Shown one piece after another: positions 1 to 64,000 of a stretch of DNA of 64,000 bases. Position numbers and translations under genes: made by a program. The notes below the pieces were generated by a model, which was given only the letters and a program-made list of their open reading frames with translations, was not told where the DNA came from and did not search any database. This DNA comes from Henricia sp. BOLD:AAB3569 (lineage: Eukaryota; Echinodermata; Asteroidea; Spinulosida; Echinasteridae): assembly GCA_037783545.1 (NCBI GenBank), contig JBBELK010000482.1, forward strand, positions 744,001 to 808,000. Direction: 5' to 3'. Every line of letters starts with the position of its first letter. Within the stretch, counting starts at the first letter, position 1.

Positions 1-200
1 AATTTGGGTGAGAAAGCAAAAAGGTTGGTGTAATCACTGCACTGCTTTATGGAACCAGATAAAATAGTTTACAAAACATTGGTGGTTTTTTGACAATATC
101 CTTGAAAATATGCGGATTGAGGGGACAAAATTTCAGAATGGGCGGCTCAAAAAATGGGCGGCTCAAAAATATATACTGACAATTTTGCTCCCTTACAATA
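1..200 (+). repeat. Dispersed repeat, family R-A, partial copy
   Basis: This copy is cut by the window edge. The same sequence recurs at about 1890-2118 on the plus strand and at 42772-43138 on the minus strand. Shared words include a gain of 'ctgcactgctttatgga' and 'tttacaaaacattggt'. It lies in the RABGGTB intron. No coding potential is visible. Confidence 0.7.
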
Positions 201-460
201 TACAGTAAATGAATTTTTTAAGCAAACATGCGTTACCACAGACCAGCAAAATACAAACAGATTAAGTTGAAAATTTACAAAACTTTAATATACAAATGCC
301 TATCCTGTGTCTCCACACAATATCCGCTACATAACAGTATAACATTAACCAACAGTATACACCAAATACAAAATCGTAGAAAACACAAGACGAGAAATGT
401 CGTGTCATGACCTTTGACACGACATTCCCCTTAAGAAAATAGAGGGCGCTGGTCTCTTAC

Positions 461-513
461 CATTAAAGCTAGAGTAGCAACTGCACAGAAAGAAAACCTT
501 GTGTCCACTTCAC
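461..513 (-). CDS. RABGGTB: RABGGTB, coding exon (DTRFSFCAVATLAL block)
   Basis: The reverse strand reads acceptor TTTTTTTGCAG, then 53 nt, then donor GTAAGA. It completes the split glycine codon from the upstream exon (G|GT) and continues E-V-D-T-R-F-S-F-C-A-V-A-T-L-A-L-M. This is the strongly conserved prenyltransferase beta-subunit block just before the lower half of the alpha-alpha barrel. It ends in phase 0. The next exon should encode the region starting near G-K-L-D and was not found before base 1. The exon is too short to appear as an open reading frame, but the sequence match and both splice sites make it secure. Confidence 0.88.
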
Positions 514-1421
514 CTGCAAAAAAACAATGAAAATTTATCTTTTCTTCCCTTTTTAAAAATTGTTTTTATTTTTCATTTAAAAAAAAACAATTAATTTGGT
601 AAAAAAGACTTTTATACAAATGATCCCATCTTGTCTAAAAATAACAGAAATAAGTTTAAGTCCAAGTTAAAGCTGGGTGGAAATCTCCCTTTACTTTCAT
701 GGTTTTCAACAGTATTCTTTTCTTTATATACATGTAGTCCTTTATGTGCTAAGAACATTATATTCAGAATTTCATCCTAGAAAAGTCAGAAAATGTCAGT
801 CTTTTTCCTGAGACTCTTTTCATGCAAAACTGAAAACGAAAGGTCACGTCAATCAAGTTGAGCTATGTGTGTGACGTCATAGCGAGGAGACACACACAGC
901 TGCTTCACTGACTGTGGTCGTGTACCTAGCTCCTCGCAGCAAACATGTACACGTTGTATGCACGCACGGAACCGCGGATTTTCCACAGAGTTGCAAGCGT
1001 TACCACCAACAAGGCACGAAGCCAGCATTTTATTGATATAAAAAATGAATTTAGTGTAATAACCACTGAGAAAATACACCGAAAACTTTCAAAAATTTTA
1101 CAGAAAAATAACGACTGGTGGTTTATGCTATGCTGAAAGCATGCAACTTGCTTTGCAAAATAGTGACCGTCTCCTCGCTATGACGTAGCGGGGTCAATAC
1201 ATATTATTATGACGTCATCACCCCGTTTTTCATTTTGGCCTGTTGCCGGTTGACGAACACGGTCTAGTTTTTCATTTTTCTCTCTAATATAAAGTCAGCA
1301 ATAAAGATAAGAAAAATGCAACTTTATCAAGTAATAACTTTTTTCCCTCGCCAAGTAGCTTCAAGCTTTCAGCCCGGATTTAAGCAAACAATTGTTAGAG
1401 TTTGCTGCGGCACCAACTTAC

Positions 1422-1527
1422 CCCATTTGTCTCCAATGAATGAACCATCGTCCTGCTGTAAACCAGTGACATATTCTAGGACTTTAGCAGTGTTAATGGC
1501 ATCGACGGCTTCAAAAATTGTTAAAAT
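1422..1527 (-). CDS. RABGGTB: RABGGTB, coding exon
   Basis: The exon is 106 nt between acceptor TTATTACAG and donor GTAAGT. It reads I-L-T-I-F-E-A-V-D-A-I-N-T-A-K-V-L-E-Y-V followed by a G-L-Q-Q-D-D-G-S-F repeat unit and G-D-K-W-G. This is one of the QxxDGSFxGDxWG repeats that define protein prenyltransferase beta subunits. The last base is the first base of a glycine codon completed by the next exon (513-461). The plus-strand ORF across the same bases is a shadow. Confidence 0.9.
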
Positions 1528-1636
1528 CTGTAATAACAAAAAGTTACAATTTGTGAACACCTTTTTATTAAAATGAATTCTTTTTGATACTATTTCTGAA
1601 TTTGTTCGTTGTATGTGATCCGCTCTGGAAAAAGCT

Positions 1637-1861
1637 AGTATAATAAGTCGCGCAGGCTAGATCAAGTTTTCGCGACCATAAGTAGAAATCCGTGGCAGAG
1701 CTTGGAAATTCCAAGCGGAGCACGGCCATTCCAGGCAATATCTGGGCACTGCCAGGAATAATTTCCATTGTGTTTTTGTATTTTTAATAATGAGCGTTGA
1801 TCCGCCACAGATTTCTACTTATGGTTGCGATAACTCAACCTAGCCTGCATGACTTATACTA
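1637..1861. mobile_element. Palindromic MITE, family P1
   Basis: The first ~55 bases (AGTATAATAAGTCGCGCAGG onward) are repeated in inverted orientation at the far end, which finishes CCTGCATGACTTATACTA. The outer arms meet at internal arms that read ATTTCTACTTATGGTTGCG. A shorter relative of the internal part lies at about 33610-33770 and shares CAGGCGGTATCTGGGCA-like and GGAAATT/AATTTCC arms. No transposase is present. The element sits in a RABGGTB intron about 110 bp upstream of an exon. Confidence 0.78.
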
Positions 1862-1889
1862 CATATAGCTTAGGAGTCATCCAAAATTG

Positions 1890-2118
1890 TCAAATTTATT
1901 TGGATGTGTTAGCAAAAGGTTGGTGTGATAACTGCACTGCTTTATGGAATGGAAAATTAGTTTACAAAACATTGGTGTTTTTTTTACGATACCCTCGAAA
2001 ATATACGGATAGAGTGCGAAATTTCATAATGGTAATAACAAATGATATGGTATCAAACTCTCAACACCCATGGGAAAAATGGGGGGCTCAAAATGCGATC
2101 TAGACACGCTCCTTTAAA
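1890..2118 (+). repeat. Dispersed repeat, family R-A
   Basis: This is a second copy of the repeat at bases 1-200. It includes the stretch around 'gataactgcactgctttat' and ends in GCTCCTTTAA. The minus-strand copy at 42772-43138 has the same CTCCTTTAA end and an opposite TTAAAGGGGG end, suggesting a TTAA-type DNA element. Confidence 0.65.
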
Positions 2119-2190
2119 GCAAGAAATGTTTTCTCACACATTTCAAATAAAAATATCCAAGTTTTGAAAATACTTGTCAAAATCTACAGT

Positions 2191-2560
2191 GGGGTGTTAT
2201 GGCAGAGCGGTCTAGTGCGTCGAACTCAAGTTCCTGTGCCAGTACTAGAATGTAGGTTTGATTCCGGGCCGTGACGGGTTGTGGCACTTGTGCTCTTGAG
2301 CAAGGCACTTAATCACACTTGTTCCGTCCTTCGGAAGGGATGTAAAGCCGTTGGTCCAGTGTGTTAGGTTATGGTAACGCACTTTAAAGATCCCAGAGCA
2401 TTCTTTCGTGAAGAGCAAGGGGAGGGATTCCCTGGTGTCTTTGGCCATTTCTAATTCAACTTAGAAGTTGAATATTTATGTTAATCGATCCCATTCCTGT
2501 AATTGGCGGTCCTTCCGCTGTTGAATGTGGTGAATAAATAAATAAATAAATAAATAAATC
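2191..2560 (+). mobile_element. tRNA-derived SINE S1, near full length
   Basis: The head (about 2197-2275) resembles a type II (Ser/Leu-like) tRNA: a GGCAGAGCGGTCTAGTGC A-box region and a GGTTTGATTCC B box, the two parts of an RNA polymerase III promoter. A conserved body follows (GTAAAGCCGTTGGTCC, AAGATCCCAGAGCATTC, TTTCGTGAAGAGCAAGGGGA), then an (AAATA)n tail. Other copies are at 39935-40310 (minus, full length), 54930-55155 (minus, head lost) and 6085-6240 (plus, diverged). The tail ends within a few bases of the splice donor of a RABGGTB exon. Confidence 0.85.
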
Positions 2561-2564
2561 TGAC

Positions 2565-2762
2565 CTGCAACGCACTCAGGGTATATAAGAGGTGTGGATC
2601 ATGACCCATGCTCGCTCCAAATCCTCCACAATCATGCTGACAACCGACTATGAAGTCTACAATCTCCTGTTTCACCATCCTGTCCAGTGATTTCATGAGG
2701 TCCATGGCTGTTATGCCCCAATAGATGCCACTCATGCGTAGGTATTCGGTCATGATGTACTC
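2565..2762 (-). CDS. RABGGTB: RABGGTB, coding exon
   Basis: This 198 nt, 66-codon exon runs from acceptor CGTTCCAG to donor GTCAGA. It starts [16 protein letters not shown] and ends [14 protein letters not shown]. In between is [11 protein letters not shown], the first QxxxGGFxxS-type repeat of the beta subunit. The frame is phase 0 at both ends and joins the exon at 4098-4205 and the one at 1422-1527. The donor is followed after about 5 bases by the TTTA-rich tail of a SINE, so intron recognition must tolerate that insertion. Confidence 0.93.
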
Positions 2763-3080
2763 CTGGAACGGATATTGGGGGAGCGGAGGAGGAGTAGTTT
2801 TGGGTAAAAATAAAAGAAAATAAGCACTGCACTATTACTATATGTGACACTCTGTGCAAAATTGAGTTGCTCCTCGCACAGACTAGGCCAAGATGGGACT
2901 TTAAATGTCCTTAAAATTACTTATCGACTTTCAGAAACCACACATTTTATGGAATAAGTCAAATTTTGCAAGGGAAAAATTTTCCCTAGTTTTTCTGCCA
3001 GTCTCTTAGGTTTGTACACAGAGTCTTAACTTATGGTCAAGTACTCAATTCTATTTGTAAATATCTACATGACAAAAGGG

Positions 3081-3660
3081 CGAGCCCCTGAAATGCTCAA
3101 TAACTTTATGCACAGTTTTTGCTGCATATGAAGGATTACTTGTGTAGAAAGACAATACTACTGTTCATTTTGATGCCCCATGAATAAAAAGTGGCATTTT
3201 TAAACTTTGAAAATTTCTTTACATAAACTCACAGAAAGAGGGCGCTGTTTAGGGCATGTCACTTTAAGAACACACAGCAGAAAAGCAAAGAAAAAACATA
3301 AGACTTCAAACTGGAATTGTGGAAAAATGCTGCAGTTTCCAGCCTTAGTTTTTTCATGGTTTGCAACAGGCAACATGTAAAACAAACCAAAACCGTCATG
3401 GGTTACAAAAGTTTCAGCAAGTTGGAGAAAATTGTGGAAACCTTTGTGCACAGTTGAATGAGATTTTCCTGTGTTTTCCTTACGTGACATCACCACTTTG
3501 TTCATGCATATGTAAATTTTCATTAGCATAAAAATCAAAAACTTTGATTTTAAACCCCCTGAACAACTTCCAAGTAGGGTTTTTATGATTGTAAATTAAT
3601 AGACTAGTTCCATAGCACAGATTTCATTGATAAAAAAACACCATTTCATGGGGCCTTTAA
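3081..3660. mobile_element. TTAA-type nonautonomous element, family T2, complete or nearly so
   Basis: This element has related copies at about 17375-17932 and at 31487-34381 (split by an insertion). The termini are GCCCCTGAAATG on the left and CATTTCATGGGGCCTTTAA on the right, so the right end carries the TTAA target. The interior includes CACAGAAAGAGGGCGCTGTT. No open reading frame is shared by the copies. Confidence 0.78.
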
Positions 3661-4097
3661 GACTGGTATCCTAAAAGTAGACCAGGAAAACAAATATAGA
3701 TTATTTGCCACTTAAAAAGTAATGAAACATTTGCAGAGGGTTGCTTGATTGATTCTCTAGCACAGCAAAGTGCGTTACAAATTGGTACATATGGAAGTTA
3801 CTTTTAAACTGATCACTTCTGAGTTTTGACATTCGAAAAATCCATTAATTGCCCTCTAAATATGCCTCATGTAAGTAGCCATGTTTTGCAGTTTAGCGCT
3901 TGGACTCGAGAGGGTGCGAGTCAGGTCAGATTTTTATATCGAGCAAGTGCAAGATTTATGATAAAAACAAATTATAAAGCAAGAGAAATGTTACAATTTT
4001 ACCTAAGAAAAACTTAGGTTTTGTGTACATGGGTCATTGGGTTCTAGGCAATGGCCAAGTGAGCTTTACAATTTTATTCAAACACCAACAATCTTAC

Positions 4098-4205
4098 GTA
4101 GTCATCTTTCTTGGCACCGTAGGCGGCAATGTACTCCACATGTTTGTCCAAGAGCAACGTTTTGATGGCATCTGGTTTCAAAGTCACGTCTTTTATTGGG
4201 GTACC
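4098..4205 (-). CDS. RABGGTB: RABGGTB, first recognisable coding exon
   Basis: The exon is 108 nt from acceptor TCTCTTCAAG to donor GTAAGA. It reads [13 protein letters not shown] and continues [20 protein letters not shown]. Known RABGGTB proteins start M-G-T-P-x-K-D-V, so the exon begins at the residue after the initiator methionine. The exon holding ATG must lie upstream, probably in the GC-richer stretch 4390-4680, but I found no unambiguous ATG plus donor. It ends in phase 0 and joins 2762. Confidence 0.92.
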
Positions 4206-6084
4206 CTTGAAGAGAAAAAAAGAAACGGCACAATTTTACTTTCATACCTCCACTTAACGCTATGGACCTGGTCTGAATTATTTGTTTTTTTACATTTTTC
4301 TTACTCAAAAAAATCATGATTTTTTAAAATCATAATTTTTTTACTTTCTGGAGGAAAATAGCATGCAGGTATTGAAGCATAGGGCTATGTAGACCCGTTA
4401 ACAGGGCGGGTCCTCCGCCCTGGTGCCGTTTCTAACCCCAAATCTGTGGCAAACTCACGCAAATGAAGTTTGTCCCTTGGCTCTGATATTTGTTCAATAG
4501 GTGCACTCGCCCCAATGTTCCAATATTCCAAAGAGTACGTATCGATCCGATGTCTAGTTTCGGTGAAATCGTGGGGCAAAACAGAGACCTTGCGTGAGAT
4601 AAAATACATGCTGTTTGCCCAAAAATCAATTATGCGCATGCGCGAGAGCGGAGAGGTCAACACGAGCTAGACTGGTTTCCTGTCCTCATATTTACTTCCC
4701 TTCGTTTGTACGACCTTTGACTTATACTATAGGCCTACTACAGCATAGGGCCTAGCCTATTTTTTTTATTAGGTACAGTTGATTGCCCGGTTCCGCAAAT
4801 TGTACCGTAGGCCTACCAAATCAAATTTATGCAAAACAGGATGCATGCAATGTCCGATAACGACGACCAATTTTCAACAAACATGACAGAGGGCGGTTCA
4901 GACAAAGAGCACATCATCTATATTTCTTTCACTGATTTCCCCCAGCTCCCAGGAGGCACCGCACCCCCCTCCCACACCCCGCCCCGCCCCCATGACATGT
5001 ACTATGTCCAGGCATGGAGGTAGGCTAGGCATAATGATGTGATTGTCGCTTTTTTTGCTGTGACGGCCGATTAAATTCTTTTAATATTCAAGAATTGGTG
5101 ACTTACCATTTTTACATACTGGTTATTACTGCAGCTCTTAACGCATCCTTTCGGTTCTCAATGGATATTCTCCGAGTTATTCGAAATGTAGTTGTCAAAA
5201 AATATCGTCTGCTCACTTTTTTTTTACTGTGCTCAATAGCGTATGGTGCCCCAACGTCTCGACGTCATCAAACTGTGCGAAATATGAAACAAGGCCAAAG
5301 GATGCGTTCCAAATAAGCGAGAGATATCAACAACAGAGGGCGCTCTTTAACATTAATGGTCAAAAAATTGAGGGGAAAACCCAAAACCATTTAAAAAGCC
5401 AAGCAAGCTTTTTGTTTATAAAAAAAAATGGAAGTACAAACCAAATTAGCTGTAATCGTGCAGTAGTCACAAAATCGTCAAATAACCTTTTTTCCATTTC
5501 ATGCATTTATTCAAAATCAAGATTGCAGACGAATTTTTGGAATATTTTAAAAAACAGGAAACATTTTATAAAACTAAATTGGTACATGCATGGGTCTTCC
5601 TCCATAGTACATGTAGGCCTAATTTTTGCAATCTTACCTGGTTGTAAAATCTTGTTGTCAACGTCGGCAACCCAATTAATTTTGATGATATATAAACTCT
5701 GCAACTAAGTGCTGTCAACCATGCAATATGTATATCCATCACGATATGTGGCAAAGGGACATCTCCCCTGACGCCCCTGTACCTCAACACACTTTCCTTT
5801 TGTTAACTACTCCCCTCCCCCCCAAACCCCTACTTCCAAACCCCTCCTTCTGTTTCAGACACAATGGCCGGGGAACAATGGTAGGGGGAGACCCTCTGCC
5901 ACATATCCTGCTGCATATGTTGCAACAATTGCATGGATGACTTCAAGATTTATGCCTTGTTTCCTGAAGTGCCATAAAGTATGTAAAAATCTGTTGTGTC
6001 CTCCTGACTCATGCATAAAGTTACGCAACCCTTTGCAAGTGTTGTCTTTTCCTTTAAGGAACCCCAAATGATCCAATACTTGGA
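4206..6084. other. 5' flank of RABGGTB, no gene established
   Basis: The stretch 4390-4680 is less AT-rich than its surroundings and is the natural place for the RABGGTB promoter and 5' exon. A plus-strand ORF at 4856-5023 (M-S-D-N-D-D-Q-F-S-T start, then a proline-rich end followed by GGTAGGC) could be a divergent first exon, but I do not recognise it and no downstream exon was found. The stretch 5780-5925 is a dispersed repeat also seen at 17112-17255. The rest holds nothing I can name. Confidence 0.4.
5780..5925 (+). repeat. Dispersed repeat with C/G-rich core, copy 1
   Basis: This shares the words CAACACACT, CCTTTTGTTAAC, GACACAAT, GGGGAACAATGG and CTGCATATGT, in the same order, with 17112-17255. 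The two copies differ mainly in the length of their C and G runs. No terminal structure could be defined. Confidence 0.6.
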
Positions 6085-6240
6085 CAGGATGTAAAGCCCC
6101 AGGTCCAGTGTGTTGTGTAATGCACTGAAAAGATCCCAGGGAATTTTTCGCAAAGAGAAGGGGAATCTCCCAGGTGTTTCTGGTTTGGCTACACGCCACT
6201 GTATCTCGATGTTTTGGCGGTTCCCGATAGTTGTAAAGCA
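6085..6240 (+). mobile_element. SINE S1-family fragment, diverged
   Basis: This retains GGATGTAAAGCCCCAGGTCC, TGTGTTGTGTAATGCACTG and AAAGATCCCAGGGAATTTTT, matching the body of the SINE at 2191-2560. The tRNA-like head and tail are missing. Confidence 0.65.
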
Positions 6241-6468
6241 CATTGAGATGTCATCATACACGGAAAGTTTTAAGCCAACTTGGTGTATATACTATTGACT
6301 CATTTGTACAAATGGCGGATTAGTATTGTGCGAAGTTTGTTTAAATACTATCCTAACTTCAACGAAGTTCTGTCTTTTGTACAAGTTTGCTCAAGCAGTA
6401 TTTGCAAAAAAAAAACAATTTATTACCCGACAATCCCTAATATGGATGCACTTACTTCATGGACAGAT

Positions 6469-6609
6469 TTAAAGGCACAGGTTCGTCAGCAGTGCGCGCG
6501 CGCCAAATTCGTGCCACGAAATACGCAGCTCCATAGAAAAGGCATAGAGCTGCGTATTTCGTAGCACGAATTTGGCGCACGCGCATTGCTGACGAGCTTG
6601 TGCCTTTAA
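6469..6609. mobile_element. Palindromic TTAA MITE, family T1
   Basis: TTAA borders flank a 133 bp near-perfect inverted repeat. The arms begin AGGCACAGGTTCGTCAGCAG and end CTGACGAGCTTGTGCCT. The interior includes CCAAATTCGTGCCACGAAAT and the loop AAAAGGCATAGAG. A second copy is at 18436-18575 and a diverged third at 45058-45200. TTAA target duplication and AGG termini are typical of piggyBac-type elements; the superfamily assignment is inference. Confidence 0.85.
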
Positions 6610-7824
6610 TATTAGAAAAAAACAATATACAACGAGCAATAAATGACAATTGTTATTTAATACAAAACAATATTATTAAATACAACACAATACTCTTAAA
6701 TACACTAACTATGAACATAATTAAAGTAATAATTGATTGTAATAAGTCTTTCAAGACTTTGGCTCTGAAAAGATTTGGAACAAAATTTAATGAATAGAAA
6801 GGTGTTAATTAGGGTTTACCCTTAGTTACTCGACATTAATAAAATCATTGAAAAAAATATTTTAAAATTTTCTCTTCTTTCTTTCCTCACATCACTACAA
6901 GACAACAATCAAAAGGAATGACAATAAGGTAATTGCAATCAATAACAAATATATAAAACAAAGGAAGGAACAAATATCACACAAAATTATAATACAATTA
7001 AAATGACAGAAAGGCGGGAATAAACAAAGACGTTGCCGGGGAGGGGGCCTGAGGAGCTGGGGTTTAATTTTTTTAATTTAAATCCTATTCTCATGGTTAA
7101 ACAAATGTACATATTAAGGAAAACAAAATGTTATGGCATACAAAGCATGCATAAAACCAAATTTTCCTCTCATATAAACTGTCCGTCTTCACAAGTCTGT
7201 CTTCGCCATCAATTTAGCAAGTTACAATGAAAACTTGGAAGTTGCACGACAAATTATTAAAGGCCAATGTATAATTTGGAATGACCCAAAATTTTACTTG
7301 AATTGAAAAGAAAACCTAGTGAAAGTGTTGATACAGTGAAATTGTTTTTTCTGTTCAAAATGGTCCTTTTTAAATTTGTACATGTAAGATATTAGGTGTT
7401 TAGCAATTTTTAAGCATTCACTAAAACGCAAAACCATACTGTATAACCTTGCAAAATTTATAAAGATTATTTTATCCAAGTTCCCATAATAACTTGTATT
7501 GTACCTACTGGTTACTCCTCATTTAACTTATTTCGTTTACTTGTAAATATGTTTTTCTTCTTAACTAACGTACTTACTGGCATGTAATTTATACTGGCTC
7601 TCATACCTCTCTGGGGTCGCAGAGATAAATAAACCATTCAACCATTCATTCAAACCATTCAAACCATTCAAACCATTCATTCATACTTGGATTTTAAAGG
7701 TTTTTTTTAAAACATTGCTGTATCCATGTAGCTAAAATTTTGGCAGGCTATTTTAACAATCTTCTTAATTAGATATGACATTCTTGGAATTTGTAAAAAA
7801 AAAGATAAAGAAAAAAGGTTCATC
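6610..7824. other. AT-rich stretch without a gene
   Basis: No coding exon is recognised. At 7256 the sequence TTAAAGGCCAATGTATAAT resembles the left end of the TTAA element at 58002 (TTAAAGGCCCAGTGTATCAT), so a decayed relative starts here. At about 7630-7680 there is a short AACCATTCA tandem repeat. Confidence 0.4.
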
Positions 7825-7989
7825 TGCAGCCGATTTCACGAAACCTACGCAGTTGCACAAGCCGACTTGCACAACATTTTATTGCGTAAGTCGCGCAACA
7901 ATTTAGCGGTGATATCACGCAAGCTATGGGGCCTGCGCCATTTTTCAAAAGTTGCGCAAGCTGCACACTCTTTCGTGAAATCGGCTGCA
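7825..7989. mobile_element. MITE, family E, copy 1
   Basis: The termini are TGCAGCCGATTTCACGAAA and its inverse TTTCGTGAAATCGGCTGCA. The interior contains TTTTATTGCGTAAGTCGCGC and AAGCTATGGGGC. An almost identical copy is at 61543-61706. It is 165 bp with no coding capacity. Confidence 0.85.
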
Positions 7990-8119
7990 CCAATTAACGC
8001 AAATGATAAAATGGGCTTTCAAGCGTAAACGTACATGTACAAAAGACCCAAGCTGCCAACTTTCTCGAATTTCGGAGAAGACACCCGGAAAAATATCTAA
8101 GGTTGTTATTTGACAATCC

Positions 8120-8206
8120 AGGGATCGATTTCACGAAGCGCTGTACGATCCTAACGTGCATCTCGAGTTACAAAGGATCATAGCGCTCTTTGAAATCGAC
8201 CCCAGG
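8120..8206. repeat. Short imperfect inverted repeat with GGGRTCGATTTCA termini
   Basis: The left end is AGGGATCGATTTCACGAAGC and the right end is GCTCTTTGAAATCGACCCC. Its termini resemble those of the MITE at 18060-18211 (GGGGTCGATTTCACAAAG). It is probably a very short or internally deleted member of the same family. Confidence 0.55.
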
Positions 8207-9059
8207 AGGTTTTTTTCCCCCTGTGTTAAGAGGCAAATTCGGGAGGGTTAGCAGCTCCGTATCAGTACAGAAACAACTTTACACTGTGTGCCCTAGACCA
8301 GGGTAATTTCAATAGTACATGTAAATGATATTTTTCTGGCCATGGTCTTGCAAATATTTCCTCAAACTTGTACAATGTTTTAGTCACTAGCCCTGTCTTT
8401 GAGCCGTCCCATGAGAAAAAGGTGCTTGTGGAAATATATGTACACTGTATATTAAATTTAAAAAAACAAAAACAAATGGCCAAGAGATGAAAAAGATGAT
8501 GACAAAATTACCCATAACTTCAAGATGCTTTCAGATTAAATAATGCTTTCAGATTAAATAATTATTCAATTTTTTGTATTATTATTTTTTTTCTTCCCCA
8601 GAATCCCATGCAACATGAATTTGCCAAAATCTAAAAATGGCCGCAATATGCCACTAGCACCTTTTTCTCATGAGGCGGCCGGCCCATTTAATTTAAACAA
8701 ATATTGACTGCTGTTTATTCGGGGCATAGTCATGGCTTCGAGATCACCTTGGGCATACATGTATAATCTTAACCATGCCCCTCATTGTAGTCAATATTTG
8801 TATAATGTCTACATACTGTATTATCAAGAACGTGCAGGGTCGTGGTTTTTGTGACCTTAACTGGAAACATACAATGTATCTGGCATAATCACTGGTTCAA
8901 CCAATCACTGACTTTGGTTGCTGACGACCTAAGGTGGTTGAATCAGTACATGTAATTACACCCATGTCACAAACATGTTTCTGGTTATGAATGTGCAAAC
9001 ATATCCAAGTCGTCCCTTGAAGTTCGTAAAATGTCACAGTACCTGTTGTATTTAGGGTG
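8207..9059. other. Intergenic, nothing recognised
   Basis: This stretch shows no homology to the exons or elements found elsewhere in the window. It contains several ACATGTA words and a short duplicated word (CAGATTAAATAATGCTTT region near 8530). Confidence 0.35.
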
Positions 9060-9082
9060 AAAGCGGCCCCTAGTGTTCAGTT

Positions 9083-10060
9083 TTACAGCTTTTCCAGACC
9101 AGTCGTATCCACGATGACTTTGATGAACATGGTGTCGTCTCTGATGTAGTTGTCACAAGAATCTAGACGTTCTTTGGTCACGAAGAGCGGGCTGCCGGAG
9201 GATATGTTCATGTCGCTGGTCGGCCTCTTAAAGGACGAGCTGGCCGGGTCAGGCTGGAAGGCATGAACAATGTGATCGCAGTTCTTCTGGTCAAGCAGCA
9301 TCAAGGTGACTTTCTGCTTGAACGGCCAGGGGAGAAGGGCATCGTAATCTCCACGCATGACCACAAAGAACAGCGACATGTGGGTGCGCTTGCCTAAACC
9401 ATCGCCATTTAGGTAAATGCGTGCCGAGAGCTTGTATCCGTATCTACTGGTGTAGAAGACGGGCAAATAAATTGACGTGGTTTTCCCGGACACCGCATGT
9501 TGTCGACGGCGTTTGATGTCGCTGATGCGCCAGAGAAGCACGCCATCGTACGTAACGGATTCCAGGGCCTGAATACGGAGCTCCTGCTCAGCGAGCTTGA
9601 TATTTTGTAGCGCCAACATCTGATCCTGGAAGCGCAATCGCTTCTCCCGTTTCTTTTCTAATTCCTTAAAGTACGTGTTTTGTTTCTCCAGCGCCGTCGT
9701 CTTTAGGCGAATTGCTTCAAGCTCATGACTGAAGACAGCAAAGACCTGGTAAAAAGTCTCTATACGGTCTTCCAACAACGCAATAATGGCGTCATAACGC
9801 TGCATTTTCTCATTCATGTCCTTGCTCATTTTTGTCAAGTTCCTTCACAGATGCTCCTGATATATCTTTTTCTTCTTTTCAAGTTCTCTCCAGGCTTTTA
9901 AAGACTTCTAAGCTTTTGCCTTCTTTAGCACCTTTCTTCTCTCTGGGAAAATAATAAATTTACTCTTCTGTATATGTACTTAGCCGCTAGGTCTGTGACG
10001 CCCTTCTTTTTCACTTCAAAGCGATCATCTGACTGTGCTCCGCTTTATGCTTGATTAGGT
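9083..10060 (-). pseudogene. Duplicate of TRAF3-like terminal exon: MATH ORF intact, 5' half broken
   Basis: The open frame from the ATG at 9829 to 9083 encodes a short coiled coil followed by a full MATH (TRAF-C) domain ending D-T-T-G-L-E-K-L, colinear with the TRAF gene's last exon (15584-16684). Homology continues upstream to about 10040 (shared GATCATCTGACTGTGCTCC). There the frame is lost: an aligned frameshift near 9880, an in-frame TGA just before 9838, and no splice acceptor in a usable phase. The MATH part is better preserved than expected of a dead copy and has R-G-D-Y-D-A-L-L-P-W-P-F-K-Q, closer to the usual family sequence than the main gene's R-G-A-Y-D...F-Q-Q. It could be a pseudogene, a short MATH-only gene with its own promoter, or an alternative 3' exon. 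No RING or zinc-finger exons accompany it between 10.1 and 15.5 kb. Confidence 0.8.
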
Positions 10061-11878
10061 TGTAGCATATACAGACTGCATGAATAAGAAAAAAGAGCAA
10101 TGACCTATTTTAATAACAACCAAATCATATACCATGCAGACGTGCTAGACACAGCACAGCGCATCGTGTGTACAAGTCTGGTGCACTTTGATGCCTGTGG
10201 CAAACAAAGACAAGTACAAAGTTTGTGGCAATGCTGATGCAGAGGCCAACATACCTGTGGTTTGTATTTACTGGTTGGATACTTGTACTTGGCCTGTTTA
10301 TGCCCAGTGTCAATTGGCTGTTGGCATATTTATGGCCAGTGTCAATGGGCTGCTGGTCTGGGGCTGTACTGGGGGGGGGGGGGGGGGGGGGGGGATGCAT
10401 GGATTTCAGGGAAAGTGTATTCAATTGTAATTGCTGGTGAAATATTTTTTTAAAGGGTGAATACACTGAATTTTACATTGTTAGAATTCCATCATTTATT
10501 TTGGAATAGGGCAGTTTCACGGGAAAGGTTGCAAAATTAAAAATAGCTAATTAATGGGTTTTTTTTCACATGAAGATTTTGTTGGAATTAGCAGGTTTTT
10601 GCCTCACAAACACATTTATGGTAAAGCAATCTCCAAAAAAATTCACAATTCTACGCATTACGATTCTCAAATTATAAGCTCACATGGATGCTAAAGCACA
10701 AGATTTTGAGTCTCATTCACATTTTCTAATAACTGCAATTGATGAGAAATACAATTAAATGGCAGGGGAATCACCCAGACCTGCCAAAACATTGAAGAAT
10801 GGTCCTTCAACATTCTGTACACCAAATTTCATTAGAATTGGCCAAGTTGTTTTTGTTATTATGCCAATTTGAGTGAAACATTGATTTGTTCGTTAAATGT
10901 TTTTTCAAAATGTCCTTTCTTGAACATGGTATTTTTTCCAAATATTAAAAGAGAGGAAACACTACTTATTGCCTGTCAAAATAAGTACTGGGGGGTACAA
11001 TTTTCGGTCTACTTAATTTAGGAGGGGCAGATTACTGCGTGTGGAAAGCAAGCCCCATAGCCATGCACTCACTCACACCATATGTATAGTTGCTTGCCAC
11101 ACGCAGCAAAATGCATACCTGCACTTTGCTGCATGTGGCAAGCAAGTCACTTTGACCATGGCTTTGACAAAGATGCATTCTGCTGTGTCTGGCAGAGTCT
11201 CTAGCCAAAATACCCTGGAGGGTTGGGGTTAAGCAAATCAAATAAACATCAACATATAGGTTAACTCTTTCACTACATAATCTTTTTATGGTCACCATTT
11301 GTTTATGTGTAAAGGTGAGCAGTGGCTTTCCTTCCTAAGTAGACATTTATCCAGCCGCTGTGAGCAGCGTGCTGTAGTGAAAGAGTTAAAGTACTCAGTG
11401 GGGTGTGACAACTGCAAGAGTCATAATATAGCGAGACATATTAAGTTGGGAATCAGAATTGTGACTCCATCTTTTGTTGGAATTGGCCAAGCTTAACAGC
11501 TAGTTCAGCTGTGACATTCATTTGGAATATTTAGAGCACATTTAGAGCACTTACAAAAAAACTTTTTCTGGACAGCCAAAGTGTGACGTGAGTTGCCAAG
11601 GTAATTGGCTCTAAACATCATGGCCATCAGTGATCTTTAGTGTAGAGCCATTGCCTAGGCAACTAACAAAAGATGACGACTTCACTTCGGCAGTCTATTG
11701 GTGCCAGTAACCTTACAGGGTTCGAACTTTGTGGAAAAAGTTGATACAGTCAGTCCACTGGTTCACAAATTTTATTGGACCAGACAAGTTTTAAAAGACC
11801 ATTTCAGGGAACAAACTATTAATTAATGTTTGCATGAAAAAAAAAGTTACTTTTGTGCGTCAAGTCATAAAATCAGTT
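10061..11878. other. Intergenic between the TRAF-exon copy and a MITE; poly-G tract
   Basis: A run of about 24 G at 10371-10394 follows repeats of a TGGGCTGTTGGCATATTTAT-like phrase (10300-10360). Short ORFs on both strands across the G run are artefacts of low complexity. The remainder is AT-rich, and no exon was recognised. Confidence 0.4.
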
Positions 11879-12105
11879 CAGGGCCCAATTTCATAGAGCT
11901 GTTTAACAGCCTATTTTCCATTAACCGAGCGTCAGGCTATTTCATAGACATCGTTAATGGTACATGTAGGCAACTGAAAACCTGCCTTAACCACAGAGCC
12001 AAATTAAGCGCGCACATGCTTAAGCACGCTGCGGCCATGAAATAGCCTTAAGATTAGCACAACTTTTCAGCTAGCGCTTAAGCAGCTCTATGAAATTGGG
12101 CCCTG
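11879..12105. mobile_element. MITE, family G (CAGGGCCCAATTTCAT termini), copy 1
   Basis: The left end CAGGGCCCAATTTCATAGAG is mirrored by CTCTATGAAATTGGGCCCTG. The interior has CTTAAGCA/TGCTTAAGC arms and GAAATAGCC words in both orientations. CAGGG...CCCTG ends are common in hAT-type elements, but the flanking 8 bp do not match, so the superfamily is uncertain. A second copy is at 18248-18657. Confidence 0.78.
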
Positions 12106-13727
12106 ATGATTTGATAAACAGATTTGGTTGATTTTTAAGAATATTTTAAACAAAAGTGTAAATAAAACAAGCACTGAATTATTAGACTGCTACCAGTGCA
12201 AAATGCAAACCCTGATGTAGCTGTACATCTACATGTACACAGTGGACACCCATGACTGTGAAAGATCACAAATTGTTGACAAAGTTTGCCATGATTTTCT
12301 GCAATCACAGGATTACAATTATCTTCATCACACTGTCGTTTTTAAGACCATCTCTGCATGGTAAATTATCTTTTGTGTTTTATAAATTTACCAAATTGTT
12401 AGCATGAATTCCACACAAATCTCCCTACACATGTTACATCGGTGATGGAAGCACTGCATTATGGGATGTGAATGCGCATACGTAAACATGTACATATAAT
12501 GAGGGCGCTATATGCATGACCGCAAAAACTACTAGTATACCAATGAACTGGGCAAGGGGCAAGTGGCAAGTGTCAAGTACTACCGTTAGTTGTGGGTCAC
12601 GTACGTCATGTTAAGTAGAACACGTGTGGTTGATAAGGCATAAAGCCCGGGAAAATTTATTGTGGGAGGTGGCAATTCGGTATTATTCACGTGTAATCAT
12701 GGAGCAAAGGTTTATAAAAGACAAATTATAAAAGCCTGGATTTTCTATTTTTAAAATGCTTGCAGCGATCCATGGCCTAAATATGGTTGGGCTGAGCCTA
12801 AATTGAATTAGAACCACATGGCATGACACTGCAGGGCTCTCCCCAGGTTGTTTGAAAATGTGTGGGGGAACAATGCTGTAACGACTCCATAACCTGCGAA
12901 GCCACGGGTCCAGGGCCTGCTTGAAAATTTGTGACTTTATAAGCTTTCTGGTGCATTTTAGAGCTATTCTGGGGTCTTGAAGGGCTTGTTATGAATTCTT
13001 TAAGATTGTTTTTGTGCATGTAATAAAGCATTGGTGAGTGCAGATTTGATGGAAAAACTTGAAATTTTTGAGTGAGAAAATATTAATATTTTGTGTGGAA
13101 ACATTTCAGTCTGCCTCATGTTGTGCACACAAGGTTTGAAGCCATGATCAACTACATGTACTCAATTCTTTTCCATACCACGCCCATTCATGTGGCCTTG
13201 CCCCTAGGCCTCAGTCTTCCGGGTTCCCGGTCCATTACCCGCGTGCTGCATGCAGCCAGAGAGTGGCAGCCCGGCCATTGCCGGCAGGCTCGACGCGACA
13301 CGGTCGCTGCCGGCCGGTCATTGCCAGTAGTTGGTGACCATTCCACACGAAATATTCTCATTTCTCAAATACATTTTTGCACTTTATCCATGGGAGTTGA
13401 CGATATTTTCCATTAAAATGACGATATTTCTTTAGCAGCACCATGTGTGATATTTTTGATTTTTTGTTGTGCGTATCAGGAGCTGAATTTTCTGATCGGC
13501 AATTTTTCCTGCGTATTGGGCCGGAATTTCAGCGTATCGGGCCGATACGCACGTTTGTACAAGGGGAGAACCCTGCACTGTAGCATTTACATGTACCAAG
13601 GGTACATATTGCACCTAGTTTTGACAAAGTTTATCCCCCGTGTGCATGACCCTGTACCAAACGTGCAGTAAATCAAGTTTGTGACTGGTTTTACTGCAAA
13701 GTGTTAGACTTGGTTGAAAAACAAATG
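12106..13727. other. Intergenic, no gene recognised
   Basis: The section 13200-13340 is GC-rich with GCCGGCAGGCTCG and GCCGGCCGGTC words. No splice-bounded conserved exon was seen. Confidence 0.35.
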
Positions 13728-14701
13728 TTAAAGAGGAAGAATCCCCCTTGACGAAAATCCAGCATTTAGGCTTTTTTCGATAGTCCAAACATCCCTCTTG
13801 CCGACGTGGATTTTTATTATTTTTTAAGTGGATAAATTGCAAGCGAAAATGAGATTTCCGCGAAAATGAGATTTTCGCGATTTCTGAAATGCTCATTAGG
13901 TATTCATGATATGCGCATGACCCCGTGATGCAATCCTGAGAAAGAGAAGTCAACACGATTGTTAGCTCCATACGTTTACACGCAAAAAACTTGGAAAACC
14001 GTCTCTGTTAGATGGTGTTTTTTGAAGAATTTTGTTGGTCCAAAAAGCCAGATATATGCCCAGTAGCTGCGTGGTTGTATGTTTTACCAGACACTATGAA
14101 AAAAAAAAGAGCAGAAAGATTTTCTTTTCTATTACCAAGAGAGAGAAAAATGAGTCGCTCATTCTAACTTGTACCGGCCGATGTAACACGTGGGAACTAT
14201 ACGGCCCGCAGGAACGCGTTCCATGCTGTACACAGACCGCTGTGAATGCCGTTCGTTCCGTGACAAAACCACCCGTCGCAATGCACCAGTATTTACTTCA
14301 AAAGAGCTTCATTGTGAGCCACAATTTCACCGTTTTTCTCACAAAACAGGTAATAGTAGATTGTTGTCATATTACATGAAGTGTTTTTCACGTTTGTATT
14401 TTGAATTACAAGGACAAAACAGGCATGATAAACATTCACTTCGTGTATTTTCCATTAAATACTGCACAGACCGTTTTGTATGTTTCTCAGGATGACGTCA
14501 AAACCCTGTTGATAAACAGACCAAGTGACCTCGAGCGTTTCAGAATTTCGGGTGAAGAGGGTCGGAACTGCTTTACGTTTTAAGCAAAAGCCTGTCGATT
14601 TTTTGTGAAAAACAAGTTGTGATGGTGTTGTAGACACATACACCTCCATGATAAACAGAAAAACTCAAAAAATGTGGAAGGGGGGGATTCTAGCTGTTTA
14701 A
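13728..14701. mobile_element. TTAA-type nonautonomous element, family T3, full length
   Basis: TTAA is present at both borders. The inverted ends are AGAGGAAGAATCCCCC on the left and GGGGGGATTCTAGCTGT on the right. The first ~450 bp (to about 14180) is nearly identical to 59715-60172, which is a truncated copy. Several small ORFs inside are not conserved in the second copy and do not resemble a transposase. Confidence 0.8.
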
Positions 14702-15540
14702 TTTTAATGCAAATCGCTAAGTTGAAATAAGGAATTTTGTTATGTCTGTCCATTTGCTCTTACATGTGGTATGCACTATATACCGAGTGCTTGTCCCAAG
14801 AGACAAGCTATAATTAAGAACTCATGGCATGTATGGGTGAGAATCGAACCCAAGACCTCCTGCATACTAGACTAAGTACCACATATTGCCTCTCTCCACC
14901 CAGGAGGAAATGGGTACCTGTGAGGGTAGAGAAAGCTAATGTGTTTGATTAGACTGTATACTCCCCAGGGAGCTGAGAAGGATTAAGGAATCATATTACT
15001 GAGCCCAATGACCAGGGGTAATAATGCAGAAAGCGCATTGAGAGATCCGTCGGATCTGTAATACTACCAAGTAAGCTATCCAGTTACGTTTTATTACCCT
15101 GGTTTTTCAGTATCATCAGATTCAATCATCTGATTTTGAATGAATACTCTAGCCACATGCATGCCCTGCACCCCCTCCCCCAGCCCCCAATACCAATGGT
15201 ATTGGTATTCAAGAAACATTTTTGGTTTGTGGTCTCAACATTTTTCTTGGTCAAGACCATAAAAATGAGATCAAGACCATACAAATGTCAGTTCAAAATT
15301 AAGTACAAATCAGGTCATTTTTTGCAGGGTAACTGCTATGAGTGTTGTATAAAAGTTTGACTCCTGCCTTTTTAAAAACTATGGCCACCCACATTCAGTT
15401 ATGAACGCGTGTGACATAGGCCTTGGTTGCCATCGACAGGAGCTGATAATTGCTTGAATCGGTTATTACGCCAGAAACATATTTATTATTTCTGGCTATG
15501 AACTTCAAAACAAACCCCAGTTCCAACAAAATGTCACAGT
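14702..15540. other. Downstream flank of the TRAF gene, no gene recognised
   Basis: This contains AGATCCGTCGGATCTGTAAT at about 15042 (short palindrome) and a CCAATACCAATGG word. The stretch 15525-15583 is the 3' UTR start of the TRAF gene and is duplicated at about 9030-9082, upstream of the second MATH copy. Confidence 0.4.
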
Positions 15541-15583
15541 ACCTGTTGTATTAAAGGTGAGAACGTCCCCTTAGTGTTAAGAT

Positions 15584-16684
15584 TTACAGCTTTTCCAGAC
15601 CAGTCGTATCCACGATGACTTTGAGGAACATGGTGTCGTCTCGGATGTAGTTGTCACAAGAATCCAGAAGGTCTTGGGTCACAAAGAGCGGGCAGCCAGA
15701 GGCTATGTTCATGTCACCCGTTGGCCTCTTAAAAGATGAGCTGGCCGGGTCAGGCCGGAAGGCATCAACAATGTGATCACGGTTCTTCTGGTCAAGCAGC
15801 ATAAAAGTGACTTTCTGCTGAAACGGCCAGGGGAGAAGGGCGTCGTAAGCTCCACGCATGACCACGAAGAACAGCGACATGTGGGTGCGCTTGCCTAAAC
15901 CATCGCCGTTTAGGTAAATGCGTGCCGAGAGCTTGTATCCGTGCCTACTGGTGTAGAAGACGGGCGAATAAAATGATGTGGTTTTCCCGGACACTGCATC
16001 TTGTCGACGGCGTTTGATGTCGCTGATGCGCCACAGCAGCACACCGTCGTACCAGGCCGCTTCCAGGGCTTGGATACGGAGCTCCTGTTCGGCAAGCGCG
16101 ATATTTTTAAGCGTAAGCATCTGATCCTGCGAGTACAGTCGCTTCTCTTGCTTCTCTGTAAATTCCTTCAAGTACGTGTTTTGTTTTTCCAGCGCCGTCA
16201 CCTTAAAGTGAACTGCCTCGAGCTCATTACTAAGGACAGCAAGGACCTGTTGGAAGGTTTCTGTACGATGATCCAAGACCGCAATCATAGCATCTTTGCG
16301 CTCTATCTTTTCATCGAAATCCTTGTTCACTTTTGTCAATTTCCCCTTAAGATCATTCTCAATCATTTTAATCTCCTTCTCAAGCTCTAATATTTGTTCC
16401 CGAGCTTTTGCGAAGACCAAAGCGCCTTCTTTTCCATGACCACTTTGCTTCTCCTCGGGATACTGATCAAATAATATTGATCCTCCCAACAAGCCCGACA
16501 GTTTTGGACCTGCATACCCCGATACTTTGCCTGGTTCTGCGGCTGCTTTACTCAGTTGCTGTGCAATTCCTTCCTTTCCACCAATTCCATTGACGAGGTT
16601 GTTTGGATTCAGGGCATTGATCATCATCTGACTGTGCTCCAGATCATTCTTTGCCAGATGTTCTTGCATGCCACTGGCGACCAC
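15584..16684 (-). CDS. TRAF3-like, terminal coding exon: last zinc-finger half, coiled coil, MATH
   Basis: The exon has 366 codons plus stop and opens after acceptor TTCTTTTGCCAG in phase 0. Its first ~18 residues (M-Q-E-H-L-A-K-N-D-L-E-H-S-Q) finish the zinc finger begun in exon 28001-28087. A linker with G-G-K-E-G and Q-Q-L-S-K-A-A-A-E follows. About exon residues 90-205 form a charged heptad coiled coil. The MATH domain runs from about 212 to 362 (Y-D-G-V-L-L-W-R-I, Y-L-N-G-D-G-L-G-K, S-L-F-F-V-V-M-R-G, A-L-L-P-W-P-F, S-S-S-F-K-R-P, M-N-I-A-S-G-C-P-L-F-V). The predicted C terminus is D-T-T-G-L-E-K-L. The GTG at the exon's first codon is valine, not a start. A second copy of this exon is at 9083-10060. 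Confidence 0.95.
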   Translation of the reverse strand: MVASGMQEHLAKNDLEHSQMMINALNPNNLVNGIGGKEGIAQQLSKAAAEPGKVSGYAGPKLSGLLGGSILFDQYPEEKQSGHGKEGALVFAKAREQILELEKEIKMIENDLKGKLTKVNKDFDEKIERKDAMIAVLDHRTETFQQVLAVLSNELEAVHFKVTALEKQNTYLKEFTEKQEKRLYSQDQMLTLKNIALAEQELRIQALEAAWYDGVLLWRISDIKRRRQDAVSGKTTSFYSPVFYTSRHGYKLSARIYLNGDGLGKRTHMSLFFVVMRGAYDALLPWPFQQKVTFMLLDQKNRDHIVDAFRPDPASSSFKRPTGDMNIASGCPLFVTQDLLDSCDNYIRDDTMFLKVIVDTTGLEKL

Positions 16685-16685
16685 C

Positions 16686-17374
16686 TGGCAAAAGAAAAGA
16701 AACCCAGTTAAATGTACATTCGGCTTAAGTGATTTTGGGGTGATAAAAGCCTTCCCCGAAACTTACGAAAAATATGAAACGACAGTCCAAATGTAGGATA
16801 AGTTTCCTTCAATTGTCCGACAAAGATGTGCTTTAGAATTTCAAGACCAAATTTTCATCTCCAAATCACGTAGGCTAGACTGTCTTCGGTCACAATCCCT
16901 GATAAACAGTGGTGTCGCCAAGGGGGTGGGGTGTGGATGGGTGGGGTCGGAGGTTCTTGATCTTGGTCACGGACTGCAGGTATTGGTCTCAGACTGCCTG
17001 GCCTTGGTCTTTGTCTCGGTCTTGGCAGCGGAGACCGCCACCCTTCTGAGATAAGCCCATATACCCAGCATGATTTGGGGCCTAATGACTCCCCCTATAA
17101 TGACCCTATGACTCAACACACTCTTCCCTTTTGTTAACACACACCAACCCCCACTTTGGAATTCCTTGGATGTTTGAGACACAATTATGGGGGAACAATG
17201 GGGGGGGGGGGGGGGGGAGGGAGTACTCTCGGCCCTATATCGTGCTGCATATGTAAGCCCAAGTTGAGACCAAGACATTAATAGGAAGAAACTGAGATCA
17301 ATTAAGACCTTGAAAAGGTTCTTGAGACCTTTATCACTGGTACTAGGACAAAGGGCACAGGACATGCTAAACAC
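16686..17374. other. Start of the 11 kb TRAF intron; G-run repeat
   Basis: No exon is present. The stretch 17112-17255 is the second copy of the repeat at 5780-5925, with a run of about 18 G at 17200-17218. The TTGGTC/TCTTGG words at 16960-17030 form a short degenerate repeat. Confidence 0.45.
17112..17255 (+). repeat. Dispersed repeat with G-run core, copy 2
   Basis: This matches 5780-5925 in word order (CAACACACTC, CCTTTTGTTAAC, GACACAAT, GGGGAACAATGG, GTGCTGCATATGT). The poly-G is expanded relative to copy 1. Confidence 0.6.
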
Positions 17375-17932
17375 TACTTTATGCCTAGTCTTTGCTTCAT
17401 ATGATGGATCACTTGTTTAGCAAGACATTACTATATTGTTCGTTTTAATGTAAAATCAATAAAATGTAGCCTTTTTCAACTTTGAAGATTTCATTGCAGT
17501 AAATCACAGAAAGAGGGCACTGTTTTGGAGTGCATCACTTTAGTAAGACACAAGGGAAAAGTAAAGAAAAAACATAAGACTTCAAGTTGGAGTTATGGCA
17601 AACTGCTGCAGTTTCCACCCCCAGTTTTGTCATGGCTTATAAAATGCAACATGTAAAACAAACTTAAACAGCCATGGAATATAAAAGTTTAATCAAGTTT
17701 GAGAAAAAAGTGGAATCTTGTTTGCATAGTTGAATGTGATTTTCCTGTGTTTGCCTCTTGTGACATCACAACCTTGGTCATGAATATGCATATTACATTT
17801 GCATAAAAGCTAAAAACCTTTGTTTTAACCACCAAAACGAGCTCCAAATAGGATTTTTATGACTGTTACTGAGTTGAGTAGTTTCATAGCATAGATTACA
17901 TTGATAAAAACCCCTAATCATGGGCCCTTTAA
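17375..17932. mobile_element. TTAA-type element, family T2, left end missing
   Basis: This is colinear with 3081-3660 and 31487-34381. The right end reads CATGGGCCCTTTAA. The left terminus is not recognisable. It carries AGAGGGCACTG in place of the AGAGGGCGCTG of the other copies. Confidence 0.72.
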
Positions 17933-18059
17933 GGTACGACAGGTGGATAGGTGTTATAACAGCATTTGAGTGGATTCTCCATGAATAAAGCTGGTACTAA
18001 ACGCTTCTGATCTCATCAGATTAAAGCTTATTGGATTAAAGGTTTATAACCATCAAATT

Positions 18060-18211
18060 GGGGTATATATTTCACAAAGACGTGTGACGCGTCATAAACA
18101 GCAAATCCATCGCAACGCGCCGAAGTACCCTAGCAAGTTTGCCACGGGTTCTGCGAGTTGCGATGGATTTGCTACTTACGACGTGTCGTAAATCTTTGTG
18201 AAATCGACCCC
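18060..18211. mobile_element. MITE, family D (GGGGTCGATTTCACAAAG termini)
   Basis: The left end is GGGGTATATATTTCACAAAG and the right end is CTTTGTGAAATCGACCCC. Internal arms GCAAATCCATCGCAAC and GTTGCGATGGATTTGC are perfect inverses. It is about 152 bp with no ORF. Confidence 0.75.
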
Positions 18212-18247
18212 AGATTCACATATTGAAGTTTTATGACTATCAGATTA

Positions 18248-18657
18248 GGGGCCAATTTCATAGCGCTGCTTAAGCACTAGCTGAAAACGTGTGCTTACTG
18301 TAGCAGAAAGTTGTGGAACTGGTATTTCACGGCCGCGGCATGCTTAAGCATGCGCGTGCTTTTAAATGGGCATTGTTGTGTCACTATATTATTAAGTAAA
18401 TTTTGCCTCTGAAGCTACTAAACATTTAGCAGTGCTTAAAGGCACAGGCTCGTCAGCAATGCGCGCCCGCCAAATGTGTGCCACGCAATATGCAGCTCCA
18501 TAGCAAAGGCATGGAGCTGCGTGTTTCGAGCACGAATTTGGCGGGCGCGCATTGCTGACGAGCCTGTGCCTTTAAGGTTACGATCTCCATGAAATAGCCG
18601 AAGGCTCCGTTAGCACAAAAATCGGCTGCTAAACAGCTCCTTGAAATAATTGGCCCC
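18248..18657. mobile_element. MITE, family G, copy 2, interrupted by a T1 MITE
   Basis: The outer ends GGGGCCAATTTCATAGCGCT and AATAATTGGCCCC match family G (11879-12105). At 18436-18575 it contains a complete palindromic TTAA element of family T1. Removing the insert leaves about 270 bp, close to the other copy. Confidence 0.8.
18436..18575. mobile_element. Palindromic TTAA MITE, family T1, nested copy
   Basis: TTAA borders flank the arms AGGCACAGGCTCGTCAGCAA and TTGCTGACGAGCCTGTGCCT. The central stem has AGCTCCAT/ATGGAGCT. It is nearly identical in plan to 6469-6609. It is inserted in a family G element, so it is the younger of the two. Confidence 0.88.
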
Positions 18658-18689
18658 AGATCAGACTTATCCAAGTTTCTTGAATGGAG

Positions 18690-18950
18690 GTTGGATTCGG
18701 ATCGGATTTGGATTTACGCTACGACCGTCGGATTTTAGATCCGATTGATCCAAGTTTGGTGAATTTGGATTTGATTTCATGCTGTTTTGTCGGATTCAGA
18801 TCGGATTTGGATTTAAACTACCACCATCGGATCAGGTCGCAGATTGAGCCAGATTTGTCGGATTATACGAATCAAGTTTTATCATTATCGGATTGATCCA
18901 AGTCTGTTGCATTTGGATTGGATATGGATTTTCCCTCTCATTTGACATCC
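18690..18950 (+). repeat. Degenerate tandem repeat (GGATTNGGATCGGATTTGGA, ~99 bp unit)
   Basis: The phrase GATCGGATTTGGATTTA occurs at about 18699 and again near 18799, followed in both by CTAC and CCATCGGAT-like text. GATTGATCCAAGT occurs twice (18744 and 18891). This looks like a small satellite-like expansion rather than coding sequence. Confidence 0.6.
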
Positions 18951-19186
18951 TTTGATCTGATTTAACCCAATTCACACTTTAGAGGTACATGTACATGCAT
19001 GGGCACATACATATATTTATGCAAATCCAAAAATATGTATACGGTATTGTACACCAAGCACAAAAGTACTTTGGCACGTAATTCATTCAACTGAACCCAC
19101 AATAATGTTTATTTATATCCAGTGGACCAAAACAAATGCATGCACTGATAAAAAACGAACAAACAAGTATTTGTTTGTACGCATCG

Positions 19187-19270
19187 TTATCCACGCACTT
19201 CGTCTTCACTTTCGCTGCTACTGCTATCACTGATTGGAACGGCATCGTCTGAATGGTTGAAGAGCACCAT
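19187..19270 (-). CDS. Micro-ORF, 27 codons, acidic serine-rich, copy 1
   Basis: The ATG sits in a favourable AAAATGG context and the frame ends at TAA after 27 codons. It reads M-V-L-F-N-H-S-D-D-A-V-P-I-S-D then a serine/glutamate stretch and D-E-V-R-G. The partner at 22196-22285 reads M-G-L-F-N-Q-S-D-D-A-V-P-I-S-D and ends D-D-E-V-R-E. Many differences between the two fall on third codon positions (GAC/GAT, GCC/GCA, CCA/CCT, AGT/AGC), which suggests the amino-acid sequence was kept. I do not recognise a family. It could be a micropeptide, or the last exon of a gene whose other exons I cannot see. Confidence 0.45.
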   Translation of the reverse strand: MVLFNHSDDAVPISDSSSSESEDEVRG

Positions 19271-19544
19271 TTTGACTTATTTTTGAGTCCCACTTTTTAC
19301 TAAAATGTCCAAAATTGAGTTCAAATAGTCCTATAGATTTGAAGAAGAAAGGTAAACTCCGGAGGTAACTGAGGGTTGCACAATTAGGCTCAGAACACGT
19401 GACATGCACAAGCTATACATGAGGGCGCTATACAAGCAAATGTGCAAAAGCATGACGCAGACGAACTGGTGCGCGTAGTTTACACATTATGTCAAACAAA
19501 AGTTCGTGGACTACATTTTAACACTTAGCTGGCCAAGGTGCGAA

Positions 19545-19592
19545 ACCCGGTTATTGAAGACGGACAAAGGTGGTCTACAACAAAGGGTACCG
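19545..19592 (+). other. Possible 5' exon end with conserved splice donor, copy 1
   Basis: The plus strand reads GGACAAAGGTGGTCTACAAC, then AAAGGGTACCG|GTAAGT. Copy 2 at 22574-22614 reads GACAAAGGTTGCCTGTACCA, then TAAAGGTACG|GTAAGT. Conservation of a strong donor in an otherwise diverged stretch suggests a plus-strand transcript starting between the micro-ORF and here, i.e. a divergent promoter. No downstream exon was identified. Confidence 0.3.
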
Positions 19593-20539
19593 GTAAGTTT
19601 TTTCGTACTACATGTTTACTTTTGAAGAACTAGTTCATGTACAAAGTCTGACTTTCTTTCTAAACTTAAACCCCCAAGGATAGAAATGGGATTTAAATAC
19701 ACCTGCAAGTTTTGAATGAGTTCGTAAAATGCACATGTGCTGTGTATACATTTACACAACTGCCACAGAAATTTTACACACATTTGGAAGTTTAACTCAT
19801 TTCAGTCAAGTTCAATTTAGGCCACTGTACACTCAAGGGAGAGAAAATTGCATCAAATTCAGCAACATTTTGGCAAATATTTCATGTCATGAGCTCAAAA
19901 TTAATAAAGAGTTATAAAAATAATTAGTACCCCACAAAAACTAAAAAATCAATTCTGAATGTTCTAAACAAGAGAATGAGCAGAAATCCGCTATTTTATA
20001 AAAATGCAAAGCACAAAACATAGCCTTCACATGAGCTAGCTTTCAGGGATCAACATTTTTAAAAAAAAAGTATTACAGCTAAGACATTTTTGAAGCCCCA
20101 GCAAAAAGTCTCCAATTATCCGGAAATGTTTGTGGTGATCAAACATTTTTTTGTGGTGATCAGGAAATTTGTGCGACGATCAGTAAATGTTTTTGATTGC
20201 TTCAAACTGTTTAATGGTTTAACAGTTAAAATAAAGGTTAAACCATACCATAAATGAACCATCCTAATTAACTCAAATCACAGAAATGAATGGTCTTTCA
20301 GAATCATTCCGACATCACAAAATACTGGCTAAAAACATCCTTTTTAGCAACGAATTTTTCCATCCAAAACTCGAGCATACATGTACATGAGAAAAAAAAT
20401 CCTGAGTACTCAGTGTCTTTAACATGCTTCCCCTTTAGTTAATCTTGCAAAAATCATGTACAAATCGTTATCTTAAATAGTTTGTGAATTTTATACACCA
20501 GTTAATACCCCAGTAGTGAGTTGGGAGGAAAAAAATGTA

Positions 20540-20640
20540 GCACGTGACTTTGTTGGCGGGAAAATTTTAAGTGGCGTACCACAATACCAACAAAGAGGGG
20601 GCTATATCATTGGACCATTGAGCTCAAAGCCTGTAATTTA
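20540..20640 (+). promoter_or_regulatory. Conserved block with E2F-like TTGGCGGGAAAA site, copy 1
   Basis: GCACGTGACTTTG, TTGGCGGGAAAATTTTAAG and CAACAAAGAGGGGGCTATAT, followed by GACCATTGAGCTCAAAG, are strongly conserved with 24061-24170. TTTSGCGGGAA is the known E2F core and CACGTG an E-box; function here is inference. Copy 2 carries two TTGGCGGGA words. Confidence 0.4.
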
Positions 20641-21147
20641 TACAGTTGCTTATTTACATACAGGTGTGTACATTCCCCTATGACATTGACACGCGTATGT
20701 ACCATGCACACAAGAGTTAATTGGACGCTCTTTGCTTAAAGAGCCTGTGCCAATCTTAAAATAAAGCATGTTTGAATAATGTGCTCAATGATGCAAGAAC
20801 ATGCATCGTTTGCGGCAATCTAAAATTTAAGCCCGCAGCGAGCAGACATAAAAATCGTCTATAATATTCGGACACGGTGCTGCATCTTGTAATTTTTGAT
20901 GAAATAAGACAAAGAGTGTTGTGAACAGAGCACATTATGCCTATTTATGCCTTTTTAGTGCTACATTGTAGATGTAAATTAGATAACTTTCGCAGTCAGT
21001 TTCTTTGCAAAAACTGCACCACATCACGCGTCATCAAGTGGGTTCGTGAGGACGTTTGTTCGGATTAAAATTTTGTGGTTTCTTTTCAGGTTCTCTTCAG
21101 TATATTCAGTAAAGGCTTATAGAATCGTGTATGGGTTTATTTTGAGC

Positions 21148-21184
21148 CCAAAATAGCCCAACAAAGCCGGTATGTCCCTTTAAG
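21148..21184 (-). repeat. Terminal fragment of TTAA element family T4
   Basis: ATTTTGAGCCCAAAATAGCC followed by CAACAAAGCCGGTATGTCCCTTTAA is the inverse of the left end of the element at 60201-60986. Only the end is recognisable. Confidence 0.6.
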
Positions 21185-21204
21185 CCTGATTCAAAACCTT
21201 CAGA

Positions 21205-21975
21205 GGTAGTAGCCAGGGCTGTAGTCGAGTCCCCACTTCCCGAGTCCGAGTCCGAGGTGTCCGAGTCCTTGGTGTCCGAGTCCGAGTCCTTGAGTCCGAG
21301 TCCAGCAAACATCCGAGTCCTCAGCAGGCCGAGTCCGAGTCCTTATTTCAATTTCAAGTGCAAGTGTCATTGATCGTGCCTGTGATCTTTAGCAGCTCGT
21401 AAGTTTACTTTAGGCCAAAACAAAATGTTTCTTTGGGAGGTGAGATACATTTGGAGTGCTCAAAATTATTTTAAGCGGTAGAAATTATTTATGTTACATT
21501 CTCACAATTTTATTTCACATGTTCGAAATACTTTCGGCACCCAAAAAAATAACAATAGACACTTCAAATAATTTTTGGTGCCTGTATAAGGGTCTTTCTA
21601 TAAATTAGGGGTCCAAAGTGTGACATTTGGTGTCCCCCGTTACACCTGATATGTGTTATTTTTCGTACAAAAATCATTAAAATGGCTTTTAAACCATTTC
21701 GTATTATTGTACTTTATGTACACACTCTTTGAGATGGAAAGTATTTGAAGAATGTGTCCTGAATTTACAAAAACAAGATGTAAAATGTAACGGGGGACAC
21801 CAACACTGGACCCCTAATTTATAGAAAGACCCATAATGTAGTTTTTGTAAAATATTGTATATTTGTTTTTTTCACTGGACTCGGCCCAAATCTCCGAGTC
21901 CTTACCGCCCGAGTCCGAGACCTGACTAGCCGAGTCCGAGTCCTTGAAAATCGGGACTCGAGTCCTACAGCGTTG
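21205..21975. mobile_element. CAGGG-type element with GAGTCC arrays, interrupted
   Basis: The left end is CAGGGCTGTAGTCGAGTCC and the right end is GGACTCGAGTCCTACAGC, an imperfect inverted pair. Both subterminal regions consist of CCGAGTCCGAGTCC hexamer-like arrays. AGAGGTA occurs on both flanks and may be the target duplication. A separate MITE is nested at 21590-21832. Termini and layout match the element at 28398-29108. Confidence 0.7.
21590..21832. mobile_element. MITE with GGGTCTTTCTATAAATTAGG termini, nested
   Basis: The left arm GGGTCTTTCTATAAATTAGG plus GGTCCA is mirrored by TGGACC plus CCTAATTTATAGAAAGACCC. Inner arms TGTCCCCCGTTACA and TGTAACGGGGGACA also pair. ATAA flanks both sides and may be a 4-bp target duplication. 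It is 243 bp. Confidence 0.83.
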
Positions 21976-22195
21976 AGAGGTACACGTCTATATAATTGCA
22001 TACATCTAAAAATATGTGTACTATATTTTACACTATGTACAAACATACTTTTGGCATACTATGTGCATTCATATACATGTAAAACATTAAATTGAACACA
22101 CAATAACATCGATCTCAATCCAGTGGACCAAAACACGACTGATAAACCATGGAGGAAGAAACAAACAAACAATACATTTGTTTGTACACGCAATG

Positions 22196-22285
22196 TTATT
22201 CACGCACTTCATCATCACTATCACTGCTACTGCTGCTACTATCGCTGATAGGAACTGCATCATCTGACTGGTTGAAAAGCCCCAT
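22196..22285 (-). CDS. Micro-ORF, 29 codons, acidic serine-rich, copy 2
   Basis: The frame starts at AAAATGG and ends with TAA after 29 codons. It is M-G-L-F-N-Q-S-D-D-A-V-P-I-S-D, then six serines, D-S-D-D-E-V-R-E. It is colinear with copy 1 (19187-19270), with two extra codons in the Ser/Asp run. An AG (ATTTCAG) lies 6 bases upstream of the ATG, so a splice acceptor cannot be excluded and this may be a terminal exon. No upstream coding exon was found. The product would be strongly acidic. Confidence 0.45.
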   Translation of the reverse strand: MGLFNQSDDAVPISDSSSSSSDSDDEVRE

Positions 22286-22427
22286 TTTGGCTGAAATCTT
22301 TAAATATATCACCCGAGTACGACAACATTTGACAGATTTGAACAGATTTGAAGCACAGGGGATTCCCTGAAGTACGTTGTAAAACATGTGACATGCACAC
22401 ACACACATCGGCAACACGCACAACATG

Positions 22428-22507
22428 CGTGATCGATAACGCGTGATCCATCACAGGTGATCACGTGTGATCAATCACGTGTGATAAATCACGTGATTGT
22501 TATCGCG
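22428..22507. promoter_or_regulatory. Array of ATCACGTG/TGATCA palindromes
   Basis: Within 80 bp there are three CACGTG or near-CACGTG words and repeated TGATC units: GTGATCGATAACGCGTGATC and GGTGATCACGTGTGATCAAT, then CACGTGTGATAAATCACGTG. The whole block is also loosely palindromic (GATAACGCG at the left, TTATCGCG at the right). It lies just upstream of micro-ORF copy 2. CACGTG is the known USF/MITF/Myc-family E-box; binding is inference. Confidence 0.5.
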
Positions 22508-22573
22508 GTTGATACAGATCATGCTGAATGCCATGAAAGAACATCTCATGATCTGGGCCAGTTGTTAAGATTA

Positions 22574-22614
22574 TGATGGACAAAGGTTGCCTGTACCAAC
22601 TGACTAAAGGTACG
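22574..22614 (+). other. Possible 5' exon end with conserved splice donor, copy 2
   Basis: This is the partner of 19545-19592. GACAAAGGT, a TAC.AAC word and AAAGGTACG|GTAAGT are kept. See copy 1 for reasoning. Confidence 0.3.
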
Positions 22615-24060
22615 GTAAGTTGTAACAACAATTCTGAATGCATACTTTGTACTATATTGACAAAGGTACTATAGTTAACCCTTCAACAATTTTCAAAAGC
22701 AAGCCCCGGAAATACAAATGAGAATATGCATGTTTTGAATGTCAACCTACATGTATGTATGACTGCCATACAGTTACACATGTTTGGCAGATCAACCACA
22801 CATTTTTAGTCAAGAGACCACTTAATTCAAACCACGGCTGATGAATTTACATTTCTCACAAACTATATTTTTCATATTGGACTGAGCTAAAAATTAACAG
22901 GAACAAGAAGCAAATTAGCACCAGCATGGGCGTATAGGCTGGTTTTGTCCCGGGGCAGTGATCTCCACTGCCGGTTTTGTCCGGGTGGCGCGCTCAGACA
23001 AAATCATCACAGGTACCGTTAGCGCCTGGACAAAAATTTGCCAACCGGACAAAAAACTCGGCCGCCCAGGCAAAAAAATCAGCCGCCCGGACAAAAATAA
23101 TGAATTTTCCCCTTTAAAACACTGTGAAAGTACAGCCAAGTCATTCCAAAATAAGGGTGTTAATTCACCAAACATGATTCGCTTGCTATTATTGATCACT
23201 TAACATGCAAATTTATCGCATCAACAGTGCCCTCAAGTGGTGAATGTGTTCATCCTTGAGGGTAATGAATGCTCGGCGCAAAGTCGCGTAGCAAGGTACG
23301 GGTGGATCGTTGCGAGCGCGTGCGTGGCCCATATTGGAAATCGTTGCGCCCCCATACTGCAAAAAAGCTTCCGAATCCTGCATTAATTAAGACCTCCATG
23401 GGAGCTACTTTTGAATTTTCCAAGTTTCTAGCTCTTCACGTGCTAGTTAAACGGTTATAACCATTCAGTTAAAAAGTTAAACTTAAATAAGCCTTAATTC
23501 TCTATGCATTCTCTTTAATAGAGATGCATGTCACATTAACAATTTAAATGTTGGCGGCAATCAGGGATTTTTATTTATTATTATTTTTTTGGCAACAAAT
23601 GGGGATCATTTGCGGCAATTAGAGATAGTTTGCAAAATCAGGAATTGTTTTTGGAGATCATGAATTGTTAAATTTTTAGACAAGTGGGAAATTTGTTAAG
23701 CTTGGCAAAATGTCTCCAAACAAGTAATGTTTGCAATGATCAGAAAATGTTTTAAACTATTGAATGGTTTAACAGTTAAATTAAAGGTTAAACCACACTA
23801 TATATGAACCATCCTAACTCATGGTCTTTCAGAATCATTCCGACATCACAAAATACTGGCTAAAAAATATCCGTTTTAGCCACAAATTTTCCATCCAAAG
23901 CTCAAGCATACATGTACATGAGAAAAAAATCCCTCAATGCAAAATTACTCAGTGTCTTTAACACGCTTCCCTTTAGTTAATCTTGCAAAATCAAGTAAAA
24001 ATATTATCTTAAATAGTTTGTGAATTTTATACACCACTTAATAATGCACTAGTGGTGAGT

Positions 24061-24170
24061 TGGCGGGAAAAAATGGAGCATGTGACTTTGTTGGCGGGAG
24101 AATATTAAGTGGTGTACTACAATACCAACAAAGAGGGGGCTATATCATTGGACCATTGAGCTCAAAGTCT
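24061..24170 (+). promoter_or_regulatory. Conserved block with two E2F-like TTGGCGGGA words, copy 2
   Basis: This corresponds to 20540-20640. TTGGCGGGAAAAAATGGAGC and TTGTTGGCGGGAGAATATTA are both present. The downstream text CAACAAAGAGGGGGCTATAT and GACCATTGAGCTCAAAG is unchanged between copies. Confidence 0.4.
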
Positions 24171-24176
24171 GTAATG

Positions 24177-24298
24177 TAGACTAATCCGACGTATGGGTGT
24201 TTACATGACGTCACAATAGAAATACACCGCAGTAACAATGGAATAGTCACAAGAGGGCGGGCTCACTAAATGTTGCTCGGATTACACTACACTGCCCG
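24177..24298. mobile_element. MITE, family H (TAGNNTAATCYGA termini), copy 1
   Basis: The left end TAGACTAATCCGACG and the right end GCTCGGATTACACTA are inverted. The interior has CAGTAACAATGGAATA and AAGAGGGCGGG. A second copy is at 29996-30117. The corresponding position in duplication copy 1 (about 20640) lacks it, so insertion followed the duplication. Confidence 0.83.
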
Positions 24299-24479
24299 TC
24301 CCAAATTTACATACAGGTGTATATACCCTATGACAAGCGTGCATGCTGTTTGCTTAAAGGCAGGTGCATAAATAAAGCATGTTTGAATAATGTGGTTACT
24401 CATGCAAGCGTGGGAAAATTTACGTTTGCAGGAAGTAACGATAATTAAAAATTTCGATAGCACATGCACCGCTAGATAA

Positions 24480-25676
24480 TTCAATGAACATTTCATCTTA
24501 GTGTCAACATTTTATTTCCTATTATTCCCCAAAATTTTAACTGCCCATTTAAACAAAAACAATCTTTGCATTAATTGCATACAAATTTAGTATTCAGTTT
24601 TCTAACTATACTGACACACTATAGAAACGCAAAACACACACTTTAAAAATGCAAAAACGAGTTTTGAATGCAATAATATCACATGCACATTAAATGTTAT
24701 TGCTGTGTGATGTTCCTGCCACCACCATACCCAAAGCTCGTTCTCTCTCACCTTCCGTTAACCGTGGCATGATGGGAGTGCATGGCATCTCGTGATTGTG
24801 TCTTGCTTATAATGCATGCAGGCCAGGTACTCGTGTTGCACGTGTATTGCATTCAACATGATTGTGCATGCCTGTGACAGCTGCACAGAATTTTCTGTGT
24901 TTTGTCAATAGTTTTAGTATTGGGAACATAGATGAGATTCAAACCCAGCCTTATTGACAAAATTATGTCTTTGCCACTCACAAATGTTGTTTGGGCCTTA
25001 CCATTCTTATTGCCTGCATTACATATAATTGCACCAAATTTTCTGTTTTGCGTTTCTAAAGTGTGTCAATATTTGTACGTATGTATATTTTGGAGATTTC
25101 TTTATGTACCCAAACAAAACAACACTGAACAAATTCAAGCAAGCATATTAAAGCCCTATCGCATCCTTTGCAGTGCACCCAAAATTTTACTTCATAAGTT
25201 GGCAAAGGTAACAAAAGTATCAATTTTTCCCCATTAATTCAACTCTAAGGTCATGCATGAAATTTCTATACACCAGTACAAGGAATTGCACCTAAAATTT
25301 TATTTGTTATATTGCAGAATGTCGTATTTCACAGTGCTATTATGGGAGTTTACCTAATACATTTTATGTCCCGTGCATTTCGCAATCAGGTTGGACTTTT
25401 GAAGAAATTAATTGCACAATACATTTAAGGTCGAGTAAACATGCACTTTGCACAAACACAGAGCCCAAAAATGTACATGTACCAGAGTACAATAATATAC
25501 CATTCAAATAAAAGTCAAAAGACCAAACAGGAATTAAGCTAGCATTTTTACGTGCATGCAACCGTGACTAAAGCTATTTTACTGAACTGGAAATGTGAAA
25601 AACAAAATGGATTTGCCCACTGCATTGCTGGAAAAAGAGAGGCAAACACGAGATTGTTGTGGTGCTCTGGCGGATC
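24480..25676. other. TRAF intron, AT-rich, nothing recognised
   Basis: There are many ACATGTA words and no conserved exon. A pair of words (AAATTTTCTGTTTTGCGTTTCTA and the TAGAAACGCAAAACACACA region) at 25035 and 24620 hints at a degenerate inverted pair. Confidence 0.35.
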
Positions 25677-25678
25677 AT

Positions 25679-25752
25679 GCCCAGATAGCTCAGTTGGTAG
25701 AGCAATTGGACATGTAAGCCAAAGACATGGGTTCGAATCCCAGTCGGGGCAC
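25679..25752 (+). tRNA. tRNA-like sequence (Thr-type TGT position), probably a SINE head or decayed tRNA
   Basis: The stretch from GCCCAGATAGCTCAGTTGG to CCCAGTCGGGGCA has a perfect A box (TAGCTCAGTTGG), a perfect B box (GGTTCGAATCC), an acceptor stem with six of seven pairs and a GTGGG/CCCAG-like T stem. The anticodon stem has a mismatch and position 33 is A rather than T, so a working tRNA is doubtful. It is flanked by ordinary intron sequence. Confidence 0.5.
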
Positions 25753-25759
25753 TGCAATT

Positions 25760-28000
25760 TTCTCGTGTTTCTCAATTCATCTTTCAATCCTGTCATACAT
25801 ACCTTTAAAAATTAAACAATAATAAGTCACAATTGGAGATGAGATAAATACAATTTGTTAGTAAATTATTTACTTTCTCCTAAATATTAAATAAAAATGA
25901 ATTACTTCAGTGCTTTAAAAAAAATATATACATCATGTAGTTTCATGTGTAACATTGCGATTTAATTATCTGAAAGCAATACGTGTATATATATTTGTAA
26001 AATAGTGGTTGTACAGCCACCAGCCCCACAATAATGTTTGAATACATCACATCTACACGATGTACATGCACTCAACATTTCAATGATAATTGGGTCTTTC
26101 CACGGTAAAGAACTTTAATTTAAAAAAAACCCTCTGTTTTAATTAAAGTTCTTTAAGATCTTACCAAATTATGTACATATGTACACCCTTTCTGACTTGT
26201 AAGTAAATGGTATTTTGGACCATTCCGTAAAATGATGAAATTACTTTTGTGAAATGACGCAATTGTTGAAATTATAATTTTTTTTTTCAATTTAAGAAGA
26301 CATGCAAGGGCCCCACAGTTTATGATATTGGTTTTATGGCACATCTGGCAAATGTTGTGCACTTTGTGCCATGCGCTGAAACATGTACAGGCAAATCGAT
26401 AACAAATTGATTATACTAAAAGGCCAGAGTTCACACGGTACATATGGTACATGTGATATGACGCATGTATGCAAGTGACACTGCCCAACATGGAAACGTG
26501 GAAAGGTGGAAAGGTCAAGCTGTGTGGGGGAAATCTAGGTGAGGATGACATGGACTGGATCATCACTGATCTACATAGTGGGATCGGCCAACTGCAACCA
26601 TCACAAGAACACACCCTCTTTTAATTTACTACATTTAATCTATCTGCATATTTTCCATGAATAGGATCAAGCCACCTGTCCATTTCATAATGATGATATT
26701 TTCCTACACAGTGCACATACACTACATGTAGTCTACTCACAATAAGTTAGGGATATAATAATAATGATGACATCTTATATTGTACAAATACAACCTAGTT
26801 TGATGGGAAATACATGTCGTGAAAACTAATGACCCCGAAGTGTTGGATGATGATGGGACTATATACAGTTGTATCTCCCGAGGCGCAAGCATTAGTTTTA
26901 CTGTACCTCATAAATATTATGTCAGGCAGCCGCGGTATCTCATTAATCCAAACCTCCATTTCTAATATCGGATGTCGGTTTGATGTTGGTTTGATTTCTG
27001 CTGTGATAGACTGGTACAATGTGCTCACCACTGATTTCCACGGATACGCATGAAAACGCATGTAAAACGCATGCATCGTTTGTACATTTAATTATAAAGA
27101 TCACGACATACTGGGACAAATCTAAGGCAGTGAGCCAAAGTGTGTGATAGTACCTCGCATCATGCGCACGTGCAAAGACGCGGGGAAATAATAGTAAAAA
27201 CTATCACACAGCTGAGTTGACCACAAAACGTGGATTTTTGCAACTTATTTGCCTGGTGTGAAATTAATTTGGTTTGTGCAAAAAAAAAGGTGTGAAATGA
27301 CATGGGGTAAAATTGTCGTCAGGTCCCTCGGTCAAGTCTCAATTTAAGTTTGAGTCTTTGAGAGCAAGTCTCTATTCAAATCAAGTCTCAAGTCATATAA
27401 ATCAAGCTTAAAAGTCAAGTCAAGTCCCATAATATTGCGACTCAAATGGGACTCAATTCCAACTTGTGACTCAAGTCTTTGAACAGACTTAGGGAAGACT
27501 GCGGGGTTAAAAGTTCACAACTCAAATTAGAACAACCTAGGCAGCAAAAAGCCCAAAAGCTACTTTCTGACTTGAAATTCTCATCCCAGCGCCGTTCTTC
27601 CCCCAACCCCCCCACCCCCCCCCCCCCCCCCCTCCCCCCCCCCCCCCCCCCCCAATTGCTCTTTCCCCGGATCAAGTCCAACTCAGTTCTAGACCAGGGT
27701 TGAAAATTTTGGCTCCGGAGCAAGACACTTTCCCTGGGGCAAGAACAGCAGTGTGAAAAGGGGCAACGATGGGTTCTAATTTGTTCAAGAGAGAGACAAG
27801 GTGCCGATCTCCAGGGTAAGTTCATGAGTGAGTTTGAGAACAACAAGTGTGAATCAACTTGGTGGTAAAATATTGCGTTTCACTCCAGGGTGGCACCGGG
27901 GCGAGTTCGCCTCAGGCATAGTTATGCTAGTGGGGGGAAGGGGAGGGGAATGTAGGACAGAAAGCACACACACAATTTTACAAATAATACAGTATTTTAC
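25760..28000. other. TRAF intron; CTTGACTC-type and poly-C low-complexity sequence
   Basis: The stretch 26105-26155 contains a short inverted repeat (AAAGAACTTTAATTTAA / TTAATTAAAGTTCTTT). The stretch 27330-27480 is a CAAGTCTCAA/AAGTCAAGTC-rich degenerate array like those in the CAGGG elements. The stretch 27607-27652 is poly-C, about 46 bases with few interruptions. No exon was recognised before 28001. Confidence 0.45.
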
Positions 28001-28087
28001 CTTTGCGTTGCAGCCAAGTGGGTGAAACATACATTTCGTCTTTCTTTTTGCGCAGTCTCCCGAATCCGGATCTGAATGCTTTTCCAG
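28001..28087 (-). CDS. TRAF3-like, exon 6 (zinc-finger segment)
   Basis: The exon is 87 nt, 29 codons, between acceptor TTTTTTTACTAG and donor GTAAAA. It reads L-E-K-H-S-D-P-D-S-G-D-C-A-K-R-K-T-K-C-M and ends H-P-L-G-C-N-A-K. The C-x(5-6)-C spacing and the following M-Q-E-H-L in the next exon make a TRAF-type zinc finger split by a 11.3 kb phase 0 intron. It is too short to stand out as an ORF; the identification rests on frame continuity and cysteine spacing. Confidence 0.88.
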
Positions 28088-28397
28088 CTAGTAAAAAAAC
28101 AAAACAATTTTGTCTGTTAACGTATAAACACAATTATGAATGACAGCATCAGCAGATTATTGGTTTTCACAGATAAAGCCACAGACAACCGCAAAAAGTA
28201 GAGATGAAACGTGTCTTTGAACTACAAATAACATCTAACTCCTTTGAGAGACTACAGCACTAAAAGTGGACTCCAATAACAAATGTTCCGAGAAAATTAG
28301 TCTTTTACCAAGACATTCTGCCCAAAGTAAACTTACACGCATTGCAATTCCCTTGTACACTGATAAAGTTATACTAAACTGTTTTGTGGAATACTAG

Positions 28398-29108
28398 CAG
28401 GGTTGCATTGACTCGGACTCGAGACTCGAACCTCAAATTACTTGACTTGGAACTCGAACCTCAAATGACTTGACTAGACTCAGACTTGTACATTTTTTGA
28501 CTCGGGTCTGCCAAAAATGAAATTGAACCTTAATGCTCTTTTTTTTTGTCATTTTGACGACCGAATTAATTGCTTTTCAGCACTAGCTTTTATTTATGCG
28601 CCAGTCACACATACACGACGCACGGCCCGCGCACTGAAAAATTAGCAATTTTTGCCAGTGCGTTGTCGTTCGCTAGGTGTGCGTCAGCATTCGTTACTAG
28701 TTCGTCGAGCGCGCTGGACCAACACTATGCATTTGTTGTCATTCGTTTTGTGAGTCGGGATTTTGGTGCATGCACAAAAATGTGCGCGGAGCTCGACGCA
28801 TGAATGTAAGACGCACTGATCTTATTTTCCATTAATTTTCAATGCGCGGGCGTGCGTCGCATATGTGCGACCGAGCCATTAACTGGAGCATTCTTGGCAG
28901 AACAACAAAAATACTCTACAAGAATGCAAGTTTCAGCGTTTAGACTCATTTTAAAATTTGCTTGAACAAATTTATTGTTGTGACTACATGTGTACTTGAC
29001 TTGAACCGACTTGACCAACATGCTTGACTTGACTTGACTTGGGACTCGAAGGCAATTTGACTTGACCTGTCTTGGGACTCGAGCAGAGGGAGACTCATTA
29101 CAACCCTG
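28398..29108. mobile_element. hAT-like nonautonomous element with 8-bp target duplication
   Basis: The element begins CAGGGTTGCATTGACTCGG and ends GAGACTCATTACAACCCTG. AATACTAG lies immediately on both sides (28390-28397 and 29109-29116), a perfect 8-bp duplication as made by hAT transposases. Subterminal regions are ACTTGACTTG/GACTCGA arrays. A second MITE is nested at about 28596-28880. No transposase ORF is present. Confidence 0.9.
28596..28880. mobile_element. MITE nested in the hAT-like element
   Basis: ATGCGCCAGTCACACATACA followed by CGACGCACGGCCCGCGCA is mirrored by TGCGCGGGCGTGCGTCGCAT followed by ATGTGCGACCGAGCCAT. The GC-rich arms stand out against the AT-rich host. The ends are approximate. 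Confidence 0.7.
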
Positions 29109-29257
29109 AATACTAGCTCGAGTTAGTGTTTAAATACAAATAGCCGATTGGACCAGGGTTGAAATTTTAAAAAGTCTATATACGGGTGCACACAAGTAAA
29201 TAGGCAAGATCTGTGCGCCGAGCTCATGAATATTTTGTGTGCCCTCAAATTCTTTTA

Positions 29258-29664
29258 TATTAGAGAGAATTGCGAGCTAAACGAGTGTGGTCTTGTGTAG
29301 AATATGACTATCGCCGCGATGTGGGGTATTTTTTCTTCCAACTACAAACATTTTAGACACTGTAGCTCCTAAAAGTGGCCCTATTTTGCCCAGTAGCGTA
29401 TGTGCCTTTGTTCCAAAATGGACGCTGGTCTGTTTAGCAATTTTCACTGTTGCAGGGATAGTTTTGTTTCAAGTGCAAATTAGGGAATAAAAGTGACGGA
29501 TTACCCTCATAAAATTGAACAGAATTGAAAAGATGAGACTTCAATGAGTATTTTGGTTGTTGTCCTGAGAAGCTGAGAGAGTTGTGAGTATTTTTAAATG
29601 ATTTTTGAAAATGGGGCATTTAGCATTGGTTCCTATGGGAGCCCTATTTACTTGTGTGCAACCA
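29258..29664 (+). repeat. Dispersed ~400 bp repeat, copy 1
   Basis: This is nearly identical to 56252-56641 and shares TTAGAGAGAATT, ATATGACTATCGCCGCGATG, AAATGGACGCTGGTCTGTTT and TTCCTATGGGAGCCCTATTT. Copy 2 lacks about 25 bp near 29530. The ends are not marked by inverted repeats, and no ORF is conserved on both. Confidence 0.82.
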
Positions 29665-29995
29665 AACAGGGTGCATGGAACCATGTAGATTTCAACACAG
29701 GTCGAACGTTCATAGTGTGAAAAGGCCTTAAGTGTCGATAAGTTAGATTAATATGGCACCATGTATGTAAAACAGACATGTATGTTAACATAGCAGTTTA
29801 TGGGCCTACTTAATTGCTAAAAATGTAACACAAACTTGAAACTGCTCTTGAAGATTAAATGTTAATCACATACACCTGGACATTCAACAGTACAGATAGT
29901 ACTTATGTGATTGTGCAATCACATTGGTATGAACATTTTGCCTCAAGGCCATGCATTAGAGAAAAGTTTACAAGGTTAAGGAAAGTTTGATGAAC

Positions 29996-30117
29996 CTATA
30001 GACTAATCTGACGAATGTGGTGTATCTCCAAGGTATATTTACATGACGACACTGCAGTAACAATGGAATAACCACAAGAGGGCGGGTTCACTAAATGTTG
30101 CTCGGATTACACTATAG
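29996..30117. mobile_element. MITE, family H, copy 2
   Basis: CTATAGACTAATCTGACG at the left and CTCGGATTACACTATAG at the right are inverted. It shares CAGTAACAATGGAATA and AAGAGGGCGGG with 24177-24298. Confidence 0.83.
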
Positions 30118-30559
30118 TATTTTGATATTTAGTACTTGGTTATTTAAGGAAAGTTGTATCATGGAGGAAGGCCATGGTTGTATGAACTCACCCTAAAATG
30201 TAGTTGGTTCTTTAAGAAAGGTTTTGTGAATTCGCATTGGAATGTAATGGGTTTGTGCTTTTTCTGTGAACTTGAATGCAATTTATTCTTTGGGAAAGTT
30301 CGGTGAGCTTGCCTTGGTATATGTACATGTGTAACTGGCTTTTACAAAGGTTCTCTGCACCTATCAAAGTATGCAGCAATGGTTCTGAACTACTGGTTCT
30401 TAATTCCTCATTATTTATAGGTTTAAACATGCAGATTAACCAAGGGAATGGCATACTTGGAAAATCATTGGTTGTTGAAATGGGTAGGGACAATTTAAGG
30501 TATAAAATGAAACTTTTGAGAGTGGTTTTTATGTTATACTCGGTAGTCTATAATCACCA

Positions 30560-30833
30560 TGCAGCTCGATAATGTTAGGGCATCAAGCCCCATTGTTTCA
30601 TTCTATTGATATCAGCTCAGAACCAGTTGAAAACCAGTAACCAATTCTCAGTTCAACTGGACCAGTTCAGACCAGTTCAACTGGACCAGTTCAGACCAGT
30701 TCAACTGGACCAGTTCAGACCAGTTCAACTGGACCAGTTCAGACCAGTTCAACTGGACCAGTTCAGACCAGTTCAACTGGTTTCAACTGGAATTTTCACC
30801 TAGGATGCAGCTCGATAATGTTAGGGCATCAAG
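30560..30833 (+). repeat. 24-bp minisatellite bracketed by 29-bp direct repeats
   Basis: ATGCAGCTCGATAATGTTAG followed by GGCATCAAG occurs at about 30559 and 30805. Between them, 30651-30780 is five full and one partial copy of a 24-bp unit (GTTCAACTGGACCAGTTCAG plus ACCA) with no visible mismatches. An open frame through it would repeat V-Q-L-D-Q-F-R-P, but no start or splice context supports translation. Confidence 0.85.
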
Positions 30834-30885
30834 GCCCTGTGGTTTTTCCTCCAGTTTGGGGAAGACCGACAGATCGGAGGTCAGT

Positions 30886-31228
30886 ATATACACCAATATG
30901 GTAATAAGGTCTTCTTCCCTGTACATCCGCCATAGCTGGGGGGCTTCCACTGAATGAACTGTATGTTTTTGTTGTTGCTGAAGCTGCATTTGTTTACTTC
31001 GAACAAGTTGCGCGTCTTTGTAGGGTTGTGTGCGCGCGAAGGCGGGCGCGTGTACGCAAAGGCTAGGCGGGCGCGTCGCGTATACGCGAAGGAGGCTCGT
31101 TCGTGCATGTAATGGATGAGCGCTTTTCGTTCTAACAGCAACACAAAACGCACAGCCCATGCACTGGACGCCCCCCAGCTATGGCGGATATGCAGGGAGC
31201 AGACCTTCGTTACCGGATTGGTGTATAT
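30886..31228. mobile_element. MITE with ~90 bp inverted ends (TATACACCAAT termini)
   Basis: The left arm TATACACCAATATGGTAATA and later CATCCGCCATAGCTGGGGGG is repeated inverted at the right (CCCCCCAGCTATGGCGGATA and TTACCGGATTGGTGTATA). The centre is GC-rich with GCGGGCGCG repeats. Two overlapping ORFs on the minus strand are shadows of the arms. Confidence 0.83.
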
Positions 31229-33476
31229 TGTGGCTTGCTGGCTTGGTGCTCCAGGGACGACGGGAGTACCAAGACAGCCAACCTCAAAAGCCCGATTTAT
31301 TCTGTGAGTATTTTCCCATAACTCTAACATATAAAACTGTGCTATCAGACAATCAACTTACGGGCCCGAGATATACCCTTTTGTCATAACAGGGCAATGG
31401 GGAAGGGGAGATTACCACATTCTTGGCACTATGGCCCGACCTTTCTTGTACAGGAAATATGACAGAGTGAAACAGGATATTACAACTTAAAGGGCCCCTG
31501 AAATGCTCTATAACGTTATGCAGTGTTTGCTGCATATGAAGGATTACTTGTGTAGAAAGACAATACTACCGTACTGTTCATTTTGATGCCCCATGAATAA
31601 AAAGTGGCATTTTTAATCACATAAAAAGTGGCATTTTTAATCACATAAAAAGTGGCATTTTTCTTCACATAAACTCACAGAAAGAGGGCGCTGTTTGGGG
31701 CATGTCACCTTAGGAACACACATCAGAAAAGCAAAGAAAAAACATAAGACTTCAAACTGGAATTGTAGAAAAATGCTTTTTTAGTTTTGTCATGGTTTGC
31801 AACAGGCAACATCTATACAATTAAAGAGAGACCTGACCTCTTTCCTGAGCCACTAAACCTGTGCTTTCCTACGGCGATTGCACTTTGGGCTCGGGGTTAC
31901 TAATCCCCAGTGCTCTGCGCCATCTTTGCTTGATAACAACCACAGCGTGAGTGGCTACAAGCTGTCACGTGAGTGGCTGGCGTTACGAGACACGTTTTAG
32001 CGTTGTTTGTGCACTTGGATTTTCACCCAACAATTTACAGCTGTGACTGATTGTCGACACCAGTATCTTTCGGCTTATGTTTAGTGTCGATATTGTACAT
32101 AAATTGTTGTGACATCCCAGTTGTCCAATCGACGACGTTGTTACAACGCAACATACCCTTCCAAGCCGTGTCCGAGTCGGGCATTGATATGTGAATTACC
32201 TTGAGGGCTTTGTTCGGGCTGAAAGAGTAAACGCAGAACCCACATGTTGCGGGGTCATAAATAAGCATCTATCAAGCCCTGGCCTCGGCAGGTGGCAATT
32301 TTGATTCAGCGTTTGAATACAGACCATAAACGCTATGTTGTACTTGTAACTAGACCACCTTTATCGAATCTGAAACATACAATAACTTCCAAAGGACTAC
32401 ATTGCACAAGGGCCCGTCTCGGTTAAGTCTTCTGCTGCTCTTAACCGAGTGTTTCAGTCGAAACTGATGTGGGGCGGCGGAAGTTTTTTCAGTCTAAAGG
32501 AGCCGCTTTGGCTAATTGGGGACCTGGCCTCTAGCTGACCTGGGGACCTGCTATAACTGAGTGGGCAGTCGAGGCTGGGCCCGACTTGGCCAGATGGCCC
32601 AGACCACATGATTTCCACGAAATCTAGACTCTCGCCTTTATGCTATGGAGCTCGCATGTGAGTGAGTCGAGCACCAGATTACCCGTCAATTCGGGTCGTT
32701 AATTACCAGGGGTGCACGCTGGCTCATAATAACTGGCGCGAAAGTCTTTGCGGTACCTGAAATACCTCACTCATTACTGTATGCATTTTTTAACTGGACC
32801 ATCCGAAATTAATATTGAAACGATCGTGTACTCATCGTGAATGTTCGTCGAAATAACGAAATATAACTTTTTTTTTAAAACTTGGATTTGATGTGAACTT
32901 GAAAAGCTGAAACGTTTCCAAACAGCAATGATGCAATAAAGATAGTACAGAAATGATTTGCTGATGGTCCAGCTTAGAAAGCGGGAGGGACTCTAGACTA
33001 GCGTTTATGTAAATATAAGGCGTGACTCCAGGACTTATGCAAATATATCACGCAACTGGTCTGTTGCATAATGTACATGTTTAAAGAGAGTGACCATGCA
33101 GATTACATTTTGACCCACCCCTTTTCCTATGGGTTTTGAGATTGTTTGTAAAATATCAATTCATTACCATTCTGAAATCTCCAGTTCTCAATTCGTATCA
33201 CAGCCTTTTGCGTGTTTGACTTGAATAATATAAGGGTATACTACCGTAGTGCCTTTCATGGACTCAATGTTGTTTGAAATATAATGCTATTGGGTGGCTT
33301 GCACGCAGCAGGTAATAAGTGTAAAATCAAAACCGATAAAAGGGAATGGCATAAAGCAACTGGACTGTAAGTACTAACCAAAACAACTTTTGCCCATGCA
33401 GTTGCACTCCCAAAAGCGTGCAACACTGAGAGAAAAATTAGGTCCAGACAGAAAACCTGAGGAAATATAGCAATGT

Positions 33477-33600
33477 GCTTTATAGCTCAGCTGGTAGAGC
33501 ATCTTCCCGGTGAGTCAGAGGTTTCCGGTTCGAATGATGAGGCCCTTACGATTTTTCCCTCATCCCAACTTGAAGTTTGGTCGTTTAAAAAGAAGAAATA
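33477..33600 (+). mobile_element. tRNA-derived SINE, family S2, copy 1
   Basis: GCTTTATAGCTCAGCTGGTAG (A box) and CCGGTTCGAATGATG (B box) are followed by CCCTTACGATTTTTCCCTCA. The same head and body occur at 40345-40470. The acceptor ends no longer pair, so it is not a tRNA gene. Confidence 0.7.
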
Positions 33601-33609
33601 ATGTTTACT

Positions 33610-33770
33610 AAGAAGAAATCTGCAGTTACCGCGCTCATTAAAATACCAAAACACAATGGAAATTTTAGGCGTAATACAGACATTCCAGGCGGTATCTGGG
33701 CACCGCCAGCAATTTCCATTGTTTTGGTATTTTAATGAGCGTGGATCTGCCGCATCGCCCTGACTGATAA
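33610..33770. mobile_element. P1-family MITE, short relative
   Basis: CGCTCATTAAAATACCAAAA followed by CACAATGGAAATT is mirrored by AATTTCCATTGTTTTGGTAT and TTTTAATGAGCG. The core ACATTCCAGGCGGTATCTGG corresponds to CCATTCCAGGCAATATCTGG at 1727 in the element at 1637-1861. Confidence 0.75.
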
Positions 33771-34381
33771 GACTAATAAAGTCCTTGATCGCTACACTAT
33801 GTATTAGGAATCTCGAACAATCAGAAATGTTCACACATTAACTCGTAACTTAATTAGGACCCTAAAACAATTATTGTCCGTGTCATGAGACGAATCATTG
33901 GCGGTCCGCCAATTATTCAACTCGCGGTTAGGCGTAGACTTGCCCAAGTTTGACTCGCGTGTTTGGTCCGCAACGTGCAGCGCACACTGCGGCCTGGCTA
34001 ATCTCCTATCTGTTTGTTGCTTTTGTCTCAGAAAGTCTTCCGAGGCATGATAATTATGTGGAATATGTGTAAAATGTTGGCCGAAAACCAGTCAACCTAC
34101 TGTAGCAGATGGCCGCGCGCCATCGGCTAGTGTGAAACAAACCTAAACGGCCATGGGCTACAATAGTTGTGGAAACTTTTGGGAAACTTTTGTGCACATT
34201 TGAATGAGATTTTCCTGTGTTTTCCTAATGTGACATCACTTTGTTCATGCATATGTACATTTTCATTAGCATAAAAATCAAAAACCTTGATTTTAACCCC
34301 CCAAACAACTTCTAAGTAGGGTTTTTATGATTGTAAATTAATGGTCTAGTTGCTAAAAACACCATTTCAGGGGCCCTTTAA

Positions 34382-36418
34382 CTACATATTGGGAATGTAG
34401 ACTGTTCTTGTAAAGAGGAAACTTCAGTATTTTTGGGTTTTCATTAAAACTTGTTATTGAGGAAGTGCACATGGTCTTTATCAACTAACACCATAGTGAA
34501 AACGGTAATACATGTATTTCAGTTTTTATTTTAGTTTCGTCTTGCCTCATGTCATGGAAACGTTTATACTTTCTCTCAAACCTCCACATTAGCAAATAAC
34601 AAGCTTTAAAAAGATATGTTTTACTGAAAATGCACGATTTTTCACAATATTTTGTTGTACTTAAGTTAAAGGTAGACCACATGATTGGTATCTCAAAAAT
34701 TAGAAATGTTCACAGGTATACTGACATCTCATTGTTCCGATTTTTTCTTCTTTACCTTTGGGAGAAAAGCAGCCTAACTCAAAACCTGAACAAGGTATGA
34801 ACTTGAAACTTGGTACAGATATAGGTCCGAGGTTGTGTAACATGACGATGACGTCATTGGTTGCATAATTATAATAATTTAAAATACCTTTAAAAAGTGG
34901 ATATTTGGGGAAAAAAGCAACACAGGTTGGCTTTTATCACACACATCCTCGATCACACATGAAGATAACTCCGTTTGTAACAATTTTCCAATCCTGTTAT
35001 GGTGTTTTTATATTGGCCACTGGCCCAGATTGGCTATTAGTCTATATGTGGGCGGATGTGAAATTGATATACAAAAATTGCAGTCCCTTTCTTTTTCCTC
35101 TTTCAATTGAGAATTTATCAGGGTCGGGCCCTGAACTTTACAACTTAAACATTCCCACGTTTAGCTCAAAGTCTCACAAAGTTGTTTTTTTTTTGTGCGG
35201 ACACCAGGCATATGACACACTGACAATTGGTTTTCTATGACTAATCTATTAATCTATTATTCTCTTTTACTGTCTCCACTCTCCACCCAAATTTTCCCAA
35301 CTGGGCCTAGTGACGCCTGTTACGGCCTTTCCTATCATTTTGCATTGAGGACCTGTCCTGTGAACATCATATTCTTATTCTGTCCAGCATATTTGCACAC
35401 AGAATATATATTTCAAGCTCATCGAATGAGTAAGTTAGATCGTTGCATTTCGAGTACATTTGCCTAGATTAAACAAAATTGTACAAATTTAACAAGAAAA
35501 TTAATATTTTCATAATGACAATCTATACGATAACTTCGAAAATGCTATCACTCAAGTTATTGCTGGAGTTATCGGCTCAGAATCGCTTTTGAGCTAATAA
35601 CTTTGCTCATCGCCCCACCTTCCCTTACACTCCCAATCTCCTTAATACGATAACAAATTGATAACCTTATCGGCTGTAGTCATTGCCCCAAACCCGGGTT
35701 ATCGGCTCAATTTAATTCATATTGGAGTTTGGTGTTTAGGGGACCCTAAAATAGCTTTTATGCCGTTTTGCCAATGGTGTTGGAGGTGGGGATTGTGTAC
35801 GGTAAGAATTCAACAACTGAAGATTCACAACTCTGTTGTAGTTATTTTTGGATTTTGTTTTTAGTGAACATCCTTGGTCTTTTATTTCCTTTGTGTGTAT
35901 TTTGACCAAAATTATACTTTGACCATGGAGGAGTCGTTTTTCCTTCCTCCATGCTTTGACCGAAACTTATGGCTTTTAATGTTTTATGATCTTTTATCTG
36001 ATATGTGTAAATACTTGCTTCTATTTTATTTATTTTCTAAGAATAAACAAACTGCTCAAAATGTTGGTTGATGTTAGGGTGCCATGTTTAATCAAGTAAA
36101 TTTTATCAGTTTGTTAAATTGTCTTCGCAACATGTACCATATGTATATGTACCTGCATATCCTCTGGGAAAAAAAATACACTGAAAAGTTTCTCTAGGAT
36201 AAACAAATGAGTTAAATCAAATATATTTACCATTGTTCTATCCCAATATTTGGACCAATGCATAACAAATATTTAATTATTTTTTCCTTTTCATGAATTG
36301 CCTCTGTAGTGGAAAAGTATTTTTTTTATTATAAAAATAAGGGGGCATGTCACTGTGACCTTGATTTTGTTTGAATTCCAACGCCCACTAATATAAACAA
36401 ATTAAGCTCAAACAGTTA
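34382..36418. other. TRAF intron, no exon recognised; old duplication
   Basis: The stretch 35309-35460 aligns loosely with 38020-38150 (TGT/CCGTTAC...CATCATTT, TGTGAACATCA/TGTAAACATCA, CAGCATATTTGCACA/CAACATATCTGCACA). Each copy ends near a GTAAGT-like word. Frames are not kept, so I call it non-coding or decayed. Confidence 0.4.
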
Positions 36419-37257
36419 TTACGTACGAAGACCCCGAGGGGACATTTAAGTATTATGCTTTTTTGTTTTTTTAATACATACGTACGTGATAATAGTACGT
36501 ACGTACGTGATAATAGTATGTACCTACGTAATAATTTAATACGTACGTACGTGATAATTTATTACGTACGTACGTGATAATTTATTACGTACGTACGTGA
36601 TAATAATACGTACGTACGTGTTAATAATACGTACGTACGTACTATTATCACGTACGTACGTATTATTAAGTATTGTGCTTTTTTGTTTTTTTAATACGTA
36701 CGTACGTGATAATAGTACGTACGTACGTGATAATAGTATGTACCTACGTAATAATTTAATACGTACGTACGTGATAATTTATTACGTACGTACGTGATAA
36801 TTTATTACGTACGTACGTGATAATAATACGTACGTACGTGTTAATAATACGAACGTACGTACTATTATCACGTACGTACGTATTATTAAGTATTGTGCTT
36901 TTTTGTTTTTTTAATACGTACGTACGTGATAATAGTACGTACGTACGTACGTGATAATAGTACGTACGTACGTATTATTATCACGTACGTACGTACGTAT
37001 TATTATCACGTACGTACGTATTATTATCACGTACGTACGTATTATTATCACGTACGTACGTATTATTATCACGTACGTACGTATTATTATCACGTACGTA
37101 TTATTATCACGTACGTACGTAATAAATTATCACGTACGTACGTACGTACGTACGTACGTACGTACGTACGTACGTACTATTATCACGTACGTACGTACGT
37201 ATTAAAAAAAAAAAAAAGCATAATACTTAATTGTCCCCTCTGGGTCTTCGTAATTAC
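36419..37257. mobile_element. Fold-back element made of ACGT arrays
   Basis: Inverted ends ACGAAGACCCCGAGGGGACA (left) and TGTCCCCT-type CTGGGTCTTCGT (right) enclose about 780 bp of TACGTACGTACGTGATAATA-like units. The left half has three copies of a ~221 bp block that each start TTAAGTATT.TGCTTTTTTG (about 36446, 36666 and 36888). The orientation of the ACGT/TAAT units reverses past about 36970. Long ORFs on both strands (R-T-Y-V-I-I-I repeats) are low-complexity artefacts. Confidence 0.85.
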
Positions 37258-37771
37258 GCATTCCTTTATATGCTTTTGTTTTTGCCCTATGTACGACACG
37301 CTCTAGTTAATTCCCATGAAGAATGCTACAACGAGTTCATTGTACTATTAACCATTCTGTTGTGTCCCAGATTGGCCAGCAGTTTGGAATTTGGGTGAAG
37401 GTCAAGTTCAGGTAGTCAGTTACATGTACAAAGAGAACTGCCTTCCAGTGGGTTTTATTGACAGATATTTTTGAGCTAACTTACGCAAAGTATACATTTT
37501 TGTGTTGAAAACTTACAAACAAAAGTCGGAACAAATTGTGCCCTCCTTTCATTTTTCTATTTTCAGCCTGCTACATACAAGCACACGGCACACAAAAGCT
37601 TTTGTGTCTATCCGTTTCCAGCGTGTCTAAAGTCCCGTAACAACAAAAGTCCATTCCTACATTACATAAAAGTATTTCATGTTTACCGTCACCCTCACTG
37701 CACACGTGGGGCATGACAAAACCTGTCAATTATGACACAATGCCTGGGCGGTTTTATTTCTTTCTTTATGT

Positions 37772-37931
37772 CTATAGAGCTGTTTTACACCGTCACGGGT
37801 CACTAAACATCCCCGTGTTTGTCCTCCAGATCAGGAAGATAACAATAGAGCCTCATGGTTTTCTGCTAGCAGCTGTTCTCTCCCCGATCTGGAGGGCTTA
37901 GTGACCCGTAACAGTGTGAAACCGCCCTATA
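37772..37931. mobile_element. MITE with CTATAGRGC termini
   Basis: CTATAGAGCTGTTTTACACC followed by GTCACGGGTCACTAA is mirrored by TTAGTGACCCGTAACAGTGT followed by GAAACCGCCCTATAG. Internal CCTCCAGATC and GATCTGGAGG also pair. It is about 160 bp. Confidence 0.8.
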
Positions 37932-38529
37932 GGTTATCATCTGTCACATAATCGCCCGCCCTTTGTCTTTCTATTTTCAATGTTTCTACTTGAACCATTT
38001 TTCTCTTCCTGGGTATTTCAGTGCCGTTACATTGCGCCATCATTTCACCTCAAGAACTTGCGTTGTAAACATCACACCCCGTTTGGTCCAACATATCTGC
38101 ACATGGCATTTATTGAAGCTTCTCAAATACAGTAGGTAAGTGAGATTATAGCATTTTGTGCACACTTATAAAGGATTTGCAATCCCCCCAAAATGTATTA
38201 ACACATACCGGGTACATGAATGGAAACGTGTGTGTCGGTTACCATGGTGACACATAACGAGAGGCCCATAAAGTGACAACACGGCACTATATACAATCTT
38301 CGAGTAGAACTCCTTACAAAGTTGCGATTACTTATTTGGTAGTTGTAACTTTGCGACAGGGTTCAGTCAGTTGTTAGGACACGTAGCAAATATTTCTTTG
38401 CCCCATAAACACTTTGCTGAGAGCTACCTTTAGCACTCACTAACACTCTTGGACTTTAAACTACATGTATACTGTTCATAAAAAAAAGCCATTTTTAACA
38501 GGAAGGATATGAACTTGAGAATATATTAC

Positions 38530-38601
38530 CTGTGAACGCGATATTCTCTTGTTACAGTTGGGGCAAGCTACAGGCATTTCGGGGCATTCAGCATTATGTT
38601 T
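38530..38601 (-). CDS. TRAF3-like, exon 5 (zinc-finger segment)
   Basis: The exon is 72 nt, 24 codons, between acceptor TTTTTCTGTGCAG and donor GTAATA, phase 0 at both ends. It reads K-H-N-A-E-C-P-E-M-P-V-A-C-P-N-C-N-K and ends R-I-S-R-S-Q. H-x3-C followed by C-x2-C is the overlapping ligand pattern of tandem TRAF-type zinc fingers. It joins L-E-K-H-S at 28087. Confidence 0.9.
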
Positions 38602-39934
38602 CTGCACAGAAAAATAAATATTAAAAAGTTAGCAAACTAGTAGGGGAAGGAGTGGGGGAGGGGAAAGTGGAGGAGAATTTGGGGGGAGGGGGGAGCAGTG
38701 GTTTACAGGACATGTAATCACGTACAAGTCATACTTTAATCTTTGTCGCACCGAAACGAATTTCTGGGGGAAAAAGGGAAGTACGATAAGGGGCCGCCAA
38801 TAAGGGGCTGGCTTTTGGACAACTCCAGCCTGTTTCTTTTTTTCCCCCCAAACAAATTTCCCTTTATCCCTCGTGTAAAAATTATAAAGGGTTAACAGGG
38901 AAGCACCAAGGGGCTCATCTGAGAGACAGTTTCTACTATTTTTATTTAGGGACCCAGCCAATCCCCTGGTGCTAATCCTATGCAAGGTTATTGATTGTAA
39001 ACATCTCTGCTTTACATTCTGTCACTGGGGGAGCAGTAACATGGGTGTATTTACACACATAGTATTGCATTATTCACTATGGCTAACATCAAAGGATATA
39101 GTTTGTACACAAACATGTGGGATCTTGGCCTGTGGTCCAGATTCTCAGGGTCGGCAAGTCAACATTAAAGGTGACTGCAGAATCTGACAATAGGCTTTTC
39201 GACTGAGGGTTCATGTAGTTCCAGCAAAATTAGCCCTCGGGTTTTTTTGCAATTAAAATAATATTTAAAAAGTGCCTCCCAGATGAGCACCTTGGGCACA
39301 CGGAGGATTAAGAAGGTACATTTTAAGAAGGTACTTTACATAAGTAAGTTACCATAACAAACTGATTGATTTAGAATGGCTGTCTTTGTGAATACAGTTT
39401 CAGTTTTACTCATTATTATTCATAACACTCTGTAGAGGAAACTAAACTAGGAAATTAGTTGGAAAATACCCGTTACTCATACATGTATTGATCGATATAT
39501 GGTGTTATTTCCTTGTGAAATTGAATGAGGAAGCAGATATATTACCGTAGATACTGTTAAGCATGGGTCTGAAATTAGTGGTCCAAACGTTAGACATTTC
39601 AAAAACATGTTCGTGATTTTATTGATTTAAAATAAATTTTCAGGTATAGTGTATTGTCAAAAGTTTGTTCAACTGGCACACCAAAAATTGTTTTCAATAA
39701 TTAATTATGCAATTTGTAAATTTGTTTCCAATTTGTTTGCTGGCTTTAGTAATCATAGAAAAGATAATGACACAAGAAGTTAATTATTTTCAAAAACCAT
39801 CACAAATTTCCTGTCGTGACATGACCGAACGTGGTATAAGAGAAAACAAATCGTAAAGGTATTATCGGGATTGAAACCTGAGACCCCCACCCTACCCCCC
39901 TCCCCTGACTCCCCAGGAAGATACTCTATCAGCT

Positions 39935-40310
39935 TTATTATTATTATTATTATTATTTCTTTCTGGTATTCATACCAAGGATTCCTCAATAGTGCTCATT
40001 GCACTGTCACTCGCAAGCGTGAGGAAACCCATGAAGAATTTGAATTAGAAATGCATGGCCAGAGACACCGGGGATGATCCCCCTTGCTCTTCACGAAAGA
40101 ATGCTCTGGGATCTTTAGAGTGCGTTTCCATTACCTAACACACTGGACCAACGGCTTTACATCCCTTCCGAAGGATGGAGCAAGTGTGGTTGAGTGCCTT
40201 GCCCAAGGGCACAGGTACCGTAGCCGTGGGGAGGTTCGAACCTGCAACCCCAAGTTTTCACCTATGACTGCGAGTCAACGACCTAAACCGCTCGGCCACG
40301 GCACCCCACT
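39935..40310 (-). mobile_element. tRNA-derived SINE S1, full length, minus orientation
   Basis: Read on the minus strand it begins GGGGTGCCGTGGCCGAGCGG (type II tRNA head with A box) and has a GGTTCGAACC-type B box. It continues through the same body as 2191-2560 (AAGCCGTTGGTCC, AAAGATCCCAGAGC), then a 3' part ending in an (AAT)n tract. The 3' part (GGTATTCATACCAAGGATTC) is shared with 54930-55155. Confidence 0.87.
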
Positions 40311-40344
40311 ATAAGGCACAGTATAGGGAGAATACCACTGTGTC

Positions 40345-40470
40345 ATATAACTCTGCTGGTAGAACATCTGCCCAGTGTATTCAGAGGTCTCGGGTTCGAA
40401 CCCCAATTATGCCCTTATGATTTTTCTCATTCCAAGTTTGGTTTTTCATTTCAATGGTGATGAGGCACCA
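40345..40470 (+). mobile_element. tRNA-derived SINE, family S2, copy 2
   Basis: CATATAACTCTGCTGGTAGA and CGGGTTCGAACCCC are followed by GCCCTTATGATTTTTCTCAT. It is colinear with 33477-33600. The B box is perfect; the A box has one change. Confidence 0.7.
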
Positions 40471-40593
40471 TACCAGACGTGTTCAATAATGAATTATTTG
40501 CAACATTTTTAACACAAAAATGGGACACCAAAATTTCTAGATTTTGACAAACAAATAATGGAGGAATGATAAGAATATCAACCAATACTTTAC

Positions 40594-40758
40594 CTTGCTT
40601 TCCTTATAAGGGAGCTGTTTTTTACAATGTCTGCAATCGGTCATTCGCATCGGACATTCCCTCTCTAAATGGTACGACAAATCGCCTCTTTTTACCGTTT
40701 TTCCACATCCCGACTTCAAACATTTGATTCTTTCAAACGAACACGATGCTTCATGCTC
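40594..40758 (-). CDS. TRAF3-like, exon 4 (TRAF-type zinc fingers)
   Basis: The exon is 165 nt, 55 codons, between acceptor GTTTGTTTAG and donor GTAAAG. It reads E-H-E-A-S-C-S-F-E-R-I-K-C then G-C-G-K-T-V, L-S-Y-H-L-E-R-E-C-P and T-D-C-R-H-C-K-K-Q-L-P-Y-K-E. Cysteine and histidine spacing fits two consecutive TRAF-type zinc fingers. Phase is 0 at both ends. Confidence 0.94.
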
Positions 40759-41609
40759 CTAAACAAACAAAGTAAATTATAGCAACAACTTGCTAAAAAC
40801 TTGACTTATGCTCGTAACCATGTCAATTGGTACAATTGACCACTCTCACAGACGCCATCTTTGTAGAAAAATACAACTGCGTTTTAAACGCCATCAAGTA
40901 CATGTACACGCACCCTCGAAAATATTATAAACACGTGCACATTTTGCTCGATATTTGTTCGAAATACAGGCGCAGCAGATGCGCGTCTCAAAAATTTACG
41001 CTCAAGATCTCGTGGCACGTTGGAATTTGTAGGAAGCGACGTCATTGGAGAGTGATCAATTAGCACTTTAGTATCATAAATTTTATCAAAGATTTTATAA
41101 AGATCCCACACAAGAAAAATATATTTTGTAGGTAAACCCCACCTATCACAAAAGCTAGTTTCAAAAATAACATTCCTGATTCGAAAATCATAGGCGAGCT
41201 TCCCCCACTCCCCCATTCCCTGCCCCCACCCAAAAATCCCCAGTGAAGAAATCGTGGCATTATTGAGAAATTCCATGCAAATGAATAAACAGCCGAAGTG
41301 AATACTTCACATCTTGTTAGTTGCCTGGGCAATGGCTCAACATTAAATATTACTAAACTATGTCCCTGTGGCCTTTGAAATTTATCATTTACCATGGCAA
41401 CCCACGTCACACACATTTTTGCAATAACAAGGAATTTGTATGATGCAATCACGTGTTTCAAAATAGAAATTATAATCATTTTGGCAATGGAAATTTGATA
41501 TATTTCCTGTTTTTGCAAGTATCTGAAGATCATGTAAGACTATGTTAGGGGTTTATCATATTTCTGTAAATCTTTAAAATAAATTAATAAAATTGAAATA
41601 AAAATGTAC

Positions 41610-41711
41610 CTGGCTAAATTCTTGTAACTTTCCAGTCCAACTACAACCTTCATTAATACATTTAACCGCTGCATTTCTGAGCTCTCTTCGAACTACGAAA
41701 TCTGGCTGGAT
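41610..41711 (-). CDS. TRAF3-like, exon 3
   Basis: The exon is 102 nt, 34 codons, between acceptor TTTATCTGCAG and donor GTACAT, phase 0. It reads Q-P-D-F-V-V-R-R-E-L then K-C-I-N-E-G-C-S-W-T-G-K-L-Q-E-F. The D-x-x-x-x-R-E-L-x-x-L/A-x-V-x-C segment follows the RING in TRAF proteins and begins the first zinc finger. The polypyrimidine tract is replaced by a (TTTA)n microsatellite. Confidence 0.93.
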
Positions 41712-42313
41712 CTGCAGATAAATAAATAAATAAATAAAATTAAAAATTAAAAATGCTGCATGACAAATATTTGATTCGGTGCACCAATCCCAAACATGCA
41801 CAGCCCTTTAGCTGACATATGTTTTCATTGAAATTTAATCACCACGCCTTTTTTTTTTTTTTTAATTATGCCGGTACTTATACACCATATGGATTGCGGC
41901 CGATTGTAGTAATATAATGCCACAGATAGTGAAAGGTTATTGGGAGACTTATCTGTATATTTCAAAATAGATTGGAATGAATGCAATGCATGCACAGATG
42001 TCATGTTTACATGTACAGCTCCGAGCATTCAGTGGTGTACTGGATTATGCTGCAGACATATTGTAGCCTAAATGCACTGTAAATTTGTATACCAAGCTAC
42101 AAAAGATGCAAAATATTTCTCCACTTTTTGATTAAAAAAGCAGTCAATCTGAAAGGGGGAATTTTCAGCACACAGAAGCTTTATGCAGTCATGCATAATG
42201 AAGCTGTTACATGTACATGTGATTATTTTAATTTCAAAATTTTGATTTTATTTTGAATTTATTTTTTTGCTTTTATTTCATAAAAAGATACAAAAGCAGC
42301 GGCATCGCTAGAA

Positions 42314-42373
42314 GGGGGAGGGGGGAGGGGGGAGGGGGGAGGGGGGAGGGGGGAGGGGGGGGGGGGGGGGGGT
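42314..42373 (+). repeat. (GGGGGGA)n and poly-G tract
   Basis: About eight GGGGGGA units lead into a run of about 15 G. It satisfies the simple four-run G-quadruplex pattern many times over. It lies in a TRAF intron. Confidence 0.85.
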
Positions 42374-42771
42374 TTTGGGGGTGACATTCATTTTTGTCGG
42401 CAAAATCATGGTACTGTCAGCAAATTCATGGTGCTGCCGGGGAAACATTTAAGAAATTAAAGTATGAAAGTGAAATAGCACTGCTCATCAAAATGCATAT
42501 CGGCAGTGCTATATGGCGCTGGTAATATATTATACAAATGTATTACGTGTTCTCCCACGCGGGTATTTTGTCACAACCCCACACCCCCAATTCAAAATGG
42601 ACTAGCGATGCTATAGATTAGTTCAGGATGTCTGTTACATTAGTTCAGGATTTTCCTCATGTTGCGCAATGCATCAACATAATGCCTGCTGATACAGTAT
42701 GACATTACAAGGCAATATTGGGGGAATTCCCACATTCTAAAATGTTTTGCAATACCATTATGTTCATGAAT

Positions 42772-43138
42772 TTAAAGGGGGTCTCCAGATAACATTTTTG
42801 ACCACCACCTCCCCAACCCACGTATTGTTTACATGGGTGTTGAGATGTTGATCATTTGTCGTATTTTTCTCATTACCATTGTGAAATTTCACACTCTTAC
42901 ATTTTCAAGGATATCATCAAAGACAACCAATGTTTTGTAAACCCATGTGTAAGCTAATTTATCTGGTTCCATAAAGCAGTGCAGAGATTACACCAACATT
43001 TTTTTTTTCCACATCCAAATTGGAGCTTACAAATTTCATGTTTTCTTTCCATGGATAGTATTATAGGAGGTATTTCGTATGATTATTAGATTAAAACGAA
43101 ATTGGTTTTCTGGGAAAAATCTTGACAAGCTCCTTTAA
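42772..43138 (-). repeat. Repeat family R-A, most complete copy
   Basis: TTAAAGGGGGTCTCCAG at the left and CAAGCTCCTTTAA at the right suggest TTAA borders with short, imperfect inverted ends. The interior matches 1-200 and 1890-2118 in inverse orientation (ACCAATGTTTTGTAAAC, CATAAAGCAGTGCAG). Confidence 0.7.
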
Positions 43139-44265
43139 GCTAAAATTGTAGTCGTTTGAACCTAAAATGACTAAGGTTCCACCACAGCATGACCAACTGC
43201 AGACCGTAAACGGCCATGAACTACAACCAATGTCAATGTTCTACAATGACTAGCCACATTGATGACTAGCCACATTGATGACTACATGGCACAATCTCCG
43301 ATATGCAAAATCTTTATGATCAGTCCCTGTACTACATGATTGTCTGTGGTATACCACATTAACCCTCAAAAGAATGAGCCTGCTGTTATAAAGTGCCCAC
43401 AAAGCGACCCCCTGACCCTGTAGTAAACAACAACTGGCTGAAATTTTGTTTGACTTGGTAAGTTGGCCCCAGGCACTATTTTCAGAGGGGGTTCAGTCAT
43501 TACCTTTTTGTTACCTAAAAATTGGTGGGAAAAATATCTTATTTCATTGGTTTGTGTACAAATTCTACCCCATAGAAAATGAAACAGGCCTTTGAGTTTA
43601 GCCGGCTGGCGCCAATCTGTCCCACTTTGGGCAAATCTATGAAAGCCTCTGTGGAGATTAATTGGCACGTCTGTGCTTGCAAACACATGTGACTTGTTTG
43701 AGGTTTTGCATTTTCCATCCATTGCCAACAACACTTTTAGTTGAGTATTTCTTGTCAACTTATGAAGTAAAAGGTTTGGTGCCTGCAAAAATAGTTCTTT
43801 TTGGGGGAATTAAGCCTTATACAGGGATGACTCAGTCACATATGATTGATAAGGAAGTTTGATAAGTTAACAGCATGTAGCCATGGAGGTATAACCGTAC
43901 ACCCATGTGATGAATAATTATGACATCATTAAGAATTGGGCTAATTTTGGAAGTGACAATATAATAAGCACACTGTGTCCTATTTTCATAGAATGACTAA
44001 CCTTTTTTTCCACACACACTGTAGGATAAAATCCATTACAAAAATATAAATGGAATAACATTACTTTACCTTGCCATAATGAAAAATGCTTAGTTGTGGG
44101 CTTTCCCCCAAAAAAACAAGCACTATTCAAGTAAATTCACGGTGGTTTAACCATTGCTATGGATTTTTTTGTCAACTCATGTAAAATTTGGGGTCACTGC
44201 AAATGTACATTGGCTTTAAAAGTTATCAAAATTTAACATGCGACTGTGAAATTGCCCTTACTCAC

Positions 44266-44338
44266 CTCGTCGATAAAAAGAATGCTGTCCGATGAATTCT
44301 CTGGACAGGCTGGGCACCGATGCTCGCTGCTACTCTCC
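44266..44338 (-). CDS. TRAF3-like, exon 2 (end of RING)
   Basis: The exon is 73 nt between acceptor ACACATGCAG and donor GTGAGT. The first base completes threonine AC|G. It then reads E-S-S-S-E-H-R-C-P-A-C-P-E-N and ends L-F-I-D-E. C-P-A-C supplies the last two zinc ligands of the RING begun in exon 1. Confidence 0.92.
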
Positions 44339-45057
44339 CTGCATGTGTTTTACATATTTAAAGATTACATTAAATTAAATGAATATACAAAATATATATG
44401 CAAATTTTAACATTTTTAAGAGGTATTCTTGCTATCTTTTGTCATCTAATTTTTCAGATAAATGTGTTCATTTGTGAAACTAGGATTAAAATCTAACCAG
44501 TGTGTTAGGCACTGGTTAGCCTAGTCATAGATGTAAATTAACTTAGTACAAAAACCTAAAAACAAAATTAATGCAGTGATGAGTTTGCGGTGCAGTTCTT
44601 TCTTCAGTTACGTTGGGAGATTTTGAGATCTATCAATGTTGGATTCTGTAGGTGCTAACTTGGGCCTTGGCTAAACAGTGAATAACTCTTGCTTAATTCT
44701 TGTAATTAATGTATAGGCCCTACTTAGTTCTTATAGACTTACTAAAGTGAGAACGTTGCCCTGTGTTGCCAAGGTTACTGGGTCTACACTAAAACCAGTG
44801 AACTGTTTCCCTGTGCTTCAGCAATGGATGTTTCAGATTACCAGTGAATGTTTAGACCCAATTACAATGGCAACTAATGTCAAACTTTAGTAGTCCATTG
44901 AATTAGTAGCAAGATTCATGCATATAATTTGCATATTTGGAGGAATCGATGACATTATCTTGGCAATTCTAGAAAGTACTCGACAATTTTGAATGTCAGT
45001 GGATGCAGAAATTGTACAATTCAAGGAATTTGGTATCGAATTTGTGATATTGAATGT

Positions 45058-45200
45058 TAAATGTGGAGGCCTGCAATGCGCGCGTGAAGCCAAATTCGTG
45101 TCACGAAATACGCAGCTCCATAGCCAAGGCATGCATGAAGCTGCGTATGTCATAGCACGAATTTGGCCTCACGCGCACATTGACAAGCCTCTGCCTTTAA
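45058..45200. mobile_element. Palindromic TTAA MITE, family T1, diverged copy
   Basis: GCCAAATTCGTGTCACGAAA and AGCACGAATTTGGC arms with AGCTCCAT/ATGAAGCT in the stem match 6469-6609. The right TTAA is intact at 45197. The left inverted end is degraded. Confidence 0.75.
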
Positions 45201-45250
45201 TGCCAACTTTTGTTTTGAAAATGGAATTGAATCCGAAAAAAGGGGAGGGT

Positions 45251-45775
45251 AAAAGACAGATGCTCATCAATACATCACGAACAAATTTGTGCCACGAATT
45301 TCACCGCACTCCATACCTTGCCCGAGTATGGCAGCTGCTCTTACAATCCCAGAGGGTGGAGGCTCATTATTTATGCGAGCTCGCCACAGTGTGTTTATGT
45401 GTTGTTAGGCTAATCGAATCACACGCGCGCGCTTAGTTGTCTGTGTTGTTGTATGTCGTTTGTACCAAAGAGTTCCCATATACGGTCAATTCAATCATCT
45501 ACATGTATGACACCTTCTTGAAGCAAATGTGACCATATCTGTAATATAATGTGAATATGGCTGAAACTAAATTTACAAAGGGTGTGTTTTCTGTGATAAA
45601 TATTTGATTTCGAAAAGATACACACCCTATTTGCAAAATGGACGAGGCTATTAGCCTGCACCATGGCCCTACACCCTCTGGGACCGTGAGAGCGGCTGCC
45701 AGGGCAAGGTATGGAGCGCGGTGAAATTTGTGGCACGAATTTGTCCGTCGCGCATTGAATAGCCTCCGTCTTTGA
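45251..45775. mobile_element. Longer element with ~110 bp inverted ends related to T1
   Basis: The left end AAAAGACAGATGCTC, then ACAAATTTGTGCCACGAATT and TCACCGC.CTCCATACCTTG, pairs with the right end CAAGGTATGGAGCGCGGTGA, GGCACGAATTTGT and AGCCTCCGTCTTT. The interior (about 300 bp) contains CACACGCGCGCGC and no transposase. The AAATTYGTGCCACGAA word is shared with the T1 arms. Confidence 0.75.
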
Positions 45776-45852
45776 GGGGAGAGGAAATTGACAAGTTGAC
45801 ACATCATTTCAAAAACATAAAATTGAACAAAAATGTAGAAAAAATTATTTAC

Positions 45853-46001
45853 GTTTTTATCTTGTCTTTGATGCAGCTTTCACAATATCGATGGCCACAT
45901 GGACTCTGCACTGCATCTCGAAAAACCAGCGCACAAATCATGCAAAGAAATCTCTCCACAATAGAGGGCTCACGAAAAATCTCCTTCGGAAGACCTCCCA
46001 T
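45853..46001 (-). CDS. TRAF3-like, exon 1 (RING, N terminus)
   Basis: I start at the ATG at 46001 (CTCATGG), giving M-G-G-L-P-K-E-I-F-R-E-P-S-I-V-E-R-F, then C-M-I-C, C-G-H-R-Y-C-E-S-C and I-K-D-K-I-K, and donor GTAAAT. With C-P-A-C of exon 2 the C3HC4 set is complete (C20, C23, C35, H37, C40, C43, C58, C61 in this numbering). The frame stays open upstream for about 15 codons without ATG, so a further 5' coding exon spliced near 46050 cannot be excluded. Confidence 0.88.
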
Positions 46002-46476
46002 GAGGGAAGAAGAATGTGCCTCAGTCACGTTAATCAAGTTATTCCTGATATATAGCTCAGTAATATTAATACTGGCGTTGTTCGGTAGTGTTCAAACTTT
46101 AAAAGTGTCGTCTCATTCGTTTTGTGGCGCGAAGATTTGTACTTGATAAAAGAATACTCAGTCTTGTATTTCATCAATGGCCGACAAGGCCAACTCCTGA
46201 AATAAGGGTGTAAATGTGAAAGAAAAAGAAATAATATTTATAATTTCTGTGTACAAAACCTATGGGACTACCTATACTCTCCAACAAAAGAAACTGTGCA
46301 TGGTAAAAATTGCTGTATTTTTTCAAGTAGGTGGAAAATAAACACCAAATTCACAGACAATATTCTCTGACATTGATAGAAAAAGGTTATGCACTCAAAA
46401 CCTGCTCATGGCATAGTGCAGGACTTAGGCATGCCTGGGTGTTGATTTCACAATAGGGGTCCTACAGGTTGTTATG

Positions 46477-46647
46477 TGTGACCGGACCTACATTCATGCA
46501 TGGTCGGTCACAGTTCAGCCCCAGTGTAGCCATTTGGTTTTATCTTTTAAAAATGCACATTCCGATCATTCATTGTTATTTGTGCCACTAGTACCCCGAT
46601 TGCTGGAGGGTGGTGACCATCTTGTGGAATGCTTTTGTATTTTTGGT
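46477..46647 (+). repeat. Long direct repeat, copy 1 (171 bp)
   Basis: TGTGACCGGACCTACATTCA through TTTTGTATTTTTGGT is repeated at 47494-47655 with one 9-bp difference (TAGTACCCC absent there). The spacing is about 1 kb. TG at the start would suit an LTR, but no matching CA end, primer site or polymerase was found between them. Confidence 0.8.
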
Positions 46648-48170
46648 GTTTTATAATTATACAGATTGTGTCAATGAGACGGACCTATTTTTAAAAATAA
46701 AAAAAGACAAATTTTGATACGATTTTAGAACAATGCTGTTCACAAATTTTGGTAATTATACAATTGTCAACTTTCTCTTGGTTGTATCCAATTTTGTCTT
46801 AAATGTTTTCTTACAATTTCAGACCATGGGCTTTTATTAATAGCATGAGAGATGTTAATGCCTGGTATTGGTTAAAACTATAGATGTGGTAATTTTATTC
46901 TCTTGATCCTTGTCTCTTACTCGTATCATTTGGGAATTAGCAAGCCCAGATCGAGTATTTGACATTGGTTAGGGGTCAAATGATCCTATTTGGAATATCT
47001 TTTTTAAACGCAAGTGTTTTGCAGCCGTATGTTCTTGTGAATAACAAGATTCGGTAAATTTATTCCTTTTCGTGGTCCGAATTTGGACTGCAGGAGAATA
47101 TTAATTTTAAATACGATATGTAGCCAGATTTGTAGGAAATTTGGAGTTGTGGTGACACATAGGCCGAATTAAGAGGTATTATTTTGTATACCTGTCCATT
47201 TTGAGATAATCTCGTTTTCTCCAGGGACATCCTGGAGGTGGACGTTTTGGTATGTTTTCCTCTTGACCTGATATCCAACCGATATCTCCAAAGCCTATCC
47301 AGATAACATAACATTATTTGTAAATGCATTAATATTTTCCAATTAATTCCATATCTGCAGTTAGTCTCGCCGTGTACTGGATTATAATGAGGTAAACTCT
47401 TTTTCCGGTGTAAATGCTGGTTAGTCTACTATATTGATAAACATGCAAGTATTATAATGAATGCAATTTATTTCTTTTTTTCTAGGGGGTGAGTGTGACC
47501 GGACCTACATTCATGCATGGTCGGTCACAGTTCAGCCCCAGTGTAGCCATTTGGTTTTATCTTTTAAAAATGCACATTCCGATCATTCATTGTTATTTGT
47601 GCCACGATTGCTGGAGGGTGGTGACCATCTTGTGGAATGCTTTTGTATTTTTGGTATGTCCTCCTGATACAATATGCTTTGTTATTTATTATCCACCATG
47701 ACTGTACACCAGATATAAGGGAGTGCTACTTGCTGGTCTAGTGAGTTCTTTCTGTCCTGACTGCCCGTGACACTGCCTTTCGGGCTGTGCTCGAGCCGTA
47801 GTGCTGCCAAGTTTCTGCTAGTTGACTGTCATTTAACACTTATAAGCTACGGTATCGTTTGATAGTGCCATTTTACAATCCTTTTTAACTTTCTGCATTT
47901 GTGAAAGTACCTGCCTGAGCACATTGAGCTAAACAATTTGATAATAAAGTGAAGCTTGAAGTGTCGATGTAAATAAATTTATTAAATAAATCAAATGTAT
48001 ACCTGTTGATTTGAATGCCCTCGGTTGTCCTGAATTTTTATTGTACACTGACTCGGTTACATATGTAACATAATTCCATAAAGTTCAGGTCTCGTTAGCA
48101 AGCCGTATAAAAGGACTACCCAAAAGTCAGAAGAGCATTTTGCAAGATTGTGTCTAGTACTCAAAACGTC
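46648..48170. other. Sequence between and after the direct repeats, no gene established
   Basis: A minus-strand ORF at 47060-47329 (89 codons) resembles nothing known. The stretch 47930-48000 has AATAAA-like words. Possibly the inside and 3' part of a decayed LTR-type element. Confidence 0.35.
47494..47655 (+). repeat. Long direct repeat, copy 2 (162 bp)
   Basis: See 46477-46647. Only the 9-bp indel and few substitutions separate the copies, so the pair is fairly recent. Confidence 0.8.
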
Positions 48171-48320
48171 ATGCCGCGTCTGTCCTTAGCTGACCGTCAT
48201 CAGGCCATTGGAATGTTGCGGGCCGGAATGAGTCAAGGCGAGGTTGCAGCACACTTTCAATGTCACCGAAACACCATTTCAGCACTTATGATAATACTTT
48301 CTGACGATATTTATTTTTAA
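48171..48320 (+). pseudogene. Tc1/mariner-type transposase, N-terminal fragment
   Basis: The ATG at 48171 opens M-P-R-L-S-L-A-D-R-H-Q-A-I-G-M-L then A-G-M-S-Q-G-E-V-A-A-H-F and C-H-R-N-T-I-S-A-L. This is the first paired-like helix-turn-helix of Tc1-family transposases, the DNA-binding part that recognises inverted ends. The frame stops within 10 codons after that, and the DDE catalytic domain is missing. The following sequence is unrelated. Confidence 0.78.
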
Positions 48321-48475
48321 AACGATTTTTTGAAATATTTAAATTGGAACACAGCAAGATGTTTGTTTGACGGTGAGATTTATGATCCAAAAATAGTAGT
48401 TTGTGTTGCGAAACAGACTTGTGAAACCAGCAAACAGTTTGGGGAGATTGTTGTCTGTGTTTGTGCAAAATTTCA

Positions 48476-48617
48476 GGGGGGGGAGGAGGGGGAGGGGGAG
48501 GAGGGGGAGGGGGGGGGGGGAGGGGGAGGGGGAGGGGGGGAGGAGGGGGGAGGAGGGGGGGGGAGGGGGAGGGGGGGAGGAGGGGGGAGGAGGGGGGGGG
48601 GGGGGGGGTGGAGGAGG
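48476..48617 (+). repeat. GGGGGAGG-type purine tract
   Basis: About 140 bases on the plus strand are almost only G with scattered A. It can form many quadruplex or triplex registers. Glycine-rich ORFs across it are artefacts. It abuts the target duplication of the palindrome at 48627. Confidence 0.88.
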
Positions 48618-48626
48618 GGGGGCACC

Positions 48627-48752
48627 TAGCCCTACAAATAGGGCTGTAAATAGCTCACTTTTGAAATCTGACTTTTTACACTGTCGCCATGGCGACAGTG
48701 TAAAAAGTCAGATTTCAAAAGTGAGCTATTTACAGCCCTATTTGTAGGGCTA
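48627..48752. mobile_element. Perfect 126-bp palindromic element with 9-bp target duplication
   Basis: The two 63-base arms (TAGCCCTACAAATAGGGCTG ... and inverse) match at every position I compared, meeting at CGCCATGGCG with no loop. GGGGGCACC flanks both sides (48618-48626 and 48753-48761). Termini TAGCC...GGCTA and the 9-bp duplication are shared with 58185-58936 and 61245-61850. It has no ORF. Confidence 0.92.
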
Positions 48753-49645
48753 GGGGGCACCCAGGCCTGTTTTTTGCTGATATATGCTTCTGCTTGGCGG
48801 CATGGGTGACTTTCAGTTAACGACTCAGTTTAATACTGGGTCTAATCAGCGGTTTACCTTGAATAAGTTGATCTCCAGGAATTCAAGAGCAGATAAATTC
48901 TGCCTTGTAAAAGTTGTAGCTATGTAGCCTAGGCCTATATTAAAGTCACGAAATAATGTTGATCGTCATTTTTCTTCTGGCAACCAGCTCATCCCCTTCT
49001 CGGATTGCATTCATGACTTCTTGCAGATCTGTCTGAAAAGTGAAAGGAAGCGATTTTTATTTTGTCCAAAACTCGCTCAAGTTCATCACAAAACTTTAAC
49101 TGGTCTCTGGAATTGACAAGGTTTTGAGAGGGCCATCGCTTAAATTTTCAAATTCATTTTTAGATGCGTACGGTACGTACGTACGTACAGAGTGAGAAAT
49201 AATGTTTAAAGTTATTTAGACCGTTCCATTTCAGTTTGGGGTCGATTTGTTTGTTTAGGAAAAATAATTTATTACAAACGGCATTACACAACCCAAACAC
49301 ATTTTGTACTTAGCAACTTACTGTGCTTTAACAGCTATGGGGGATACCTATAACCCATAGCTGATTTCATATTTATTTCAATTTTTTCATAGCTGATTTC
49401 AAAAATCTCAATTTATTTTAATGGTAGACCGTTCCATTTTTAGTTTAGGTCGATTTATTTGTTCAGGAAAAATAATTTAGTACGAACACGAGGACAGGAA
49501 CCTTTGTTCAAAAGAAAATGTTATTACAGAAAGCAGTTTAGGGCATTACACAACCCAGTTTAGGGCATTACACACCCAGTTTAGGGCATTACACAACACA
49601 TTTTGTACTTAGCAAATTACTGTACTTTAAAAGCTAGTATGGGGA

Positions 49646-49994
49646 TAGACTGGTTCCCGTCCACATATTCCACACAGGAGAATATAAGGACAGGTAAAGG
49701 GCGCTTCGTATTGATCTGTAATTGGTCGTCTTTGCGCGTGCGCATTGTGTTTTTTATATTTAAAAATTGGCCAAGTCCTTTGCTTTAGGCAATGTACTTT
49801 ATTTACATAATTGGATATGTTCGACACGCACGGCCAAGTTACAAATGTCAATTCAAAATCTGCGCACTTACTAAAAATATAAAAATAATAGTAACCACGT
49901 GACGGGCAGAATTCTGCCCGTCATGGCTGCCCTTTACCGATCCCTATATTTTCGCAATAAGCGAACCAATCTATAGGGATCGGGAACCAATCTA
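49646..49994 (+). mobile_element. MITE, family K (TAGAYTGGTTCCCG termini), copy 1
   Basis: The left end TAGACTGGTTCCCGTCCAC and the right end GATCGGGAACCAATCTA are inverted. The interior includes GACGGGCAGAATTCTGCCCGTC and TGTTCGACACGCACGGCCA. The same element lies inverted at 54157-54472, so the two enclose about 4.2 kb as inverted repeats. Confidence 0.82.
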
Positions 49995-50545
49995 GTATGG
50001 GGATACCATGTATAACCATGGAGGTGGTATAACCATAGAGCAATGGTATAACCCATTATAATTATAGCTCCATGGTTATGGAGGTTCCTACCTCCATGGT
50101 ATAACCATAGAGCAAGGAATCCTTGCTCTATGGTATAACCCATAGCTGATTACTGGCTAGCGCAATAATCCGCTGCCCCATCGCCACTAAACTCCGTCTG
50201 ATAGTTCTTGAGACACTCACCTTGCGTGTATCTACGGAATTTCGGTACTATTTTCCCATTAAATTCTCCTAAAATTATGTTGAAAATCAACGGGTACGTG
50301 TGCGATGCATCCACCATATGCATGAATAATGTTGAAAGTTAAGTGGACCGTTCCATTTAACTTAGGGGTCGATTTTTTTGGAAAAATAATTTAGTACGAA
50401 CGGCATTACACAACCCATTTTGCAAAGCAAACACATTTTGTACTTAGCAAATTACTGTGCTTTAACAGCTATGGGGGATACCTATAACCCATAGCTGATT
50501 TCAATTTTTTCATAGCTGATTTCAAATTTCTCAATTTATTTTAAT

Positions 50546-50791
50546 TAGCCTTTTTGAAGTATGGCGGACACAATAGGAGGGCGCACTTTGCAGTGGGTAT
50601 AAAATCGACTAAAATGCAAAATAACTCAGTTTTTCACTTTACACTTATTAATTTTATTTGTAATTCTGTCTATGTATTATAATTTCAACATGTAAATCAA
50701 GTATTTGGAAAGAAATACAATTGATAAAAAAAATCATACCCAAATGAAATTGCGCCCTCTCCTTTTGTTCCGCCATACTTCTAAAAGGCTA
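50546..50791. mobile_element. MITE with TAGCCTTTTNGAAGTATGGC termini
   Basis: TAGCCTTTTTGAAGTATGGC followed by GGACACAATAGGAGGGCGCA is mirrored by TGCGCCCTCTCCTTTTGTTC, CGCCATACTTCTAAAAGGCTA. The uninterrupted repeat at 49409-49432 shows the empty site: ATTTTAATGGTAGACC becomes TTTTAAT|element|ATGGTAG, i.e. only AT (or AAT) is duplicated. It therefore differs from the 9-bp TAGCC group despite the similar ends. Confidence 0.8.
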
Positions 50792-50997
50792 ATGGTAGAC
50801 CGTTCCATTTCAGGTCATACATATAGGCTGCGTTCGAGCGTGCAGTTCTCGTTACTCGGGAGTAATGCGTGCGCATTGCACTCAGGTCACATCACGCGAA
50901 CAGCAAGTCCGCAGTCCGCGTGCGCGAATGGCAGTCAGTGAAGATGGCCGTCTCTTGTCATAACTGCACAAAACAAATGCCGTTTCATTGCTCACAA

Positions 50998-53821
50998 TAT
51001 ATTTGAAATACCTTTATTGACATTTAGTTAAAATGACAACAAGAATTAAAATACAATGTACAGTACTCGGTAGGTTATTAAAACATTAAAATACAAAAAT
51101 TACACAGTGGGAGGGTGACCTTACAAATCAAACACGCAACCTAGGACTCAGGCGTAAAAACAAGGGGATAAAACCTTGAGAAGGCCTGGCAAGGCAACAA
51201 AAATACACCAATTGGAGGGAAAAACTTGAAAGGGGAAGGGGATGGGAAGAGCAAAGTAGGGGAGAGTGGGAAGGTAAGGGTAGGGGTATGGATGGGGGGA
51301 GGGGGGTGGCTGAAAAAATGGGTGGGGGAAGGGAAGGGTGATTGGGAAGGATTGGGTATGGGGGAGAGTATTAGTGAAATAAAATCAAAATTGCACATAA
51401 AATCTTACACAAAAAAAAAAAAATCTGCACGTGATCTAAAAACGATAAAAAATTTGGAAAAGCAATGATTGATAAGATGGTCAGAGGGGGGAAACCAACC
51501 CCAGGCACATGCTTAGCAAACATCAAGGAAATACATGAAAATGGGCACATGAATTGCGAGTGGTTATAGCAGTTATACGGAGTACAACTAGTTATAGCAT
51601 TCAAATAGGAATAAACATATACAGTTATTCATACACACGTTTATCCTGGTGGTAATAGATAAGGGGCTTGTGGGCCCAGTCAGCCTCAACTCTACGATTG
51701 GAGAATACAGTGTATGATGCATTAACCACAGTTCTCACTATGTCAGTTAGAAGGGACTTGATCGTTCGCTTTGATGTTCCCGGCATGAGGGTGGACATTG
51801 CTGCCATAAGGTCATGCGGATGGTAGTGACCCAAAGCACCCACCTCAAGTGTTACAAAATCAACATCTTCGAAGTGATCAGAGAGGTCGGCCACTAGTCC
51901 CAGGTATTTGGTGGACTTGCGAATTTTAGCATTTTCCAGGTTGGCGGTGCTGTTATTTGGGATTGTCAGTTCGCCGACAATGCCTCGAAATTCCCCACAT
52001 TGTAGGAAAATGTCGGGGCGTAAGTTGGTGGTACAGACGGATGCAGGAATGGTGCTTTGCTCCGTGAGCATGCCTGGGAGGTCAACCCTCAGGAGGAGTT
52101 CCTGCTCGCTCTTCTTGGTGTTTATGGCTAAGTGTCTGGCGATGGATTTCAACACACAGTCGTGTCTCCAGGTGTAATGGCCTAGGATGAGGGCTTTTTG
52201 GCATGCGCTGAGGATGTGAGCTAGGGTACATCTTGGCTGATGACATAGCGTACACCTAGTATCGTGTTGAACTTTCCATCTTGCAAGATTAACTGGTGAG
52301 GGAAGAGTGTCACAGCCTGCTCTAATGAGGAATGCAAGTTGGCCGCTAGGGAGGGAATAGCGAACGCGTTTCCATGCCTCCGACTCATCCTCCAGGACAA
52401 TGATATCGAGCAGTTTGGATTGCACTTGAAGGTCTTGAAGTTGACTCTCCCACTGGTCATCGTGGTCCGTGCAGACATGTTGTTTGATCCACCGGGAAGA
52501 AGGATGAGGGTTAGTTGCCGGGTCATTGCTTACCAAATCTCTGACTTTGTCGACGGCAGAGCGAAAGATTTTGGGCACAGCACCTACCCATTCATCTGAG
52601 GTGGTGCGGCTATATAGCGAGTCTATTAGGTTTTGGGTTATCATGGGATCTCCTCCATTCTTGAAAATGGAAAGAATCAGGTTGATTTTGCATTTTTGTT
52701 CCAGTTGTGGAAGGTACGGAAGGTTGAGAGTTTTGGTGTGGAACATCGCAGCCAGGGTTGTACACTTGACCAATTTCAACCATTTTTTGAGTGTTTGTGT
52801 GACCTTGCGCTGGAGAACTTTCAGCTGATTGGTAGACATGGATCCCACGGCTAGTGCAAATCGGATAGCAGGGCAGAGATAATTGGCGTAAATCCAAGTC
52901 TTATATTCCGGTTTCACTGGTCTTTGGTTGATGTTTTCCATGGCTGTCAGCACTGTTTCTCGAATGTTAGCTGCTGATGAACGTTTCGTCTCGCAATTAG
53001 TTGCTCCTAATATTACAGCACCCAGGAATTTGGTGGGGTTGTCACAGACACATGTTATTTTCTGGCCACTGATGGTAACTGAGGCAGATCTGACAGGTTT
53101 GGGACCGGATTTGCGCAGGTGTGTGCATTTATCCGGACGGATTTCCAGACCGACGGATTGAAAAGACTCATTTAGAGTAGTCAATATATCCTGATGAGGA
53201 GTCTGTTGCCGGGTGATCAAGGTCAGATCGTCCACGTAGGCGAGGGCGATGATCGGATCCGACTTGGCGAATTTCACTTTTCCCATTTGGTTACGAACCG
53301 CTGGGAGTTTCCTTGTCGGAGGAGTTTCAGAAGGGGGTCGAAAACATTTGTCTCTTTTCCACGCAAGGTGCCATGGCACGTCATGGAGCTTCACCATTTC
53401 AGTTGAACCGTCGGTATAGCGGATGATTGATGATCCGTCGTTCATATGCGTTTTGACCTGACAGTGGTACCAACCCGCTGCATCTTCACACTCGGAGTCT
53501 GTAGACTGATCATCCCACTTGACGTAGAGGGAGGCCCCCTCGGGTGGTAGGGCGGTGGAGTTGGGTATCGGCAAGGTGAGGGAAACTCCTTCATGTTGAT
53601 GGCGTTTCAACATGCTGATTATTGGGTTAAACGCTAGGGTGAAGATCAATGGTGACAGCGTGTCGCCTTGAAAAATTCCTCTGCAGATGGGGAATTGGTC
53701 GGTACTCCAGTTGCAGGTTTTGATATATCCCTGCAGTTTGCTGTAGGTGGAGTGGATATATCGTAATAACTCTGCTGGGATGCTGTAGTGTTTTAGGACA
53801 AAGGTTATCCAGGAGTGTGGC
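50998..53821 (-). mobile_element. 5'-truncated non-LTR retrotransposon, restriction-like-endonuclease type
   Basis: The element holds an ORF for the 3' two-thirds of the RT plus all downstream domains, followed by a ~630 bp 3' UTR ending near CAATAAAGGTATTTCAAATA. Its borders are fixed by an uninterrupted copy of the target at about 54480-54700 (inverse). Flank CTCACAA (ending 50997) and AATACAGGCC (from 53822) are separated there by only 11 bases, so the insertion deleted 11 bp. This fits target-primed reverse transcription with 5' truncation. Confidence 0.88.
51625..53821 (-). CDS. RLE-type retrotransposon polyprotein, 5'-truncated, with Tudor-like insert
   Basis: About 732 codons are open to the stop at 51625; the frame enters at the truncation point, so the listed first codon (TTG) is not a true start. 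RT blocks: G-I-F-Q-G-D-T-L-S-P-L-I-F at about 49-61, catalytic A-Y-V-D-D-L at 195-200 and K-F-L-G-A at 265. Residues 97-160 are an insert (V-K-W-D-D..., W-Y-H-C-Q-V, D-G-S-S-I-I-R-Y-T-D-G-S) resembling a Tudor or chromo-barrel fold. A zinc knuckle C-T-L-C...H-I-L-S-A-C lies at 524-541. The nuclease motif R-P-D (602-604) with G-E-L-T-I-P (617-622) and K-x3-K-Y (633-640) is typical of R2, R4, NeSL and Hero-type elements. Missing RT blocks make this copy immobile. The reading frame shows no breaks, so it is young. Confidence 0.9.
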
Positions 53822-53824
53822 AAT

Positions 53825-54156
53825 ACAGGCCGTAAGTCGTGAGAACCTTTGATGCCGTCTAAAACAAACCTTAGTGAGTTATTGTTTCAGTTATTGAGTT
53901 GACACGTTGGGCAAATTAACCAAAAATCCCACCCATATTCCACCATCTTCGTACAAATCACATGACACTTGACAGGAGTACGAGCACACTCCCCATTTGC
54001 TGGGGAGTAGCTAGAGCATACTCTCACTGACCCGAGTGTCGTTATTCTTGCCGTTCACGCGCGCAGGAGTATAACTCGTGTCAACACGAGTACACGCCCG
54101 AACGCAGCCAGCAAGTCCGCAGTCCGCGTGCGCGAATGGCAGTCAGTGAAGATGGC
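53825..54156. repeat. Target repeat X, right part, and rearranged junction
   Basis: The stretch 53822-54113 continues repeat X (GAGAACCTTTGATGCCGTCT; CCCCATTTGCTGGGGAGTAG; ACACGCCCGAACGCAGCCA). At 54114-54156 it jumps to text found at 50910-50945 (GCAAGTCCGCAGTCCGCGTG ... GAAGATGGCC). X recurs inverted at 54476-54705 and directly at 54766-54905. Confidence 0.7.
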
Positions 54157-54472
54157 CAATCTATAGGGATCGGGAACCAATCTAAGGGCAGCCATGACGG
54201 GCAGAATTCTGCCCGTCACGTGGTTATTATTATTATTAATGTTTTTGTAAGTGCGCAGATTTTGCATTGACATTTGTAACCTGGCCGTGCGTGTCGAACA
54301 TATCCAATTATGTAAATAAAGTACATTGCCTGAAGCAAAGGGCTTGGCCAATTTTTAAATATAAAAAACACAATGCGCACGCGCAAAGACGACCAATTAC
54401 AGATCAAGATGAAGCGCCCTTTACCTGTCCTTATATTCTCCTGTGTGGAATATGTGGACGGGAACCAGTCTA
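54157..54472 (-). mobile_element. MITE, family K, copy 2, inverted
   Basis: This is the inverse of 49646-49994, with ends GATCGGGAACCAATCTA and GGACGGGAACCAGTCTA. It is slightly shorter (the AAATATAAAAATAATAG part is reduced). Confidence 0.82.
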
Positions 54473-54475
54473 GTG

Positions 54476-54905
54476 CTCGTACTCCTGTCAAGTGTCATGT
54501 GATTTGTACGAAGATGGTGGAATATGGGTGGGATTTTTGGTGAATTTGCCCAACGTGTCAACTTAATAACTGAAACAATAACTCACTAAGGTTTGTTTTA
54601 GACGGCATCAAAGGTTCTCACGACTTACGGCCTGTATTTCCTCTGTTTCTTGTGAGCAATGAAACGGCATTTGTTTTGTGCAGTTATGACAAGAGACGGC
54701 CCTTTACCGATCCCTATATTTTCGCAATAAGCGAACCAATCTATAGGGATCGGGAACCAATCTATACGAGCACACTCCCCATTTGCTGGGGAGTAGCTGG
54801 AGCATACTCTCACTGCATGCACTGACCCGAGTGTCGTTATTCTTGCCGTTCACGCGCGCAGGAGTATAACTCGTGTTAACACGAGTACACGCCCGAACGC
54901 AGCCA
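54476..54905 (-). repeat. Target repeat X, uninterrupted copy, with further rearrangement
   Basis: The stretch 54476-54700 is the inverse of the two flanks of the retrotransposon joined (CATTGCTCACAA ... AATACAGGCCGTAAG), giving the empty site. The stretch 54700-54765 repeats the K-type GATCCCTATATTTTCGCAAT block. The stretch 54766-54905 repeats the CCCCATTTGCTGGGGAGTAG to GAACGCAGCC end. Confidence 0.78.
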
Positions 54906-54929
54906 TAGATACTGTATTTAAAGTACATA

Positions 54930-55155
54930 ATTATTATTATTATTATTATTATTTCTTTCTGGTATTCATACCAAGGATTCCTCAATAGTGCTCATTGCAC
55001 TGTCACTCGTAAGCGTGAGGAAACCCATAAAGAATTATAAATGGCCAGAGACACCGGGGAATCCCCTTGCTCTTCACGAAAGAATGCTCTGGGATCTTTA
55101 GAGTGCGTTACCATTACCTAACACACTGGACCAACGGCTTTACATCCCTTCCGAT
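54930..55155 (-). mobile_element. SINE S1, 5'-truncated copy
   Basis: (ATT)n, GGTATTCATACCAAGGATTC, AGAATGCTCTGGGATCTTTA and ACACACTGGACCAACGGCTT match 39935-40190 in order. The tRNA-like head is missing. Confidence 0.85.
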
Positions 55156-56100
55156 GTACTATAAAATTATTAACAGGTAACCTATCACCAAAATATTCTC
55201 TTTCGTGCAATAACGTAAAAAGTGCCGGAAAACTTGGAAAATGTCTCTCATATCTTTATATTATTTCCAACCTACATCCGAGTTTATCAAGCAGTGTTTA
55301 GGTTCACTTGTGCTTACCCTGGCCGGCTTGGACTGTTTTGTCCTAGTTCACTCCTGTCTATTTTTCTCTGCATTATTCAGTATTACATCGTAAATTGCGC
55401 TTTCTTATGTAACTTTTGTTTATTGTTCACAGCATGTAATTTGTGTGTGCTTGTTTTTTTTATGTATTGGCCGAAAACATAATAATAATAATAATAATAA
55501 TAAATACACCTCTTCGTTATTACTCCAGACATTGTTGTAGAACTGCATGTTCAACTGAGTGTAATTTGACACCTGTTGACGTCATCAACATTTTGAAGGT
55601 ATACACATGTATTGTTTACTGACCCTCAGTGAACACCTGCACTAATTTTGGGCAAATTTTCAAAAATTTCGTCCCAGACATCTGTTCAAAATACGTTTTG
55701 GCCATTTTTCAACTCGTCGCTAGAGGACGCTGTTTAGTGGCTTAACGTTTGGTGTTTTCTGAAAGCCAAAGGGGTCCAGACACTAACAAAGAATACTTCA
55801 TGCCAATACCTTCTACCATTTTAAAATGGCGAGCTAGCCTCGTTTTCGACCAAACGGAAGCGAGGTCTAAGGTCGATGTATGGGAACAAAATGTAGCACT
55901 CAATGAATTAAGGTCGAACCCAAAGAAATTTTGTCTTTATCTCAAACGGTTGATTGTTTAAGGGTTTTGGAATAATACAATTACCGATTTTTGACTGCCT
56001 GTAATCGAATTGTTGTCAATTACTTATATTAAATATTGGGGGGAAATCAGAGTTGAATTTGGTGCAGTTCTGCAGTAACAAACATTTATACGGCTGGAAA
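55156..56100. other. No gene established
   Basis: This is AT-rich with an (AAT)n tract at 55481-55503. ORFs of 60-86 codons on the plus strand show no family resemblance. Confidence 0.35.
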
Positions 56101-56111
56101 TACAACTAATA

Positions 56112-56161
56112 CCACGTGACTTTTCGGAACCAGAATTTGGTTCCGAAAGGTCACGTGACCT
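56112..56161. repeat. 50-bp palindrome with E-box ends, copy 1
   Basis: CCACGTGACTTTTCGGAACC and GGTTCCGAAAGGTCACGTGA pair around AGAATTT. A second copy at 60345-60392 lies within a TTAA element. CACGTG is at both tips. Confidence 0.8.
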
Positions 56162-56251
56162 TGAGTGCTAAAAAACGGCTAAATTTGACGGCGTCTTTTC
56201 AGGATAGGGCCTATATCTAATTTACTCTCGAAGGCGCTTCAGAATAATGTA

Positions 56252-56641
56252 TGGGTCTATATTAGAGAGAATTCCGAGCTGAACGAGTGTGGTCTTGTGT
56301 AGAATATGACTATCGCCGCGATGTGGGGTATTTTTTCTTCCAACTACAAACATTTCAGACACTGTAGCTCCTAAAAGTGGCCCTATTTTGCCCAGTAGCG
56401 TATGCATGCCTTTGTTCCAAAATGGACGCTGGTCTGTTTAGCAATTTTCACTGTTGCAGGGATAGTTTTGTTTCAAGTGCAAATTAGGGAATAAAAGTGA
56501 CGGATTACACTCATAAAATTGAACAGAATTTTTGGTTGTTGTCCTGAGAAACTGAGAGAGTTGTGAGTATTTTTAAATGATTTTAGAAAATGGGGCATTT
56601 AGCATTGGTTCCTATGGGAGCCCTATTTACTTGTGTGCAAC
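56252..56641 (+). repeat. Dispersed ~400 bp repeat, copy 2
   Basis: This matches 29258-29664 nearly throughout, including ATATGACTATCGCCGCGATG and CATTTAGCATTGGTTCCTAT. The small deletion after TTGAACAGAATT distinguishes it. Confidence 0.82.
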
Positions 56642-56788
56642 CACATGCGATGTTGCTCAAGAGCGTTATCGGGATCCCTGGGGGCTTTTCCAAATTTCGG
56701 ATTCGTCTCCGTCTCCGGCTCCGTCTCCATGTGGTTTACGTGGAGCCGGAGCCTGAGCCTGAGCCCAAGTCTATGATTGTTGACTCGC

Positions 56789-57560
56789 TCAGACGACTCT
56801 TTCGTCTATGGAATTTCGCCGGTACGTAGCGACGCGTTTAGCTCCCTCCTTGTTGAAGAGCATCCGTCTGACTTGACTCTCGTCGAGACCCAGTTCTTTC
56901 CACTGATCTCTCGCGTACTTGTGCTCGGACTTCGTGAACAGCCACTGCTTGAGTTCACTTGAGTTTGGCCGTCTTGCGATGTGCGCGATGTACTTGATGT
57001 GTTGCTTCTGACAGAACTCGGTCAGTGTGGTTGTGCGGCAGATCTGGATTACTTGTTCGTTTGACAAGCAAAAACTCCAATCTGGGTCCTCCTCTTCATC
57101 ATCGCCATCTTGGGTGGGGGGGGGGGGGGGGGGCGGGGGGAGACTCCAGCACAGATTTCTTCTTTTTCTTCTTGTTGGGTGGCTCTTTTCTTTGGAAACG
57201 TACCTCCCTTCAGCAGCTTTCGGCAAAAATGTATCCAAATGGAGTCCAACTTGGCCTGTTCTGCCTTTTTTAACCTATGGGTCTGTACTGCATATACCAA
57301 TCGACTCCGTATCATAGACTCCAGCATTCGGACCCAAAGAGCAACTTCTTTGTCTGTCAAGACATGCTTGATTTCAGCCCATTTTGACCATGCAGAGCTT
57401 ATTTGTTGCGTGATGTATTGGGGCTTTATTCGGGTCATCGGTTAGCCAATGGCACAAGTATCTGAATTGGCGTACATTCGCTAGGTCAATCCCACCCAAC
57501 TTTATGACACTCTTTTTTTCCGGGTTTCTTCGCTTGTGTTCCAGGACATTGTGACGGTTT
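56789..57560 (-). pseudogene. LINE (non-LTR) reverse transcriptase, C-terminal fragment, frameshifted
   Basis: Reading leftwards from about 57560: L-G-G-I-D-L-A-N-V-R-Q-F-R-Y-L-C then A-W-S-K-W-A-E-I-K, then R-M-L-E-S-M-I-R-S-R-L-V-Y-A-V-Q and K-L-D-S-I-W-I-H-F-C-R-K. After a poly-proline/poly-G run at 57116-57134 the frame shifts and continues D-W-S-F-C-L-S-N-E-Q, C-Q-K-Q-H-I-K-Y-I-A-H-I-A-R-R and S-Q-V-R-R-M-L-F. This is the thumb and C-terminal region of LINE-encoded RT, in which L-x-H-x-A-R is recurrent. The catalytic RT blocks and endonuclease are absent. The clade cannot be told. Confidence 0.72.
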
Positions 57561-57577
57561 AGGGGGGTTAGGGGCCC

Positions 57578-57606
57578 GGGGGGGGGGGGGGGGGGGGGGG
57601 GGGGGA
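57578..57606 (+). repeat. Poly-G tract
   Basis: About 29 G with few interruptions lie directly at the 5' edge of the LINE fragment on the other strand. Confidence 0.85.
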
Positions 57607-58001
57607 GGGGAGAGAGGGGTGGTCAAACTTACGGTCAGTTTGTATACTTTTCCTTTGTACTTTATTTCGAAAAGTGTTGCAATTCGGTTACTGATTTATT
57701 GCGACAGCTATGCGTGTAAGAAAAAAAAACCCGATCCCTGCAACCGTACATCCCGAGACCTCATTTCCACTCTGCTAAGCAACGTTACAATACCCTGAGG
57801 AAATCCACGCAAATCTGTGTGGTAAGGCGGCTGTTGTGTTCAGCCAACACACGCCCGAGTCATTTTGATGTAATTTCGAAAATTTGAGTTGATGCCGCGT
57901 GTTTATTTTTGACGATGCAGACAAGGTTTGAATTCGACTGTTTGATGCTACAGACCGTATCGAAATGCCGACATAAAATTCGTGGGGCACCTTAAGTTAT
58001 G

Positions 58002-59273
58002 TTAAAGGCCCAGTGTATCATTCGCAATGACCCCAAACAGTAATCGACGAGTTTACAGGGGAAAAGTTATGAAAGTAAAGATTGAATCAATAGCAACTAT
58101 CCAATGAAAGGTTTTCGCTCAAAATGATATATTTAGATCGTTTGCAAAGATTTACTTATTTTTGGTTCGCATCTAGTATCTACGTAGCCTTTTGTCAAGG
58201 CCTCGTGAATTTGGGCGATTTGGTGACTTGAGTAGAGTCTATACGCGCAGAGTGAATTACTCACTTGGCCTTTTTCGAACTGACAGGCAATTCTTATGTT
58301 TTTCTTTATTTTTGCTACCAAAAGTGGTAGCAGAAATCAGCCAGTCACGTGCAGGTCACTCCATGCAAATTACGCAGGGAGCTCCTACAAACAAGGGAGG
58401 TAGGCTTACGCTTTTGAATTTACTGGGTACATTAAACGGCAAATAAATTAAATCAAATGGGAATTATATTAGTTCCGTATAAAATGTTGATGTAATAAAC
58501 AATTTATGTCAAATATAAACGTATTTTCATGAAGCTCGATGGTTTTGTGTCGAAGTAAATATAAGTGCCGTACCTACGTTGGTAATGAACGAGGCCATAA
58601 CGCCGCAAGCCATGTGATTGGTCAATTTGTCCTGCGGGAACTGTACGTGACTTGCATCACACGCGCGCGTGCAAAACAAGCTCCTAGCGCCCATTGGCTC
58701 AGTTGAATGTTTGTTTTCGATTTCTGTTTTCAAAATCTTTACGTGCAGAGTGGGGCGTGGGTAATGTTGTGACGTTGCACATTCGGGTCAACTGCTTGCA
58801 TGTAATGAATAATGTAGCAGTTGCCAGTTCGAAAAAGGCCTTATGGCAAAACAGAAGGCATAGCGTTTGCACAGCCTTCGTATACTCCGCTCAAGACGCC
58901 CAAACCCCAAAGCCATAAGGCCTTGTCAAAAGGCTAGTATCTACGCGGTCCAAAATGCATGGGCGCTGTGTACTCCGCGTGCGTGTTCCAACGCGATGCA
59001 TTTGTATGGATTGCGCGCACACGCAATATTATGATGTGCGCCACAACAGAGTGCATGACGCAAGCCACATAGTACCTGACCAACTGAGAACGAATATTTG
59101 AAACACCCCGCCAAGACCAGGAAAACGCATATGGATTTTCATGTTTTTTTAAAACGTGGTTCATTTGACAAAGCTGAAATTTCTTCGGATGAGTTTGTTG
59201 ATGTCTTTCTTTTGATTTATAATGGTTTTATTCGCAGAATCGCTCAAAAACAGATCATCTACAGGGCCTTTAA
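58002..59273. mobile_element. TTAA-type element, family T7, interrupted
   Basis: TTAAAGGCCCAGTGTATCAT at the left and TCTACAGGGCCTTTAA at the right are inverted over GGCCC. Without the 752 bp element nested at 58185 and its 9-bp duplication, it is about 510 bp. Its right TTAA is also the left border of the next element. A related left end is at 7256. Confidence 0.75.
58185..58936. mobile_element. TAGCC-type element with 9-bp target duplication, nested
   Basis: The left end TAGCCTTTTGTCAAGGCCTC and the right end AAGGCCTTGTCAAAAGGCTA are inverted. GTATCTACG is present on both sides (58176-58184, 58937-58945). Subterminal GTATACTCCGC / GTAGAGTCTATACGCG words also pair. No transposase ORF is present. 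Confidence 0.92.
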
Positions 59274-59705
59274 GCGGGCCTTTCACTGTGCGATTTATTG
59301 GCACGATTTGCTACGATTGGGTACGATTTTCTACGATTGTGTGTAGAGTCTATAGACAGCCGCTGGTAATCGTACCAAATCGTACCTAATTCGTGGCCAA
59401 AATCGCACAGTGGGAGGCCCGCTTTAAGCGGGCCTCCCACTGTGCGATTTTTGCCACGAATTTCCTACGAATTGGTACGATTTGTTACGATTACCAGAGA
59501 CCGTCTATAGACTCTACACACAATCGTACCTAATCGTAGGAAATTCGTGGCAAAAATCGCACAGTGGGAGGCCCGCTTTAAGCGGGCCTCCCACTGTGCG
59601 ATTTTTGCCACGAATTTCCAACGGTACGATAAACTATACACAGTCTATGGTAATCGTACCAATTCGTGGCAAAAATCGCACAGTGAAGTGGGAGGCCCGC
59701 TTTAC
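59270..59705. mobile_element. Three tandem palindromic MITEs (family T6) sharing TTAA junctions
   Basis: Units 59270-59427, 59424-59581 and 59578-59705 each begin GCGGGCCTCCCACTGTGCGA (first: GCGGGCCTTTCACTGTGCGA) and end in the inverse. The junctions are single CTTTAAG words at 59423 and 59577. Interiors contain GGTACGATTTGTTACGATTA and AGTCTATA words. The third is slightly shorter and ends GCTTTAC. Confidence 0.88.
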
Positions 59706-59714
59706 TTAAACCGT

Positions 59715-60172
59715 TTAAAGAGGAAGAATCCCCCTTGACGAAAATCCAGCATTTAGGCTTTTTTCGATAGTCCAAACATCCCTCTTGCCGACGTGGATTA
59801 TTATTATTTTTTAATTGTCGGTTTTAAGTGGATAAATTGCAAGCGAAAATGAGATTTTCGCGATTTCTGAAACGCTCATTAGGTATTGATGATATGCGCG
59901 TAACCGAACCCCGTGACGCAATCCTGAGAAAGAAAAGTCAACACGATAGTTAGCTCCACACGTTTACACGCAAATAACTTGGAAAACCGTCTCTTTTAGA
60001 TGGTGTTTTTTGAAGAATTTTGTAGTTCCAAAAAGCAAGAGATATGCCCAGTAGCTGCGTAGTTGCATGTTTTACCAGACACTATGAAAAAAAAAGAGCA
60101 GAAAGTTTTTCTTTTCTATTACCAAGAGAGAGAAAAATGAGTCGCTCATTCTATAACTTGTACGGCCGATGT
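59715..60172 (+). mobile_element. TTAA-type element, family T3, truncated copy
   Basis: This begins TTAAAGAGGAAGAATCCCCC and stays nearly identical to 13728-14180 up to GTACGGCCGATGT. The right half is missing and the next element starts 29 bases later. Confidence 0.83.
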
Positions 60173-60200
60173 CCAATAGATAACTGTCGACCCTGAAACA

Positions 60201-60986
60201 TTAAAGGTACACACCGGCTTCGTTGGGCTATTTTGGGCTCGAAATTAACCCATACCAGATTCCGAATGCCCTTCCGAAATAAACTGAACATATCAAGAAA
60301 AGAAACCACGGAATTTTGCCGTTTGAGAAATCTTCAAAAAACAGAGGTCACGTGACATTTCGGAACCAGATTCTGGTTCCGAAAAGTCACATGCATGTTC
60401 TTGCGAGTTAGTTGTGTCCAGTCGCATGGAAGTTTCTTACTCTGATTTTTCCACAATATTTATAGGTAATTGACAAAAAAGAGACTTGATACAGGTATGA
60501 AACAAAGTTTAACATAAGTATGAAAATTCGAACAGAAATGTTCGTTTCGAGAGTCCGGAGAATGGGACTCAGTGAACGCGTGTTATAGTATGGCAAACTA
60601 CGGTGGATCGCCCCGGCCCCGCGCAGCACGGCGGGTTGGTTGGCGTACATGTACGTTCGTGAAGAAAAAACATGATGCTAACTTCTCAAAGAAAACGGAA
60701 ATTCATAATCGGTCGTCCGGGCTGTCCAGTAAAATGATCGTTATCAGAAAATTGGAGATATCCCGAGTAGGAAAAGAGCAAATCGTTTGTGACAAAGTCG
60801 CGAAGCTCGCGCGTAGTTGCAACGGCTGGTAAAGCGTATAACCCGTCTTTTGACCGTTTGTTAATTTTGCACTGTAAATTACGGGATATTTTGATGATTG
60901 TTTTTCACAACGACCATCAAAAAAGTATTGTCAATGCTGCTACATCACTAAAATCATGTAAACAGTAGGCCAGTGTGTACCTTTAA
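60201..60986. mobile_element. TTAA-type element, family T4
   Basis: TTAAAGGTACACACCGGCTT and AGGCCAGTGTGTACCTTTAA are inverted and TTAA-flanked. Inside are the 50-bp E-box palindrome (60345-60392) and a plus-strand ORF (60590-60832) reading M-A-N-Y-G-G-S-P-R-P-R-A-A-R-R, which I do not recognise as transposase. Its codons are more GC-rich than the surroundings. Confidence 0.83.
60590..60832 (+). CDS. Unidentified 80-codon ORF inside a TTAA element
   Basis: It starts at a TATGGCA context and reads M-A-N-Y-G-G-S-P-R-P-R-A-A-R-R-V-G-W, then a lysine-rich part, and stops at TAA. It is basic. No second copy is present in the window, so coding status cannot be tested here. It may be a captured exon or chance. 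Confidence 0.2.
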   Translation: MANYGGSPRPRAARRVGWRTCTFVKKKHDANFSKKTEIHNRSSGLSSKMIVIRKLEISRVGKEQIVCDKVAKLARSCNGW

Positions 60987-61244
60987 TACCTTTGAGTTTT
61001 CTCCAATGAATCTGTGCGTAAGTTTCCATTGAAAGTCCCATTGCTTTGTGCAGTGTGTGTCGCCATTTTGACGATAGCGTGTGAGCCATAGCAACAATAT
61101 CCAAGGGGGCGGGGCTAACTATGCAAACTCGGAACTATGCATTCCTTTCAGCTTTTAGGGGTGGGGGTTGGGTGGAATTCCTAGGCCCCAAACCGTGCCG
61201 GGTATACATTTTTCCTACTCTTTGAGTTGTACTTGGGCTGTAGC

Positions 61245-61850
61245 TAGCCTTTGTTCAAGGCCTCGCAGGTGGTGGTGTCGCGCGCCGCGACGAGGACTGG
61301 CCGAGCAGCTGGCGCTGCTCGGCCTTTGCTGTCCCGGAATTTTGCTACAGTCTCTCAGGTAGCAAAATGCTATTGATCGTATGACACAGTGTGCGTTCTG
61401 TATTGAATAGCTAACGTAACATGCAAGCCAATCAGGTTCGCGCGCACCAGTTTGTAAGCACGCGCGCTTCACATACAACGCGCGCACGCACCAACACAAA
61501 CATACATTCGCAGCACAACAACGCAGGGATGAATAATGCAGCTGCAGCCGATTTCACGAAACTTACGCAGTTGCGTAAGCCCACTTGCGCAACATTTTAT
61601 TGCGTAAGTCGCGCAACAATTTAGCGGTGATATCGCGCAAGCTATGGGGCTTGCGCCATTTTTCAAAAGTTGCGCAAGCTGCGCACTCTTTCGTGAAATC
61701 GGCTGCAGGGGCTGTAACACATTAATAAATAATTATTCCGGGACGACAAAGGCGTCGCAGCTGCGCTGCTTCCCTGTCCACGTCGCATGGTGGCGCTCTC
61801 GTCCTGGCGCGCGATGCAAACACCCAGCTGCGAGACCTTAACAAAGGCTA
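61245..61850. mobile_element. TAGCC-type element with 9-bp target duplication, carrying a nested MITE
   Basis: TAGCCTTTGTTCAAGGCCTC at the left is mirrored by GAGACCTTAACAAAGGCTA at the right. GGCTGTAGC lies on both sides (61236-61244, 61851-61859). The family E MITE at 61543-61706 is inserted in it. The GC-rich subterminal parts (CGCGCCGCGACGAGG and TGGCGCGCGATGC) differ. Confidence 0.92.
61543..61706. mobile_element. MITE, family E, copy 2, nested
   Basis: This is nearly identical to 7825-7989 over its full length, with TGCAGCCGATTTCACGAAA and the inverse at the ends. Confidence 0.88.
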
Positions 61851-61859
61851 GGCTGTAGC

Positions 61860-62454
61860 CGCCAACGAAGCCATACCATGCTAGTCGGGGGCCTCCGTAC
61901 CCTGGTCAGAAAATTTGCGTGAACACACATTTATAAAATTTTATTTGAAAAAAATATCTCATGTGGAATCATTACACGCATTGGGCAGTTGGATCCATTT
62001 CTATCTTTCATTTGAGTAAGGTTTTTCCCAGTCAAATGGTTCGAGAAAATGGATTTCAAAAGTCGAAAACCCTTGGAGTTCAAGTTTCCTGGCCATTTGA
62101 CAAGAACTTGCCCCCGTTGCCAGTTTTATTAATTCTTTTTATACTACATGTATTAAGAAAACCAAATAAACAAGAAAAGAAAAAAACACCAAGTCAAATT
62201 GTGACACTAGAACAGTTGAAATGACATTTTAATATCCGAACTTGTAAACATGGTACATTTGAGGAAAAAGCACTAAGATAAAGCAAATGTTTTAATACAA
62301 GTTTTAATAATAAGGTACAAAGCAAAGAAAATCTAAGAAAATTTCTGACAATTCCTTGAAAGATAACACAAATCACTTCTTGGTTACGAGCAAATATGAA
62401 AAAATATACAACATTTTGTTAAAGATAATCCGTACAATTCGTTTTAAAGCTTAC
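61860..62454. other. No gene established
   Basis: This is AT-rich and holds nothing recognisable. Confidence 0.35.
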
Positions 62455-62575
62455 CGTTGCGGTCAGCCGAGTCATTCTTGCTGAGTTGAACGAGTTTCTT
62501 CGGGCCCCACCCGAACCACACCTTCTGGGTCACCACGTTTGACCTCAAATGACCTAAAGATGACCCAATGCTGAC
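62455..62575 (-). CDS. Candidate coding exon, unidentified
   Basis: The minus strand shows ...TTTCCAACAG, then 121 nt, then a strong donor G|GTAAGC. One frame is open throughout: V-S-I-G-S-S-L-G-H-L-R-S-N-V-V-T then V-W-F-G-W-G-P-K-K-L-V-Q-L and S-K-N-D-S-A-D-R-N. The composition looks protein-like, but I do not recognise it. The acceptor tract is weak. Flanking exons were not found; a short ATG-bearing stretch with donor GTAAGT at about 63113-63145 does not join in frame. Confidence 0.3.
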
Positions 62576-62746
62576 CTGTTGGAAACCTGCCCAATTACAC
62601 TTATTCTAACCCATTGCATACAATCCAAAAACGAGGGTGGGAAAAATTGGCAGAACATAAACAAAAAAGTACCAGTAGAAAAAGTCACAAAGTCTCATCA
62701 TTTTTAGACAATTGTTTTAATAAAAAATTAAATAAATCCTGCATAC

Positions 62747-63016
62747 TTAAAGGTATATATTCTGTGCTCGGGCCCAAAGTCACGACAAATTTCAATTTTT
62801 TCCCAATTTGTCCAAGTTAACAGCTTTCAAATATAAAATTTTGGTCTCAAATCAAACCGATAAAATATAATTTTGTCCCCAAAATGTCAGTGGAATTTTT
62901 TGGACCAGTATCTTACGTGAAAGCCGATAGCTTTAGCAGACTAAAATCACGCACTATTTTATTGAAATTTTTTTAAAGGTGTAATTTGCCCCAGCACAGA
63001 AATTATGTACCTTTAA
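62747..63016. mobile_element. TTAA-type MITE, family T5
   Basis: TTAAAGGTATATATTCTGTG followed by CTCGGGCC is mirrored by GCCCCAGCACAGAAATTATG followed by TACCTTTAA. Including both TTAA it is 270 bp. The interior is AT-rich without ORF. Confidence 0.83.
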
Positions 63017-64000
63017 CGAGGCATATTGAAAGCATACAACATATATACAATGTAAAGATTGTGTCAACATCAAGGTCATGAATTAACCAATTATAGTATT
63101 ACTGTATTTTACTTACGGTTTGCTTGCAGGCACGCCCTCCATTTAAACTAAGTGTCCACCCATCTAAATACTTTAAAAAGAGAACATAACGTACACACAA
63201 CACAAAACGATGCCTGTGTGGTATTTAAACACCCAAAATTACTTTATATGGTTTGCATATGCATGATCAATAATATACAGAGTTATCGAACAGTGTTAAT
63301 TCAAAATTCCAATCAAGTCATCAATACACATACGTATGTTTATACTACATTAGATGCACCCTACCGTTTTTCTGCCGCATATTCCAGAATTCGTTGCTTC
63401 CTGCTCAACAGAGAAAGCGCTTAAAGTGATCAGCAAACTTAAACACTGCCATTAAAAGTACGATCATATCTACATGATGCGCCGCATGGGGCTTCAACGC
63501 GTTCATACAAAAAACAACATACTGTACACAATAAAACCGTTCAAATGTCACCGATTACTTTTCGCAATTATTAAAGACTTCGTCAGAAGAAATACGATGC
63601 TAATCCTCAATTTATGATAAATTTCTGGGCGTGGAAGTAAACTACAAGCAACGAAAAAAAATATAAAATTCACTAATTTCCAAAATACCTGCAATTCATT
63701 ATCAATGGCAAAGAGAAGTTATAAACAAGATTTAAATGATACAGTTGGCACATATTAACGACCCATCACTTACAACACGCCCCAACGTGGGCGCGGAAGG
63801 GCATCTCCATTCTTGCGTAGCACGACGACCTTGTAGAACAAACTCGCGTCTACTCGCTGGGATGTCATTCACTTCCGCCTCCACTCAACCAAAATACACA
63901 TTTCAGGCAAATTTTAAACAAGCATAGTTCCCTTGTTTTCTCAAAAACATACTAGAGGTGGTATTGAAACAAATGAATTGCGCCGCTTGTTCGAATTCAA
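63017..64000. other. Right edge, no gene established
   Basis: No conserved exon was seen on either strand. A possible minus-strand first exon at 63113-63145 (M-E-G-V-P-A-S-K-P, then GTAAGT) is too short to support. Confidence 0.3.

Follow-up and report, generated by a model that had tools for sequence, protein, structure and literature searches.

The window, a 64,000-nucleotide stretch of the genome of the sea star Henricia sp. BOLD:AAB3569, carries two diverged copies (A and B) of the same minus-strand micro-ORF, which probably sit in an intron of a TRAF gene. An echinoderm is likewise indicated by the mitochondrial code. Phase-0 TRAF exons flank the pair, one ending at 40594 and one starting at 16684, and the predicted intron between them may hold further TRAF exons. 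The features of the locus, with a slash marking splice boundaries, are as follows.

16685..40593, minus strand: predicted TRAF intron holding copies A and B (donor AAG/GTAAAG, acceptor GCCAG/GTG, both phase 0)
19030..19351, minus strand: left homology block of copy A, its extent taken from the match to copy C (19075-19277 against copy B)
19187..19270, minus strand: micro-ORF of copy A, 27 codons plus TAA with CAAAATGG as start context, its open frame aligned to those of B and C
19585..19598, plus strand: donor-like GGGTACCG/GTAAGT of copy A, absent from copy C
20172..20832, unstranded: right homology block of copy A, containing a single exact TTGGCGGGA (20553-20561), CACGTG and one ATTGG (inverted CCAAT)
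22006..22292, minus strand: left homology block of copy B
22196..22285, minus strand: micro-ORF of copy B, 29 codons plus TAA, aligned with A and C
22606..22620, plus strand: donor-like AAAGGTACG/GTAAGT of copy B, absent from copy C
23732..24593, unstranded: right homology block of copy B, containing TTGGCGGGA twice, at 24060 and 24091; 24288-24593 is matched by copy C

The first-pass annotation had described two diverged copies sharing one small ORF, and this description holds for 19187-19270(-) and 22196-22285(-). A search of the 740.7-Mb host genome revealed a third micro-ORF (copy C; 28 aa) on another contig, C550; it is the sole other copy returned by the searches, and it too is undisrupted. 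Start, stop and frame are intact in all three, as are the CAAAATGG start context and the TAA stop. The open frame of copy B possesses an extra upstream in-frame ATG at 22426, which is not present in copies A and C, and its inner ATG is the one aligned with theirs. The peptides read MVLFNHSDDAVPISDSSSSESEDEVRG (copy A) and MGLFNQSDDAVPISDSSSSSSDSDDEVRE (copy B). Their SDDAVPISD core is invariant in the three copies and is followed by a Ser/Asp/Glu run, the length of which differs by whole codons among the copies; the DEVR near the end of the peptide is invariant as well. The alignment of the three copies contains 104 ATG-initiated ORFs of at least 15 codons, of which only the micro-ORF shares both its stop and an aligned ATG in all three. 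One plus-strand frame has a stop, but not a start, common to all three (A 20257, B 23807, C 6350), and no third-position excess is found in its last 19 codons (3/7, 4/7, 3/6). A 24-aa frame at 20304-20378 / 23835-23909 is common to A and B only.

The earlier statement that differences inside the ORF are mainly third-position or Ser-run length changes was also confirmed. With MAFFT codon placement, 10 of the 12 substitutions between A and B fall at third codon positions (P 5e-4), a figure which becomes 12 of 14 with an alternative placement of the gap in the Ser run (P 8e-5), and the indels are whole codons. The same MAFFT placement gives a dS of 0.76 and a dN of 0.079, so that dN/dS for the two window copies is approximately 0.1 and not near 1. 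Drift at third positions (10/27) is about as great as in the DNA 5′ of the ATG (31/70), whereas first and second positions taken together have diverged at 2/54, significantly less than the upstream DNA (Fisher P 1e-7) or the 3′ flank (34/150; P 1.4e-3). This combination is a coding signature. In a sliding test restricted to windows with at least 10 substitutions and no more than 6 unaligned bases, the ORF window is the most 3-periodic of the 554 84-nt windows retained for A and B (12/14; next 8/14) and ranks top, narrowly, of 1104 for B and C (10/14; next 7/10). In the micro-ORF, B and C differ by 15 substitutions, 10 of which are at third positions. When substitutions alone were simulated at the A-B upstream divergence, the micro-ORF stayed open in 0.02 of the runs. 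The comparison of A with C is of a different kind: none of the three substitutions is at a third position, all three are nonsynonymous, and there are 0 changes among 15.7 synonymous sites, so codon-level constraint since the A-C split is not demonstrated. In this pair the ORF has diverged only modestly less than its flanks (3/84 vs 25/220; P 0.04), and the best of the 497 A-C windows scored reached 6/10, the ORF window itself having been filtered out. The three sequences amount in effect to one long comparison (B vs A/C), and it is in that comparison only that codon-level purifying selection on the micro-ORF is seen.

The left block of copy A consists of the ORF, its upstream DNA and a 3′ side with an AATAAA at 19113 on the minus strand. 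Copy C has an AATAAA at 4646, placing a poly(A) signal 70-85 nt past the end of the micro-ORF in two of three copies (A and C); none was found at the equivalent place in the left block of copy B. Between A and C, the DNA around the micro-ORF is diverged by 0.10-0.12. Informative sites in the left block join A with C at 63 positions, A with B at 16 and B with C at 8, compared with 39, 29 and 30, respectively, in the right block; the patterns differ (chi-square P 2e-5), and the two blocks had different histories. An old tandem duplication would have given rise to copies A and B; later, copy C would have split from the A lineage and moved to another contig, and the right blocks of A and B would have been homogenised, probably by gene conversion. 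That copy C is a haplotype duplicate was rejected, its flanks being unrelated except for repeats over the 30 kb compared. A transposon was rejected since genome searches with several probes (A ORF, B ORF region, B right block, C left block and C right end) returned these three copies only, the copy counts being lower bounds.

Both window copies had been credited with a conserved splice donor facing the micro-ORF, and the locus with a pair of divergent transcription units. Plus-strand donor words are present, as CCG/GTAAGT (19593) in copy A and ACG/GTAAGT (22615) in copy B, but copy C has neither an equivalent of 19352-19760 nor a donor-like site. The A-B match is no better than chance: the local alignment at the donor is identical at 181 of 258 positions (0.70), and an exact run of at least 9 appeared in 0.97 of simulations at 0.70 identity, 0.76 at 0.62, 0.41 at 0.55 and 0.22 at 0.50. 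On these grounds a divergent plus-strand transcript was rejected, and the divergent pair finds no support.

The TRAF-intron setting, likewise proposed earlier, is retained as probable for A and B on account of the flanking exons, but it looks incidental, because no TRAF exon was recognised by eye around copy C in the ORFs of 704-793 kb of C550 and none of the 7 genome matches to zf-TRAF listed lies on its contig. The host gene shares its strand with copies A and B; the splice phases of its zinc-finger exons, on the other hand, do not fit the micro-ORF. The two lying upstream of it, whose donors follow 40594 and 41610, end in phase 0, and splicing in that phase would not keep the AG/YC AAA ATG boundary in frame; this result applies to the two zinc-finger donors, a donor-like end having been seen on the RING exon as well. 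As an alternative terminal exon of TRAF the micro-ORF does not fit these two donors, its acceptor being out of frame with both. A parent gene near copy C was sought and rejected, since those ORFs that were recognised by eye in 704-793 kb of C550 are unrelated: one EF-hand-like (near 730 kb), one sushi-like (near 750 kb) and one AMOP-like (near 767 kb).

The right blocks had been singled out for kept E2F-like words. The words are indeed there, with TTGGCGGGA at 20553, 24060 and 24091, but of the two words only the second is exact in every copy, the first being TTGGGAGGA in A and CTGGCGGGA in C. Copy B reads CATGTG where A and C read CACGTG. The block (20172-20660 in A) is 9-14% diverged, about equally across all three pairs, and its preservation therefore says little about constraint; since this divergence equals that between A and C around the ORF, constraint is not needed, and the similarity fits recent shared ancestry, probably through gene conversion. 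A structured RNA was rejected: on neither strand does the right block of A fold better than its shuffles (z -0.09, -0.54), only 1 of 94 predicted pairs is changed on both sides, and no Rfam family reached its cut-off in the unit, either in a search of the window or in two others that gave 6 and 3 matches, all far below the cut-offs. The low divergence of the block, its E2F-like words, the CACGTG of A and C and the single inverted CCAAT could suggest that the unit serves mainly as a gene for a non-coding RNA or as a regulatory element (an E2F/CCAAT block), with the ORF riding along; set against the ordinary level of that divergence and the folding, double-change and Rfam results, we consider this very unlikely.

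Our preferred reading, to which we give about even odds (0.5), is that the micro-ORF truly codes for a short protein, most likely as a stand-alone minus-strand microprotein gene of 27-29 codons. It would presumably be transcribed and translated, with its ATG serving as the start rather than as an internal codon of a larger spliced frame. The copies would then constitute a small gene family, for which a stand-alone acidic microprotein is most likely and the last exon of a larger gene possible. In the latter case, the micro-ORF would be the final coding exon of a larger spliced gene and encode the acidic C-terminal tail of its protein, and the duplicated unit would comprise no more than this exon and the 3′ end. 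An AG does lie a few nt before the ATG in B (TTTCAG/CCAAA) and A (AATAAG/TCAAA) amid otherwise highly diverged upstream DNA, and acidic Ser/Asp tails are common at protein ends; yet this AG reads CG in copy C, copy A lacks a pyrimidine tract before it, the ATG context is kept in all three copies, no other A-B segment is as 3-periodic, and the TRAF zinc-finger donors are in the wrong phase. A last exon is a good deal less probable than a stand-alone gene. Slightly more doubtful still is that the micro-ORF is an accident, namely an open frame surviving in a dead gene fragment or in non-coding DNA that was duplicated. The wholly nonsynonymous A-C changes agree with this, and alignable blocks on both sides have been kept too, so preservation of the ORF alone is not special; at a divergence of ~11%, such an ORF stays open in 0.43 of simulations. 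What an accident explains poorly is the comparison of B with A/C, where both the strong third-position bias and a third-position divergence equal to that of the upstream DNA are hard to obtain without past coding constraint.

Gene finders easily overlook genes as short as 27-29 codons. A tandem pair and a dispersed copy in one genome afford an internal test of coding constraint without recourse to other species, and the same test is applicable to paralogous introns generally. If translated, the copies would make up a family of acidic microproteins that share a fixed core motif and offer a binding hypothesis open to ready testing.

The product of such a stand-alone gene would be a soluble, acidic and probably disordered peptide, whose most likely mode of action would be that of a short linear binding motif carrying an acidic tail open to phosphorylation. 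No relative of it was found in Pfam or PDB, or among 65 pattern matches in viral contigs. With the animal smORF microproteins it shares a short intact ORF, codon-level purifying selection and a position outside known families, but at 27-29 aa it is far shorter than the coding sequences of 70-80 aa named in the accessible part of PMC11674832. The predicted peptide, read from DNA, is hydrophilic and acidic, in contrast to the hydrophobic class of ~80 aa to which hemotin belongs (PMC4807881, accessible part). Phospho-regulated SUMO-interacting motifs, such as those of PML and Daxx, resemble it in having a brief hydrophobic segment ahead of a Ser/acidic run; their core rule in the accessible text of PMC8616421 is hXhh or hhXh, which not all such motifs match, and the AVPI core, with only two I/V/L residues, does not conform to it.

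The Smac-type IAP-binding motif offers a further likeness, in that AVPI follows Asp in all three copies. These are the exact four letters of that motif. They differ from it in position, the AVPI of the peptide being internal rather than N-terminal and needing a cut after SDD; the residue four places before this cut is His or Gln, which is not known as a context that caspases prefer. That the copies form an undescribed family of echinoderm microproteins in which the core is cut after the aspartates, the freed AVPI binds IAPs and the acidic tail sets the timing is conceivable only as the most improbable of the readings considered here. Literature searches found no paper on micropeptides from small open reading frames in echinoderms and none joining all four IAP terms searched, while the sole match for starfish and small open reading frame was, judging by its accessible part, a review of translation methods; the absence of the peptide from print is claimed only as far as these searches reach. 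Under the AVPI/IAP reading, the TRAF gene around copies A and B would belong to the same field of signalling.

The two copies of an acidic micro-ORF described in the first-pass annotation are present at 19187-19270 (copy A, 27 residues) and 22196-22285 (copy B, 29 residues), both on the minus strand. When the host genome (740.7 Mb in 2104 contigs, of which C482 carries the window at 744001-808000) was searched with the ORF of A, the ORF region of B, the left block of C and the peptide of B, one further copy came up, C, at about 738.7 kb of contig C550, and none beyond these three. Its 28-residue peptide reads MGLSNHSDDAVPISDDSSGSESEDEVRG. The order in C is, as in A and B, left block (the homology block with the ORF; 19030-19351 in A), ORF and right block (the block with E2F-like words; 20172-20832 in A, 23732-24593 in B); its flanks, repeats excepted, are unrelated to theirs. 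Alignment of the three peptides leaves 20 of 29 columns invariant, and each peptide has 7-8 Asp/Glu, a single Lys/Arg and 7-9 serines. The ATG lies in the context CAAAATGG, a favourable one for initiation, in all three copies; B possesses an extra in-frame upstream ATG, which A and C lack.

The substitution pattern makes it probable that the ORF genuinely codes for protein. With the gap in the serine run placed by MAFFT, A and B differ by 12 substitutions in the compared codons, 10 of them at third positions (P = 5e-4), and these comprise seven synonymous and five nonsynonymous changes (dS 0.76, dN 0.079). The alternative gap placement of the first alignment puts 12 of 14 at third positions; the third-position excess noted earlier stands under either. 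The most 3-periodic of 554 usable 84-nt A-B windows was 19181-19264 (12/14; next separate window 8/14), which covers 78 of the 84 bases of the ORF; in the B-C scan (1104 windows) the ORF again came top, by a narrow margin (10/14 versus 7/10). Third positions differ between A and B at about the level of the DNA directly upstream of the ATG (10/27 and 31/70), and first and second positions together (2/54) fall below that level (Fisher P = 1e-7) and below that of the 3′ flank as well (34/150; P = 1.4e-3).

Between the ORFs of A and C, which parted later, there are three substitutions, each altering an amino acid, and one codon insertion. Here too the ORF is slower than its flanks (3/84 versus 25/220; P = 0.04), a slowing that is not codon-specific. 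Since the A-C changes are all nonsynonymous, constraint is demonstrated only over the long period in which B has been separate from the A/C lineage, and with three sequences the coding test is in effect this single comparison. An accident or a dead fragment, third in our ranking, appears unlikely.

The exons recognised around copies A and B are as follows.

TRAF exons in the window
45849-46091, minus strand: RING exon (Pfam search of the window)
41574-41807, minus strand: zinc-finger exon (just below the Pfam cut-off)
40537-40758, minus strand: zinc-finger exon (Pfam search)
15584-16762, minus strand: coiled-coil/MATH exon (coiled coil judged by eye)
9083-9844, minus strand: second MATH exon

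The donor AAG|GTAAAG closes a zinc-finger exon at 40594 and the acceptor GCCAG|GTG opens the MATH exon at 16684, both in phase 0. These borders place A and B within a predicted 23.9-kb TRAF intron, on the strand of the gene, which makes the location first proposed probable. A crude cysteine/histidine pattern scan of this intron yielded no acceptable candidate for a further TRAF exon. We favour a stand-alone minus-strand microprotein gene, to which we give a probability of about 0.5 on the sequence evidence. Ranked second, and doubtful, is a last exon of some larger protein: an AG directly precedes YCAAAATG in A and B, but C reads CG at that place, A has no pyrimidine tract before the AG, other A-B windows are less 3-periodic than the ORF, and neither TRAF zinc-finger donor has the phase required.

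The plus-strand splice donor said to face the ORF exists as words in A (CCG|GTAAGT, 19593) and B (ACG|GTAAGT, 22615), and the stretch around it aligns between them with a score matched by 1 of 300 shuffles (identity in 181/258 columns without gaps; the two longest exact matches span 10 and 9 columns). An exact run of at least 9 arose in 0.97 of simulations at the measured identity and in 0.22 at an identity of 0.50. Copy C lacks the stretch altogether, the equivalents of 19351 and 19761 being directly joined. The donor is therefore no defining part of the unit, and the divergent partner transcription unit is left unsupported.

Left-block site patterns group A strongly with C (AB|C 16, AC|B 63, BC|A 8), whereas in the right block the three copies are about equidistant (29, 39 and 30, respectively; chi-square for the difference, P = 2e-5). 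Divergence across 20172-20660 is 0.09-0.14 in the three pairs, about that of A and C either side of the ORF (0.10-0.12), and rises to 0.22-0.27 across 20660-20832. Most simply, A and B would stem from an old duplication, C would have separated from A later, and around the time of that separation gene conversion would have acted between the right blocks of A and B; separate duplication of the right block in place of conversion would do as well. The window contains three instances of the E2F-like word TTGGCGGGA, all within right blocks (0.34 expected; at least three in 1 of 100 shuffles). With right-block divergence so low, its survival is no sign of function; the words stand, but they do not support conserved E2F blocks as such. 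The original observation is sound, with the divergent partner and conserved E2F blocks as its one over-reading. The right block could be a promoter. Folding tests showed no RNA structure in it, and Rfam gave no matches within the unit at its cut-offs (lax searches returned 6 and 3, all far below them). A 9-bp inverted repeat at 20548-20595 is made up of CTTTGTTGG and CCAACAAAG, its first arm overlapping the E2F-like word; it is present in A and B and differs by one base in C.

CK2 phosphorylates serine runs followed by acidic residues, and the peptide, with such an arrangement, resembles targets of this kind. The letters AVPI, those of the Smac tetrapeptide, follow SDD in all three copies; a Smac-type reading would be the boldest offered here, and a weak one. 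The peptide does not fit the rule for SUMO-interacting motifs given in PMC8616421, a four-residue core with three I/V/L. No relatives were found in Pfam for the three peptides or in PDB for that of B.

The two TRAF-type MATH terminal exons lie in tandem downstream of the sole recognised RING and zinc-finger set, and could reflect either duplication of the last exon or a second gene, a headless one. The predicted intron also holds a tRNA-Thr (TGT; 25679-25752, plus strand). A 753-codon open retroelement frame (RVT_1, with zf-RVT just below cut-off) occupies 51628-53886 on the minus strand. The inverted repeat at 18435-18576 (47-nt arms, 96% complementary) is perhaps a short palindromic mobile element; similar DNA is found at 6469-6609, at 45073-45200 and near 731.8 kb of C550.

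In host COX1, AAA stands for Asn (in the stretch STNHKDIG), ATA for Ile and AGA for Ser, indicating the echinoderm mitochondrial code, which flatworms also use. By general appearance the COX1 protein seems to be that of an echinoderm, with sea stars the nearest likeness. The gene is found on contig C2104 and, in 16,221-bp steps, at 7592, 23813 and 40034 of C955, by appearance the mitochondrial genome repeated head to tail, and probably an assembly artefact.
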